In this document: positions 1 through 64,000 of the stretch, piece after piece | How the letters are laid out: each line of letters starts with the position of its first letter | Numbering within the stretch: the stretch's first letter is position 1 | Position numbers and translations under genes: made by a program | The notes under the pieces: model-generated | The model's input: only the letters and a program-made list of their open reading frames with translations | Told to the model about the DNA's origin: nothing | Databases searched by the model: none | From: Lepisosteus oculatus | Taxonomy: Eukaryota > Chordata > Actinopteri > Semionotiformes > Lepisosteidae | Direction of reading: 5' to 3' | Length of the DNA stretch: 64,000 nt | NCBI RefSeq assembly: GCF_040954835.1 | Contig: NW_027167714.1 | Location: 121,903 to 185,902 of the forward strand

Positions 1-261
1 TGTTTCTGTTTTTTTTTTTTTTTTCAATCTAGGGATGGAAAGTATGAGGGAAATGATGGAGCAATCAATAACCGCTCCGGAAAAATGGCAGAAAGAAATG
101 GTCCGTCACTAAGGACATTTGTGAAGCAGAGGAGTGACATCACCACAAAGGCGACACATTCTGCTGATGGTTTTGGTGAATAATGATTGAGGCGCGTTAA
201 GAGAAAGGTAGCTGTGTCAGCATGCGTAGGCTGCAAAGGATCAAGCAAAGGTTTACTCCAT

Positions 262-305
262 GCTGAAAAGAGAAGAAAAGAAGCACAACGTTTCGACTGT
301 GGAGC
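262..305 (-). repeat. Dispersed tail motif with GAAACGTTGTG core
   Basis: On the minus strand this reads a stem-like GGCTCCACAGTC, then GAAACGTTGTGC, then a pyrimidine tract and CAGCATGGAGTAAAC. Related copies lie at 1261-1306, 2160-2205 and 4777-4820 (minus), and at 25291-25335, 27905-27955, 28815-28860 and 29731-29780 (plus). It looks like the end of an old dispersed repeat. The order of a short hairpin followed by GAAAC recalls a degenerate hammerhead ribozyme core as known from Penelope-like elements, but the CTGANGA box is mutated here. The family is not identified with certainty. Confidence 0.4.
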
Positions 306-362
306 CTTCTGCGCCATCTTCTTTAGCGGTGATGATGTTTACATTGGAAAAACGGAGACATG

Positions 363-369
363 CGTCCCT

Positions 370-430
<61 letters not shown>

Positions 431-436
431 AGAGAC
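363..436 (-). tRNA. tRNA-Asn (GTT)
   Basis: Minus-strand cloverleaf of 74 nt. The acceptor stem GTCTCTG pairs with CAGGGAC, the anticodon loop is CTGTTAA on a perfect five-pair stem, and the T loop is TTCAAGC with an intact GGTGG/CCACC stem. No intron. It decodes asparagine AAC/AAU codons. An almost identical copy lies one array period away at 4878. All expected stems pair, so it is probably functional. Confidence 0.93.
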
Positions 437-679
437 TGACAGCCGCTTGTGCTCCCTACATTTGCAGGTTTATGGTCAAAGAAAACAATCACTTGCGCTT
501 CTTGCAGCCGGCAATCTTTTTCCACTGACAACCAAGAAATGGATTTCATCTTTCACAAGCTGTATGGATTTCTTCAAAAACAAGTTATTCCAGAAAGGAA
601 ATGAATTCTTGCATTAAACTGAACCAAGCTGTACATGTTTGTCTGAAATGATACATTCGGCACAACAAGACACGGAGAG

Positions 680-753
680 AGGCACCGCTGGTATTCAGAC
701 CCAGGATCGCCTGCTTACTAGGCGGGCACTTTAAGCCACTAGGGAACAGCGCC
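680..753 (-). tRNA. tRNA-Thr (AGT)-like, T arm altered
   Basis: The 74-nt minus-strand body matches vertebrate tRNA-Thr(AGT): the D arm follows the family and the anticodon loop CTAGTAA gives AGT. The T loop reads TCTGAAT instead of TTCGAAT and its stem CTGGG/ACCAG has one mismatch, so the Pol III B box is damaged. The anticodon stem also has a C-A mismatch, which the copy at 24841 lacks. It is either a weak gene or a recent pseudogene. Confidence 0.75.
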
Positions 754-1628
754 AGCAGAGCACCGCGCTTTTACAGACACTTGGACACATCTGCGTTCGG
801 TGTGCACTTAACCTGCTCTCTGAGCCCGTTGCCTCCGTCCCATTTAATAGCAGAACTGACGCCAAGAGAAATGATGAGAAATGGCATTTATCGGGCACTT
901 TTCATGTCCAAGGAGCTCAATGCCCTTGACACCTCCCCAAGGCGACAGAGCTGTGCATTCTTTGGTGACACCATTTTTTCTTTTGTTTAATTTCTATACT
1001 TATTGATAGAATAAAAACGATATGTCATGTACTGTAAGGGAAATGTCTCTTTTCATGGGGAAAGCTAGCACCAGCAAATGTTGTGTTTAGAAGAAGTGAT
1101 TTAACATGACACGTGACCTAATTTACTGGAGCAAAAGCTCACCCAGCAAGCCCTGCTTTACTTCTACAGGAGAGAAGTACTGTAGAGTCTGCAAGATGTT
1201 CAGCTGGGTAGCTACGTCAGCATGCCTCGGCTGAAAAGGAACAAGTACTAGGTTTATTGCATGCTGAAAAGAGAAGAACGGAAACACAGCGTTTCGACTG
1301 TGAGGTCTTCTCACACCTGAAGAAGCCTCACACCTGTAAAAGGCTCCATGGTTTTCTTTCTTCTCTTTTCAACATGGAATACACCTATTGTCTGCAAGAT
1401 GTGACAATTTCATGGTGTTTTGGAAGAAAACCTTTTTCTTTGAATTCAAAATCAATCGGAATTTCAGCACGACACATCAACACTTTTTCTGTTTTAAGGA
1501 GATGATATTTTAAACCTGATAAAAATAGTAGGAAACACAAGTTTCTTGCTGTGAAAATTTAGATGGGGAAGTGTACTACTAGTAGCAGTGTAGAGCTCTC
1601 TGTGGTGGAGTGCAAGTGCATGTTCTAT
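754..1628. other. Spacer of the tRNA unit
   Basis: No convincing gene is seen. The stretch holds two opposed degenerate copies of the dispersed tail motif, about 1256-1311 on minus and 1325-1420 on plus, and otherwise unique-looking DNA that recurs inverted near 28490-29340. Confidence 0.5.
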
Positions 1629-1701
1629 GGGCCAGTGGCGTAATGGATAACGCGTCTGACTTCGGATCAGAAGATTGTAGGTTCGAGTCCTGCCTGGCTC
1701 G
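1629..1701 (+). tRNA. tRNA-Arg (TCG)
   Basis: A 73-nt cloverleaf. The acceptor GGGCCAG pairs with CTGGCTC with one G-T wobble, the anticodon stem is TCTGA/TCAGA, the loop CTTCGGA gives anticodon TCG, and the T loop is TTCGAGT with a GTAGG/CCTGC stem. It decodes CGA. The inverted array carries a copy at 28413. All stems pair, so it is likely functional. Confidence 0.93.
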
Positions 1702-3255
1702 TGAGGCTTTTAAACCTCTCAGGTTCCTCGGTAACAGGTTGGCGTCATGTATGTGAACTATAGAAAAGCATTTGCCACAACCCGTAAATTAGCACGCAAG
1801 TGCGGGCTGGTGAACACAGAACTGTATGGAGATCATCTCCAGCTCCGAGCTCAAATGCAATGAAAAAACATGCAGAACAGAACTGGAGAGCAGCTGAATT
1901 TGTGCTCAGTAGGGTGGGGAGGACTCAGCATTGCTATTGTTCTAATTGGCATGAACTGCAGGGGATCTGAATCAGAACATGTCAGTTAGTTCGACCATTG
2001 CGTCAATATGTAGGCCACGTTAATACAGAATTATTACTTTGTCTGTCTCGTCTTTGTATATAGCTGAATGTCCCTGACAATTTCATGTTAGTTTTTAAGA
2101 ACGACATTGGTGCTAATATATACATATATAGCATATAAGGAACACGTAAAAGTTTAGTCCATGCTGAAAAGATAAGAAAACCGCCACAACGTTTCATCTT
2201 GGAATAAATCTTTACTTGTTGTTTTGCAGCCTACCCATTCTGACCTAACTCCTCCCTTGAAATTCCCTAACAGATAAGGGTACGTAACGGCTCATGCGAT
2301 GCTCAGTTGCAATTTGTCCCAAAACAAACAAGAACAGCAGCTGAGGGTTTGAGTTTGAACATGCACTGTATTAAAGCAGCTTTTATTTCCATTGATAAAT
2401 GCTAGATATTCCTACAGAGATTCTCCAGGTGAGTAAGCGATTCCTGTTTCTGTTTCTATTTCTGTTTCATATATATATACAGTATATATATGTTACATGT
2501 GTCTCTGCAATAGTATAAATGTGTTATACACTATCAGGGGCTGCTTTTTTGTGCACCTCATCTACAACAAGGGTTTTTTTTTCATTTATGTTTGTGGACC
2601 TTCACCATTTGAGGAAGTGAGTTAGATAAGAAAGTTACAGGTATGGTGAGCAATGACTGACAAAGGCACGTACTGGGTATTCCTTACAGAAGTGTAAGCA
2701 ATTTGTTCTAAAAAACACCGGCTAAAGTCCAACATCGTTAGCAATCTTATTACTTAAACAGAATTAACATCAATAAACTGTAATGTGCTGGTACATGCGA
2801 GTAGATTTGATCTTCTATTAAACAAAAATGCAATTACAGCTCTAAAAAGGTCAACCTAGACTTCTGTAACAGATCTGTTCAGGTCATCGCTGTTTCTCTG
2901 ACCTTGTGAGTCTTTGGAATTTTAAAAGTGTATTTTGCTTGCCTGTCATGTGGTCTGTGTACAAGTCACTGTGGCGTATGCGGTCCTACACAGCCTTGCT
3001 ATAGACGTGACGACCCTCCGCTATGTTGCAATGGAGAACAGGTTCAGTACGGAGCTGCTGAGAAAATTCAGCTGGAAAGCTCGTTGCAGAAAAGCATCGT
3101 TATCTGTGTCCAGCGGCAAAGCGTCCATCGTGGGTGCTGAAGAATCGATTTCACAGGCTGCGGGTCCAGGCGATTTAGAGTGTTAAAGGTCCCAGCGAAA
3201 ACTAAACGGCGCTGGTCCTTTTACACGCACGCACGCAACCAAATGCAAAGGACGC
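1702..3255. other. Spacer, no gene seen
   Basis: AT-rich spacer with a short TA/CA-rich tract near 2465-2490 and one dispersed tail motif at 2160-2205 (minus). The only open frames are short and not conserved in character between array copies, so no coding gene is called. The stretch recurs in reverse complement at about 26857-28412. Confidence 0.5.
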
Positions 3256-3337
3256 CGTAGTCGGCAGGATTTGAACCTGCGCGGGGAGACCCCAACAGAT
3301 TTCAAGTCTGTCACCTCAACCACTCGGCCACGACTAC
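3256..3337 (-). tRNA. tRNA-Ser (TGA)
   Basis: An 82-nt class II tRNA on minus. The acceptor GTAGTCG pairs with CGACTAC, the anticodon loop CTTGAAA gives TGA, the long variable arm is present, and the T arm is GCAGG TTCAAAT CCTGC. It decodes UCA (and UCN by wobble). A near copy lies at 26775 in the inverted array. Probably functional. Confidence 0.93.
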
Positions 3338-3464
3338 AGCGAGCACTGCGGCCGCTGCCTTCTTGCTACAATCGAACAGGGAGTGCGAGGCGGCGGCGGC
3401 AGTGGAGGCAACTTTTTTCAAGTTCGCTCTCCGTTTAAGAAACCTTTTACGCCATACGTGCAAG

Positions 3465-3482
3465 CACACACACACACACACC
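3465..3482. repeat. (CA)n microsatellite
   Basis: About eight CA dinucleotide repeats. The inverted array copy at 26624-26651 is longer, with (GT)n, as expected for a slipping microsatellite. Confidence 0.9.
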
Positions 3483-3934
3483 TCAGAGGACTTAAGGGTG
3501 GCTTCAAGTTGGAATGATAAAGTCTCCCCGTTCGGACATGAAAACAGAACGTTCTTAGACAGAAAGCAATCAACAACGGAGACATGTGGACGACGATTTT
3601 AGTCACTGCACTTTGAATAGCATTTTTACTCCAGTTACAGGAGATGCACCAATGGCCCTTGACCTACGCTCTTACCAATGCCTTGAACATTCAAACAAAA
3701 CAGCCCTCAAGTCCTGCGGTTTAATATAACGCTGTTACGTGTCGAGGCAGTATTTGACTCTGTCCTACCGTTGAGACACGGGGCGTATATGGAAACGAAC
3801 ACATGCTACGGATCGTCTCTAATCGGTCCCTACAGTTGGAAGGCTCCTTGAAGCGTGCACCCCCATCATTCATCTTTGCGCATCTGTGAAAGGTAGACTC
3901 TTGAGCAATGTTTGAGCCAGCTCTAAGGCAACTA

Positions 3935-4060
3935 GTGCTATTGGACAGACACCTCTGGAAGATCCTAAGAGTCTCTTAACACCACTTCCAGCAGCAAGCT
4001 TAATTGTTCGCTGGAGGTCTCCCACCCAGGTACTGACCAGGCAAAGAATCACCAGTACAT
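3935..4060 (-). mobile_element. 5S-rRNA-derived SINE fragment
   Basis: The minus strand contains a degenerate 5S internal-promoter segment (CCTGGTCAGTACCTGGGTGG and GAGACCTCC) followed by SINE body sequence (GCTGCTGGAAGTGGTGTTAAG). This is the pattern of 5S-derived fish SINEs (SINE3-like). Only the central part survives. The matching copy in the inverted array is at about 26050-26175. Confidence 0.65.
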
Positions 4061-4877
4061 TGAATGAGGAAGTTAATCCTGAAATCCAATTACATATCTC
4101 AAGGTAAGACAAATCCATAAGAACATGTCTTAGTATTACTTCGTTTACATTAGTATGGCACTGAGTTGGAGCTCCTCTTTAAGCTGTGGTTTAGTTTTGC
4201 ATTCATGTGTTTCTAGAGCAGTTATTTATGGGGGTGGGTGGGTCTTTCACAGAGGCTCAGGACAAATCCCCCGCCTGAAAGTCTAATGTGTGCGTTCAGA
4301 CAGTCACAGGTCAAGAGCCAGGCAGGAGGACAATGGACAGAAGAGCCAACGAACTAAAAATAAAAGAACAGATATGAAAAAGCCACCATCTTTTTCTTTT
4401 TGACATTTTCCGACTTTCATGCAAGCCAGGACAAAGTTGCTCGTAGCTACTTGTGGATTCAAATACTCTATCGAGTGCTTTGATGAGTTTTTGCAATTTG
4501 ATTGTCGTCCTGTCAGCCTGTTTCTGTTTTTTTTTTTTTCAATCTAGGGATGGAAAGTATGAGGGAAATGATGGAGCAATCAATAACCGCTCCGGAAAAA
4601 TGGCAGAAAGAAATGGTCCGTCACTAAGGACATTTGTGAAGCAGAGGAGTGACATCACCACAAAGGCGACACATTCTGCTGATGGTTTTGGTGAATAATG
4701 ATTGAGGCGCGTTAAGAGAAAGGTAGCTGTGTCAGCATGCGTAGGCTGCAAAGGATCAAGCAAAGGTTTACTCCATGCTGAAAAGAGAAGAAAAGAAGCA
4801 CAACGTTTCGACTGTGGAGCCTTCTGCGCCATCTTCTTTAGCGGTGATGATGTTTACATTGGAAAAACTGAGACATG
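4061..4877. other. Spacer, no gene seen
   Basis: No gene recognised. It includes a T-rich run near 4527-4540 that sits at the boundary of the tandem unit, and a dispersed tail motif at 4777-4820. Repeated inverted at about 25232-26045. Confidence 0.5.
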
Positions 4878-4884
4878 CGTCCCT

Positions 4885-4945
<61 letters not shown>

Positions 4946-4951
4946 AGAGAC
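4878..4951 (-). tRNA. tRNA-Asn (GTT), second array copy
   Basis: 74 nt, same acceptor, anticodon and T-arm sequence as the copy at 363-436, with all stems paired. It lies about 145 bp from the breakpoint where the tRNA unit joins LINE sequence. Probably functional. Confidence 0.93.
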
Positions 4952-5096
4952 TGACAGACACTTGTGCTCCCTACATTTGCAGGTTTATGGTCAAAGAAAA
5001 CAATCACTTGCGCTTCTTGCAGCCGGCAATCTTTTTCCACTGACAACCAAGAAATGGATTTCATCTTTCACAAGCTGTATGGATTTTGAAATGTAT

Positions 5097-5666
5097 GGAC
5101 GATGCCAGGTGTCCCACAACACCACAGCGCCGACACACCTTTGGTTGTCCCACATAAAAAACATAGCCATTGCAGGCGCCCAGCCGGATTGTAGAGGGCA
5201 GGTGCCTTAAGCCTCCATTTACATTGTCCGGTAGCAAGCGAACCTCGAATTTCCTTGCTCCTGTTTTTATACCGTCAACATCTCTAACCTCAGTTCCATG
5301 GTGGACGGTGCAGTACTGCTTAAGCCAGGTGTGAATGTCCTCCGTCTTTGCCAGTTCCGAGAACATAACAACATGCACCGTTTTCCTCTCTCTCTGTGTC
5401 AGAGGCTGCAAGTTGATCTTCTCAAGGGCAGGAACTTTCCCTCTTTTTGCCTCAAACACATCCACACATTGTTCAAACAGAGAATAGGTAGCAAAAACAA
5501 CCTCAAATGCTTTCTGACCTGGGAGAGCGAAGATGAAATCCAAGTGCCGAGGTTCAAAGCCACGTTCCTTCTGTAACACTTTTCTGCTGAACTGCATACG
5601 ATCCATGAAGAGGTCATCCAAAAGCTCAAAACGTACAGCATTCTTGCGGGATCCAAAGGTTGCCAT
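5097..5666 (-). pseudogene. LINE ORF1 N-terminal fragment
   Basis: Open from the ATG at 5666 (MATFGSRKNAV...) for about 190 codons, matching the ORF1 N-terminal region of the full element. The end falls inside the first CCHC knuckle (C-R-R-C-G..H). The frame also stays open upstream through the U1 fragment and U5 gene, but that is read-through of RNA-gene DNA and not part of the protein. No RT or endonuclease remains, so it cannot move by itself. Confidence 0.8.
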
Positions 5667-5733
5667 CTCAAACTGCAAAACAAACACTGCTTCCACAAAA
5701 CAAGAAAACAATCCAACTACTCTAACTACAGGC
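5097..5733 (-). mobile_element. 3'-truncated piece of a Tx1-like LINE
   Basis: On minus, this is a near copy of the first ~640 bp of the full LINE at 49987-55132: the short 5' leader and the first ~190 codons of ORF1. It ends just after the start of the first zinc knuckle, where a ~10-bp filler joins tRNA-unit spacer. Upstream of its 5' end are the same 29-nt U1 fragment and U5 gene as at the full copy. The shared flank says it arose by segmental duplication of the U5/U1/LINE locus, not by separate retrotransposition. Confidence 0.85.
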
Positions 5734-5762
5734 TGATCAAGGTATCTCCCCTGCCAGGTAAG
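5734..5762 (-). pseudogene. U1 snRNA 5' fragment (nt 4-32)
   Basis: The minus strand carries CTTACCTGGCAGGGG and then GATACCTTGATCA, exactly U1 nucleotides 4-32 including the 5'-splice-site recognition sequence. The first three U1 bases (ATA) are replaced by CGG. It is directly followed by the LINE 5' end. The rest of U1 is absent here. Confidence 0.85.
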
Positions 5763-5897
5763 CCGAGAGCCGCAGGCGATGAGCCCAGAGCTGAACGGGC
5801 CCCACTGGCTCGTTTGTAAGGCCAGGTGCATTGCCAACCACGACCGGCAGGGCAGAGGCCTTGAAGGCGGCCTGGGCTCCTGCAGCTGTCCAGCCAC

Positions 5898-6015
5898 GCA
5901 CTCTGGTTTCTCTTCATCTCGTACAAATCTTTTGCCTTTTACTAAAGATTTCCATGGAGAGGAACATGAATGAGTTCCATACAATTTTTGTGCTTCCCTG
6001 CCTTCGGGTGGGGCG
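5898..6015 (+). ncRNA. U5 snRNA gene
   Basis: Strong match to vertebrate U5. It shows 5' CACTCTGGTTTCTCTTC, the invariant loop GCCTTTTAC flanked by the pairing stem AAATCTTT/AAAGATTT, then GGAGAGGAAC, an Sm site AATTTTTG, and a 3' stem closed by TTCG. U5 aligns exon ends in the spliceosome through loop 1. A snRNA 3' box follows ~12 bp downstream. Its 5' end faces the U1 fragment head to head at 135 bp. The first two bases differ from the usual AT. Likely functional or recently so; the exact 3' end is estimated. Confidence 0.88.
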
Positions 6016-6026
6016 CAGCTGGGCTG

Positions 6027-6038
6027 GTCAAAGAGAGA
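6027..6038 (+). promoter_or_regulatory. snRNA 3' box of U5
   Basis: GTCAAAGAGAGA fits the 3'-end formation signal GTTTN(0-3)AAARNNAGA, with one deviation in the GTTT part. It sits just after the U5 3' stem. Confidence 0.6.
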
Positions 6039-6241
6039 AACTAAAACCGCTCACAATCGCTCTTATTACGGCGACTGTGGCCGTCTGCTCTGCGAGTCCT
6101 CGGTCTCCGCCTCTCTGATTGGCGCTCTTTTCTTTGGGGGGCGGGAATATGCTGTGAAATATGAAGCGTTACAGCAACGACATGCCATGAGACGATTGAT
6201 AACGATTTCCATAGGATCCCCGCGGTTGCCTGGCAACCGTC

Positions 6242-6386
6242 AGCTTTGCGCAGTGGCAGTATCGTAGCCTGTGAGGTTTAGCCGAGGCGCGATTATTGCT
6301 AGTTGAAAACTTTTCCCAATACCCCGCTTCCGCCGGTTTGCAATACAATCGGCGAAAGCAATTTTTGACAGTCTCGTCAGAGACTG
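6242..6386 (+). ncRNA. U4 snRNA gene
   Basis: 145 nt, the same length as human U4. The start AGCTTTGCGCAGTGGCAG, the U4/U6 stem regions, the 5' stem-loop (GAGGTTTAGCCGAGGC), the Sm site AATTTTTG and the terminal hairpin CAGTCTC/GAGACTG are all present. U4 chaperones U6 in the tri-snRNP. A perfect-looking 3' box lies 8 bp downstream. No tRNA-Gly accompanies this copy, unlike the tandem units at 19.2-24.5 kb. Likely functional. Confidence 0.95.
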
Positions 6387-6394
6387 AGCAAGGT

Positions 6395-6407
6395 GTTTAA
6401 AGACAGA
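6395..6407 (+). promoter_or_regulatory. snRNA 3' box of U4
   Basis: GTTTAAAGACAGA matches the consensus GTTTN(0-3)AAARNNAGA, which directs Integrator-dependent 3'-end formation. Confidence 0.85.
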
Positions 6408-7553
6408 TTTTGTCATGGTAACATCATGGTAGAAAGAAACAAGCTTGTTACGTCTCAACAGAAACGCTCTTTAGCTCTTTCAGCGTTATGCAGAGAACAG
6501 CGTCTGTCGAGATCACTTTTGAGTCAGCGCGAAACGCCGTGTGCTGTCAGTTTGATTTCATATTGCTCGTAGCGGCGCCCGGCTTTTGTCTGTCAAACGT
6601 TAGGTTGCGCTTCTTCATGCTGCATCGTCGGCATGAGTGGAGCTTTTTAAACGTCTGTACTTACTGCGCCCCATAAGAAATCGTTTGTCCCCGTTCAAAA
6701 GAGATTGTGCGATGCCCTGCAGCGTTCGCAAAGCAAACCTTTGACAGTTTGAAAAGAGGAATTTATTCTGCTTCCTGTGCGTGCAGTAGTTACAAAGTTG
6801 AACGTCTTTACACGATCTACTGCAGTTTTCAGTGGGCGGGCTTTGTCAGATGGCTTGGAAAAACGCACTGTGTTTCGGCTCGGGAAACATCATGAGCAGT
6901 GTCCTGCATGTTTTCTGTGTATAGCTGTCTTTTAACGCATACAGAATTCATTCGAAATCATTGTAAGATTCTCCCTCAGTTCCGTTGTGCAGTGCTTTAC
7001 CTCTTTCAAAAGGCTTCACTTTCCTAGTCACATTCCAAGGCTCATCGAACCCGGGCTGTTTCCTCCAGCGGTATAGTATTGCAGTGAGACAGCACGATGC
7101 CTGCAAGACTATGTCACACTAAACGCCACAGATTGTGTTTGTCCGTTCGTGTCAGTCGTCCTGCAGCCACGGGAAGTGGGACACAAACATGCTGCAATGC
7201 TTTCAGGACGTTAGGATTTGTTTGTGCAACATCCGAGAAGAGTACTTGTGGCTTGAATGTGAACTGTACGTGCCCGCCCCCTTTCCTCTGTAGTGCATGA
7301 GTTCCTCCCGGCATGCCCTTCGTCATTGTTCTGTCATCTTGTATTTAAAGGGTTGTATTTCTGCTGCTGAAAATAAGCAACGGTTTTCTCACAACGCCCT
7401 TTGTTCCCGACGGAGCCCTTGTCTGTCATGAAATTCTTCAAAACCTCAAGCTAGAAGAAGAAGACGACAAATATGAAGCGTTACAGCAACGACATGCCAT
7501 GAGACGATTGATAACGATTTCCATAGGATCCCCGCGGTTGCCTGGCAACCGTC
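6408..7553. other. U4 unit spacer
   Basis: Spacer shared with the other U4 units; it is the reverse complement of sequence around 19246-19790 and 20035-20460. Near 7046-7060 a short scar containing part of a Gly T arm marks where tRNA-Gly has been deleted. The short open frames here are spacer sequence and not genes. Confidence 0.6.
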
Positions 7554-7694
7554 AGATTTGCGCATTGGCAGTATCGTAGCCTGTGAGGTTTAGCCGAGGC
7601 GCGATTATTGCTAGTTGAAAACTTTTCCCAATACCCCGCTTCCGCCGGTTTGCAATACAATCGGCGAAAGCAATTTTTGACAGTCTCGTCAGAG
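7554..7694 (+). pseudogene. Truncated U4 snRNA
   Basis: Identical in body to the U4 at 6242 except for early changes (AGATTTGCGCATTGG). The last ~6 nt of the terminal hairpin and the 3' box are missing: at 7694 the sequence jumps to unit spacer (GTGACATAGTCTTGC). Without the 3' box it is unlikely to make U4. Confidence 0.85.
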
Positions 7695-7876
7695 CGTGAC
7701 ATAGTCTTGCAGGCATCGTGCTGTCTAACTGCAATACTATACCGCTGGAGGAAACAGCCCGGGTTCAATGAGCCTTGGAATGTGACTAGGAAAGTGAAGC
7801 CTTTTGAAAGAGGTAATGTCGACGCTTTTTTAACAGAGCACCAAAAAAGCGTCTTTTTTGAAGGCCTCGGTACTGA

Positions 7877-7947
7877 GCATTGGTGGTTCAGTGGTAGAAT
7901 TCTCACTTCCCACGTGGGAGGCTCTGGTTCGATTCCCAGCCAAAGCA
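7877..7947 (+). tRNA. tRNA-Gly (CCC), degraded
   Basis: 71-nt Gly-type body. The loop TTCCCAC on stem CTCAC/GTGGG gives anticodon CCC. The acceptor has one A-A mismatch and the T stem TCTGG/CCCAG has two mismatches, so it is probably a decaying copy. It sits where the other units carry Gly(GCC), upstream of the SINE and tRNA-Ile. Confidence 0.65.
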
Positions 7948-7997
7948 GTGGCTTTTGCAGCGAGCGGCTCCATCACTTGCATCCCCTTGCAACTCGC

Positions 7998-8310
7998 AAC
8001 TGAAAACCCACTGAAGCAAAGCATTTGTTAGCCAGGTCAGTACCCGGATGAAGGTGAGCTACAGGGAAAAACAAAGTTTCCAGCTGGAAGCGGTGTTAAT
8101 GGTGCCGGTGGGGGGGCGCTCAACCTGAGGTCTGTGCGGGTCCCAATGCCCCAGCATAGTGACGGAGACGCTGTGTTGTAAAAGGGCGCTGTCTCTTGGA
8201 TGAGATGTAAAAACGAGGTCACAGCGCTCTGTGGTCATTAAAAATGACCACCAAAACCTTTGACAAAAGCTCTTGGTAATTGATGGTCTTCAATAATGCT
8301 TCTCCTTTAG
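7998..8310 (+). mobile_element. 5S-derived SINE (SINE3-like)
   Basis: The head shows the 5S internal promoter remnant (CTGAAGC..., GCCAGGTCAGTACCCGGATG), followed by the typical SINE body (GGTGTTAATGGTGCCGG, GGGGGCGCTC, GTCCCAATGCCCCAG, GGATGAGATGTAAAA, CTCTGTGGTCATT). It stands between tRNA-Gly and tRNA-Ile, as at 14430, 35390 and (inverted) 47345, so it was duplicated with the tRNA unit. Confidence 0.8.
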
Positions 8311-8504
8311 GTACATTTTAAATCAGCTGAAAAATGCTGTGAAATGGGGGGTCACTTCACGCCAGTGTAGGATTTGGGTTACAAGAACCATGAAACTGCA
8401 CGAGAAAGCCCGTACACTGAATTACACGGCTTTCTATTCAAAGGAGGGCAAAAGAAATTCCCTGAGTTCGATTTTTTGCAGCACAGAGAGGATTGCTGTC
8501 GTGA

Positions 8505-8578
8505 GGCTGGTTAGCTCAGTTGGTTAGAGCGTGGTGCTAATACCGCCAAGGTCGTGGGTTCGATCTCCATACAGGCCA
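8505..8578 (+). tRNA. tRNA-Ile (AAT)
   Basis: 74 nt, loop CTAATAC, anticodon AAT (read as IAU after editing). D arm TTAGCTCAGTTGG and T loop TTCGATC are intact. The acceptor has the mismatch at pair 5-68 usual for this family plus wobble pairs, and the T stem has G-T pairs. Plausibly functional but more diverged than typical. Confidence 0.8.
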
Positions 8579-9507
8579 GGTCGTTTTCTCCTCTCTTACA
8601 AAAGCTGTTAGGTTCCTTTCCGTGGTGAGATGGGTTGTCATGCAACGCTGCCACATAGTGCCGACAGACAATTAAATGACAAAAATGAAGAGAGTTAAAG
8701 CAGCTGGAAAGGTTTTCTTACAACTTTTGAGCTGACACAGTTTTGGAAAATGTTTTCTTCACGCTGCACTGTACCACATAGGCAGCCAAGAGTCTCCAAA
8801 ACAAAACAGAATTGACAGTCATATAATGTCCATTAACCCCGGTTTTAAACACAGACTCATGTCTGCCATCATAAGAATATGAGTCCAATATTTTAGAATA
8901 TAGTCAGAATGTCTTCTAACCTTACCTGTGGTGTCTTTAATCCCTATTGCTCAATGCATGGTGTACGTACTGCATACATGTGTCTTGAGAATGAGGAATG
9001 GGCCCCTGAGACATTTACCTGTTTCACAAATGATCGGATTTTACTAGAGATTCTGTTTGGGATTCAGATGTGCATTCGGACAGCAATTCCTTTCAAGAAA
9101 TGATACGTTCTGGATGAGGTCAAAGGTGCTGGAACACTGTATTTAGGATGTGTTTGCAGTGATTGTGTCTCCTGCTTCAACGCAGTGATATATAGATGTG
9201 CTCCTGTAATTTATTGGTACATGCCCAGGGCAGTAAGTAGTCTGAGGATTTATTTCCAGAAGGCATAGAGCAGTGAAACAGTGAAGTAGTGCAGCACACT
9301 GGATCATTATATTATTAGAATCTATTCTACCTAAATTATTACATTATACACAACTTGAGCTCTCAGCACCGTACTGAGCCCAGGTGTTTTTCTAAAGCTG
9401 TCAGGTGCAGTTCATTTACATGAAGGAAATCTCTTACTGGGTACGATTACAATGCAGTAAGTAGCACAGGCTACTAAGGGAGTAGCCTGATGCGTTTAAA
9501 AACAACC
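8579..9507. other. Spacer, no gene seen
   Basis: AT-rich. Pieces resemble the AT-rich DNA at 15050-16010 (for example 8905-9110). No coding or RNA gene is recognised. Confidence 0.45.
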
Positions 9508-9580
9508 AGCGCCAGGCAGGAGTCGAACCTCCAAACTCCTAATCCATCGTCAGACACATTATCCATTGCACCACTGGCCC
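9508..9580 (-). pseudogene. tRNA-Arg-derived pseudogene
   Basis: 73-nt body clearly related to the Arg(TCG) gene at 1629 (GGGCCAGTGG, ATGGATAA, TTCGACTCCTGCCTGGC). The anticodon loop is now CGATGGA, lacking the universal U33, and the acceptor end is altered. Not expected to function as Arg. A sister copy is at 49525. Confidence 0.75.
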
Positions 9581-9790
9581 TGGTGTGACACTGCAGGACT
9601 GTAACCCAGTGAGCTTAGCACTGCAACTAGTAAAATATTATCCCCGGTCCATTCTTTTCCAAAAGTGAGAAACACCTGTTTTCTACATTTTGTCTGTTTT
9701 AAAACCATATCTCTTTAAACCAAACCAAGAGTTTGTCTTTTGCACTGATATTCTGATTCATTTCGATTTCAAAGAAAAAAAAAACATTAC

Positions 9791-9904
9791 CTTCCAAAGC
9801 ATCATAAAATTGTCCCTTCCTCCAGACTCTACTTCTCTCTTGTAGTAGTACAGCAGACCTTTCCAGGTGAGCAGATCACAGAGTCCGAAATGAGCTTCCT
9901 CCAT
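9791..9904 (-). pseudogene. Orphan copy of exon A of the small spliced gene
   Basis: Minus-strand open exon of 38 codons from ATG at 9904 (MEEAHFGLCDLLTW...) ending TGGAAG followed by the splice donor GTAATG. The same exon is upstream of the spliced gene at 18460 and 61526. Here the donor is intact but no later exon follows within reach; the next DNA is tRNA spacer. It is a duplicated, orphaned exon. Confidence 0.6.
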
Positions 9905-10635
9905 CAAGCAAAGTACCTGAACATGACTCTGTCATCATGAAAGCGCCCCTGTAATAAAGAAATTAAATCCGAAATCAAGAGGGCAGTTGCCTACTGAAGT
10001 TCAAGAAGTCATAAATTTTAACCTAGCAACACATTAAAGGCTGCATCTATACAAGTACGATTCTAGAAATGCTCACCAGATTACGTTTTAAGAAAGAACT
10101 GCGCCTCAGGTTCCGCCGAGATCTTAACTCGGATGGCAGGATTCAGAGTCTGGAGTGTGGAATGATGGCGCACGGAGGGTCCACATACTGTGGATCCCTC
10201 AGTGATCTTCCGCGTGTTCAAACTGCCAGCGTGTGACTCCCCTGTCCCCCTGACCTCATTGCTCTGCTCTCGCCTCTCTGCAGCTGAGCCCGACTCATGG
10301 TAAAGTGGAAAAAAATATGCCCTCAACGTGAGATTTACTCTGGAGTGAGGATAGTTGTTACCTTCTTATCGTTGAAACGGATGTATGTGATGTGGCGACT
10401 AGTTTCTTCTCCATTAGCAGGCTTAAGGTTAAAGAAAAAAACATTGCTGACTTCTTTTTTTTTTGCCAGCCGCGAGCGCTGATTAGCGAGGTTTGTATTT
10501 CATGTTTTGCAAGTTGCATCCATTTTAAGAAAAACAAGTCATTCAAGACAGGAAATGAATACTTGCATTTAATTAAGTCTAGACGTAGGCGGTTGTCTGT
10601 AAGGACCAGTTCTGTTCGAGAAGACAGAACAAAGA

Positions 10636-10709
10636 ATGCACCACTGGGATTCGGACCCAGGATCTCCTGTTTAAGAGACAAGCGCTTTAACCAACTAAGC
10701 CACGGCACC
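10636..10709 (-). tRNA. Thr-type tRNA body with Lys anticodon (CTT)
   Basis: 74-nt cloverleaf on minus. The D arm (GGCTTAGTTGGTTAAAGC), variable region (AGATC) and T arm (CTGGG/CCCAG) are those of tRNA-Thr. The anticodon loop is CTCTTAA on stem CTTGT/ACAGG, giving CTT (Lys, AAG codons), where Thr has CTAGTAA. Pair 1-72 is G-A. The T loop is TCCGAAT. It is either an anticodon-shifted gene or a pseudogene; its stems are otherwise sound. Confidence 0.65.
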
Positions 10710-11088
10710 CCGGGAGTATTGTCCTTTTGCAGCCACTTGGACACGCCACTCAGACACATCTGCATTCGGTGTGTGCTCCGCCTGCTCGCTGAGCAAGTTG
10801 CCACCTTTACATACAATAGCAACATCGACACCAAGAGAAAGGATGACAAATGGCTTTTATCTGGAACTTTTCATGTCCAAGGAGCTCAATGTGCTTTCTG
10901 TGTACAACAGGGCCACTGAACTCCACACTGGCCACTGAACCACAGCAGTGGCTTGCTGGCTTGACATCTCCCAAGGAAAATGTTGAAATCGCATGTGGAA
11001 CAGGAAAAGGACCCTCGAGTACGAGGGAAAAAAAAGAAAAAGATCATCTGGAGCGCGCCAACCCATTTCTGGACAGCCCAGTTCTGTT

Positions 11089-11170
11089 CACGAGGTGGCT
11101 GAGTGGTTAAGGCGATGGCTTGTTAATCCATTGTGCTCTGCATGTATGAGTTCAAATCCCACTCTTGTCG
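11089..11170 (+). pseudogene. tRNA-Ser(GCT)-derived relic with GTT anticodon
   Basis: 82-nt class II body matching Ser(GCT), with variable arm TGTGCTCTGCAT. The loop is TTGTTAA, anticodon GTT (Asn), with a closing-pair mismatch. Pair 1-72 is C-C and the T stem ATGAG/CCCAC has two mismatches. The sister copy at 41061 keeps GCT and good stems, so this one is the decayed copy. Confidence 0.7.
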
Positions 11171-11284
11171 GTTTCCATGTCTGACATGTGTGCCCGTTCG
11201 ACGTTGGCCCTCCTTTTGTTTGCTCCAGTACTAGAGCCTTACATTTTCTAGCGGTGGCTGAACATGGTATAGTAGGCTAACGTC

Positions 11285-11413
11285 GGTATCGAGCAGTGGC
11301 AGTAACAGTATTTACGTGCCACTGCTGCCAAGTGGCTCTGGGTTGAGACCGCGTTTTCACTTACTTGCAGCACAAACGGAGAAAGCGATTTTTGACAGTC
11401 TCTCGAGAGACTG
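11285..11413 (+). ncRNA. Diverged U4-like snRNA gene
   Basis: About 129 nt. The 5' part keeps GCAGTGGCAGTA of U4 but the U4 5' stem-loop is gone. In its place AGCAGTGGCA and TGCCACTGCT form a perfect 10-bp inverted repeat around a 15-nt loop. The 3' half keeps U4 features: ACTTGCA, an Sm-like site GATTTTTG, and the terminal hairpin CAGTCTC-TCGA-GAGACTG. A 3'-box-like GTTTAGGGATAGA follows. It could be an old pseudogene or a variant RNA; a sister copy is at 41257. Confidence 0.6.
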
Positions 11414-11421
11414 CGCTAGGT

Positions 11422-11434
11422 GTTTAGGGATAGA
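11422..11434 (+). promoter_or_regulatory. 3'-box-like element
   Basis: GTTTAGGGATAGA sits 8 bp after the U4-like hairpin, the same spacing as in true U4 genes. It differs from their GTTTAAAGACAGA at three positions. Confidence 0.5.
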
Positions 11435-12530
11435 CTTTGTCAGTTCCCCCTGGGATGATGGCCTCTCAAATAGTTTGTGATTCCTCTAGACGTTTATACA
11501 GTAGAAGCCTGCTTCGTGGCTTAAATCCAAGCTAAGGAAACGAGTTAGAGGTCTGATGCAGAACTGCGAATTCAATGAAGGGGAACACTACAGTACATTG
11601 CACTGTATGTGTGAGGAAAGCTGCCCCCTTCTGTTCCTTGTCGACCGAACAGAGGACTGTAAAGGATACCGCCAAGAAACTTTAGGATGCTGGTTGGAAT
11701 CCAGCTCCAAAGAAGCCCCTTTGGGTGTTATGTAATCAAAAAGTAAGAACAGAGAATCTCCCTTTGATCAAAAGCGCAACAGAACTGTTTTCCGTGGAGC
11801 AGGTTTCAGACCCGTAGACCTGTTTTATTTGTAGGGCAGGGCGCATTCCCAAACGCGAATCTCCTGTTTTAGAAATGCTTTGGGCGGCGTGAAGTGAAAA
11901 TAAGAAGTGGGCTCCAGATGCACATGGAAGCAATCAAGTGTTTCATCCGAGCTGTTTCAAAGACTGCTCAACAGCTTTCCTTTTACAGAGGCCCAACGAT
12001 TAATGATGGGGGTGCACCCTTCAATGTGCCTTACGACTCTAGGGAGTGATTGAGACAATTCGTAGCGTGTGTTCATTTCCCTCTATTCCCCATGTTGCAG
12101 TGGTAAGATGACGTAAATTCCTGCTTCGACACGTAACGGCGTTATAATCAAGTACAGGAGCTGAGGGCTTTTGTTTTGTTTCGTTTTCTATGGCGTTCGT
12201 AAGCGCGCAAAACAAAGACAATTCCTGCGTCTAACACGAATGTAAATGCTTTTGAAAGTGCAGTGTGGTGCAGCTTGTAAAATCCTTGTCCACATTTGTG
12301 GTTTGTTGATGTTTTTTCTGTCTGCCAAAGTTGCATTTTGACATCCGGACGGGGAGACTTTATCATTTGAACGTGAAGCCAGCCTTAAACCCTCTGAGGC
12401 GTGTCTGTCTGCCGGCATGTATCTTGTGAAAGGTTTTTTTTTTAACAGAGAGCGACTTTAAAAAGGTTTCCGCAGCCACCTCGCACTCCGTGTTAGATTA
12501 TAGGAGGAATGCGGCGGCGGCGAGCTCGCT
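11435..12530. other. Spacer, no gene seen
   Basis: No gene recognised. Most of it recurs at 41386-42348 as part of the direct duplication of the 10.7-12.7 kb block. A stretch near 11985-12110 resembles the 5' flank found before other Ser tRNA genes. Confidence 0.5.
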
Positions 12531-12612
12531 GTAGTCGTGGCCGAGTAGTTAAGGCGATGGATTTGAAATCCATTGGGGACTCCCCGCTCAGGTTCGAATC
12601 CTGCCGACTACG
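12531..12612 (+). tRNA. tRNA-Ser (TGA)
   Basis: 82 nt. Acceptor GTAGTCG/CGACTAC, loop TTTGAAA with anticodon TGA on a perfect ATGGA/TCCAT stem, variable arm present, T loop TTCGAAT with the outer T-stem pair mismatched (T-C). The D loop has GAGTAGTTAAGG in place of GAGTGGTTAAGG. Likely functional. Confidence 0.88.
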
Positions 12613-14012
12613 GCGTCTGCCGCACGTCACCTTGTGCCTGTGCGGCAAAGGCGAAGTGCCGCTTCTCCTTTCCTGGTACTATAAAAATGCTACATCGCTT
12701 GGTCCTGCTTCCATGGAAAGCAGTTCTTCAGGTAATTCTACTCTCTTACCAAAGCTGTTAGGTTTCTTTCCGTGGTGAGATGGGTTGTCATGCAACGCTG
12801 CCACATAGTGCCGACAGACAAGTGTGTTGCGGGAGAAGAGAAAAGTGTTTGAAGATTTAAGAGTGTCTTAGGTGGAGCCAAAATCAAGTGTCACAAATGC
12901 AAGTGGGAAGATTTCCAATGTTTAATATGGTCAAAATAAGCGGAACTTACCAGCTGGTCCGGCACAGTCTGCCATGCTTTTGTCATATACTGTAAAGTGG
13001 TGTGGAACTGGGTGTCGAACTGGAGCCTCACCATTTGCATATGTGAGGCTCCAGTTATACATCGAGTGTCACATTAAATGACAAAAATGAAGAGAGTTAA
13101 AGCACCTGGAGAGGTTTTCTTACAACTTTTGAGCTGACACAGTTTTGGAAAATGTTTCCTTCACGGTGCACTGAACAACATAGGCAGCCAAGAGTCTCCA
13201 AAACAAAACAGAATGGACAGATAGGAGAAAATTCCCACTCGTCCTGAAGTTCCCAAAATCCAGCACTGAGCGTAAACAAAGTGTCTAAGTAGCGTGGGAA
13301 TGCTAACCCTAACCCTAGCTGGAGTTTGAGCAATCCGGAACTGAGCGTAAGAAGATGAGTCAAAGTAACGTCTAATCGGATTAGTTTCCTTAGAGCTGGT
13401 TCAGAGTTTGCTCAAGAGTTTACCTTTCACAGATGCGCAAAGAAGAATGTTGGGGGTGCACGCTTCAAGGCGCCTTACAGCTGTAGGGAGTGATTCGAGA
13501 CGATTCGTGGCGTGTGCTCGTTCCCATATACCGTACGACCCGGGGTGCAGTGCTAGGATGACGTACAATACCGCTTGGGCACGTAACGGGGTTATATGCA
13601 AGTGCAGGACGTGAGGGTTTTCGTTTGTTCGTTTTGTTTTGCTCTGCTTTGCTTTGTTTTGCTTTCCATCGCGTTGGTAAGAGCGTAAATAAAAAGGCGA
13701 TTCCTGTGTCTACCACTAATGTAAGAGCTATTTCAAGTGCGACGTGGTGCGGCTTTTCAAATGCTTGTGGGCATTTCTCTGTTGTTGATTCTTTTTTTGT
13801 GTGTAACAAAGTGGCATTTTCATGTCCGGACGGGGAGACTTTATCATTCCGACATGAAGCCACCCTTAAGTCCTCTGAGGCGTGTCTGTCTGCAAGGCTT
13901 GTATTTTGGAAATGTTTTTTTGAAACGGAGAACGACTTTGAAATAGGCTTCCGCCGGCGCCTCGCGATCCAGGTAAGATTGTAGCAAGAACGCAGCGGCA
14001 GTGGGGCTTGCT
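12613..14012. other. Spacer with duplicated block
   Basis: No gene seen. 12740-13370 recurs at 35975-36600 and 13400-13960 recurs at 34470-34960 and 36640-37110, marking the ~2.3-kb tRNA unit. Two CCCTAA units at 13302-13316 are too few to be telomeric. Confidence 0.5.
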
Positions 14013-14094
14013 GTAGTCGTGGCTGAGTGGTTAAGGCAATGGACTAGAAATCCATTGGGGTCTCCCCGCACAGGTTCCAATCCTGCCGACTACG
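14013..14094 (+). tRNA. tRNA-Ser (AGA)
   Basis: 82 nt, loop CTAGAAA (AGA, read IGA) on stem ATGGA/TCCAT, acceptor GTAGTCG/CGACTAC. The T loop reads TTCCAAT instead of TTCGAAT, damaging the B box, and the D arm has GGCTGAG. Structure is good but transcription may be weak. Confidence 0.82.
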
Positions 14095-14307
14095 TTGTCC
14101 ACTTTCAGTCGGTGTGTTTCGGCTCAAGCAAAGAAGCGCGCCTCTTTGCTGTTCCTGGTGGTTTTAAAACGCCCAATCGCTTGTACCCGCTGCCTTAGAA
14201 ATAAGTTCTTCAGCGTCCGCAAATGGCATTTTGCAGCTGGAAGCAGATGTCGACGCGTTTTGCACAGAGCACCAAAAAAGCGTCTTTTTTGAAGGCCCAG
14301 GCACTGA

Positions 14308-14378
14308 GCATTGGTGGTTCAGTGGTAGAATTCTCGCCTGCCACGCGGGAGGCTCGGGTTCGATTCCCGGCCAATGCA
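14308..14378 (+). tRNA. tRNA-Gly (GCC)
   Basis: 71 nt, a textbook vertebrate Gly(GCC): acceptor GCATTGG/CCAATGC, loop CTGCCAC on CTCGC/GCGGG, T arm TCGGG TTCGATT CCCGG. It decodes GGC/GGU. First RNA gene of the Gly-SINE-Ile block. Functional by appearance. Confidence 0.95.
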
Positions 14379-14429
14379 GTGGCTTTTGCAGCGAGCGGCT
14401 CCATCACTTGCATCCCCTTGCAACTCGCA

Positions 14430-14745
14430 ACTGAAAACCCACTGAAGCTAAGCAGGTGTGAGCCAGGTCAGTACCTGGATGAGCTACAGGGAAAAACAAA
14501 GCTTCCAGCTGGAAGCGGTGTTAATGGTGCCGGCGGGGGGGCGCTCACCCTGAGGTCTGTGCGGGTCCCAATGCCCCAGTATAGTGACGGAGATGCTGTG
14601 TTGTAAAAGGGCGCTGTCTTTTGGATGAGATGTAAAACCGAGGTCACAGCGCTCTGTGGTCATTCAAAATGACCACCAAAACCTTTGACAAAAGCTCTTG
14701 GTAATTGATGGTCTTCAATAATGCTTCTCCTTTAGGTACATTTTA
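14430..14745 (+). mobile_element. 5S-derived SINE (SINE3-like)
   Basis: Same element and position as at 7998. The 5S-like head CTGAAGCTAAGCAGG is better kept here, with GCCAGGTCAGTACCTGGATG after it. The body and the CTCTGTGGTCATTCAAAATG region follow. No target-site duplication can be assigned because the flanks were copied with it. Confidence 0.82.
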
Positions 14746-14928
14746 AATCAGCTGAAAAATGCTGTGAAATGGGGGGGCACTTCAGGCCAGTGTAGGATTT
14801 GGGTTACAAGAACCATGAAACTGCACGAGAAAGCCCGTACACTGATTACACGGCTTTCTATTCAAAGGAGGACAAAAGAAATTCCCTGAGTTTGATTTTT
14901 TGCAGCACAGAGAGGAGCACTGTCGTGA

Positions 14929-15002
14929 GGCTGGTTAGCTCAGTTGGTTAGAGCGTGGTGCTAATAACGCCAAGGTCGCGGGTTTGAGCCCTGTACGGGC
15001 CA
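14929..15002 (+). tRNA. tRNA-Ile (AAT)
   Basis: 74 nt, loop CTAATAA with anticodon AAT, stem TGGTG/CGCCA. The acceptor GGCTGGT/ACGGGCC is close to the vertebrate gene. The T loop is TTTGAGC (one B-box change). Probably functional. Confidence 0.85.
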
Positions 15003-17353
15003 GGTCTAGGTCCAGGTCCCTGTTTGTGAAACAGGCAAATGACTGTCTCAGGGGCCCATTCCTCATTCTCAAGACACATGTATGCAGTATGTACACCGTG
15101 CATTGAGCAATAGGGACTGAATACACCACAGGTAAGGTTAGAAGTCATTCTGAGGTGCCACATGTGAGGGATACAGCTAGGCATCCGAAATGTAGGGTTT
15201 GAGACCCTTCAGGAGTACTGCATCCTTTGAGACAGACCCGTGCATGTTAAACAAATGATCATTTCTTTCGGCATTAGGGACTAAATATACTAAACATATG
15301 ATGCTAAAATGTTATTTTCACATATATTAATGTAATAAATGATTGCTTATGCTTTAGAAACAAATCTAATTAAAATAAAAGCTTAAGTTTTGTATTTATC
15401 TTGTACCATAGAACATGATTTTCTTTGTATTTCAAGCCCACAAAGTGTCCAAATGACGCACTACATGATATAAGGAAGATTATCACATGCATATCGGTAT
15501 TATCTTTCTTATGAAAATGCATTCCTTTCATTACCTTTTACTTTTTAAAATGAACTCAAATTGAGTATAATGTAATAATTTAAGTAGAATAGATTCTAAT
15601 AATATAATGATCCAGTGTTTTGCACTACTTCACTGCTTCACTGCTCTATGCCATCTGGAAATAAATCCTCAGACTGCTTACTGCCCTGGGCATGTACCAA
15701 TAAATTACAGGAGCACATCTATATATCACTGCGTTGAAGCAGGAGACACAATCACTGCAAACACATCCTAGATACAGTGTTCCAGCACCTTTGACCTCAT
15801 CCAGAACGTATCATTTCTTGAAAGGGATTGCTGTCCGAATGCACATCTGAATCCCAAACAGAATCTCTAGTAAAATACGATCATTTGTGAAACAGGCAAA
15901 TGACTGTCTCAGGGGCCTATTCCTCATTGTCAGACACATGTATGGAATGCTTTCACCGTGCATTGAGCAATAGGGATTAAAAACACCGCAGGTAAGGTTA
16001 GATGTCATGTTCTATGATCATTTCTTTCAGCATTAGGGACTAAATATACTAAACGTATGATGCTAAAATGTTATTTTTACATATATTAATGTAATAAATG
16101 ATTGCTTATGCTTTATAAACAAATCTAATTAAAATAAAAGCTTAAGTTTTGTATTTATCTTGTACCATAGGACATGATTTGCTTTGTATTTCAAGCCCAC
16201 AAAGTGTCCAAATGTTCTATGATCATTTCTTTCAGCATTAGGGACTAAATATACCAAACGTATGATGCTAAAATCCTGAAAAAAGGATGTGCTCCATCTC
16301 GTCAGTAGATTGGATTCCAAAACTGATTTGGGTCAATATACATTACCTTTGAAATTAAAGTACAGTCTACTGTAGGGAACCATCAACTTAGAAAGCATTG
16401 GCCTTCCCTGGGGGTCAGGTAGGTGCAAAAGATAAACCTTTATCCTATCTTTATCTTAAGATAAGTGGCCAAGCAGTATTTTTCCAAGTTTCACCAAGCA
16501 CATCATGTTGCCATAGTAGACAAAGTTCTATAAAATGTTAAATAACTTTTAAAAAAAGCATCTTGGTCTTACAGTACTGTACAAGGTGAATTAAACTGTC
16601 CCTGGTAATAAAAAGTAATTAGAAGCATCTCAGAAACTTTATCTCTAGAAACATTAGCTGTTTTATATCATGTAATTTAGTGTGATGTTGTCAGAATTCA
16701 AGGACATTAGCACACACAGAAATTGGTTCAGTTAAATCTAAAAAACACAGCTAAACATGGGTTTAAATGTAACAGAAGTCTTACCTCTTGTCAAAAGATT
16801 TAATTCAAGAAGCGATGTAATAAATGATTGCTTATGCTTTATAAACAAATCTAATTAAAATAAAAGCTTAAGTTTTGTATTTATCTTGTACCATAGAACA
16901 TGATTTTCTTTGTATTTGAAGCCCACAAAGTGTCCAAATGATGCACTACATGATATAAGGAAGATTATCACATGCATATCGGTATTATCTTTCTTATGAA
17001 AATGCATTCCTTTCATTACCTTTTACTTTTTAAAATGAACTCAAATTGTGTATAATGTAATAATTTAAGTAGAATAGATTCAGGTAGGAAATATAGAGTC
17101 ATGATGTTTATGGCTGACATCATTTCACATGGGTGAATTTTAAGCTAAGAAATAAAAACATTTACAATGAAGATACCATTGCTTAATTTTAAATGCCTTT
17201 AAAAAATAAATACCTCCTGAGAATAATTTGCCACTCCCAGATCCTTGGTAAGGTACTGTTTGAATCCAATCAGGAGAGGAGCATCCAGGGAGTGCTTTCT
17301 ATAGAGTCCAGCTTGGGCCACTCTCTTCCGGCCTGCTGATACTTTTTAACTAC
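15003..17353. other. AT-rich spacer with internal repeats
   Basis: No gene called. A ~150-bp AT-rich segment (TGATGCTAAAATG... to AAGCCCACAAAGTGTCC) is repeated at about 15290-15460, 16060-16215 and 16815-16940. 17215-17330 is the reverse complement of the coding-like stretch at 62648-62764. The whole region mirrors 62640-64000 in inverted orientation. Confidence 0.55.
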
Positions 17354-18460
17354 TCAGGGCCTGTAAGGATATAAAACACCGGTTTAAACATTTTAGACCT
17401 ATAAGACAAATTAGAATTTTAGTAAAAAATAGATACATCTGAAAAATAAAAAGTCTTACTGCTGATAGAGTTCTTCAGAGCTCACATCTTCCCCTTCCTT
17501 ATCCGCTTCTGTTTCAGTTTCTAGAGCAGCCTCTGGCATCTCTTCCTCCTGGACTGCGGCCTCTTGCTCAGGGCCGCTGGAATGCAGGTAGATTCTTTTC
17601 AACATGCTTTTACATAATATGTTGTAACAATGATTTCAAAAAGAAACTACAGAAGCCTTACAGATTAAAAATATCTCACCTTGCCAATGTGTCTTCAGGC
17701 TTCCCATGTACAAAAAGGCCCAAGGACTCTAGCAGTCTTACAACCACTATCCTGTTTGCCTCACCAGACACGATCTCTATTCTGTGGTAATCCACGATGA
17801 CCCCGTTCTTCAGGTGATTCATCATGTCCTCCCTCGCCTGTTGAGAGGCCATCCTGATGTTTTCTGCCGTGGCGTGCTTCATACACGCCCTCTTCAAGTG
17901 AGCAGGAAGCTGATCAAGAGTATTCAGGCACATCTTGCACACCAGGGGAATCCTCGCGGGTTTCCTTTGAAAATAAATAATACCATCTGTGTATAGAAAC
18001 AAGCTAAGACTGATTTCTTAAATTATCCTTAATTTTCTCTCTCATAGTTTGAGCATAATGATTTTATTGCATTTATATAAGAATTGCTCATTGCTCCTAA
18101 ATAAATAATGGTTTCATAAAAAAGTGAACACTTGGTCTCAGTCACAGACTTTCCAATAGAAGCCATTGTGGAGTTCAGCAACTGCAGGTCCTAGAAGTGG
18201 GGAAGGAATTTTAAAAGAGAAATTGAATTACAATACAGAAGGAATGGCTGAGGGATCACTGAAATATATATATACAAATTCCAAAGACTGAGTCCATATA
18301 GAAACAACTACCTTTCATTTTCAGTATAAGAAAAAAAAAACATTATCTTCCAAAGCATCATAAAATTGTCCCTTCTTCCAGACTCTACTTCTCTCTTGTA
18401 GTAGTATAGCAGACCTTTCCAGGTGAGCAGATCACAGAGTCCGAAATGAGCTTCCTCCAT
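17354..18460 (-). pseudogene. Small spliced gene, minus copy (splice donors damaged)
   Basis: Five exons on minus can be traced: A 18347-18460, B 18132-18190, C 17680-17964, D 17460-17576, E 17354-17360. Joined in frame they give about 193 codons, the same as the copy at 61526-62624. Exon C holds a C..C..H-L-K-R-x-C pattern suggestive of a small zinc-binding fold, then a basic/helical region; exon D is acidic (many E and D). Two lesions show: the exon A donor reads ATAATG in place of GTAATG, and exon B's donor has lost 4 bp, leaving GTGTTC. I do not recognise the family. This copy is probably inactive. Confidence 0.6.
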
Positions 18461-18908
18461 CAAGCAAAGTACCTGAACATGACTCTGTCTTCATAAAAGC
18501 GCCCCTGTAATAAAGAAATTAAATCCGAAATCAAGAGGGCAGTTGCCTACTGAAATACAAGAAGTCATCAATTTTAACCTAGCAACACATTAAAGGCTGC
18601 ATCTATACAAGTACGATTCTAGAAATGCTCACCAGATTACGTTTTAAGAAGGAACTGCGCCTCAGGTTCCGCCGAGATCTTAACTCGGATGGCAGGATTC
18701 AGAGTCCGGAGTGCGGACTGATGGCGCACGGAGGGTCCATATACTGTGGATCCCTCAGTGATCTTCCGCGTATTCAAACCGCCAGCGTGTGACTCCCCTG
18801 TCCCCGTGACCTCATTGCTCTGCTCTCTCCTCTGTGCAGCTGAGCCCGACTCACGGTAAAATGGAAAAAAAATATGCCCTCGACGTGAGATTTATTCTGG
18901 AGCGAGCC
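18461..18908. other. Upstream region of the spliced gene
   Basis: Holds a conserved segment (about 18600-18890) shared with 10030-10340, 48800-49060 and 61100-61370. It may include the promoter and an untranslated first exon, but no core element can be assigned. Confidence 0.35.
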
Positions 18909-18967
18909 AGTGTTGCGCATAGCTGCCTTCAAAGCAGTTAACCCAGGTTCGATTCCCGGCCAACGCA
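18909..18967 (+). pseudogene. tRNA-Gly fragment with TCA anticodon
   Basis: The 3' two-thirds of a tRNA-Gly(TCC) remain: anticodon arm, T arm TTCGATTCCCGG and CCAACGCA. The acceptor 5' strand and D arm are lost. The loop CTTCAAA gives TCA rather than TCC. The mirror copy is at 61020. Confidence 0.75.
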
Positions 18968-19790
18968 GTTACGAATGTTTTCAAATGCTGTCATGAGCCT
19001 TGGATTGTGACTAGCAAAGCGAAGCCTTTTGAAAGAGCTAAAGCACTGCAAAACGGAATTGAAGGAGAATCTTACAGGGGATTCTGAGCAGAGTCTGCAT
19101 ACATGCAGTCAGATAAAGGTGCTGAAAGCTTGAGCTACTCTCAATGTCATGCTGCCCTTCCCCGGAGTAAATCTGTTACATTGTAAGAATGCTTCTGGCA
19201 GGTTCAAAAAGAGACCCTTGTTAATTGGAGAAATCAATGATTTCGAATGAATTCTGTATGCGTTAAAAGACAGCTATACACAGAAAACATGCAGGACACT
19301 GCTCATGATGTTTCCCGAGCAGAAACACAGTGCGTTTTTCCAAGCCATTTGACAAAGCCCACCCACTGAAAACTGCAGCAGATCGTGTAAAGACGTTTAA
19401 CTTTGTAACTACTGCACGCACAGGAAGCAGAATAAATTCCTCTTTTCAAACTGTCAAAGGTTTGCTTTGCGAACGCTGCAGGACATCGCACAATATCTTT
19501 TGAACGGGGACAAACCATTTCTTATGGGGCGCAGTAAGTACAGACGTTTAAAAAGCTCCACTCATGCCGACGATGCAGCATGAAGAAGCGCAACCTAACT
19601 TTTGACAGACAAAAGCCGGGCGCCGCTACGAGCAATATGAAATCAAACTGACAGCACACGGCGTTTCGCGCTGACTCAAAAGTGATCTCGACAGACGCTG
19701 TTCTCTGCATAACGCTGAAAGAGTTAAAGAGCGTTTCTGTTGACACGTAACAAGCTCGTTTCTTTCTACCATGATGTCACCATGACCAAA

Positions 19791-19803
19791 TCTGTCTTTA
19801 AAC
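19791..19803 (-). promoter_or_regulatory. snRNA 3' box of U4
   Basis: The minus strand reads GTTTAAAGACAGA, 8 bp beyond the U4 3' end, matching the 3'-box consensus. Confidence 0.85.
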
Positions 19804-19811
19804 ACCTTGCT

Positions 19812-19956
19812 CAGTCTCTGACGAGACTGTCAAAAATTGCTTTCGCCGATTGTATTGCAAACCGGCGGAAGCGGGGTATTGGGAAAAGTTTTCAACTAGC
19901 AATAATCGCGCCTCGGCTAAACCTCACAGGCTACGATACTGCCACTGCGCAAAGCT
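19812..19956 (-). ncRNA. U4 snRNA gene, array unit 1
   Basis: 145 nt on minus, same sequence as the U4 at 6242: AGCTTTGCGCAGTGG start, intact 5' stem-loop, Sm site AATTTTTG and 3' hairpin. The 3' box is at the proper distance. tRNA-Gly of the same unit lies downstream in + coordinates on the other strand. Likely functional. Confidence 0.95.
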
Positions 19957-20609
19957 GACGGTTGCCAGGCAACCGCGGGGATCCTATGGAAATCGTTATC
20001 GATCGTCTCATGGCATGTCGTTGCGGTAACGCTTCATATTTGTCGTCTTCTTCTTCTTCTAGCTTGAGGTTTTGAAGAATTTCATGACAGACAAGGGCTC
20101 CGTTGGGAACAAAGGGCGTTGTGAGAAAACCGTTGCTTATTTTCAGCAGCAGAAATACAACCCTTTAAATACAAGATGACAGAACAATGACGAAGGGCGT
20201 GCCGGGAGGAACTCATGCACTACAGAGGAAAGGGGGCGGGCACGTACAGTTCACATTCAAGCCACAAGTACTCTTCTCGGATGTTACACAAACAAATCCT
20301 AACGTCTTGAAAGCATTTCAGCATGTTTGTGTCCCACTTCCCGTGGCTGCAGGACGACTGACACGAACGGACAAACACAATCTGTGGCGTTTAGCGTGAC
20401 ATAGTCTTGCAGGCATCGTGCTGTCTCACTGCAATACTATACCGCTGGAGGAAACAGTCCATCTGGCCATGAAACTCATTTGAACGTCTAGCTACAGCAA
20501 CTAACAATATCATGATTTATTCAGGATGTGTGGAATCGGCACGTCCCGGAGACAGCTTCCGAAATCGTGAGCATTCTCTGGTGGTGTCCTGCAGAACGCC
20601 TGTGGGCGT

Positions 20610-20681
20610 GCGTTGGTGGTATAGTGGTGAGCATAGCTGCCTTCCAAGCAGTTGACCTCTGTTCGATTCCCGGCCAACGCA
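20610..20681 (+). tRNA. tRNA-Gly (TCC), T arm damaged
   Basis: 72 nt, acceptor GCGTTGG/CCAACGC, loop CTTCCAA on GCTGC/GCAGT. The T stem is CTCTG against CCCGG, with two mismatches compared with the intact copy at 22310, so folding is impaired. Confidence 0.8.
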
Positions 20682-21490
20682 GTTGCGATTGGTTTTAAAT
20701 GCTGTCATGAGCCTTGGATTGTGACTAGCAAAGCGAAGCCTTTTGAAAGAGCTAAAGCACTGCAAAACGGAATTGAAGGAGAATCTTACAGGGGATTCTG
20801 AGCGGTGTCTGCATACACGCAGTCCGATACGGGTGCTGAAAGCTTGAGCTACTCTCAATGTCATGCTGCCTTTCCCCGGAGTAAATCTGTTACATTGAAA
20901 GAATGCTTCTGTCAGGTTCAAAAAGGGACCCTTGTTAATTGGAGAAATCAATGATTTCGAATGAATTCTGTATGCGTTAAAAGACAGCTATACACAGAAA
21001 ACATGCAGGACACTGCTCATGATGTCTCAGTGCGTTTTTCAAAGCCATCTGACAAAGCCCGCCCACTGAAAACTGCAGCACATCGTGTAAAGACGTTCAA
21101 CTTTGTAACTACTGCACGCACAGGAAGCAGAATAAATTCCTCTTTTCAAACTGTCAAAGGTTTGCTTTGCGAACGCTGCAGGACATCGCACAATATCTTT
21201 TGAACGGGGACAAACCATTTCTTATGGGGCGCAGTAAGTACAGACGTTTAAAAAGCTCCACTCATGCCGACGATGCAGCATGAAGAAGCGCAACCTAACT
21301 TTTGACAGACAAAAGCCGGGCGCCGCTACGAGCAATATGAAATCAAACTGACAGCACACGGCGTTTGGCGCTGACTCAAAAGTGATCTCGACAGACGCTG
21401 TTCTCTGCATGACGCTGAAAGAGCTAAAGAGCGTTTCTGTTGAGACGTAACAAGCTCGTTTCTTTCTACCATGATGTCACCATGACCAAA

Positions 21491-21503
21491 TCTGTCTTTA
21501 AAC
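21491..21503 (-). promoter_or_regulatory. snRNA 3' box of U4
   Basis: GTTTAAAGACAGA on minus, 8 bp past the U4 end. Confidence 0.85.
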
Positions 21504-21511
21504 ACCTTGCT

Positions 21512-21656
21512 CAGTCTCTGACGAGACTGTCAAAAATTGCTTTCGCCGATTGTATTGCAAACTGGCGGAAGCGGGGTATTGGGAAAAGTTTTCAACTAGC
21601 AATAATCGCGCCTCGGCTAAACCTCACAGGCTACGATACTGCCACTGCGCAAAGCT
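21512..21656 (-). ncRNA. U4 snRNA gene, array unit 2
   Basis: 145 nt on minus. One change from the other copies lies in the central region (CGCCAGTTTGC in place of CGCCGGTTTGC). All functional landmarks and the 3' box are present. Confidence 0.95.
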
Positions 21657-22309
21657 GACGGTTGCCAGGCAACCGCGGGGATCCTATGGAAATCGTTATC
21701 GATCGTCTCATGGCATGTCGTTGCGGTAACGCTTCATATTTGTCGTCTTCTTCTTCTTCTAGCTTGAGGTTTTGAAGAATTTCATGACAGACAAGGGCTC
21801 CGTTGGGAACAAAGGGCGTTGTGAGAAAACCGTTGCTTATTTTCAGCAGCAGAAATACAACCCTTTAAATACAAGATGACAGAACAATGACGAAGGGCGT
21901 GCCGGGAGGAACTCATGCACTACAGAGGAAAGGGGGCGGGCACGTACAGTTCACATTCAAGCCACAAGTACTCTTCTCGGATGTTACACAAACAAATCCT
22001 AACGTCTTGAAAGCATTTCAGCATGTTTGTGTCCCACTTCCCGTGGCTGCAGGACGACTGACACGAACGGACAAACACAATCTGTGGCGTTTAGCGTGAC
22101 ATAGTCTTGCAGGCATCGTGCTGTCTCACTGCAATACTATACCGCTGGAGGAAACAGTCCATCTGGCCATGAAACTCATTTGAACGTCTAGCTACAGCAA
22201 CTAACAATATCATGATTTATTCAGGATGTGTGGAATCAGCACGTCCCGGAGACAGCTTCCGAAATCGTGAGCATTCTCTGGTGGTGTCCTGCAGGGCGCC
22301 TGTGGGCGT

Positions 22310-22381
22310 GCGTTGGTGGTATAGTGGTGAGCATAGCTGCCTTCCAAGCAGTTGACCCGGGTTCGATTCCCGGCCAACGCA
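22310..22381 (+). tRNA. tRNA-Gly (TCC)
   Basis: 72 nt with every stem paired: GCGTTGG/CCAACGC, anticodon loop CTTCCAA, T arm CCGGG TTCGATT CCCGG. It decodes GGA/GGG. The best-kept Gly(TCC) copy in the window; likely functional. Confidence 0.95.
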
Positions 22382-23185
22382 GTGGCGATTGGTTTTAAAT
22401 GCTGTCATGAGCCTTGGATTGTGACTAGCAAAGCGAAGCCTTTTAAAAGAGCTAAAGCACTGCAAAACGGAATTGAAGGAGAATCTTACAGGGGATTCTG
22501 AGCGGTGTCTGCATACACGCAGTCCGATACGGGTGCTGAAAGCTTGAGCTACTCTCAATGTCATGCTGCCTTTCCCCGGAGTAAATCTGTTACATTGAAA
22601 GAATGCTTCTGGCAGGTTCAAAAAGGGACCTAATTGGAGAAATCAATGATTTCGAATGAATTCTGTATGCGTTAAAAGACAGCTATACACAGAAAACATG
22701 CAGGACACTGCTCATGATGTCTCAGTGCGTTTTTCAAAGCCATCTGACAAAGCCCGCCCACTGAAAACTGCAGCACATCGTGTAAAGACGTTCAACTTTG
22801 TAACTACTGCACGCACAGGAAGCAGAATAAATTCCTCTTTTCAAACTGTCAAAGGTTTGCTTTGCGAACGCTGCAGGACATCGCACAATATCTTTTGAAC
22901 GGGGACAAACCATTTCTTATGGGGCGCAGTAAGTACAGACGTTTAAAAAGCTCCACTCATGCCGACGATGCAGCATGAAGAAGCGCAACCTAACTTTTGA
23001 CAGACAAAAGCCGGGCGCCGCTACGAGCAATATGAAATCAAACTGACAGCACACGGCGTTTGGCGCTGACTCAAAAGTGATCTCGACAGACGCTGTTCTC
23101 TGCATAACGCTGAAAGAGCTAAAGAGCGTTTCTGTTGAGACGTAACAAGCTCGTTTCTTTCTACCATGATGTCACCATGACCAAA

Positions 23186-23198
23186 TCTGTCTTTAAAC
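23186..23198 (-). promoter_or_regulatory. snRNA 3' box of U4
   Basis: GTTTAAAGACAGA on minus, 8 bp past the U4 end. Confidence 0.85.
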
Positions 23199-23206
23199 AC
23201 CTTGCT

Positions 23207-23351
23207 CAGTCTCTGACGAGACTGTCAAAAATTGCTTTCGCCGATTGTATTGCAAACCGGCGGAAGCGGGGTATTGGGAAAAGTTTTCAACTAGCAATAA
23301 TCGCGCCTCGGCTAAACCTCACAGGCTACGATACTGCCACTGCGCAAAGCT
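23207..23351 (-). ncRNA. U4 snRNA gene, array unit 3
   Basis: 145 nt on minus with the standard U4 start, stems, Sm site and 3' hairpin. Likely functional. Confidence 0.95.
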
Positions 23352-23411
23352 GACGGTTGCCAGGCAACCGCGGGGATCCTATGGAAATCGTTATCGATCG
23401 TCTCATGGCAT

Positions 23412-23797
23412 GTCGTTGCGGTAACGCTTCATATTTGTCGTCTTCTTCTTCTTCTAGCTTGAGGTTTTGAAGAATTTCATGACAGACAAGGGCTCCGTTG
23501 GGAACAAAGGGCGTTGTGAGAAAACCGTTGCTTATTTTCAGCAGCAGAAATACAACCCTTTAAATACACGATGACAGAACAATGACGAAGGGCGTGCCGG
23601 GAGGTCGTTGCGGTAACGCTTCATATTTGTCGTCTTCTTCTTCTTCTAGCTTGAGGTTTTGAAGAATTTCATGACAGACAAGGGCTCCGTTGGGAACAAA
23701 GGGCGTTGTGAGAAAACCGTTGCTTATTTTCAGCAGCAGAAATACAACCCTTTAAATACAAGATGACAGAACAATGACGAAGGGCGTGCCGGGAGGA
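23412..23797. repeat. 193-bp tandem duplication in U4 spacer
   Basis: The segment starting TCGTTGCGGTAACGC at 23412 restarts at 23605. It explains the extra length of the third unit and lies on the upstream side of U4. Confidence 0.9.
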
Positions 23798-24196
23798 ACT
23801 CATGCACTACAGAGGAAAGGGGGCGGGCACGTACAGTTCACATTCAAGCCACAAGTACTCTTCTCGGATGTTACACAAACAAATCCTAACGTCTTGAAAG
23901 CATTGCAGCATGTTTGTGTCCCACTTCCCGTGGCTGCAGGACGACTGACACGAACGGACAAACACAATCTGTGGCGTTTAGCGTGACATAGTCTTGCAGG
24001 CATCGTGCTGTCTCACTGCAATACTATACCGCTGGAGGAAACAGTCCATCTGGCCATGAAACTCATTTAAACGTCTAGCTACAGCAACTAACTATATCAT
24101 GATTTATTCAGGATGTGTGGAATCAGCACGTCCCGGAGACAGCTTCCGAAATCGTGAGCATTCTCTGGTGGTGTCCTGCAGGGCGCCTGTGGGCGT

Positions 24197-24268
24197 GCGT
24201 TGGTGGTATAGTGGTGAGCATAGCTGCCTTCCAAGCAGTTGACCTGGGTTCGGTTTCCGGCCAACGCA
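24197..24268 (+). tRNA. tRNA-Gly (TCC)
   Basis: 72 nt, anticodon loop CTTCCAA. The T arm is CTGGG TTCGGTT TCCGG: stems pair through wobble but A58 is changed to G, which would weaken the B box. Confidence 0.83.
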
Positions 24269-24840
24269 GTGGCGATTGGTTTTAAATGCTGTCATGAGCC
24301 TTGGATTGTGACTAGCAAAGCGAAGCCTTTTGAAAGAGCTAAAGCACTGCAAAACGGAATTGAAGGAGAATCTTACAGGGGATTCTGAGCGGTGTCTGCA
24401 TACACGCAGTCCGATACGGGTGCTGAAAGCTTGAGCTACTCTCAATGTCATGCTGCCTTTCCCCAGAGTAAATCTGTTACATTGAAAGAATGCTTCTGGC
24501 AGGTTCAAAAAGGGACCCTTGTTAATTGGAGAAATCAATGATTTCGAATGAATTCTGTATGCGTTAAAAGACAGCTATACACAGAAAACATGCAGGTCAC
24601 TGCTCATGATGTTTCCCGAGCCGAAACACAGTGCGTTTTTCCAAGCCATCTGACAAAGATTGCCCACTGAAAACTGCAGCAGTTGGACATGAAAAGTGCC
24701 CGATAAATGCCATTTCTCATCATTTCTCTTGGCATCAGTTCTGCTATCAAATGGGACGGAGGCAACGGGCTCAGAGAGCAGGTTAAGTGCACACCGAACG
24801 CAGATGTGTCCAAGTGTCTGTAAAAGCGCGGTGCTCCGCT

Positions 24841-24914
24841 GGCGCTGTTCCCTAGTGGCTTAAAGTGCCTGCCTAGTAAGCAGGCGATCCTGGGTCTGAA
24901 TACCAGCGGTGCCT
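24841..24914 (+). tRNA. tRNA-Thr (AGT)
   Basis: 74 nt. The anticodon stem CCTGC/GCAGG is perfect with loop CTAGTAA. The T loop is TCTGAAT and the T stem has one mismatch, as in the other copies, so the B-box defect predates the duplication. Confidence 0.78.
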
Positions 24915-25157
24915 CTCTCCGTGTCTTGTTGTGCCGAATGTCTCATTTCAGACAAACATGTACAGCTTGGTTCAGTTTAATGCAAGAATTCATTTCCTTT
25001 CTGGAATAACTTGTTTTTGAAGAAATCCATACAGCTTGTGAAAGATGAAATCCATTTCTTGGTTGTCAGTGGAAAAAGATTGCCGGCTGCAAGAAGCGCA
25101 AGTGATTGTTTTCTTTGACCAGAAACCTGCAAATGTAGGGAGCACAAGCGGCCGTCA

Positions 25158-25231
25158 GTCTCTGTGGCGCAATCGGTTAGCGTGTTTGGCTGTTAACCGA
25201 AAGGTTGGGGGTTCAAGCCCACCCAGGGACG
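25158..25231 (+). tRNA. tRNA-Asn (GTT), array copy
   Basis: 74 nt, acceptor GTCTCTG/CAGGGAC, loop CTGTTAA. A stem change (TTTGG) still pairs. The T stem is GGGGG/CCACC, one mismatch against the copy at 363. Confidence 0.85.
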
Positions 25232-26049
25232 CATGTCTCCATTTTTCCAATGTAAACATCATCACCGCTAAAGAAGATGGCGCAGAAGGCTCCACAGTCA
25301 AAACGTTGTGCTTCTTTTCTTCTCTTTTCAGCATGGAGTAAACCTTTGCTTGATCCTTTGCAGCCTACGCATGCTGACACAGCTGCCTTTCTCTTAACGC
25401 GCCTCAATCATTATTCACCAAAACCATCAGCAGAATGTGTCGCCTTTGTGGTGATGTCACTCCTCTGCTTCACAAATGTCCTTAGTGACGGACCATTTCT
25501 TTCTGCCATTTTTCCGGAGCGGTTATTGATTGCTCCATCATTTCCCTCATACTTTCCAACCCTTGATTGAAAAAAAAAACAGAAACAGGCTGACAGGACG
25601 ACAATCAAATTGCAAAAACTCATCAAAGCACTCGATAGAGTATTTGAATCCACAAGTAGCTACGAGCAACTTTGTCCTGGCTTGCATGAAAGTCGGAAAA
25701 TGTCAAAAAGAAAAAGATGGTGGCTTTTTCATACCTGTTCTTTCATTTTTAGTTCGTTGGCTCTTCTGTCCATTGTCCTCCTGCCTGGCTCTTGACCTGT
25801 GACTGTCTGAACGCACACATTAGACTTTCGGGCGGGGGATTTGTCCTGAGCCTCTGTGAAAGACCCACCCACCCCCATAAATAACTGCTCTAGAAACACA
25901 TGAATGCAAAACTAAACCACAGCTTAAAGAGGAGCTCCAACTCAGTGCCATACTAATGTAAACGAAGTAATACTAAGACATGTTCTTATGGATTTGTCTT
26001 ACCTTGAGATATGTAATTGGATTTCAGGATTAACTTCCTCATTCAATGT

Positions 26050-26175
26050 AGTGGTGATTCTTTGCCTGGTCAGTACCTGGGTGGGAGACCTCCAGCGAAC
26101 AATTAAGCTTGCTGCTGGAAGTGGTGTTAAGAGACTCTTAGGATCTTCCAGAGGTCTCTGTCCAATAGCACTAGT
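26050..26175 (+). mobile_element. 5S-derived SINE fragment
   Basis: Inverted-array partner of the fragment at 3935-4060: CCTGGTCAGTACCTGGGTGG, GAGACCTCC and GCTGCTGGAAGTGGTG are seen in order. Confidence 0.65.
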
Positions 26176-26623
26176 TGCCTTAGAGCTGGCTCAAACATTG
26201 CTCAAGAGTCTACCTTTCACAGATGCGCAAAGATGAATGATGGGGGTGCACGCTTCAAGGAGCCTTCCAACTGTAGGGACCGATTAGAGACGATCCGTAG
26301 CATGTGTTCGTTTCCATATACGCCCCGTGTCTCAACGGTAGGACAGAGTCAAATACTGCCTCGACACGTAACAGCGTTATATTAAACCGCAGGACTTGAG
26401 GGCTGTTTTGTTTGAATGTTCAAGGCATTGGTAAGAGCGTAGGTCAAGGGCCATTGGTGCATCTCCTGTAACTGGAGTAAAAATGCTATTCAAAGTGCAG
26501 TGACTAAAATCGTCATCCACATGTCTCCGTTGTTGATTGCTTTCTGTCTAAGAACGTTCTGTTTTCATGTCCGAACGGGGAGACTTTATCATTCCAACTT
26601 GAAGCCACCCTTAAGTCCTCTGA

Positions 26624-26651
26624 GGTGTGTGTGTGTGTGTGTGTGTGTGTG
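26624..26651. repeat. (GT)n microsatellite
   Basis: About 13 GT units, expanded relative to its mirror at 3465. Confidence 0.9.
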
Positions 26652-26774
26652 CACGTATGGCGTAAAAGGTTTCTTAAACGGAGAGCGAACTTGAATAAAG
26701 TTGCCTCCGCTGCCGCCGCCGCCTCGCACTCCCTGTTCGATTGTAGCAAGAAGGCAGCGGCCGCGGCGCTCGCT

Positions 26775-26856
26775 GTAGTCGTGGCCGAGTGGTTAAGGTG
26801 ACGGACTTGAAATCCGTTGGGGTCTCCCCGCGCAGGTTCAAATCCTGCCGACTACG
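26775..26856 (+). tRNA. tRNA-Ser (TGA)
   Basis: 82 nt, loop CTTGAAA on ACGGA/TCCGT, acceptor GTAGTCG/CGACTAC, T arm GCAGG TTCAAAT CCTGC. A compensated change relative to 3256 (CAGA to CGGA with its partner) keeps the anticodon stem paired. Likely functional. Confidence 0.93.
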
Positions 26857-28412
26857 GCGTCCTTTGCATTTGGTTGCGTGCATGCGTGTAAAAGGACCAG
26901 CGCCGTTTCGTTTTCGCTGGGACCTTTAACACTCTAAATCGCCTGGACCCGCAGCCTGTGAAATCGATTCTTCAGCACCCACAAAGGACGCTTTGCCGCT
27001 GGACACAGATACCGATGCTTTTCTGCAACGAGCTTTCCAGCTGAATTTTCTCGGCAGCTCCGTACTGAACCTGTTCTCCATTGCAACATAGCGGAGGCTC
27101 GTCACGTCTATAGCAAGGCTGTGTAGGACCGCATACGCCACAGTGACTTGTACACAGACCACATGAAAGGCAAGCAAAATACACTTTTAAAATTCCAAAG
27201 ACTCACAAGGTCAGAGGAACAGCGATGACCTGAACAGATCTGTTACAGAAGTCTAGGCTGACCTTTTTAGAGCTGTAATTGCATTTTTGTTTAATAGAAG
27301 ATCAAATCTACTCGCATGTACCAGCACCTTACAGTTTATTGATGTTAATTCTGTTTAAGTAATAAGATTGCTAACGATGTTGGACTTTAGCCGGTGTTTT
27401 TTAGACCAAATTGCTTACACTTCTGTAAGGAATACACAGTACGTGCCTTTGTCAGTCATTGCTCACCATACCTGTAACTTTCTTATCTAACTCACTTCCT
27501 CAAATGGTGAAGGTCCACAAACATAAATGAAAAAAAAACCCTTGTTGTAGATGAGGTGCACAAAAAAGAAGCCCCTGATAGTGTATAACACATTTGTACT
27601 ATTGCAGAGACACATGTAACATATATATATACTGTATATATATATGAAACAGAAATAGAAACAGAAACAGGAATCGCTTACTCACCTGGAGAATCTCTGT
27701 AGGAATATCTAGCATTTATCAATGGAAATAAAAGCTGCTTTAATACAGTGCATGTTTAAACTCAAACCCTCAGCTGCTGTTCTTGTTTGTTTTGGGACAA
27801 ATTGCAACTGAGCATCGCATGAGCCGTTACGTACCCTTATCTGTTAGGGAATTTCAAGGGAGGAGTTAGGTCAGAATGGGTAGGCTGCAAAACAACAAGT
27901 AAAGATTTATTTCAAGATGAAACGTTGTGGCGGTTTTCTTATCTTTTCAGCATGGACTAAACTTTTACGTGTTCTTTATATGCTATATGTGTATATATTA
28001 GCACCAATGTTGTTCTTAAAAACTAACATGAAATTGTCAGGGACATTCAGCTATATACAAAGACGAGACAGACAAAGTAATAATTCTGTATTAACGTGGC
28101 CTACATATTGACGCAATGATCGAACTAACTGACATGTTCTGATTCAGATCCCCTGCAGTTCATGCCAATTAGAACAATAGCAATGCTGAGTCCTCCCCAC
28201 CCTACCGAGCACAAATTCAGCTGCTCTCCAGTTCTGTTCTGCATGTTTTTTCATTGCAATTGAGCTCGGAGCTGGAGATGATCTCCATACAGTTCTGTGT
28301 TCACTAGCCCGCACTTGCGTGCTAATTTACGGGTTGTGGCAAATGCTTTTCTATAGTTCATATACATGACGGCAACCTGTTACCGAGGAACCTGAGAGGT
28401 TTAAAAGCCTCA
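26857..28412. other. Spacer, no gene seen
   Basis: Mirror of 1702-3255. A dispersed tail motif lies at 27905-27955. No gene recognised. Confidence 0.5.
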
Positions 28413-28485
28413 CGAGCCAGGCAGGACGCGAACCTACAATCTTCTGATCCGAAGTCAGACGCGTTATCCATTACGCCACTGGCCC
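28413..28485 (-). tRNA. tRNA-Arg (TCG), array copy
   Basis: 73 nt on minus, same stems and loop CTTCGGA as the copy at 1629. The T loop is TTCGCGT rather than TTCGAGT, a change at the conserved A58 region. Confidence 0.88.
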
Positions 28486-29345
28486 ATAGGACATGCGCTT
28501 GCACTCCACCACAGAGAGCTCTACACTGCTACTAGTAGTACACTTCCCCATCTAAATTTTCACAGCAAGAAACTTGTGTTTCCTACTATTTTTATCAGGT
28601 TTAAAATATCATCTCCTTAAAACAGAAAAAGTGTTGATGTGTCGTGCTGAAATTCCGATTGATTTTGAATTCAAAGAAAAAAGGTTTTCTTCCAAAACAC
28701 CATGAAATTGTCACATCTTGCAGACAATAGGTGTATTCCATGTTGAAAAGAGAAGACAGAAAACCATGGAGCCTTTTACAGGTGTGAGGCTTCTTCAGGT
28801 GTGAGAAGATCTCACAGTCGAAACGCTGTGTTTCCGTTCTTCTCTTTTCAGCATGCAATAAACCTATTGCTTGTTCCTTTGCAGCCGAGGCATGCTGACG
28901 TAGCTACCCAGCTGAACATCTTGCAGACTCTACAGTACTTCTCTCCTGTAGAAGTAAAGCAGGGCTTGCTGGGTGAGCTTTTGCTCCGGTAAATTAGGTC
29001 ACGTGTCATGTTAAATCACTTCTTCTAAACACAACATTTGCTGGTGCTAGCTTTCCCCATTAAAAAAAGAGACATTTCCCTTACAGTACATGACATATCG
29101 TTTTTATTCTATCAATAAGTATAGAAATTAAACAAAAGAAAAAATGGTGTCGCCAAAGAATGGGAGGTGTCAAGGGCATTGAGCTCCTTGGACATGAAAA
29201 GTGCCCGATAAATGCCATTTCTCATCATTTCTCTTGGCGTCAGTTCTGCTATTAAATGGGACGGAGGCAACGGGCTCAGAGAGCAGGTTAAGTGCACACC
29301 GAACGCAGATGTGTCCAAGTGTCTGTAAAAGCGCGGTGCTCCGCT
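28486..29345. other. Spacer of the inverted tRNA unit
   Basis: Mirror of 754-1628 with opposed tail motifs near 28700-28860. No gene seen. Confidence 0.5.
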
Positions 29346-29419
29346 GGCGCTGTTCCCTAGTGGCTTAAAGTGCCCGCCTAGTAAGCAGGCGATCCTGGGT
29401 CTGAATACCAGCGGTGCCT
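29346..29419 (+). tRNA. tRNA-Thr (AGT)-like
   Basis: 74 nt, nearly identical to 680-753, including the C-A mismatch in the anticodon stem and the TCTGAAT T loop. Doubtful function. Confidence 0.72.
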
Positions 29420-29630
29420 CTCTCCGTGTTTTGTTGTGCCGAATGTATCATTTCAGACAAACATGTACAGCTTGGTTCAGTTTAATGCAAGAATTCATTT
29501 CCTTTCTGGAATAACTTGTTTTTGAAGAAATCCATACAGCTTGTGAAAGATGAAATCCATTTCTTGGTTGTCAGTGGAAAAAGATTGCCGGCTGCAAGAA
29601 GCGCAAGTGATTGTTTTCTTTGACCATAAA

Positions 29631-29631
29631 C

Positions 29632-29669
<38 letters not shown>

Positions 29670-29676
29670 AGGGACG
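29631..29676 (+). pseudogene. tRNA-Asn 3' half
   Basis: Only GGCTGTTAACCGAAAGG, the T arm and the 3' acceptor strand CAGGGACG remain. A deletion removed the 5' acceptor strand, the D arm and ~30 bp of flank, joining directly to the spacer. Not functional. Confidence 0.9.
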
Positions 29677-31040
29677 CATGTCTCAGTTTTTCCAATGCAA
29701 ACATCATCACAGCTAAAGAAGATGGCGCAGAAGGCTCCACAGTCGAAACTTTGTGCTTCTTTTCTTCTCTTTTCAGCATGGAGTAAACCTTTGCTTGATC
29801 CTTTGCAGCCTAAGCATGCTGACGCAGCTACCTTTCTCTTAACGCGCCTCAATCATTATTCACCAAAACCATCAGCAGAATGTGTCTCCTTTGTGGTGAT
29901 GTCACTCCTCTGCTTCACAAATGTCCTTAGTGACGGACCATTTCTTTCTGCCATTTTTCCGGAGCGGTTATTGATTGCTCCATCATTTCCCTCATACTTT
30001 CCATCCCTAGATTGAAAAAAAAAACAGAAACAGGCTGACAGGACGACAATCAAATTGCAAAAACTCATCAAAGCACTCGATAGAGTATTTGAATCCACAA
30101 GTAGCTACGAGCAACTTTGTCCTGGCTTGCATGAAAGTCGGAAAATGTCAAAAAGAAAAAGATGGTGGCTTTTTCATACCTGTTCTTTCATTTTTAGTTC
30201 GTTGGCTCTTCTGTCCATTGTCCTCCTGCCTGGCTCTTGACCTGTGACTGTCTGAACGCACACAGTAAAATTTCATGTGGGGTATTTGTCCTGAGCCTCT
30301 GTGAAAGACCCACCCACCCACCTCTATAAATAACTGCTCTAGAAACACATGAATGCAAAACTAAACCACAGCTTAAAGAGGAGCTTGTCATGACCACCAG
30401 GCAGTTAAGACCAACTCTTAAGCGATCTAATCAGCACCAGCAGTGGGTGATTATTAACAAACGCCGCCGCACGAGTTAACCCACCTGCACACACTCCACC
30501 GTGCGGTACGCAGTGCTATTTTTACCATCTTTACCTGCTTCCCGCTGCTTGGTATTGAGTCTACTCTTTGAGAGCTCTACCTGGCGTTTTTCCATTACCT
30601 CGTTTATTCTGGATATTGGACTCCCCTTCTGCCTTTTCGACTTTGGACCTCGCCTCTCACCTCGGACTGTTTGCCACCAGTGTTCTCCCTGGATTACGAC
30701 TTACCTTACGCCTCTTGACCACGAAACAAAGCAAAGCAGAGCAAAACAAAACGAACAGACGAAAACCCTCACGTCCCGCACTTGCATACTGTATAACGCC
30801 GTTACGTGCCCAAGCGGTATTGTATGTCATCCTAGCACTGCACCCCGGGTCGTACGGTATATGGGAACGAGCACACGCCACGAATCGTCTCGAATCACTC
30901 CCTACAGCTGTAAGGTGCCTTGAAGCATGCACCCCCAACATTCTTCTTTGCGCATCTGTGAAAGGTAAACTCTTGAGCAAACTCTGAACCAGCTCTAAGG
31001 AAACTAATCCGATTAGACGTTACTTTGACTCATCCTTTAA
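29677..31040. other. Array end and mixed spacer
   Basis: 29677-30390 is the end of the tRNA array. 30391-30720 looks unique and has no recognised gene. 30740-31030 is the reverse complement of the 13400-13640 type spacer. No gene seen. Confidence 0.45.
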
Positions 31041-31609
31041 GGGACCCTTGTTAATTGGAGAAATCAATGATTTCGAATGAATTCTGTATGCGTTAAAAGA
31101 CAGCTATACACAGAAAACATGCAGGACACTGCTCATGATGTTTCCCGAGCCGAAACACAGTGCGTTTTTCCAAGCCATTTGACAAAGCCCGCCCACTGAA
31201 AACTGCAGAAGATCGTGTAAAGGCGTTCAACTTTGTAACTACTGCACGCACAGGAAGCAGAATAAATTCCTCTTTTGAAACTGTCAAAGGTTTGCTGCAG
31301 GACATCGCACAATCTCTTTTGAACGGGGACAAACGATTTCTTATGGGGCGCAGTAAGTACAGACGTTTATAAAGCTCCACTCATGCCGACGATGCAGCAT
31401 GAAGAAGCGCAACCTAACGTTTGACAGACAAAAGCCGGGCGCCGCTACGAGCAATATGAAATCAAACTGACAGCACACGGCGTTTCGCGCTGACTCAAAA
31501 GTGATCCCGACAGACGCTGTTCTCTGCATAACGCTGAAAGAGCTAAAGAGCGTTTCTGTTGAAACGTAACAAGCTCGTTTCTTTCTATCATGATGTCACC
31601 ATGACAAAA

Positions 31610-31622
31610 TCTGTCTTTAAAC
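31610..31622 (-). promoter_or_regulatory. snRNA 3' box of U4
   Basis: GTTTAAAGACAGA on minus, 8 bp beyond the U4 3' end. Confidence 0.85.
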
Positions 31623-31630
31623 ACCTTGCT

Positions 31631-31775
31631 CAGTCTCTGACGAGACTGTCAAAAATTGCTTTCGCCGATTGTATTGCAAACCGGCGGAAGGGGGGTATTG
31701 GGAAAAGTTTTCAACTAGTAATAATCGCGCCTCGGCTAAACCTCACAGGCTACGATACTGCCACTGCGCAAAGCT
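31631..31775 (-). ncRNA. U4 snRNA gene (slightly diverged)
   Basis: 145 nt on minus with normal start, Sm site, 3' hairpin and 3' box. It differs by ATTATTACTAG in place of ATTATTGCTAG, which touches the U4/U6 stem I region, and by CCCCCC in the central region. Possibly a weakened copy. Confidence 0.9.
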
Positions 31776-32272
31776 GACGGTTGCCAGGCAACCGCGGGGA
31801 TCCTATGGAAATCGTTATCAATCGTCTCATGGCATGTCGTTGCTGTAACGCTTCATATTTGTCGTCTTCTTCTTCTAGCTTGAGGTTTTGAAGAATTTCA
31901 TGACAGACAAGGGCTCCGTCGGAAACAAAGGGCGTTGTGAGAAAACCGTTGCTTATTTTCAGCAGCAGAAATACAACCCTTTAAATACAAGATGACAGAA
32001 CAATGACGAAGGGCATGCCGGGAGGAACTCATGCACTACAGAGGAAAGGGGGCGGGCACGTACAGTTCACATTCAAGCCACAAGTACTCTTCTCGGATGT
32101 TGCATAAACAAATCCTAACGTCCTGAAAGCATTGCAGCATGTTTGTGTCCCACTTCCCGTGGTTGCAGGACGACTGACACGAACGGACAAACACAATCTG
32201 TGGCGTTTAGCGTGACATAGTCTTGCAGGCATCGTGCTGTCTCACTGCAATACTATACCACTGGAGGAACAG

Positions 32273-32284
32273 CCCGGGTTCGAT
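32273..32284 (+). pseudogene. tRNA-Gly deletion scar
   Basis: CCCGGGTTCGAT, part of the Gly(TCC) T arm, is joined directly to unit spacer on both sides. The same scar occurs near 7046-7060 (inverted) and 7758-7770, so these U4 units descend from one deleted ancestor. Confidence 0.7.
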
Positions 32285-32499
32285 GAGCCTTGGAATGTGA
32301 CTAGGAAAGTGAAGCCTTTTGAAAGAGGTAAAACACTGCTCAAAGGAACTGAGGGAGAATCTTACAGGGGATTCTGAGCGGTGTCTAAATAAATAAATTC
32401 TTCAGCGTCCGCGGATGGCATTTTGCAGCTGGAAACAGATGTCGACGCTTTTTGAACAGAGCACCAAAAAAGCGTCTTTTTTGACGGTACAGGTATTGA

Positions 32500-32570
32500 G
32501 CATTGGTGGTTCAGTGGAAGAATTCCTGCCTGCCAAGTAGGAGGCTCGGGTTTGATTCCTGGCCAATGCA
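32500..32570 (+). tRNA. tRNA-Gly (GCC), diverged
   Basis: 71 nt, acceptor GCATTGG/CCAATGC, loop CTGCCAA on CCTGC/GTAGG (one wobble), T arm TCGGG TTTGATT CCTGG with wobble. B box is changed (TTTGA). Structure remains possible. Confidence 0.7.
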
Positions 32571-34185
32571 GTGGCTTTTGCATGCTCACCACTATACCAC
32601 CAACACACGCCCACAGGATCCCAGCAGGACACCACCAGAGAATGCTCACGATTTCGGAAGCTGTCTCCGGGACGTGCTGATTCCACACATCCTGAATAAA
32701 TCATGATATTGTTAGTTGCTGTAGCTAGACGTTCAAATGAGTTTCATGGCCAGATGGACTGTTTCCTCCAGCGGTATAGTATTGCAGTGAGACAGCACGA
32801 TGCCTGCAAGACTATGTCACGCTAAACGCCACAGATTGTGTTTGTCCAAATTTGAACTTTCACAAAAGCATGCTAGCAGACAAATGCGCCTCAGAGGACT
32901 TAAGGCTGGCTTCAAGTTGGAATGATAAAGTCTCCCCGTCCGGTTAGGAAAAGGGAACTTTGTTAGACAGAAAGAAGGAAGTAACAATAACGGAGAATTG
33001 TGTGCAAGAATTTTAGAAGCTGCGCAGCCCTGCAGTTTCAATAGCCCTTTTATTCGTGTTAGATGCTGGAATTGCCTTTTTTTGACGCTCTTACGAATGC
33101 GATGTCAACGAAAACAGAACAAAGCACAAAAAAACCCTCAAGTCCTGCAGTTGGATAGAATGCCGTTACACGTCCAAGCCGTATTTGACTTCATCCTACC
33201 ATTGCAACATGGGGCGTATATGGAAACGAACACACGCTACGACTTGTCTCTAATAAGTCCCTACAGTTGTAAGGCGCCTGGAAGCATGCACCCCCATCAT
33301 TAATCTTTGCGCATCTGTGCAAGGTAAACTCTGGAGCAGTCTTTGAAACGGCTCAAAGGAAACACGTGATTGATTCCATGTGCATCTGGGGTTCATTTCT
33401 TATTTACATTTAATTCAAGGGAAAGGCTTGGGTCAGTTTCAGATGGCCTCCAACAGCGAGATTCAAGCGCCCCACCTTCAGCCCAATCTGCGCCACCAGA
33501 ACGCCAACGGCTCCTCTGCTCTCCGGGGTGCGGTTGTGACCCCGTAACCTAAAGTGTTGGTGGCAGACAAATGGAGACTAACAGGTGACGTCCTAGGACA
33601 TGACTACATTGTGACACTCGGTGGGGATGGTGACCATTGCTTGGAAAAGAGTGCGAGGCCCCTTTAGAAAAACATTTTGTTAACAGGCATTCTGCCTCAG
33701 CCTAAACACCTATAGCTTGAAAAGCGCATGCTATTAGACAGGCACCTCTGCAAGACCTTAAGAGTCTCTTAAACTAGTGATAGTAAGGTGTTCCCAATGG
33801 GCGATGTTCGGCTTTCAAATCATCTCTCCTTGGAAGCGCCGAGATGCAGCTGTTTAAGGCTTAGAAGCAGCTGACTGTTTCACTACCTAGCTGATCACTG
33901 TCAGTCAGGGAGCTCAGAGGTGAAAAGCCTGTCTGAGAGACAATTCGCCGTCGATGAGTTCAATATGTTCCGTACCAGCTCGGCGCACCTGAGATCATCT
34001 TGGTAGCCGTGTAGCTCAGATGAGTGAGAGCGTGTGTGTGTGTACCACCGTGATTGGATGCCGGTCCTTCTCAGGTCACAGTAAACCTTCTGCTGCCTAA
34101 CTTTCCTAATTTTGGGGATCCCTTTCAAAAAGCAAAGGAAAAAAAAAACTGGCTCTTCATCAGCGTGATCGACCCCACCCAGTGT
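32571..34185. other. Mixed spacer, no gene seen
   Basis: 32580-32850 is U4-unit spacer in inverted orientation. 32860-33340 resembles the Ser-tRNA flank family. 33735-33780 is a small 5S-SINE-like relic related to 3935. The remainder is unique-looking. Confidence 0.45.
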
Positions 34186-34258
34186 GCCCCAGTGGCCTAA
34201 TGGATAAGGCACTGGCCTCCTAAGCCAGGGATTGTGGGTTCGAGTCCCATCTGGGGTG
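34186..34258 (+). tRNA. tRNA-Arg (CCT)
   Basis: 73 nt matching vertebrate Arg(CCT): acceptor GCCCCAG/CTGGGGT, anticodon stem CTGGC/GCCAG with loop CTCCTAA, T arm GTGGG TTCGAGT CCCAT. It decodes AGG. Single copy in the window. Functional by appearance. Confidence 0.95.
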
Positions 34259-34971
34259 CTCCTGTCCCCTTTTGAGAGTACAAATGTCCTTGCAATTTGC
34301 GGAGCTGCAACCCCACCTTACTCAGTGAGCGTCTGTGCTTTTCTCTCACATACAGTTGGGAGAAAAACTTTTGTAAACAGCCCTTCGGAATGATGTGGAT
34401 TTCTGCATGAATGGCTCCTAACATGTGATCTTATCTTTATCTAAGTCATAATAATCAATAAAGAGAGTCGAGACGATTCGTGGCGTGTGCTCGTTCCCAT
34501 ATACCGTACGCCCCGGGGTACAGTGCTAGGATGACGTACAATACCGCTTGGGCACGTAACGGCGTTATATGCAGGGTTTTTGTTTGTTCGTTTTGTTTTG
34601 CTCTGCTTTGCTTTGTTTTGCTTTCCATCGCGTTGGTAAGAGCGTAAATAAAAAGGCGATTCCTGCGTCTACCACTAATGTAAGAGCTATTTCAAGTGCA
34701 ACGTGGTGCGGCTTTTCAAATGCTTGTGGGCATTTCTCTGTTGTTGATTCTTTTTTTGTGTGTAACAAAGTGGCATTTTCATGTCCGGACTGGGAGACTT
34801 TATCATTCCGACATGAAGCCACCCTTAAGTCCTCTGAGGCGTGTCTGTCTGCAAGGCTTGTATTTTGGAAATGTTTTTTTGAAACGGAGAACGACTTTGA
34901 AATAGGCTCCCGCCGGCGCCTCGAGATCCAGGTAAGATTGTAGCAAGAACGCAGCGGGGGTGGGGCTTGCT

Positions 34972-35053
34972 GTAGTCGTGGCCGAGTGGTTAAGGTGATG
35001 GACTAGAAATCCATTGGGGTCTCCCCACGCAGGTTCGAATCCTGCCGACTACG
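34972..35053 (+). tRNA. tRNA-Ser (AGA)
   Basis: 82 nt, acceptor GTAGTCG/CGACTAC, loop CTAGAAA on ATGGA/TCCAT, T arm GCAGG TTCGAAT CCTGC. All stems are intact; the best Ser(AGA) copy here. Confidence 0.95.
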
Positions 35054-35266
35054 TTGTCCGCCTCCAGTTGGTGTGTTTCGGTGCAAGCGAAGAAGCGCGC
35101 CTTTTTGCTGTTCCTGGTGGTTTTAAAACGCCCAATCGCTTGTACCCGCTGCCTTGGAAATAAGTTCTTCAGCGTCCGCGAATGGCATTTTGCAGCTGGA
35201 AGCAGATGTCAACGCGTTTTGCACAGAGCACCAAAAAAGCGTCTTTTTTGAAGGCCCAAGCACTGA

Positions 35267-35337
35267 GCATTGGTGGTTCAGTAGTAAAATTCTTGCCTGC
35301 CACGCGGGAGGCTTGGGTTCGATTCCCGGCCAATTTA
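35267..35337 (+). pseudogene. tRNA-Gly (GCC) pseudogene
   Basis: 71-nt Gly body, loop CTGCCAC. The 3' acceptor strand is CCAATTT, breaking two pairs, and the D arm reads GTAGTAAAATTC. Its intact sister is at 14308. Confidence 0.8.
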
Positions 35338-35389
35338 GTGGCTTTTGCAGCGAGCGGCTCCATCACTTGCATCCCCTTGCAACTCGCAA

Positions 35390-35710
35390 CTGAAAACCCA
35401 CTGAAGCTAAGCAGGTGTGAGCCAGGTCAGTACCCGGATGAGGGTGAGCTACAGGGAAAAACAAAGCTTCCAGCTGGAAGCGGTGTTAATGGTGCCGGCG
35501 GGGGGGGCGCTCACCCTGAGGTCTGTGCAGGTCCCAATGCCCCAGTATAGTGACGGAGATACTGTGTTGTAAAAGGGCGCTGTCTTTTGGATGAGATGTA
35601 AAACCGAGGTCACAGCGCTCTGTGGTCATTCAAAATGACCACCAAAACCTTTGACAAAAGATCTTGGTAATTGATGGTCTTCAATAATGCTTCTCCTTTA
35701 GGTACATTTT
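35390..35710 (+). mobile_element. 5S-derived SINE (SINE3-like)
   Basis: Same copy family and place as at 14430, between Gly and Ile genes, with the CTGAAGCTAAGCAGG head and full body visible. Confidence 0.82.
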
Positions 35711-35895
35711 AAATCAGCTGAAAAATGCTGTGAAATGGGGGGGCACTTCAGGCCAGTGTAGGATTTGGGTTACAAGAACTATGAAACTGCACGAGAAAGC
35801 CCGTACACTGAATTACACGGCTTTCTATTCAAAGGAGGACAAAAGAAATTCCCTGAGTTCGATTTTTTGCAGCACAGAGAGGAGCACTGTCGTGA

Positions 35896-35969
35896 GGCTG
35901 GTTAGCTCAGTTGGTTATAGCGTGGTGCTAATAACGCCAAGGTCACGGGTTCGAGCCCTGTACGGGACA
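35896..35969 (+). tRNA. tRNA-Ile (AAT), weakened
   Basis: 74 nt, loop CTAATAA, T loop TTCGAGC intact. The 3' acceptor strand ACGGGAC adds a G-A mismatch and the D arm has GGTTATAGC. May be losing function. Confidence 0.75.
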
Positions 35970-37110
35970 GGTCCTTTTCTCCTCTCTTACCAAAGCTGTT
36001 AGGTTCCGTTCCGTGGTGAGAGGGGTTGTCATGCAACGCTGCCACATAGTGCCGACAGACAAGAGTGTTGCGGGAGAAGAGAAAAGTGTTTGAAGATTTA
36101 AAGAGTGTCTAAGGTGGAGCTAAAATCAAGTGTCACAAATGCAAGTGGTTGGATTTCCAATGTTTAATATGGTAAAAATAAGCGGAAGTTATCTGCCGGT
36201 CCGGCACAGTCTGCCATGCTTTTGTCATATACTGTAAAGTGGTGTCGAACTGGGTGTCGAACTGGAGCCTCACCATTTGCATATGTGAGGCTCCAGTTAT
36301 ACATCGAGTGTCACATTAAATGACAAAAATGAAGAGAGTTAAAGCAGCTGGAGAGGTATTCTTACAACTTTTGAGCTGAAACAGTTTTGGAAAATGTTTC
36401 CTTCACACTGCACTGTACAACATAGGCAGCCAAGAGTCTCCAAAACAAAACAGAATTGACAGATAGGAGAAAATTCCCACTCGTCCTGAATTTCCCAAAA
36501 TCCAGCACTGAGCGTAAACAAAGTGTCTAAGTAGCGTGGGAATGCTAACCCTAACCCTAGCTGGAGTTTGAGCAATCCAGCACTGAGCGTAAAAAGATGA
36601 GTCAAAGTAACGTCTAATCGGATTAGTTTCCTTAGAGCTGGTTCAGAGTTTGCTCAAGAGTTTACCTTTCACAGATGCGCAAAGAAGAATGTTGGGGGTG
36701 CACGCTTCAAGGCGCCTTACAGCTGTAGGGAGTGATTCGAGACGATTCGTGGCGTGTGCTCGTTCCCATATACCGTACACCCCGGGGTGCAGTGCGTAAC
36801 GGCGTTATATGCAGGGTTTTCGTTTGTTCGTTTTGTTTTGCTCTGCTTTGCTTTGTTTTGCTTTCCATCGCGTTGGTAAGAGCGTAAATAAAAAGGCGAT
36901 TCCTGCGTCTACCACTAATGTAAGAGCTATTTCATGTGCGACGTGGTGTGGCTTTTCAAATGCTTGTGGGCATTTCTCTGTTGTTGATTCTTTTTTTGTG
37001 TGTAACAAAGTGGCATTTTCATGTCCGGACGGGGAGACTTTATCATTCCGACATGAAGCCACCCTTAAGTCCTCTGAGGCGTGTCTGTCTGCAAGGCTTG
37101 TACAGATGCA

Positions 37111-39368
37111 GCCATTAAAAAGGGGTGGGGTATTTCGCGGCATACCCCGGTGGGCGTGTAGCGGTAACACGCGGTTTCACACGGTTAATCGCGTCATTTG
37201 ACGTCATGCCGGAAACTATCCGGTGTCACCTTGTAAAACCGCCAGGGGGAGCTTAACCTCTCATGTACAGCATTTGAGCTTTTAATTTTGAACTGTGTAT
37301 TACAGCATGTAATCATCAGTCATTAAAATGTTGGTATATTTTATGAAAGCAAGATTGCTAAGTTGGACAAAAGTACACAACCTACCTTTATCAGAAATAT
37401 TTATGCATCAAAGCCTTTACCGAAGATATTACTAATAGTATTAATAATGAATGACTTTGGACAAGCTGTATTCTCAAAGTATAGTTTCTTTAGCACATTT
37501 GTACAGGCACTTGGAATCTGTCCAAGCCATACTTTGTCAGGCATTTTGTTTTACTTCAACGGGCATAAAAACTCCCTTGCTTTTAACAGGGCGTTTCATA
37601 ATTTCTAACCACGAAAATTATTTAAAATGCGACACTTCTCATTCAACTAGAGCTCAAAATATCACAAGGATCCTCAAGAGCACAGCAAAGACTGTATTAA
37701 AAGATACTTGTATGAGATACATGAGAATCCAGGCTTTTTTATCAACGCTTTCTTTTCCGTATACCAGATTTTATGGAACCACTTCAGAAGGGTGTCAGCC
37801 AGTCAGATTCCAGGAATCGGTACTTTAAAGGAAAAATACACACTGGTATTCCATTTCTCCCTAACGATTTTAAGCATCGAAGTATTTAACTAGCATGTGA
37901 AATAGCATGTGAAAAAGTGGTAGTTTTAAGCTTTTCTGCTAATATAATATGGAATCGCGTATCTAAAGAATTTAATAATGAAATGATTATATTCGTGTAC
38001 TGTGACAGGGCTGTGTAGGGCTGTTTCGCCTCTCTCTTCATTTGATTTCCCTTGTAGCCTACTGGTCTACGTGCCCGATTATCAACTCACGGATTGTGTG
38101 TTCAAATCCAGCTGGTGCTGGACTTTTCTTTTAACAAACATTTCTTCGAAAAAATAGAATAGCAATATTATGGACAATCAATTGACTTTTATATTTCAAA
38201 ATATCACAACATGATCGATTCTAAGTCATTTTTGATGACAATGAATAGTCACCTTCTTCCTTTCTGACAACGGTCCCTGCTTCTGCTTCCTGCTTCTATT
38301 GTGTGTGTGTGTAATAGAGTAAATGTTTATAGAGAAATGGAGGCTGGACAGTATGCGTTACAATATAAACATTTATATTGATTTAAATCGTGTTTTGATT
38401 TAAATCGCAAACGCGTGTTTAATTATATGTTTTTTTTAATCATAATCAGGCTAATGCAACATAAATTGATACAGTATCTTTGTCTTCTAAGTATCTTAAT
38501 AAACTTTCAGCATAGCTTTCTACCCGTTTAGATGTATATTTCTTGGGATTTTGGGATCAAACGTGGAAGGATTAGATTGTAATCGTTTTTATTTTTCAAA
38601 TTCGTTTTAGAAAAGTGTAATCTATACCTGCCCAGACTGTACGCCTTCCTAAACCCCGCCTTTCACTCCTGTCCTGCTCTTCCCCACGCACCCCAGCCGG
38701 GCGCTCTTCGGCCTCTGCCCGGGACGAATGTATATTTTGATATTTACACCCGGCGCGGCACCGAGGGATTTATAACTGCATTTATAACTTCGTTTTTAAA
38801 ATTAGTCAAGCAATATGAAGCATCACCTTTTACTTTTAAGTCCCTTAAACACATTGAGCACAGCTTTCTCACCACTTAAGATTACTTTTTGATACCATCC
38901 TTACACAAAGCAGAAACTTTCCGATGACATACAGTACACGTGGAAAGATTACAGATTTTAATCGTCTTTAATTTTGTTACGTTATACGTTTTAGGAACGT
39001 TTCATCTAAACAAACACCACAAAACTATTCTCGATTGTATTTCTGAATGTTATGTTACACCTACAGTAGTTCACTGCTTTAAATACATCGAATTAAGAAA
39101 GTTAGGTGTAGCACTTTAGATCTTTTTTTCTGAACCAGGGAAAATCTGATCATGTTTCTCTATAACAATAATAAAAAACTTTATTTTACATATCACCTTT
39201 AAAAGTGGCATCTCAAAGCAATACAGTAGATGGAAAAACAGTTAAAGGTTAAACATTAGAGGCTTGCCACACCCGGACTGTTAAACCAATGCATTAGCAC
39301 GTCAAAGCCCATTAAGGACCCGGGCGCAATAGTTGCTTTGTCCCTTGATTTACTGATCTGCATTAATT
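37111..39368. other. Quiet intergenic DNA
   Basis: Unlike its surroundings this stretch has no repeats of the RNA clusters. It is AT-rich with a few short open frames that show no recognisable protein. A weak tRNA-like remnant is listed separately. Confidence 0.45.
38054..38121 (+). other. Possible tRNA-like remnant
   Basis: GTAGCCTACTGG resembles an A box and TGTTCAAATCC a B box at roughly tRNA spacing. The acceptor and anticodon arms do not pair convincingly and no isotype can be assigned. Confidence 0.25.
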
Positions 39369-39566
39369 ATGGAAATTGAGTTCCTGCTCTTTGCAGACGA
39401 CCTGGTCCCGCTGTCGCCCACAGAACAGAGGCTGCGCCAGAACCTGGCACTGCTGGAGCAGCACTGTCAGACCTGGGCGCCAACAGTCAATCTGGACAAG
39501 ACCAGAGTTATGGTTTTCCAGAAAAAAAGCCAGACCTCCGGGAAACAGGTTCAAATTCACACTTAA
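39369..39566 (+). pseudogene. Non-LTR reverse transcriptase fragment
   Basis: A 65-codon frame contains F-A-D-D-L with LLFADDLVPLSPTEQ, then LLEQHCQTWA and VNLDKTRVMVFQKK. This is the RT catalytic motif and following region of a non-LTR element different from the LINE at 49987, which has YMDD. No other part of an element is seen around it. An isolated fossil. Confidence 0.8.
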
Positions 39567-40686
39567 CAACACATTAACACCTAACAACGGGAGCAGGGAC
39601 GAATAAGGTCAGTACCCACTATTGTTAAACATACAGAAAAGAATATTAAAGTATTGAATATTAGCCATACAGAACATTAAAGTGCCCCTTTTCCATTCAG
39701 CGGGTGCCTGAGCCGCTGTGTCCTATCTTCTGACAGTCGCCGTTGTGAATGTCTGTAGAGTGTATCTTATTTTTAGTACTATATTTTTGTATTATATTCC
39801 CTATTAATCAAACTCTAAGAGTATGTATCGGCTTGTCCCCTCCTCCCGCCCCTCTCTGTGTACAGTAGAGCCTCCTGTCCAGCCAGCACATGTCCTCAGA
39901 CATTCAAAACCGCGACATATCATAAAACGTTACATATAGTTAAATTATTAGTTGTTTTTCAGGAAGTTAAAAAAAAACACTTGAATTACTTATCCAGTCT
40001 CTCGAAATAAAGTTATTTTCAAGCAATGCAACAAACGTCGGGCAATGTGCTTTTTTTAATCCAACATTGACAGCCACATCTCAAATCTTGTCAGTCAGCT
40101 CTTTTTTCTCTATTTGAATTGTGGCTTACACATCGCACGACTTTAAAAGCTAGAAAGACAGGTTTCGATTCACATTAGCTGGCGAGCCTTGTTAACAAAA
40201 AAACTAATAATAATGTAACATGCCACTGTTTGTTCATGAACAAAGTTATACTGAGATTTCGTTAGATGCGCAATAAAAAAAAAATTGAATCCCCGGCGGA
40301 ACACATTCCACAAGAATCAGCGCTTTTACAGTATATATCACCTTTAAAGGTGGCTTCTCAAAACGCTTTACAGCCAGAGGGCGCTCCTTCTCTGTCCTGT
40401 CCCTAGTTTCCGGTCTGCTGTCCTTCCGGTCCCTCTCTTTCCCTTGGGCTATATATTTCCGGGTCTTGCACTCTGTCCTGGCTCAGCATTGACGTTTGGA
40501 TGTCCTGAGACCCGCCTAGCACCAGGGTGCCCCACGTCCGCTCCCTGAGGGCATAGGTTTCTATACGGCATTCCTGAACTCTTTGCACTAATGAGCCCGG
40601 GCCTTTTTCCCGTCTCGCCGCTACGCATATGGGTCTTTTTCCGCTCTCCTGCTCCCCACGGTTAGTCCCTTTGGACGTCCGTGACA
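39567..40686. other. Intergenic, no gene seen
   Basis: No repeat or gene recognised. A GC-richer stretch at 40380-40690 contains only an unconvincing minus-strand frame. Confidence 0.45.
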
Positions 40687-41060
40687 GGCACCCCGGGAGT
40701 GCTGTCCTTTTGCAGCCACCTGGACAGACCACTCAGACACATCTGCATTCGGTGTGTGCTCCGCCTGCTCGCTGAGCAAGTTGCCACCTTTACATACAAT
40801 AGCAACATCGACACCAAGAGAAAGGGTGACAAATGGCTTTTATCTGGAACTTTTCATGTCCAAGGAGCTCAATGTGCTTTCTGTGTACAACAGGGCCACT
40901 GAACTCCACACTGGCCACTGAACCACAGCAGTGGCTTGCTGGCTTGACATCTCCCAAGGAAAATGTTGAAATCGCATGTGGAACAGGAAAATGACCCTCG
41001 AGTACGAGGGAAAAAAAAGAAAAAGATCATCTGGAGCGTGCCGGACAGCCCAGTTCCCTC

Positions 41061-41142
41061 GACGAGGTGGCCGAGTGGTTAAGGCGATGGATTGCTAATC
41101 TGTTGTGTTCTGCACGCATGGGTTCAAATCCCATCCTTGTCA
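41061..41142 (+). tRNA. tRNA-Ser (GCT)
   Basis: 82 nt. Acceptor GACGAGG/CCTTGTC with one wobble, loop TTGCTAA (GCT) on ATGGA/TCTGT, variable arm, T arm ATGGG TTCAAAT CCCAT. It decodes AGC/AGU. Probably functional, unlike its sister at 11089. Confidence 0.85.
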
Positions 41143-41256
41143 CGCTCCATCTCTGACACGTGTGCCCGTTTGGCGTTGGCCCTCCTGTTGTTTGCTCCGG
41201 TTCTAGAGCCGGACATTTTCTAGCGGTGGCTGAACATGGTATAGTAGGCTAACGTC

Positions 41257-41385
41257 AGTATCGAGCAGTGACAGTAACAGTATTTACGTGCCGCTGCTGT
41301 CAAGTGGCTCTGGGTTGAGATTGCGTTTTCACTTACTTGCAACGCAAACGGAGAAAGCGAGTTTTGACAGTCTCTCGAGAGACTG
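41257..41385 (+). ncRNA. Diverged U4-like snRNA gene, second copy
   Basis: Same layout as 11285-11413. The 5' hairpin strands AGCAGTGACA and TGCCGCTGCT still pair except for one A-C. The Sm-like site is changed to GAGTTTTG and the 3' hairpin CAGTCTC-TCGA-GAGACTG is intact. A GTTTAGGGATAGA 3'-box-like element follows. The Sm change makes this copy less likely to form an snRNP. Confidence 0.5.
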
Positions 41386-42348
41386 CGCTAGGTGTTTAGG
41401 GATAGACTTTGTCAGTTCCCCCTGGGATGATGGCCTCTCAAATAGTTTGTGATTCCTCTAGACGTTTATACAGTAGAAGCCTGCTTCGTGGCTTAAATCC
41501 AAGCTAAGGAAACGAGTTAGAGGTCTGATGCAGAACTGCGAATTCAATGAAGGGGAACACTACAGTACATTCCACTGTATGTGTGAGGAAAGCTGCCCCC
41601 TTCTGTTCCTTGTCGACCGAACAGAGGACTGTAAAGGATACCGCCAAGAAACTTTAGGATGCTGGTTGGAATCCAGCTCCAAAGAAGCCCCTTTGGGTGT
41701 TATGTCATCAAAAAGTAAGAACAGAGAATCTTCCTTTGATCAAAAGCGCAACAGAACTGTTTTCCGTGGAGCAGGTTTCAGACCCGTAGACCTGTTTTAT
41801 TTGTAGGGCAGGGCGCATTATGATGGGGGTGCACCCTTCAATGAGCCTTACGACTCTAGGGAGTGATTGAGACGATTCGTAGCGTGTGCTCATTTCCCTC
41901 TATTCCCCGTGTTGCAGTGGTAGGATGACGTAAATTCCTGCTCCGACACGCAATGGCATTATAATCAAGTGCAGGAGCTGAGGGCTTTAGTTTTGTTTCG
42001 TTTTCCATGGCGTTCGGAAGCGCGCAAATCAAAGGCAATTCCTGCGTCTAACACGAATGTAAATGCTTTTGAAAGTGCAGTGTGGTGCAGCTTGTAAAAT
42101 CCTTGTCCACATTTGTGGTTTGTTGATGTTTTTTCTGTCTGCCAAAGTTGCATTTTGACATCCGGCCGAGTAGACTTTATCATTTGAACGTGAAGCCAGC
42201 CTTAAACCCCCTGAGGTGTGTCTGTCTGCCGGCAATTATTTTGTGAAAGGTGTTTTTTTTTAACGGAGAGCGACTTTGAAAAAGTTTCCGCAGCCACCTC
42301 GCACTCCGTGTTAGATTATAGGAGGAATGCGGCGGTAGCAAGCTTGCT
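41386..42348. other. Spacer, no gene seen
   Basis: Duplicate of 11435-12530 with a ~170-bp deletion near 41818. No gene recognised. Confidence 0.5.
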
Positions 42349-42430
42349 GTAATCGTGGTTGAGTGGTTAAGGCGATGGGCTCGAAATCGGTTGGGGACTC
42401 CCTGCGCAGGTTCGAATCCTGCTGACTATG
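42349..42430 (+). tRNA. tRNA-Ser (CGA), degraded
   Basis: 82-nt Ser body, loop CTCGAAA with anticodon CGA. The acceptor has an A-C mismatch and the anticodon stem ATGGG/TCGGT one G-G mismatch. The T arm is intact (GCAGG TTCGAAT CCTGC). It occupies the place of Ser(TGA) at 12531, so the anticodon arose by TGA to CGA change. Confidence 0.6.
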
Positions 42431-42519
42431 TGCTTCCATGGCAAAGGCATAGTGCTGATTCTTGTTTTCTGGTACTATAAAAATGCTAAATTGCTTGGCC
42501 CTACTGCCATGGAAATGAA

Positions 42520-42542
42520 GTTATCCATTGCGCCACTGGCCC
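42520..42542 (-). pseudogene. tRNA-Arg 5' fragment
   Basis: Only the acceptor 5' strand and D arm (GGGCCAGTGGCGCAATGG) of the Arg-like gene remain, followed by the same flank as at 9581. Confidence 0.75.
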
Positions 42543-44479
42543 TGTGTGACACTGTAGGACTGTAACCCAGTGAGCTTAGCACTGCAACTAGTGAAACATT
42601 ACCCCCGGTCCATTCTTTTTCCAAAAGTGAGATATATATAATCCAGGATTGGTGTGGGCCTTAATTGCACCCGGGGTCCTGAGATTAGCTACGCCTTGAT
42701 CGTGCACGGATTGGCGTGGCGTGGATTTTTGTCTTAAAGGAAACAGAAGTAGGAGATATATATATGTATGTATGTTTTTGGTGTTTTCCTTGTTTGTGAA
42801 ATACATATACACACGCACGACACTAACATAAACACACCTCATAATAAAAGAGCAAAGCATTAAGTAGCAGGATTTAAAGGACGTTGAGACCCGAGAATCG
42901 CCCTGATTGAGCTCAGTGTGTAAGTCCACCGTGGAGCAAAAGCAGCGATGCTGGCATTCTGGGCATAGTGAATTACTGATCAAGAAAGGGGGTTTTCGAG
43001 GTCTCGTTCCTTACCTGTGAACAGTGTGGTGTAAGTCCTCTCTAAAGTCTCTGAGAGGCATTTAGATCTGGAGGTAACAGACGCCCTTGGCTGAATGAGT
43101 GCAGGAATGCACAGGTTTTTCAAGTGAAAGCATCCCCTTACTGTATGAGCTGTTACCTCACACACGACAAAAGTAAAAGAGACCGAACATGTGTACTAAC
43201 TGATGGTTTGAGAAAGTGGTGGAAGGGTCCGTTTATATATCGGAAAAGTGTAAGTTGAAGGAAAAGAAGGAGAAAAATATGGGAAAAGCTGAGTTTGTCA
43301 GAGGGAGTCTGGGGCGAAGACACCTGTAAAATAAGCATATGCGTATTGATTGGCAAAAGCACAAGCATGTAGCTCCCACCCTGGTGCACGGCCGGCACCA
43401 GTGGTGGCAGATACATGAGAAAAAAAAGAAATTGGGATGTGACTTCTTAAGTGTGTTTACGGGGAAAACAAAAACCCAGAAGAAAAGATACTTTACTCGC
43501 TACGAAAGAGTATAAACAAAAGCGAAAAGAGGCAGTGCAGGAGAATCAGAAACTAAAAGAAGAATTAGTTCCTGGTCGCACTGCACTAGTTAATGTGTTA
43601 TATCCTGCACTCCCATAGGGGAACAGACAGGCAGGAAATGAAAATAATTGGGATCAATTCCCACAGTGACCATATGGAGACGGGGGGTCTGGGTGGGATG
43701 ACACCTGGTACGAGTGTGATAGAGACAGAACAGGAACTCCCTTCTTAAACAGAGGGTGCCTGCAGACCTGTACTCTCACCCTAAGTGGGAGAGGGCCTGA
43801 TGTAGCGGGGGCTGGCGCTGTTGATGACAGCGTCACTCTAAGTGTCTCGCACCCCATCGAGGGGGTCCGTACTCGCACCTCCCTTCCCTGATTCCCCCAT
43901 ACGATCAAATCCAAAACCGGAAGATATTGACCGGTGGGCTAAAGTACCGCACCCAAAATTAGGAATGCAGCGAACCTGGAGTGCGCTTCAGGAATTAAAA
44001 GGATTCATGTAGAAGTAAAACAAGAATACAGCACATTGTAGTACGAAGAGAAAAATATATTCTCGATGTGTATGTGTGTTTTATGAATTTGTGTGCCGGC
44101 ATGTATGTGTGTAACTGTGAGTTTTTGTATACTAAATGACGGTGTGAGTGTGTTTAGCCAGTGGGACTGGCTAGAGACGTAACTAAAGAGACTTGATGAA
44201 AATCAACTTAAGGAGATTGGAAAATATAAGAGCGTCTGAAACGTATAAGTACAGTACAGGTGGACGTAAAAGTAGTTAGATAAACAGTGTTTGTATTTTT
44301 ATAAAATTAGTTGCAATAGTGGAAACAATTTGGGTTTATTCGAATGTCTCAGACATGCTGAAACGCTGTAGGTTTAGAATCGAGACTGGGGAGAATAACT
44401 TCTTGTGAGAAGATCTGTTTACCTAACGATTAGATCCTGTAAATCCCTTGTAGCCTACCTAAGTCTGTCCCAGTCCAGT

Positions 44480-44705
44480 GGATTAAAATGTACTGTTAAT
44501 GGAGTGTTGGTTTCTCTGTTAGGGGATACTGGAGCACTACTGTCATGCTTGTTTCACTCCTCTGTTCAACAGTGTGCTATAGAGTAATGTATATAGGGAG
44601 ACGGCAGGAGGCCACAGGAGTATTGGGGCACCAAGTTTTACTTGCCGAGTACCAGATTTTAATGGGTGGTTTTATCCCAGATCTATTGGGTTGGAATATT
44701 ATGCA
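44480..44705 (+). pseudogene. Retroviral protease remnant
   Basis: An aspartic protease active-site motif L-L-G-D-T-G-A is encoded at about 44515-44537, and the typical C-terminal L-L-G-W-N pattern near 44684-44698. They lie in different frames, so at least one frameshift and a stop separate them. Inactive. Confidence 0.65.
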
Positions 44706-45194
44706 TTACAAAGAATGACTATCCAGAACAGGGTATCACGTGGCTTCAACTGACTGTGATCACTCAGTATGTTGATAGTATTCTGAGTGCTTCCCCTGAC
44801 GAGGAAACCCACAAGTCTGAGTTGCTTCAGCTTTAGAGTGTCTAATATTAAGCAGTTATGATAAGGCCCTTTTGTGTCGAGCATTGTGTGATTTTAACAG
44901 GGCCAGGGTGCAATATTTTTACGGGGTGAGCACAACTTTTAACAGATCTGCTTAAGGGGGGAGTGCAGAACAAGGACAAGATTGCCTTGGTACCAGCAGC
45001 AAAAGCCGCCTGTAATAATTTGAAACAAGCTCTCTTACAGGTGCTGAGACTGGGGTTTCCTCAGATGGATCAACCATTCTTTGTATGTAAGTGTGGACAA
45101 AGGGTTCTGGGCAGCTGTGCTGACGCAGGAGCATGGAGGTAGGCACTATTATACCATTCGATACTGTAGCCAAAGGGTGGGGGACGGTGAAAAT

Positions 45195-45265
45195 TGAAGA
45201 AAATGTAATACTGTTTACTGATGGGTCCTCTCTGATGCATGAGGGAGAACAGAGAACAGGCTGAG
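45195..45265 (+). pseudogene. Retroviral RNase H remnant
   Basis: F-T-D-G-S-S, the first catalytic block of retroviral RNase H, is readable at about 45213, followed by an in-frame stop at about 45264. A shifted relic of the RT connection lies just upstream (about 45065-45150). The RT core itself is missing. Confidence 0.6.
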
Positions 45266-45767
45266 CCGTTACAACAGAATTCGAGGTGCTAACAATCGGA
45301 AAATGCCCCTCCACTGCCTCAGCACAGCAAGCCAGTTAAGAGCACTGATGGAAGATTGTAAAAAGAAAGATGTTAAAAGGTTACTGTATATGTATATAAT
45401 GTATGTATTTGTTGCATGTAGGCCACAATTCTGGATGGCTATGGAGAAATAAGATTCTCTCACAACGGCAGGGACTCCAGTTAAGAATACTGGGCTTGTC
45501 TCTGAACTGATTTGTAGTTTTACAGCTGCCGACGGAAGCAGCTTGAGTAAGGTGTCAATAACACAATAAATAAAGAATTCCAGTAACTCAAGGTAACAAC
45601 CATGCAGATGCAGATGCCAGACGAGCGGCACTGGGAGGGCGGGAGTCTGAGACCCCTGTGAAACCTCTATTGGGGAAAGGGGAGAATTCAGGTTGAGGCC
45701 TTTAATAGATGTTTAATAGTGGTTAGAACAAATGTGTAAAGAATGTGGGGTTGTATGATGATGTGAT

Positions 45768-46100
45768 GTGGGCTGGCACATACCCAAGTGTATGATAAAG
45801 ATGATCCCGTGGTACGGACTGCCCTGCCCCTTGGATACTGATCTAGGGGCAGACTACACTGGGAAGGTGTGCCAGGCTGTAATTGCCTCACTAGGGGTAA
45901 GTTGGAAGTCACATTGCCCCAATCACCCACAGTCTGAAAGACCAACTAAGGAAATATCAACTGAAGGGACACCGTGGGTAGATGCTCTACCTGCAGTCCT
46001 GTGCGGTTTGCGGGCTGGAGCAAATGGAACTGTGAGACTGAGCCCATTTGAGATCATCACGGGCAGCCAAAGAAACTCCCTGGAGGCCAAGTTTGGCTAA
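45768..46100 (+). pseudogene. Retroviral integrase remnant
   Basis: An open stretch of about 110 codons shows the integrase core order: D-x-G-x-x-Y-T-G, L-G-x-x-W-K-x-H, H-P-Q-S, W-V-D-A-L-P, then L-S-P-F-E-I. The N-terminal zinc domain and the C-terminal domain are not in the same frame. A fossil; it makes no active enzyme. Confidence 0.75.
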
Positions 46101-46840
46101 CGCACTGATGAATTAACTAACTCTCTATTAAAGTAGTGTAGGTTTGTTAACTGAAGCGGTGCACAGGGCTTGTGAACAGGTGCCGGACGCTTGGGGACCT
46201 CCAGCAGAGGGGAGACACGACCGGATACCTGGCGAGTGGGTGTAGGTGAAGAAGAGATACCCTGCCAGACGTTGCAATCCTGCTGGGAGGGACCATATCA
46301 AGTGCCACTAACTACTGATTGTGCCATCTGAGTGACAGGATGAGATCGCTGGATCCGCGCATCGCACTTTCACCGACCCACGGCACCAGAGACTGAGTGA
46401 ACAGAAAGAAGGATGTTGTTACCGTTTCTGTGTCTGATGCTTCCTAAGACCAACAGTGTGCTTGTTAGGCCTGAGGAGCATTACTGGGGATATGGTATCA
46501 ATACATTCCAGGTGTTGGCATATCTATTCAGCCAAAAAATTATAATCGGAGTTGGGTCAATATTGCTGTTCCAAGATCCTGACGATAGATCTCCACATGG
46601 CTGAGGTCTGCGTTTGGGTCCTGGGGTAGGACTTTATGTATTTGTAGGATTAGGATTGTTTTATGTGTAAAATTGTAACTATCACTTGTACAAAAACATC
46701 AATAACACCTTGTTGTAACCGTGGAACGCACAATGTCATGGTAATGCATGCCTGTACATCTAAAAAGGAAAGATCTGCCCTGACATTGTATTTGTAAAAA
46801 TAGACAGTCCTGATGTATGCCATATTTTATAAGGGGGGAA

Positions 46841-47252
46841 TGAAGTAAGAGACAAGATGTTAAAAGGGTTAATAACTTAAGTCAGTTCTGCCTGAAAATT
46901 AGACTTCTAAGCAACAGGGGTTTATGGCAGGAAAGGGGGTTAACTGATAAGGATTCCGGATGCGAGCAAGGAACCCTCTGGGGGCATAATCTTAAACTGA
47001 CCATTTAGCAAGGGCCTCTTAACTGGCCAAATACCATGACCCCCCCCCCCCTTACAATAACATCGAATGACGTCTGAAGCAGCAAGCAAGGACTATATAA
47101 CCTAAAAGTTTGTACCGGCACATCGAACAATACTTCGGTTTTGTTGTTTCTTGCGGGAAACAAGACTTTGGCTTTATTGTTCTTTGCATGCAATAAACTC
47201 ATCTGTTTTACTTCATCTCGGGATCAAGAACCTTATTCCTTCTGTTACAACA
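46841..47252 (+). repeat. Retroviral 3' LTR
   Basis: A purine tract AAGGGGGGAA directly precedes TGAAGTAA, and the element ends in TTACAACA, giving TG..CA borders. A TATATAA box lies near 47093 and an AATAAA signal near 47190, the expected U3-R order. About 412 bp long. The 5' LTR partner is absent from the window. Confidence 0.75.
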
Positions 47253-47344
47253 GGGCTTTCTCACGCAGTTTCATGGTTCTTGTAACCCAAATCCTACACT
47301 GGCCTGAAGTGCCCCCCCATTTCACAGCATTTTTCAGCTGATTT

Positions 47345-47672
47345 AAAATGTACCTAAAGGAGAAGCATTATTGAAGACCATCAATTACCAAGAACTTTTG
47401 TCAAAGGTTTTGGTGGTCATTTTTAATTTTTAATGACCACAGAGCGCTGTGACCTCGGTTTTACATCTCATCCAAAAGACAGCGCCCTTTTACAACACAG
47501 CGTCTCCGTCACTATGCTGGGGAATTGGGACCCGCACAGACCTCAGGGTGAGCGCCCCCCCGCCGGCACCATTAACACCGCTTCCAGCTGGAAGCTTTGT
47601 TTTTCCCTGTAGCTCACCCTCATCCGGGTACTGACCTGGCTCACACCTGCTTAGCTTCAGTGGGTTTTCAGT
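47345..47672 (-). mobile_element. 5S-derived SINE (SINE3-like)
   Basis: Minus-strand copy of the SINE at 14430, beside an inverted Gly gene, so part of the inverted tRNA unit. The ERV border cuts the unit just beyond it, where tRNA-Ile would be expected. Confidence 0.8.
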
Positions 47673-47723
47673 TGCGAGTTGCAAGGGGATGCAAGTGATG
47701 GAGCCGCTCGCTGCAAAAGCCAC

Positions 47724-47794
47724 TGCAGTGGCCAGGAATCGAACCCGAGCCTCCCGCGTGGCAGGCGAGAATTCTACCACTAAACCACCAATGC
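47724..47794 (-). tRNA. tRNA-Gly (GCC), one acceptor mismatch
   Basis: 71 nt on minus, loop CTGCCAC on CTCGC/GCGGG, T loop TTCGATT with one G-T pair. Acceptor GCATTGG against CCACTGC leaves one T-C mismatch. Close to functional. Confidence 0.78.
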
Positions 47795-47999
47795 TCGGTG
47801 CCTGGGCTTTCAAAAAAGACGCTTTTTTGGTGCTCTGTGCAAAAAGCGTCGACATGCTTCCAGCTGCAAAATGCCATTCGCGGACGCTGAAGAATTTATT
47901 TCCAAGGCAGTGGGTACAAGCTATTTGGTGTTTTAAAACCACCAGCAAAGAGGCGCGCTTCTTTGCTTGCGCCGGAACACAACGACAGGAGGTGGACAA

Positions 48000-48081
48000 C
48001 GTAGTTGGCAGGATTCGGAGCTACGCGGGAAGAACCCAATGGATTTCTAGTTCATCGCCTTAACCACTCGGCCACGACTAC
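48000..48081 (-). pseudogene. tRNA-Ser (AGA) pseudogene
   Basis: 82-nt Ser body with loop CTAGAAA. The anticodon stem ATGAA/TCCAT, the T stem GTAGC/CCTGC and the T loop TCCGAAT are damaged, and the acceptor has a C-A mismatch. Confidence 0.8.
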
Positions 48082-48419
48082 AGAAAGCCCCACCGCCGCT
48101 GCGTTCTTGCTACAATCTTACCTGGATCGCGGGGCGCCGGCGGAAGCCTATTTCAAAGTCATTCTCCGTTTCAAAAAAACATTTCCAAAATACAAGCCTT
48201 GCAGACAGACACGCCTCAGAGGACTTAAAGGTGGCTTCATATCGGAATGATAAAGTCTACCCGTCCGGACATGAAAATGCCACTTTGTTACACACAAAAA
48301 AAGAATCAACAACAGAGAAATGCCCACAAGCACTTGAAAAGCCGCACCACGCCGCACTTGAAATAGCTCTTACATTAGTGGTAGACGCAGGAATCGCCTT
48401 TTTATTTACGCTCTTATCA

Positions 48420-48791
48420 AACTGTCAAAGGTTTGCTTTGCGAACGCTGCAGGACATCGCACAATCTCTTTTGAACGGGGACAAACGATTTCTTATGGGG
48501 CGCAGTAAGTACAGACGTTTAAAAAGCTCCACTCATGCCGACGATGCAGCATGAAGAAGCGCAACCTAACGTTTGACAGACAAAAGCCGGGCGCCGCTAC
48601 GAGCAATATGAAATCAAACTGACAGCACACGGCGTTTCGCGCTGACTCAAAAGTGATCTCGACAGTCGCTGTTCTTTGCATAACGCTGAAAGAGCTAAAG
48701 AGCGTTTCTGTTGAGACGTAACAAGCTCGTTTCTTTCTACCATGATGTCACCATGACACAATCTGTCTTTAAACACCTTGCTCAGTCTCTG
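48420..48791 (-). pseudogene. U4 unit fragment with last bases of U4
   Basis: U4 spacer, the 3' box region (GTTTAAAGACAGA on minus, about 48763-48775) and only the final ~8 nt of U4 remain. At about 48792 the sequence switches to the exon-A upstream block. Non-functional. Confidence 0.75.
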
Positions 48792-49200
48792 ACTTTCCAC
48801 TTTACCATGAGTCGGGCTCAGCTGCACAGAGGCGAGAGCAGAGCAATGAGGTCACGGGGACAGGGGAGTCACACGCTGGCGGTTTGAACACGCGGAAGAT
48901 CACTGAGGGATCCACAGTATGTGGACCCTCCGTGCGCCATCATTCCACACTCCAGACTCTGAATCCTGCCATCTGAGTTAAGATCTCGGCGGAACCTGAG
49001 GCGCAGTTCTTTCTTAAAACGTAATCTGGTGAGCATTTCTAGAATCGTACTTGTATAGGTGCAGCCTTTAATGTGTTGCTAGGTTAAAATTTATGACTTC
49101 TTGAACTTCAGTAGGCAACTGCCCTCTTGATTTCGGATTTAATTTCTTTATTACAGGGGCGCTTTTATGATGAAAGAGTCATGTTCAGGTACTTTGCTTG

Positions 49201-49314
49201 ATGGAGGAAGCTCATTTCGGACTCTGTGATCTGCTCACCTGGAAAGGTCTGCTGTACTACTACAAGAGAGAAGTAGAGTCTGGAGGAGGGGACAATTTTA
49301 TGATGCTTTGGAAG
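49201..49314 (+). pseudogene. Orphan copy of exon A
   Basis: 38-codon exon from ATG 49201, ending TGGAAG with donor GTAATG intact, as at 9791-9904. Followed by the Arg-like pseudogene block and not by exon B, so orphaned. Confidence 0.6.
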
Positions 49315-49524
49315 GTAATGTTTTTTTTTTCTTTGAAATCGAAATGAATCAGAATATCAGTGCAAAAGACAAACTCTTGGTTTGGTTTAAAGAGATATGG
49401 TTTTAAAACAGACAAAATGTAGAAAACAGGTGTTTCTCACTTTTGGAAAAGAATGGACCAGGGGTAATATTTTACTAGTTGCAGTGCTAAGCTCACTGGG
49501 TTACAGTCCTGCAGTGTCACACCA

Positions 49525-49597
49525 GGGCCAGTGGTGCAATGGATAATGTGTCTGACTATGGATTAGGAGTTTGGAGGTTTGACTCCTGCCTGGCGCT
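49525..49597 (+). pseudogene. tRNA-Arg-derived pseudogene with ATG anticodon
   Basis: 73-nt body like 9508-9580. The loop CTATGGA keeps U33 and gives ATG in place of TCG. T loop TTTGACT. The acceptor end GGCGC pairs poorly with GGGCC. Confidence 0.7.
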
Positions 49598-49705
49598 GGT
49601 TGTTTTTAAACACATCAGCCTACTCCCTAAGTAGCCTGTGCTACTTACTGCATTGTAAGAGCGATTGTGAGCGGTTTTGTTTTCTCTCTTTGACCAGCCC
49701 AGCTG

Positions 49706-49822
49706 CGCCCCACCCGAAGGCAGGGAAGCACAAAAATTGTATGGAACTCATTCATGCTCCTCTCCATGAAATCTTTAGTAAAAGGCAAAAGATTTGTACG
49801 AGATGAAGAGAAACCAGAGTGC
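49706..49822 (-). pseudogene. U5 snRNA copy with 1-nt deletion
   Basis: Minus-strand U5 with intact loop 1 GCCTTTTAC and Sm site AATTTTTG. One base is missing after the loop stem (AAAGATTTCATGG where the copy at 5898 has AAAGATTTCCATGG), and GGAGCATG replaces GGAACATG. Possibly still folds, but less fit than the copy at 5898. It faces the U1 fragment head to head. Confidence 0.75.
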
Positions 49823-49957
49823 GTGGCTGGACAGCTGCAGGAGCCCAGGCCGCCTTCAAGTCCTCTGCCCTGCCAGTCGTGGTTGGCAATGCACCTGGCC
49901 TTACAAACGAGCCAGTGGGGCCCGTTCAGCTCCGGGCTCATCGCCTGCGGCTCTCAG

Positions 49958-49986
49958 CTCACCTGGCAGGGGAGATACCTTGATCA
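49958..49986 (+). pseudogene. U1 snRNA 5' fragment (nt 4-32), upstream half of split U1
   Basis: CTCACCTGGCAGGGG and GATACCTTGATCA match U1 nt 4-32 with one T to C change in the splice-site-recognition region. The LINE starts at the next base. Upstream lies the U5/U1 intergenic sequence, not the U1 promoter seen at 57.5-57.8 kb. Confidence 0.88.
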
Positions 49987-50053
49987 GCCTGTAGTTGGAG
50001 TAGTTGGATTGTTTTCTTGTTTTGTGGAAGCAGTGTTTGTTTTGCAGTTTGAG

Positions 50054-51481
50054 ATGGCAACCTTTGGATCCCGCAAGAATGCTGTACGTTTTGAGCTTTT
50101 GGATGACCTCTTCATGGATCGTATGCAGTTCAGCAGAAAAGTGTTACAGAAGGAACTTGGCTTTGAACCTCGGCACTTGGATTTCATCTTCGCTCTCCCA
50201 GGTCAGAAAGCATTTGAGGTTGTTTTTGCTACCTATTCTCTGTTTGAACAATGCGTGGATGTGTTTGAGGCAAAAAGAGGGAAAGTTCCTGCCCTTGAGA
50301 AGATCAGCTTGCAGCCTCTGACACAGAGAGAGAGGAAAACGGTGCATGTTGTTATGTTCTCGGAACTGGCAAAGACGGAGGACATTCACACCTGGCTTAA
50401 CCAGTACTGCACCGTCCACCATGGAACTGAGGTTAGAGATGTTGACGGTATAAAAACAGGAGCAAGGAAATTCGAGGTTCGCTTGCTACCGGACAATGTA
50501 AATGGAGGCTTAAGGCACCTGCCCTCTACAATCCGGCTGGGCGCCTGCAATGGCTATGTTTTTTATGTGGGACAACCAAAGGTGTGTCGGTGCTGTGGTG
50601 CTGTGGGACACCTGGCATCGTCCTGCACTGTGAAATGCTGCAAGACCTGTGGCAAACAGGGACATTTAGCCTCTGACTGTTCAATGCTGCCAAAGTGCAA
50701 TTTATGTGGCTCGGAAGGACACGTTTTTAAGAACTGCCCTCACGCCTACGCCAATAAACTCAAAATGAGAAAGGATGAGGCAGTGCTTGTTTCAGCCAAA
50801 CCGGCCCGAAAAGCCAAAGCAAACAACAAGTCAAACAAAGAACCCTTGTTGGACAAAGAGTCTCAGCCTCCAGCCAGGATCAGTCCTGCTGTGGCTCCGG
50901 GGCCGGTGGAAGAGAAATCCACTACCCCCCCACAACCGCAGACTGCACCAGACAAGCACGAGGGTTTGAAAACCCCCGAGAACAGCGAGGACCCCTCCCC
51001 CACTCCTGCTCCTCAGAACGAGGGCCAGTGTGGGGCCCCCCGGTGGAGCGGGTCCAGCGACGATACCCAGGATTCAGCGGAGCTGCTTTTCTCAGACTCT
51101 GCAAGTGCTACAGATGCCCTCCTCTCCTCCATCCAGTCCATCACGGAGGATCTGCAACAGCTGGTGGGTGAGGGGGAAGAGGAGACTGGTGCATCGGCTG
51201 CACCCCTTTCCCCTCAGTGCTCCCAGGAGCTGGACTTGAGGAAAAGGAAAAATGACTCTGTTTTCTACCCGAGCGAGGAGGAAGGAGAGCATGGCGATGG
51301 GGACAGCTGGAACCCCTCCACCCCTCCCTCTACCCCCTTCCTTGAAATGGACTCCGTGAATGCTTTTACTGCTGCCACCCTGATGAAGGCTCATTCAGAG
51401 GATGGCTGGCAGGAAATTGGTAAGAAGAAAAAGAAAAAGAAGAAGGTAACAGGTGAGACCGAAGAGAAATGTGTTTTGTAA
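50054..51481 (+). CDS. LINE ORF1 (gag-like, CCHC zinc knuckles)
   Basis: 475 aa from ATG 50054. The start is chosen because the matching region begins MATFGSRK in both LINE copies and lies right after the leader; an upstream in-frame ATG at 49754 would read through U5 and U1 DNA. Residues 1-175 form a conserved N-terminal domain typical of Tx1-type ORF1. Three CCHC knuckles follow: C178-C181-H186-C191, C196-C199-H204-C209 and C215-C218-H223-C228. Residues ~235-460 are proline- and acid-rich, ending in a lysine run. By family it binds element RNA in an RNP. No stop or frameshift is seen. Its end overlaps the open frame of ORF2. Confidence 0.9.
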   Translation: MATFGSRKNAVRFELLDDLFMDRMQFSRKVLQKELGFEPRHLDFIFALPGQKAFEVVFATYSLFEQCVDVFEAKRGKVPALEKISLQPLTQRERKTVHVVMFSELAKTEDIHTWLNQYCTVHHGTEVRDVDGIKTGARKFEVRLLPDNVNGGLRHLPSTIRLGACNGYVFYVGQPKVCRCCGAVGHLASSCTVKCCKTCGKQGHLASDCSMLPKCNLCGSEGHVFKNCPHAYANKLKMRKDEAVLVSAKPARKAKANNKSNKEPLLDKESQPPARISPAVAPGPVEEKSTTPPQPQTAPDKHEGLKTPENSEDPSPTPAPQNEGQCGAPRWSGSSDDTQDSAELLFSDSASATDALLSSIQSITEDLQQLVGEGEEETGASAAPLSPQCSQELDLRKRKNDSVFYPSEEEGEHGDGDSWNPSTPPSTPFLEMDSVNAFTAATLMKAHSEDGWQEIGKKKKKKKKVTGETEEKCVL

Positions 51482-51507
51482 AGACTGGTTCCACTTTCTT
51501 ATGTAAT

Positions 51508-54500
51508 ATGGCTCTAAACATAATTTCTCTTAACACCAGAGGTATCAATGACAGAGTTAAATGCCAGTCTGTCTTTGATTACCTCCAGCAGAGAGAGGGA
51601 GATGTGTTGATGTTGCAGGAGTGTGCTTTAGCCTATCAAGAGAGGTATAAAAGCTTTGAAGATAGGTGGGATAAAGGGCCTTCTGTTTGGTCAGGGGACA
51701 ATAACAACAGAGCCTCTGGCGTGGCCATTCTTTTCAAAGGATGGGCTTTCAAATTGAAAAGTATTCAGAGGGTCATAGATGGCAGGTTGCTGTGTGTGGA
51801 TGTGGAATGGGGGACCGTTAACCTGCGGCTAATCAATGTGTATGGTCCTACTGACGTGGGAGGAAGGGTGGAGCTACTCAAGGCACTCTCTCCCCTATTG
51901 TTAAGTAGCACAGACGTGATAGTGGGAGGGGATTTTAATTGTATCTTAGAGCACACAGACAGGCAGTCTAGCTCTCCGATAAAATTGGATTCCAGCTCAC
52001 TGGCCCTGCAAAACTTAGTTCAAGACTTTAAACTCTCAGACACATATAGATGTATATATCCCACAACAGCAGGATATGCATGGTCAGGGAGGAATAGCAG
52101 CTCCAGAATTGACTATTGCTTTGTCTCAGAGAGAGTGAAAGTTGTTGGGGTCACTCTTCAGCCTGTCTTCTTCTCAGATCATCAGGCTTTAGGGTGTAGA
52201 GTGGAACTCCAGGGCGGGACTGTCTTTGGCCCAGGCCTCTGGAAACTCAACACAAAGCTGCTAGAGAACGAGGGGGTAGTATCCCGCTACAAGGAGAAAC
52301 TATCACAGTGGCTGTCCTTGCAGTGTCTGTACGGGTCAGTAGGAGAGTGGTGGGAGGAGGTGAAGATGAGGACAAAGGCCTTTTTCATGGCTGAGGGAAG
52401 GAAGGCTGCTGCCAGACGGAGAGGAGTGCTAGCCAGGAAACAGAGGCAGCTGCAGCGTCTCTACACGATGCTGCACAGTGGCTTCGATGTGCTCGAGGAT
52501 ATCACCCTTTTAAAAAAGGACATCCGGAGCATAGCCGAAGAAAGTAGTCGAGGAGTGCTGTTAAGAGGCAGAGTGCAGTTCTTGGAAGAAAATGAGAAGT
52601 GTACTCGCTTCTTTTTCAGGAAAGTGGTAGGCTCCAAGTCTGTCATGGAAAGTGTAGTTGATGAGGAGGGACGAGAGAGAACAGAGCCGAGTGCTATCCT
52701 CTCCTGCACCAAGGCCTTCTACTCAAGACTGTACAGCTCTACAGAGGTAAAGGATGAAGAAATTCATTTTTTTACCTCAAAGCTAGAAAACGTTTTGAGT
52801 GAAGAAGATAGGGAAGTACTTGAGAGGGATTTCACAGTAGAAGAGCTGAGACAGGCTATGGAGAGCTTACAGAAGGGGAAAACTCCAGGTGCTGACGGGC
52901 TCCCTAAAGAATTTTATTGCACCTTTTGGGATCTGCTTCAGGATCCGCTACTGGTCCTATTCGAGGAAAGATATAAGACAGAATTGCTGCCTGACTCCTT
53001 AAGAGAAGGCACTATTTCTCTCTTGTTTAAGAAAGGAGCAAAAAATGACATAAAGAACTGGAGACCCCTCAGCCTGTTAGGCGTGGACACTAAGATCCTG
53101 TCCAAAGCCCTTTTCCTGCACCTACAAAATGTAGTGGCCTCACTGGTAGGGAAAGAACAGACTTGTGGGATAGCAGGACGCCTGATGAGCGACAACCTGG
53201 CCTTGTTGAGGGATGTCTGTCTGTACTCTGAGGATCGCTCCCTCCCTCTTTGCATTTTAGGTGTAGACCTAGAAAAGGCCTTTGACCGCCTAAACCGGCA
53301 GTACTTAACATCGGGACTTGAGCACATGAAGTTTGGCCCCATCATGAGAAAGTGGATTAACCTGCTGTACACAGGTAGCAACAGCAGAGTCATGGTTAAT
53401 GGCAATAGATCACGCCCCTTTGAAGTCTGTTCAGGGGTGAGGCAGGGCTGCCCATTATCCCCCTTGTTATGCGTTTTGGCTATGGAGCCCTTAGCCTGTG
53501 CCTTGCGCCAGGATCAGGCCATTAATGGGATACCAGTGCCTGGAAGTGGGGGAGGAGAGGTAAAGACATCTCTATACATGGATGACGTCACCCTGCTCCT
53601 CTCTGACAATGCCTCAATTAGCAGAGCTCTGCAGTGCTGTGATCGTTTCTCTTTGGCTTCCTCCGCAAAAATTAACAAATCTAAGAGTGAGATTTTTTAT
53701 CAGAACTGGAGGGAGCCAAAAGAAGGACATGATCTCAGGCTGCAAGAGAAGAGAATTAAGGTCCTGGGGGTGTATTTTGGAGAAGAGATGGGAACAGTAA
53801 ATTGGCAGAACAAATTGCCAATCTTAAACAAAAAACTGATGCAATGGAAGGACCGAGACCTCACCATGACAGGGAAGGTGCTGGTCATCAAAGCCGAGCT
53901 CTTGCCTGTCTTGAATTTTCTGGCTTCTACCTTCCCAATCCCACACCGTGTTGCGGCGGTGATGAGGAGATTGATGTTTCAATTTCTATGGGGTGGGAAG
54001 CAGGAAAGACTCAGAAGGGAAATAATGTACAGGCCGCTACCCTCAGGGGGGAAGTCTGTCCCAGATATTGCTACGAAGCTGCTGTGCATTTTCCTGGCCT
54101 CTGTGCTGAGAGGCTTTGCAACAGCACCTGCAGCGCGTACCTGGACTTATTTTTCCAGGCTCTGGGTAGGTAGGGAGGTGTTCAGAGTGTGGGGTGTCAG
54201 ACCCAAGCTGGACGTCCCACTCTCTGACACATGCCCTGCAATTTATGGGACAGTTAAAAGTTTTCTAAGATCTCACCCAATTGGCCATATTCCCCTCCGA
54301 GATGTCAGCGTCCAAAAACTGGAAGATTTCATTGCACCCCAGAACAATAGGCAGACCCATGTGGGCATTTTAACATCAGCCCAAACAAGGAAGGTGTGGA
54401 AACACACATCCTCTAAGTTTCTGTGCAACATTCACAGAGATTTAGCCTGGAGTGTCGTCCACCAGTGCTTACCGGTACGAACTTTCTTGTACCGTAGGGG

Positions 54501-54927
54501 CCTCACCCCCAGCCCTCGCTGCGTTAGGGTGGGCTGCGGCGAGGAGGAGACTGTATCCCATCTCCTGTGGTCCTGCTTTTTTGCTAAGGCCTTCTGGGCA
54601 CAGTTTGAAGATTGGTTGCAGGCTCTCTCGCCCCAATTTACCCTGACCGCTGCTTTCGTCATATACGGCATCTCTCCTGTCAAACTTCCTCCTGACGTGT
54701 TTGACAGGATCTGGGCCGTGGTGAACAGTGGGAAAGTTGCCCTGTGGAGAGTGAGGAACATGGGGCTGTTCAAAGGCATCGAGATCCCAGTCAAGGCAGC
54801 AGGTAGCCTGGCCCTGTTCATCACCCGAGAGAACTATTACCTCAGAGATCTGTGGAGAGAAGGGAGGGAGGAAGCAGAAAATCTGTGGGAAATAGAGAGC
54901 ATAGGTCAATATCTCAAGAAACTGTGA
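51508..54927 (+). CDS. LINE ORF2 (APE endonuclease and reverse transcriptase)
   Basis: 1139 aa from ATG 51508 (MALNIISLNTRG), 26 bp after the ORF1 stop and in another frame; an ATG at 51469 would add 13 residues. The endonuclease comes first: N9-T-R-G, Q37-E38, V-Y-G-P at 111-114, G140-G-D-F-N144, S199-R-I-D202 and S223-D-H225, all catalytic blocks present. The RT has G-V-D-L-E-K-A-F-D around D587, R-Q-G-C-P-L-S-P, and Y690-M-D-D693 in place of the more common F/Y-A-D-D. The C-terminal part includes a C..C..H-L-L-W-x-C pattern. By family it nicks the target and primes reverse transcription there. No lesion is seen, so it may be active. Confidence 0.93.
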   Translation: MALNIISLNTRGINDRVKCQSVFDYLQQREGDVLMLQECALAYQERYKSFEDRWDKGPSVWSGDNNNRASGVAILFKGWAFKLKSIQRVIDGRLLCVDVEWGTVNLRLINVYGPTDVGGRVELLKALSPLLLSSTDVIVGGDFNCILEHTDRQSSSPIKLDSSSLALQNLVQDFKLSDTYRCIYPTTAGYAWSGRNSSSRIDYCFVSERVKVVGVTLQPVFFSDHQALGCRVELQGGTVFGPGLWKLNTKLLENEGVVSRYKEKLSQWLSLQCLYGSVGEWWEEVKMRTKAFFMAEGRKAAARRRGVLARKQRQLQRLYTMLHSGFDVLEDITLLKKDIRSIAEESSRGVLLRGRVQFLEENEKCTRFFFRKVVGSKSVMESVVDEEGRERTEPSAILSCTKAFYSRLYSSTEVKDEEIHFFTSKLENVLSEEDREVLERDFTVEELRQAMESLQKGKTPGADGLPKEFYCTFWDLLQDPLLVLFEERYKTELLPDSLREGTISLLFKKGAKNDIKNWRPLSLLGVDTKILSKALFLHLQNVVASLVGKEQTCGIAGRLMSDNLALLRDVCLYSEDRSLPLCILGVDLEKAFDRLNRQYLTSGLEHMKFGPIMRKWINLLYTGSNSRVMVNGNRSRPFEVCSGVRQGCPLSPLLCVLAMEPLACALRQDQAINGIPVPGSGGGEVKTSLYMDDVTLLLSDNASISRALQCCDRFSLASSAKINKSKSEIFYQNWREPKEGHDLRLQEKRIKVLGVYFGEEMGTVNWQNKLPILNKKLMQWKDRDLTMTGKVLVIKAELLPVLNFLASTFPIPHRVAAVMRRLMFQFLWGGKQERLRREIMYRPLPSGGKSVPDIATKLLCIFLASVLRGFATAPAARTWTYFSRLWVGREVFRVWGVRPKLDVPLSDTCPAIYGTVKSFLRSHPIGHIPLRDVSVQKLEDFIAPQNNRQTHVGILTSAQTRKVWKHTSSKFLCNIHRDLAWSVVHQCLPVRTFLYRRGLTPSPRCVRVGCGEEETVSHLLWSCFFAKAFWAQFEDWLQALSPQFTLTAAFVIYGISPVKLPPDVFDRIWAVVNSGKVALWRVRNMGLFKGIEIPVKAAGSLALFITRENYYLRDLWREGREEAENLWEIESIGQYLKKL

Positions 54928-55132
54928 AAAACATTATCAAGTTTAAGTAAAGAATGTGATTTGCACCAGAAAAAAAGAAAATTGTTGCTATGTAACTGTT
55001 ACCATGTCAAAATGTAATGAGATGTGATCATATATACTGTTTTAAGTATGTATATGAATGTAAAGCTTTCTGATTTGTGATGTCCTGTATTTTTTTGTGA
55101 AAAGAAAATAAAGTTCTTAAAAATCGAAATCA

Positions 55133-55256
55133 GTTCACCCAGGGCGAGGCTCGGCCATTGCACTCCGGCTGTGCTGACCCCTGCGAATTCCCCAAATGAG
55201 GGAATCTCGACTGCATAATTTCTGGTAGTGGGGGACTGCGTTCGCGCTCTCCCCTG
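55133..55256 (+). pseudogene. U1 snRNA 3' part (nt 41-164), downstream half of split U1
   Basis: Continues U1 from GTTCACCCAGGGCGAGG through the Sm site AATTTCTGG and the 3' stem ending CTCTCCCCTG, near-identical to 57860-57983. One change is ATGAGGGAA for ATGTGGGAA. Together with 49958-49986 this is the gene interrupted by the LINE. Confidence 0.92.

Positions 55257-64000: not shown

What the first reader, a model, noticed from the sequence alone, without database searches (positions are those of the whole stretch)
49958..55256. Intact-looking LINE sits inside a U1 snRNA gene
The element is flanked by U1 nt 4-32 on the left and U1 nt 41-164 on the right, in the same order and strand, with 8 bp of U1 missing and no duplication. 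That is what a target-specific insertion into U1 would leave. Tx1-clade LINEs are known to target small-RNA genes such as U2 snRNA and 5S rRNA; whether a U1-targeting family is already described I cannot confirm from memory. Both ORFs are open, which suggests recent activity.
Basis: partly seen in the sequence, partly recalled or inferred. Interest (0 to 1): 0.85.

Follow-up and report, generated by a model that had tools for sequence, protein, structure and literature searches.

The report
Jumping gene that targets U1 genes
A fish genome, probably a gar's, carries a near-intact copy-and-paste jumping gene inside a gene for the splicing RNA U1, and related jumping genes in a goby and a reedfish also begin right after a piece of U1, which suggests a group of elements that uses U1 genes as its landing site.

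Summary
A 5.15-kb two-ORF LINE (49987-55132) lies between U1 nt 4-32 and U1 nt 41-164, same order and strand, 8 nt missing, no duplication; both ORFs are open. A second, truncated copy of the left joint lies at 5097-5762, and an uninterrupted U1 at 57820-57983. ORF1 is 96% identical to an alligator-gar protein, so the window is probably gar DNA. ORF2 has endonuclease, reverse transcriptase and zf-RVT domains; named kin include TX1-type proteins. Independent support came from proteins: related ORF1 records of a goby (P0134) and a reedfish (P0150) carry N-terminal stretches that read as the first ~46 and ~27 nt of U1, in different frames. Best reading: a U1-targeting group of Tx1-type LINEs in ray-finned fish, nicking U1 between nt 40 and 41. 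No U1-targeting LINE was seen in the papers searched; Repbase was not available. The left flank is odd: a U5 gene 135 bp away and no recognisable U1 promoter.

The parts
49958..49986 (+). U1 snRNA nt 4-32, left flank of the element
   Evidence: BLAST against the full-length U1 at 57820: 28 of 29, nt 7-32 exact
49987..50053 (+). 5' UTR of the LINE, 67 nt
   Evidence: Between the left joint and the ORF1 ATG; no ribozyme family found here
50054..51481 (+). ORF1, 475 aa: two ZCCHC3-type RNA-binding domains and a zinc knuckle
   Evidence: Pfam PF23057, PF23058, PF00098; 96% identical over 379 aa to P0121 of Atractosteus spatula
51508..54927 (+). ORF2, 1139 aa: apurinic-type endonuclease, reverse transcriptase, zf-RVT
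   Evidence: Pfam PF03372, PF00078, PF13966; start chosen by alignment with relatives; motifs
54928..55132 (+). 3' UTR, 205 nt, AATAAA at 55107-55112, no poly(A) tail
   Evidence: Sequence, AATAAA position
55133..55256 (+). U1 snRNA nt 41-164, right flank of the element
   Evidence: 123 of 124 identical to U1 at 57820
49707..49822 (-). U5 snRNA gene, head to head with the left U1 piece, 135 bp away
   Evidence: Rfam RF00020, 79 bits
5734..5762 (-). Second copy of the left U1 piece, nt 4-32
   Evidence: 29 of 29 identical
5097..5733 (-). Second copy of the LINE 5' end, 637 nt, cut off inside ORF1
   Evidence: BLAST and alignment
5898..6014 (+). U5 gene beside the second copy of the left joint
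   Evidence: Rfam RF00020, 89.9 bits
57820..57983 (+). Uninterrupted U1 snRNA gene that shares its 3' flank with the interrupted one
   Evidence: Rfam RF00003, 169.3 bits; 55133-56372 = 57860-59099, 98.9%

Best explanation
This is a full-length or near full-length LINE of a Tx1-type group that inserts by preference into U1 snRNA genes. Its endonuclease nicks the bottom strand of U1 between nt 40 and 41, the freed end primes reverse transcription of the LINE RNA from its 3' end, and the top strand is cut upstream at a less fixed place (after nt 32 here), which removes 8 bp. Shown: the two joints, the open ORFs with their motifs, and U1-encoded stretches upstream of related ORF1s in two other fish. 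Inferred: the cut positions (from the joints, by analogy with other LINEs); that the LINE, lying in sense inside U1 with a 5' UTR of only 67 nt, is transcribed from the U1 promoter in intact insertions; that the repeated U1 genes let the host tolerate the loss; and that the left flank of this copy was rearranged.
For: Collinear U1 pieces at both ends with 8 nt missing. The left joint stands in two diverged copies. Goby P0134 has YLPGRGDTMITKVVH, 12 of 15 identical to gar U1 nt 2-46 in frame 2, 0 of 2000 shuffled U1s score as high; reedfish P0150 has MLTWQGRYL, 8 of 9 identical to U1 nt 1-27 in frame 1, 1 of 2000. Frames differ between goby and reedfish, so the likeness lies in DNA, not in a shared protein start. 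Two of the three ORF1 records that reach at least 26 residues upstream of the start motif show U1. Named kin of ORF2 include TX1-type proteins. Another LINE of the Tx1 type, Keno, is in print as U2-specific (PMC4640811 section 6; PMC6136364 passages).
Against: One insertion locus only is seen in DNA; the genome-wide test failed. The goby and reedfish evidence is from predicted proteins and shows the left side only; introns in those gene models cannot be excluded. The goby match was found by scanning 147 proteins for typed U1-encoded peptides, so it is after the fact; one of 200 shuffled U1s also shared an 8-residue peptide with some protein of the set. The left flank shows no similarity to the neighbouring U1's 5' flank and no recognisable enhancer motif.
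Confidence: 0.8

Rival explanations
1. A LINE without site preference happened to land in a U1 gene inside a small-RNA cluster.
For: Only one insertion event is seen in DNA here; U1 sequence makes up about 0.5% of this window, so within such a cluster a chance hit is not impossible.
Against: U1 also precedes related ORF1s in a goby and a reedfish, near the same place in U1.
Confidence: 0.1
2. The LINE carries a U1-derived head as part of its own RNA (copied from a U1-LINE co-transcript or gained by template switching), so that U1 at the 5' side does not mark the target.
For: In gar the U1 likeness starts at nt 4, the sequence upstream is not like the neighbouring U1's 5' flank and a U5 gene lies 135 bp away. 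The element is cut from a U1 that continues on the right side at nt 41, so a head alone does not explain the right flank.
Against: The right flank is U1 nt 41-164 with 1.2 kb of U1 3' flank. The left boundaries differ between species (about nt 27, 32, 43-46), which does not look like one fixed head.
Confidence: 0.07
3. The joints are errors of assembly in a repetitive array.
For: The region is full of near-identical repeats (118 pairs of at least 150 bp); no reads were available.
Against: The left joint stands in two copies that differ from each other; the two halves fit one U1 with 8 nt missing; U1 also precedes related ORF1s in other fish.
Confidence: 0.02

Closest known systems
Keno (Tx1-type LINE in U2 snRNA genes)
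   Same: Apurinic-type endonuclease LINE in an snRNA gene of fish; its 3' joint is in the first third of the RNA (U2 nt 39, PMC4640811 section 6), here U1 nt 41.
   Different: U2, not U1.
Utopia (LINE in U2 snRNA genes)
   Same: Fixed 3' boundary and variable 5' boundary in an snRNA gene (PMC4640811 section 6).
   Different: Restriction-like endonuclease; U2.
Tx1L of Xenopus laevis (P0081)
   Same: Two-ORF LINE with the same ORF2 domains; 31% identity over 77% of ORF2. A target-specific member of the Tx1 clade (citation seen).
   Different: In another part of the tree; its target is not an snRNA gene (recalled).
Dada-U1 (DNA transposon in U1 genes of fish)
   Same: Inserts in U1 genes of ray-finned fish (PMC3706591 and PMC8869645 passages).
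   Different: DNA transposon with a 6-bp duplication GCGAAT, which starts at nt 91 of the U1 in this window; here a reverse-transcriptase element at nt 32/41.
R2 (LINE in 28S rRNA genes)
   Same: Comparable as a way of life: fixed bottom-strand and variable top-strand cut (PMC5035012 passages) and transcription with the host gene (abstract starts of PMC3414825 and PMC3774820 in the listing).
   Different: Restriction-like endonuclease and 5' ribozyme; no ribozyme family was found at the 5' end here.

Membership tests
Tx1-clade LINE | Two ORFs, ORF2 with apurinic-type endonuclease and reverse transcriptase | tested here: met
   Pfam hits of ORF1 and ORF2
Tx1-clade LINE | Groups with Tx1L apart from L1 in a tree | tested here: inconclusive
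   Tree of 65 rows holds Tx1L but no L1 outgroup. Scores: 383 bits to Tx1L, 297 bits to human L1 ORF2p
U1-specific LINE | Both ends lie in one U1 gene, in order | tested here: met
   U1 nt 4-32 and 41-164
U1-specific LINE | Several independent copies share the 3' joint | not tested
   The genome search did not complete (17 calls)
U1-specific LINE | Related elements also lie in U1 | tested here: inconclusive
   Left side only, from predicted proteins: 2 of 3 ORF1 records that extend upstream
Keno | 3' flank is U2 from nt 39 | tested here: not met
   3' flank is U1 from nt 41; Keno site from PMC4640811 section 6
Keno | Sequence kinship with Keno families | not testable with these tools
   No Keno sequence identified in the collections; Repbase not available
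Dada-U1 | DNA transposon, 6-bp duplication GCGAAT in U1 | tested here: not met
   ORF2 is a reverse transcriptase; no duplication; other site
R2 / Utopia | Restriction-like endonuclease | tested here: not met
   Apurinic-type endonuclease domain PF03372

The most novel reading that the evidence does not exclude
U1 targeting is old and widespread in this LINE group: the reedfish, gar and goby ORF1s with U1 at their 5' side do not form one clade but are spread over the ORF1 tree, so the ancestor of the group may already have lived in U1 genes. These elements have very short 5' UTRs (about 57, 67 and 93 nt in goby, gar and reedfish) and live off the U1 promoter; their transcripts start at U1 nt 1, and the U1 leader can be carried into new copies, as the gar left joint, which starts at U1 nt 4 beside a U5 gene, may show.
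Probability: 0.3. Interest if true: 0.78.

Novelty: new variant of a known kind. Interest (0 to 1): 0.6.

Why it matters
A 2015 paper lists only Keno and Utopia (U2), Dada-U1 and Dada-U6 as transposons reported to target snRNA genes (PMC4640811 passage). A LINE group that targets U1 would add a target for apurinic-endonuclease LINEs, offer a natural endonuclease with a defined site in a highly conserved repeated gene, and be a test case for whether a LINE can live off an snRNA promoter. It would also allow a comparison with Keno of how one LINE clade moves between snRNA targets. A practical point: gar ORF1 copies of this LINE are named 'ZCHC3 protein' in public records, a naming trap for anyone who studies that gene in fish.

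Tried and rejected
Genome-wide tabulation of right flanks: the search of the window's own genome did not complete in 17 identical calls (4, 5, 15, 22, 27, 32, 37, 42, 45, 54, 64, 73, 77, 81, 85, 87, 89).

DNA relatives in public collections: viral contigs with the single protein (6 stretches matched a pattern) and with alignment A3 (111), genome contigs with A3 (58); none of these encodes a relative. These collections are viral and prokaryotic, and the tool says that records of the window's own genome may be left out, so the result says little.

Likeness of the left flank to the neighbouring U1's 5' flank: in six comparisons (two copies, three lengths) the best local score was reached by 51 to 127 of 200 shuffles. 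A recalled PSE consensus did not tell the snRNA promoters apart (best scores 5 to 7 in all 12 places). A recalled SPH pattern with up to 2 mismatches matches about 230-250 bp upstream of 6 of 7 U4 genes but not between the U5 gene and ORF1; the nearest match is in a tRNA-His gene at 49535. The exact octamer occurs 241 bp upstream of U1 at 57820 and not near the left flank; overall it is no commoner than chance, 3 found against 4.25 expected.

U1-like sequence in the LINE's own 5' or 3' UTR: none above shuffles. Unusual fold of the 3' UTR: z -1.0, 30 of 200 shuffles at least as good. U2-encoded peptides (U2 recalled) at N-termini of the 150 proteins: none.

Full report
What is there. The element spans 49987-55132. 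Its left neighbour is U1 nt 4-32 (49958-49986), its right neighbour U1 nt 41-164 (55133-55256), in the same order and on the same strand; nt 33-40 are missing and nothing is duplicated. The reference is the full-length U1 at 57820-57983 (Rfam 169 bits). ORF1 (50054-51481, 475 aa) has two RNA-binding domains of the ZCCHC3 type and a zinc knuckle; ORF2 (51508-54927, 1139 aa) has endonuclease, reverse transcriptase and zf-RVT domains. The ten motifs looked for in ORF2, YMDD among them, are each present once. An AATAAA ends 20 nt before the 3' end and there is no poly(A) tail.

Second copy. The left joint recurs on the minus strand at 5762-5734, followed by 637 nt of LINE cut off inside ORF1; over 969 aligned positions, the U5 gene included, the copies are 98.3% identical. 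In 190 shared ORF1 codons they differ by 1 synonymous and 5 nonsynonymous changes, so at least one has drifted. At residue 35 the full copy agrees with 16 of 16 relatives and the second copy does not; at residue 180 the second copy agrees with the alligator-gar record and the full copy does not. The joint is older than the duplication, which speaks against an assembly error there.

Host. ORF1 is 96% identical (364 of 379) to P0121, 'ZCHC3 protein, partial [Atractosteus spatula]', a cluster of 13 sequences. The window is therefore probably from a gar; the species is not settled. It is a small-RNA cluster: 41 Rfam matches, namely 28 tRNA, 7 U4, 2 U5, 2 U1 and 2 5S.

Relatives of ORF2. 221 proteins were found, 120 listed. 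In a tree of 65 rows (the window and 64 of the 120 listed hits) the window sits with P0001-P0018 in a fully supported clade, next to a set with zebrafish, Boleophthalmus and Xenopus tropicalis rows; Tx1L is farther away. No L1 outgroup was in the tree. By score ORF2 is nearer to Tx1L (383 bits) than to human L1 ORF2p (297 bits).

U1 upstream of related ORF1s. The two ORF1 searches gave 30 proteins (27, three more). The start motif was found in 20 of the 30; 17 of these begin 4-10 residues before it and 3 reach at least 26 residues upstream. Of these three, goby P0134 reads NSYLPGRGDTMITKVVH, where YLPGRGDTMITKVVH is 12 of 15 identical to gar U1 nt 2-46 in frame 2 (0 of 2000 shuffled U1s and 0 of 1770 window pieces score as high); reedfish P0150 reads MLTWQGRYL, 8 of 9 identical to U1 nt 1-27 in frame 1 (1 of 2000 and 0 of 1715); the third, P0135, has only an antisense match that 8 of 2000 shuffles reach. 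Among all 150 proteins these two share the longest exact peptides with U1, 8 residues each; one of 200 shuffled U1s also gave an 8-residue peptide somewhere in the set. The search was partly after the fact: P0134 was first seen in a scan of 147 proteins for five typed U1-encoded peptides, P0150 in a protein search whose query included the gar U1 piece. The frames differ (goby frame 2; gar and reedfish frame 1), so the likeness is in the DNA. The goby residues NS before YLP would be encoded by AACTCA, the six bases that end at nt 1 of the gar U1 gene at 57820 (sequence); this is two residues only.

Mechanism. By analogy with other LINEs (established knowledge) the 3' joint marks the bottom-strand nick, here between U1 nt 40 and 41. 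The left joints vary: nt 32 in gar, about 27 in reedfish, 43-46 in goby (the last two from codons, so within about 3 nt). Variable 5' and precise 3' boundaries are described for Utopia and R2 (PMC4640811 section 6; PMC5035012 passages). The distance from U1 to the likely ORF1 start is short: 67 nt in gar, 54-57 nt in goby and 93 nt in reedfish if the gene models have no intron there. That leaves little room for an internal promoter; I infer, without a test, that intact insertions use the U1 promoter.

The left flank is not explained. A U5 gene lies head to head, 135 bp from U1 nt 4. U1 likeness starts at nt 4 in both copies, with CAG or CGG in place of ATA. There is no detectable likeness to the 5' flank of the U1 at 57820, and neither an octamer nor an SPH match with up to 2 mismatches between the U5 gene and ORF1 (motifs recalled), while the right flank is a 98.9% duplicate of the 3' flank of that U1. 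Either this U1 differed upstream, or the array was rearranged after the insertion, or the U1 piece came from the LINE's RNA.

Spread. In an ORF1 tree of 29 rows (the window and 28 of the 30 hits; P0146 and P0149 left out) gar, goby and reedfish do not form one clade: goby falls with P0125, P0135 and P0148, whose targets are unknown, and gar with P0121. The reedfish branch is very long and its place unsure, and the join of goby with P0135 is flagged as doubtful. U1 targeting may be ancestral to the group or have arisen more than once.

Literature. Ten searches of the held library were made; two searches listed 20 of 427 and 20 of 293 papers. No title or start of abstract in the listings, and no passage that I read, describes a LINE that targets U1. 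Seven papers were opened, in part: PMC4640811 (passages and section 6), and passages of PMC8869645, PMC3706591, PMC6136364, PMC10886601, PMC3747384 and PMC5035012. [quoted passage not shown] Kojima and Fujiwara 2004 was seen only as a citation. Repbase and most subscription papers were not available, so the family may already be catalogued there.

Noticed in passing
50054-51481: ORF1 matches the Pfam models of the ZCCHC3 RNA-binding domains (E 1.7e-23 and 2e-17), and gar copies of it are named ZCHC3 protein in public records. The cellular gene ZCCHC3 and these LINE ORF1s may share an origin; not tested.
   Followed up: partly
57847-57860 (U1 nt 28-41): Gar U1 has GATCAAG 13 nt before the insertion joint; U2 (letters recalled) has GATCAAG 14 nt before the Keno/Utopia joint at nt 39. 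It could hint at how one LINE clade moved between snRNA targets, but the goby peptide fits GATCACG rather than GATCAAG.
   Followed up: no
1-64000: The array is heavily rearranged: 118 pairs of repeats of at least 150 bp, among them inverted pairs of 4.6 kb at 97.5-97.8% (464-5086 with 25023-29635; 15961-20585 with 59416-64000).
   Followed up: no
49707-49822 and 5898-6014: Both U5 genes of the window have only 135 bp of their own upstream sequence before the U1 piece and the LINE, without a recognisable enhancer motif; whether they are expressed is open.
   Followed up: partly
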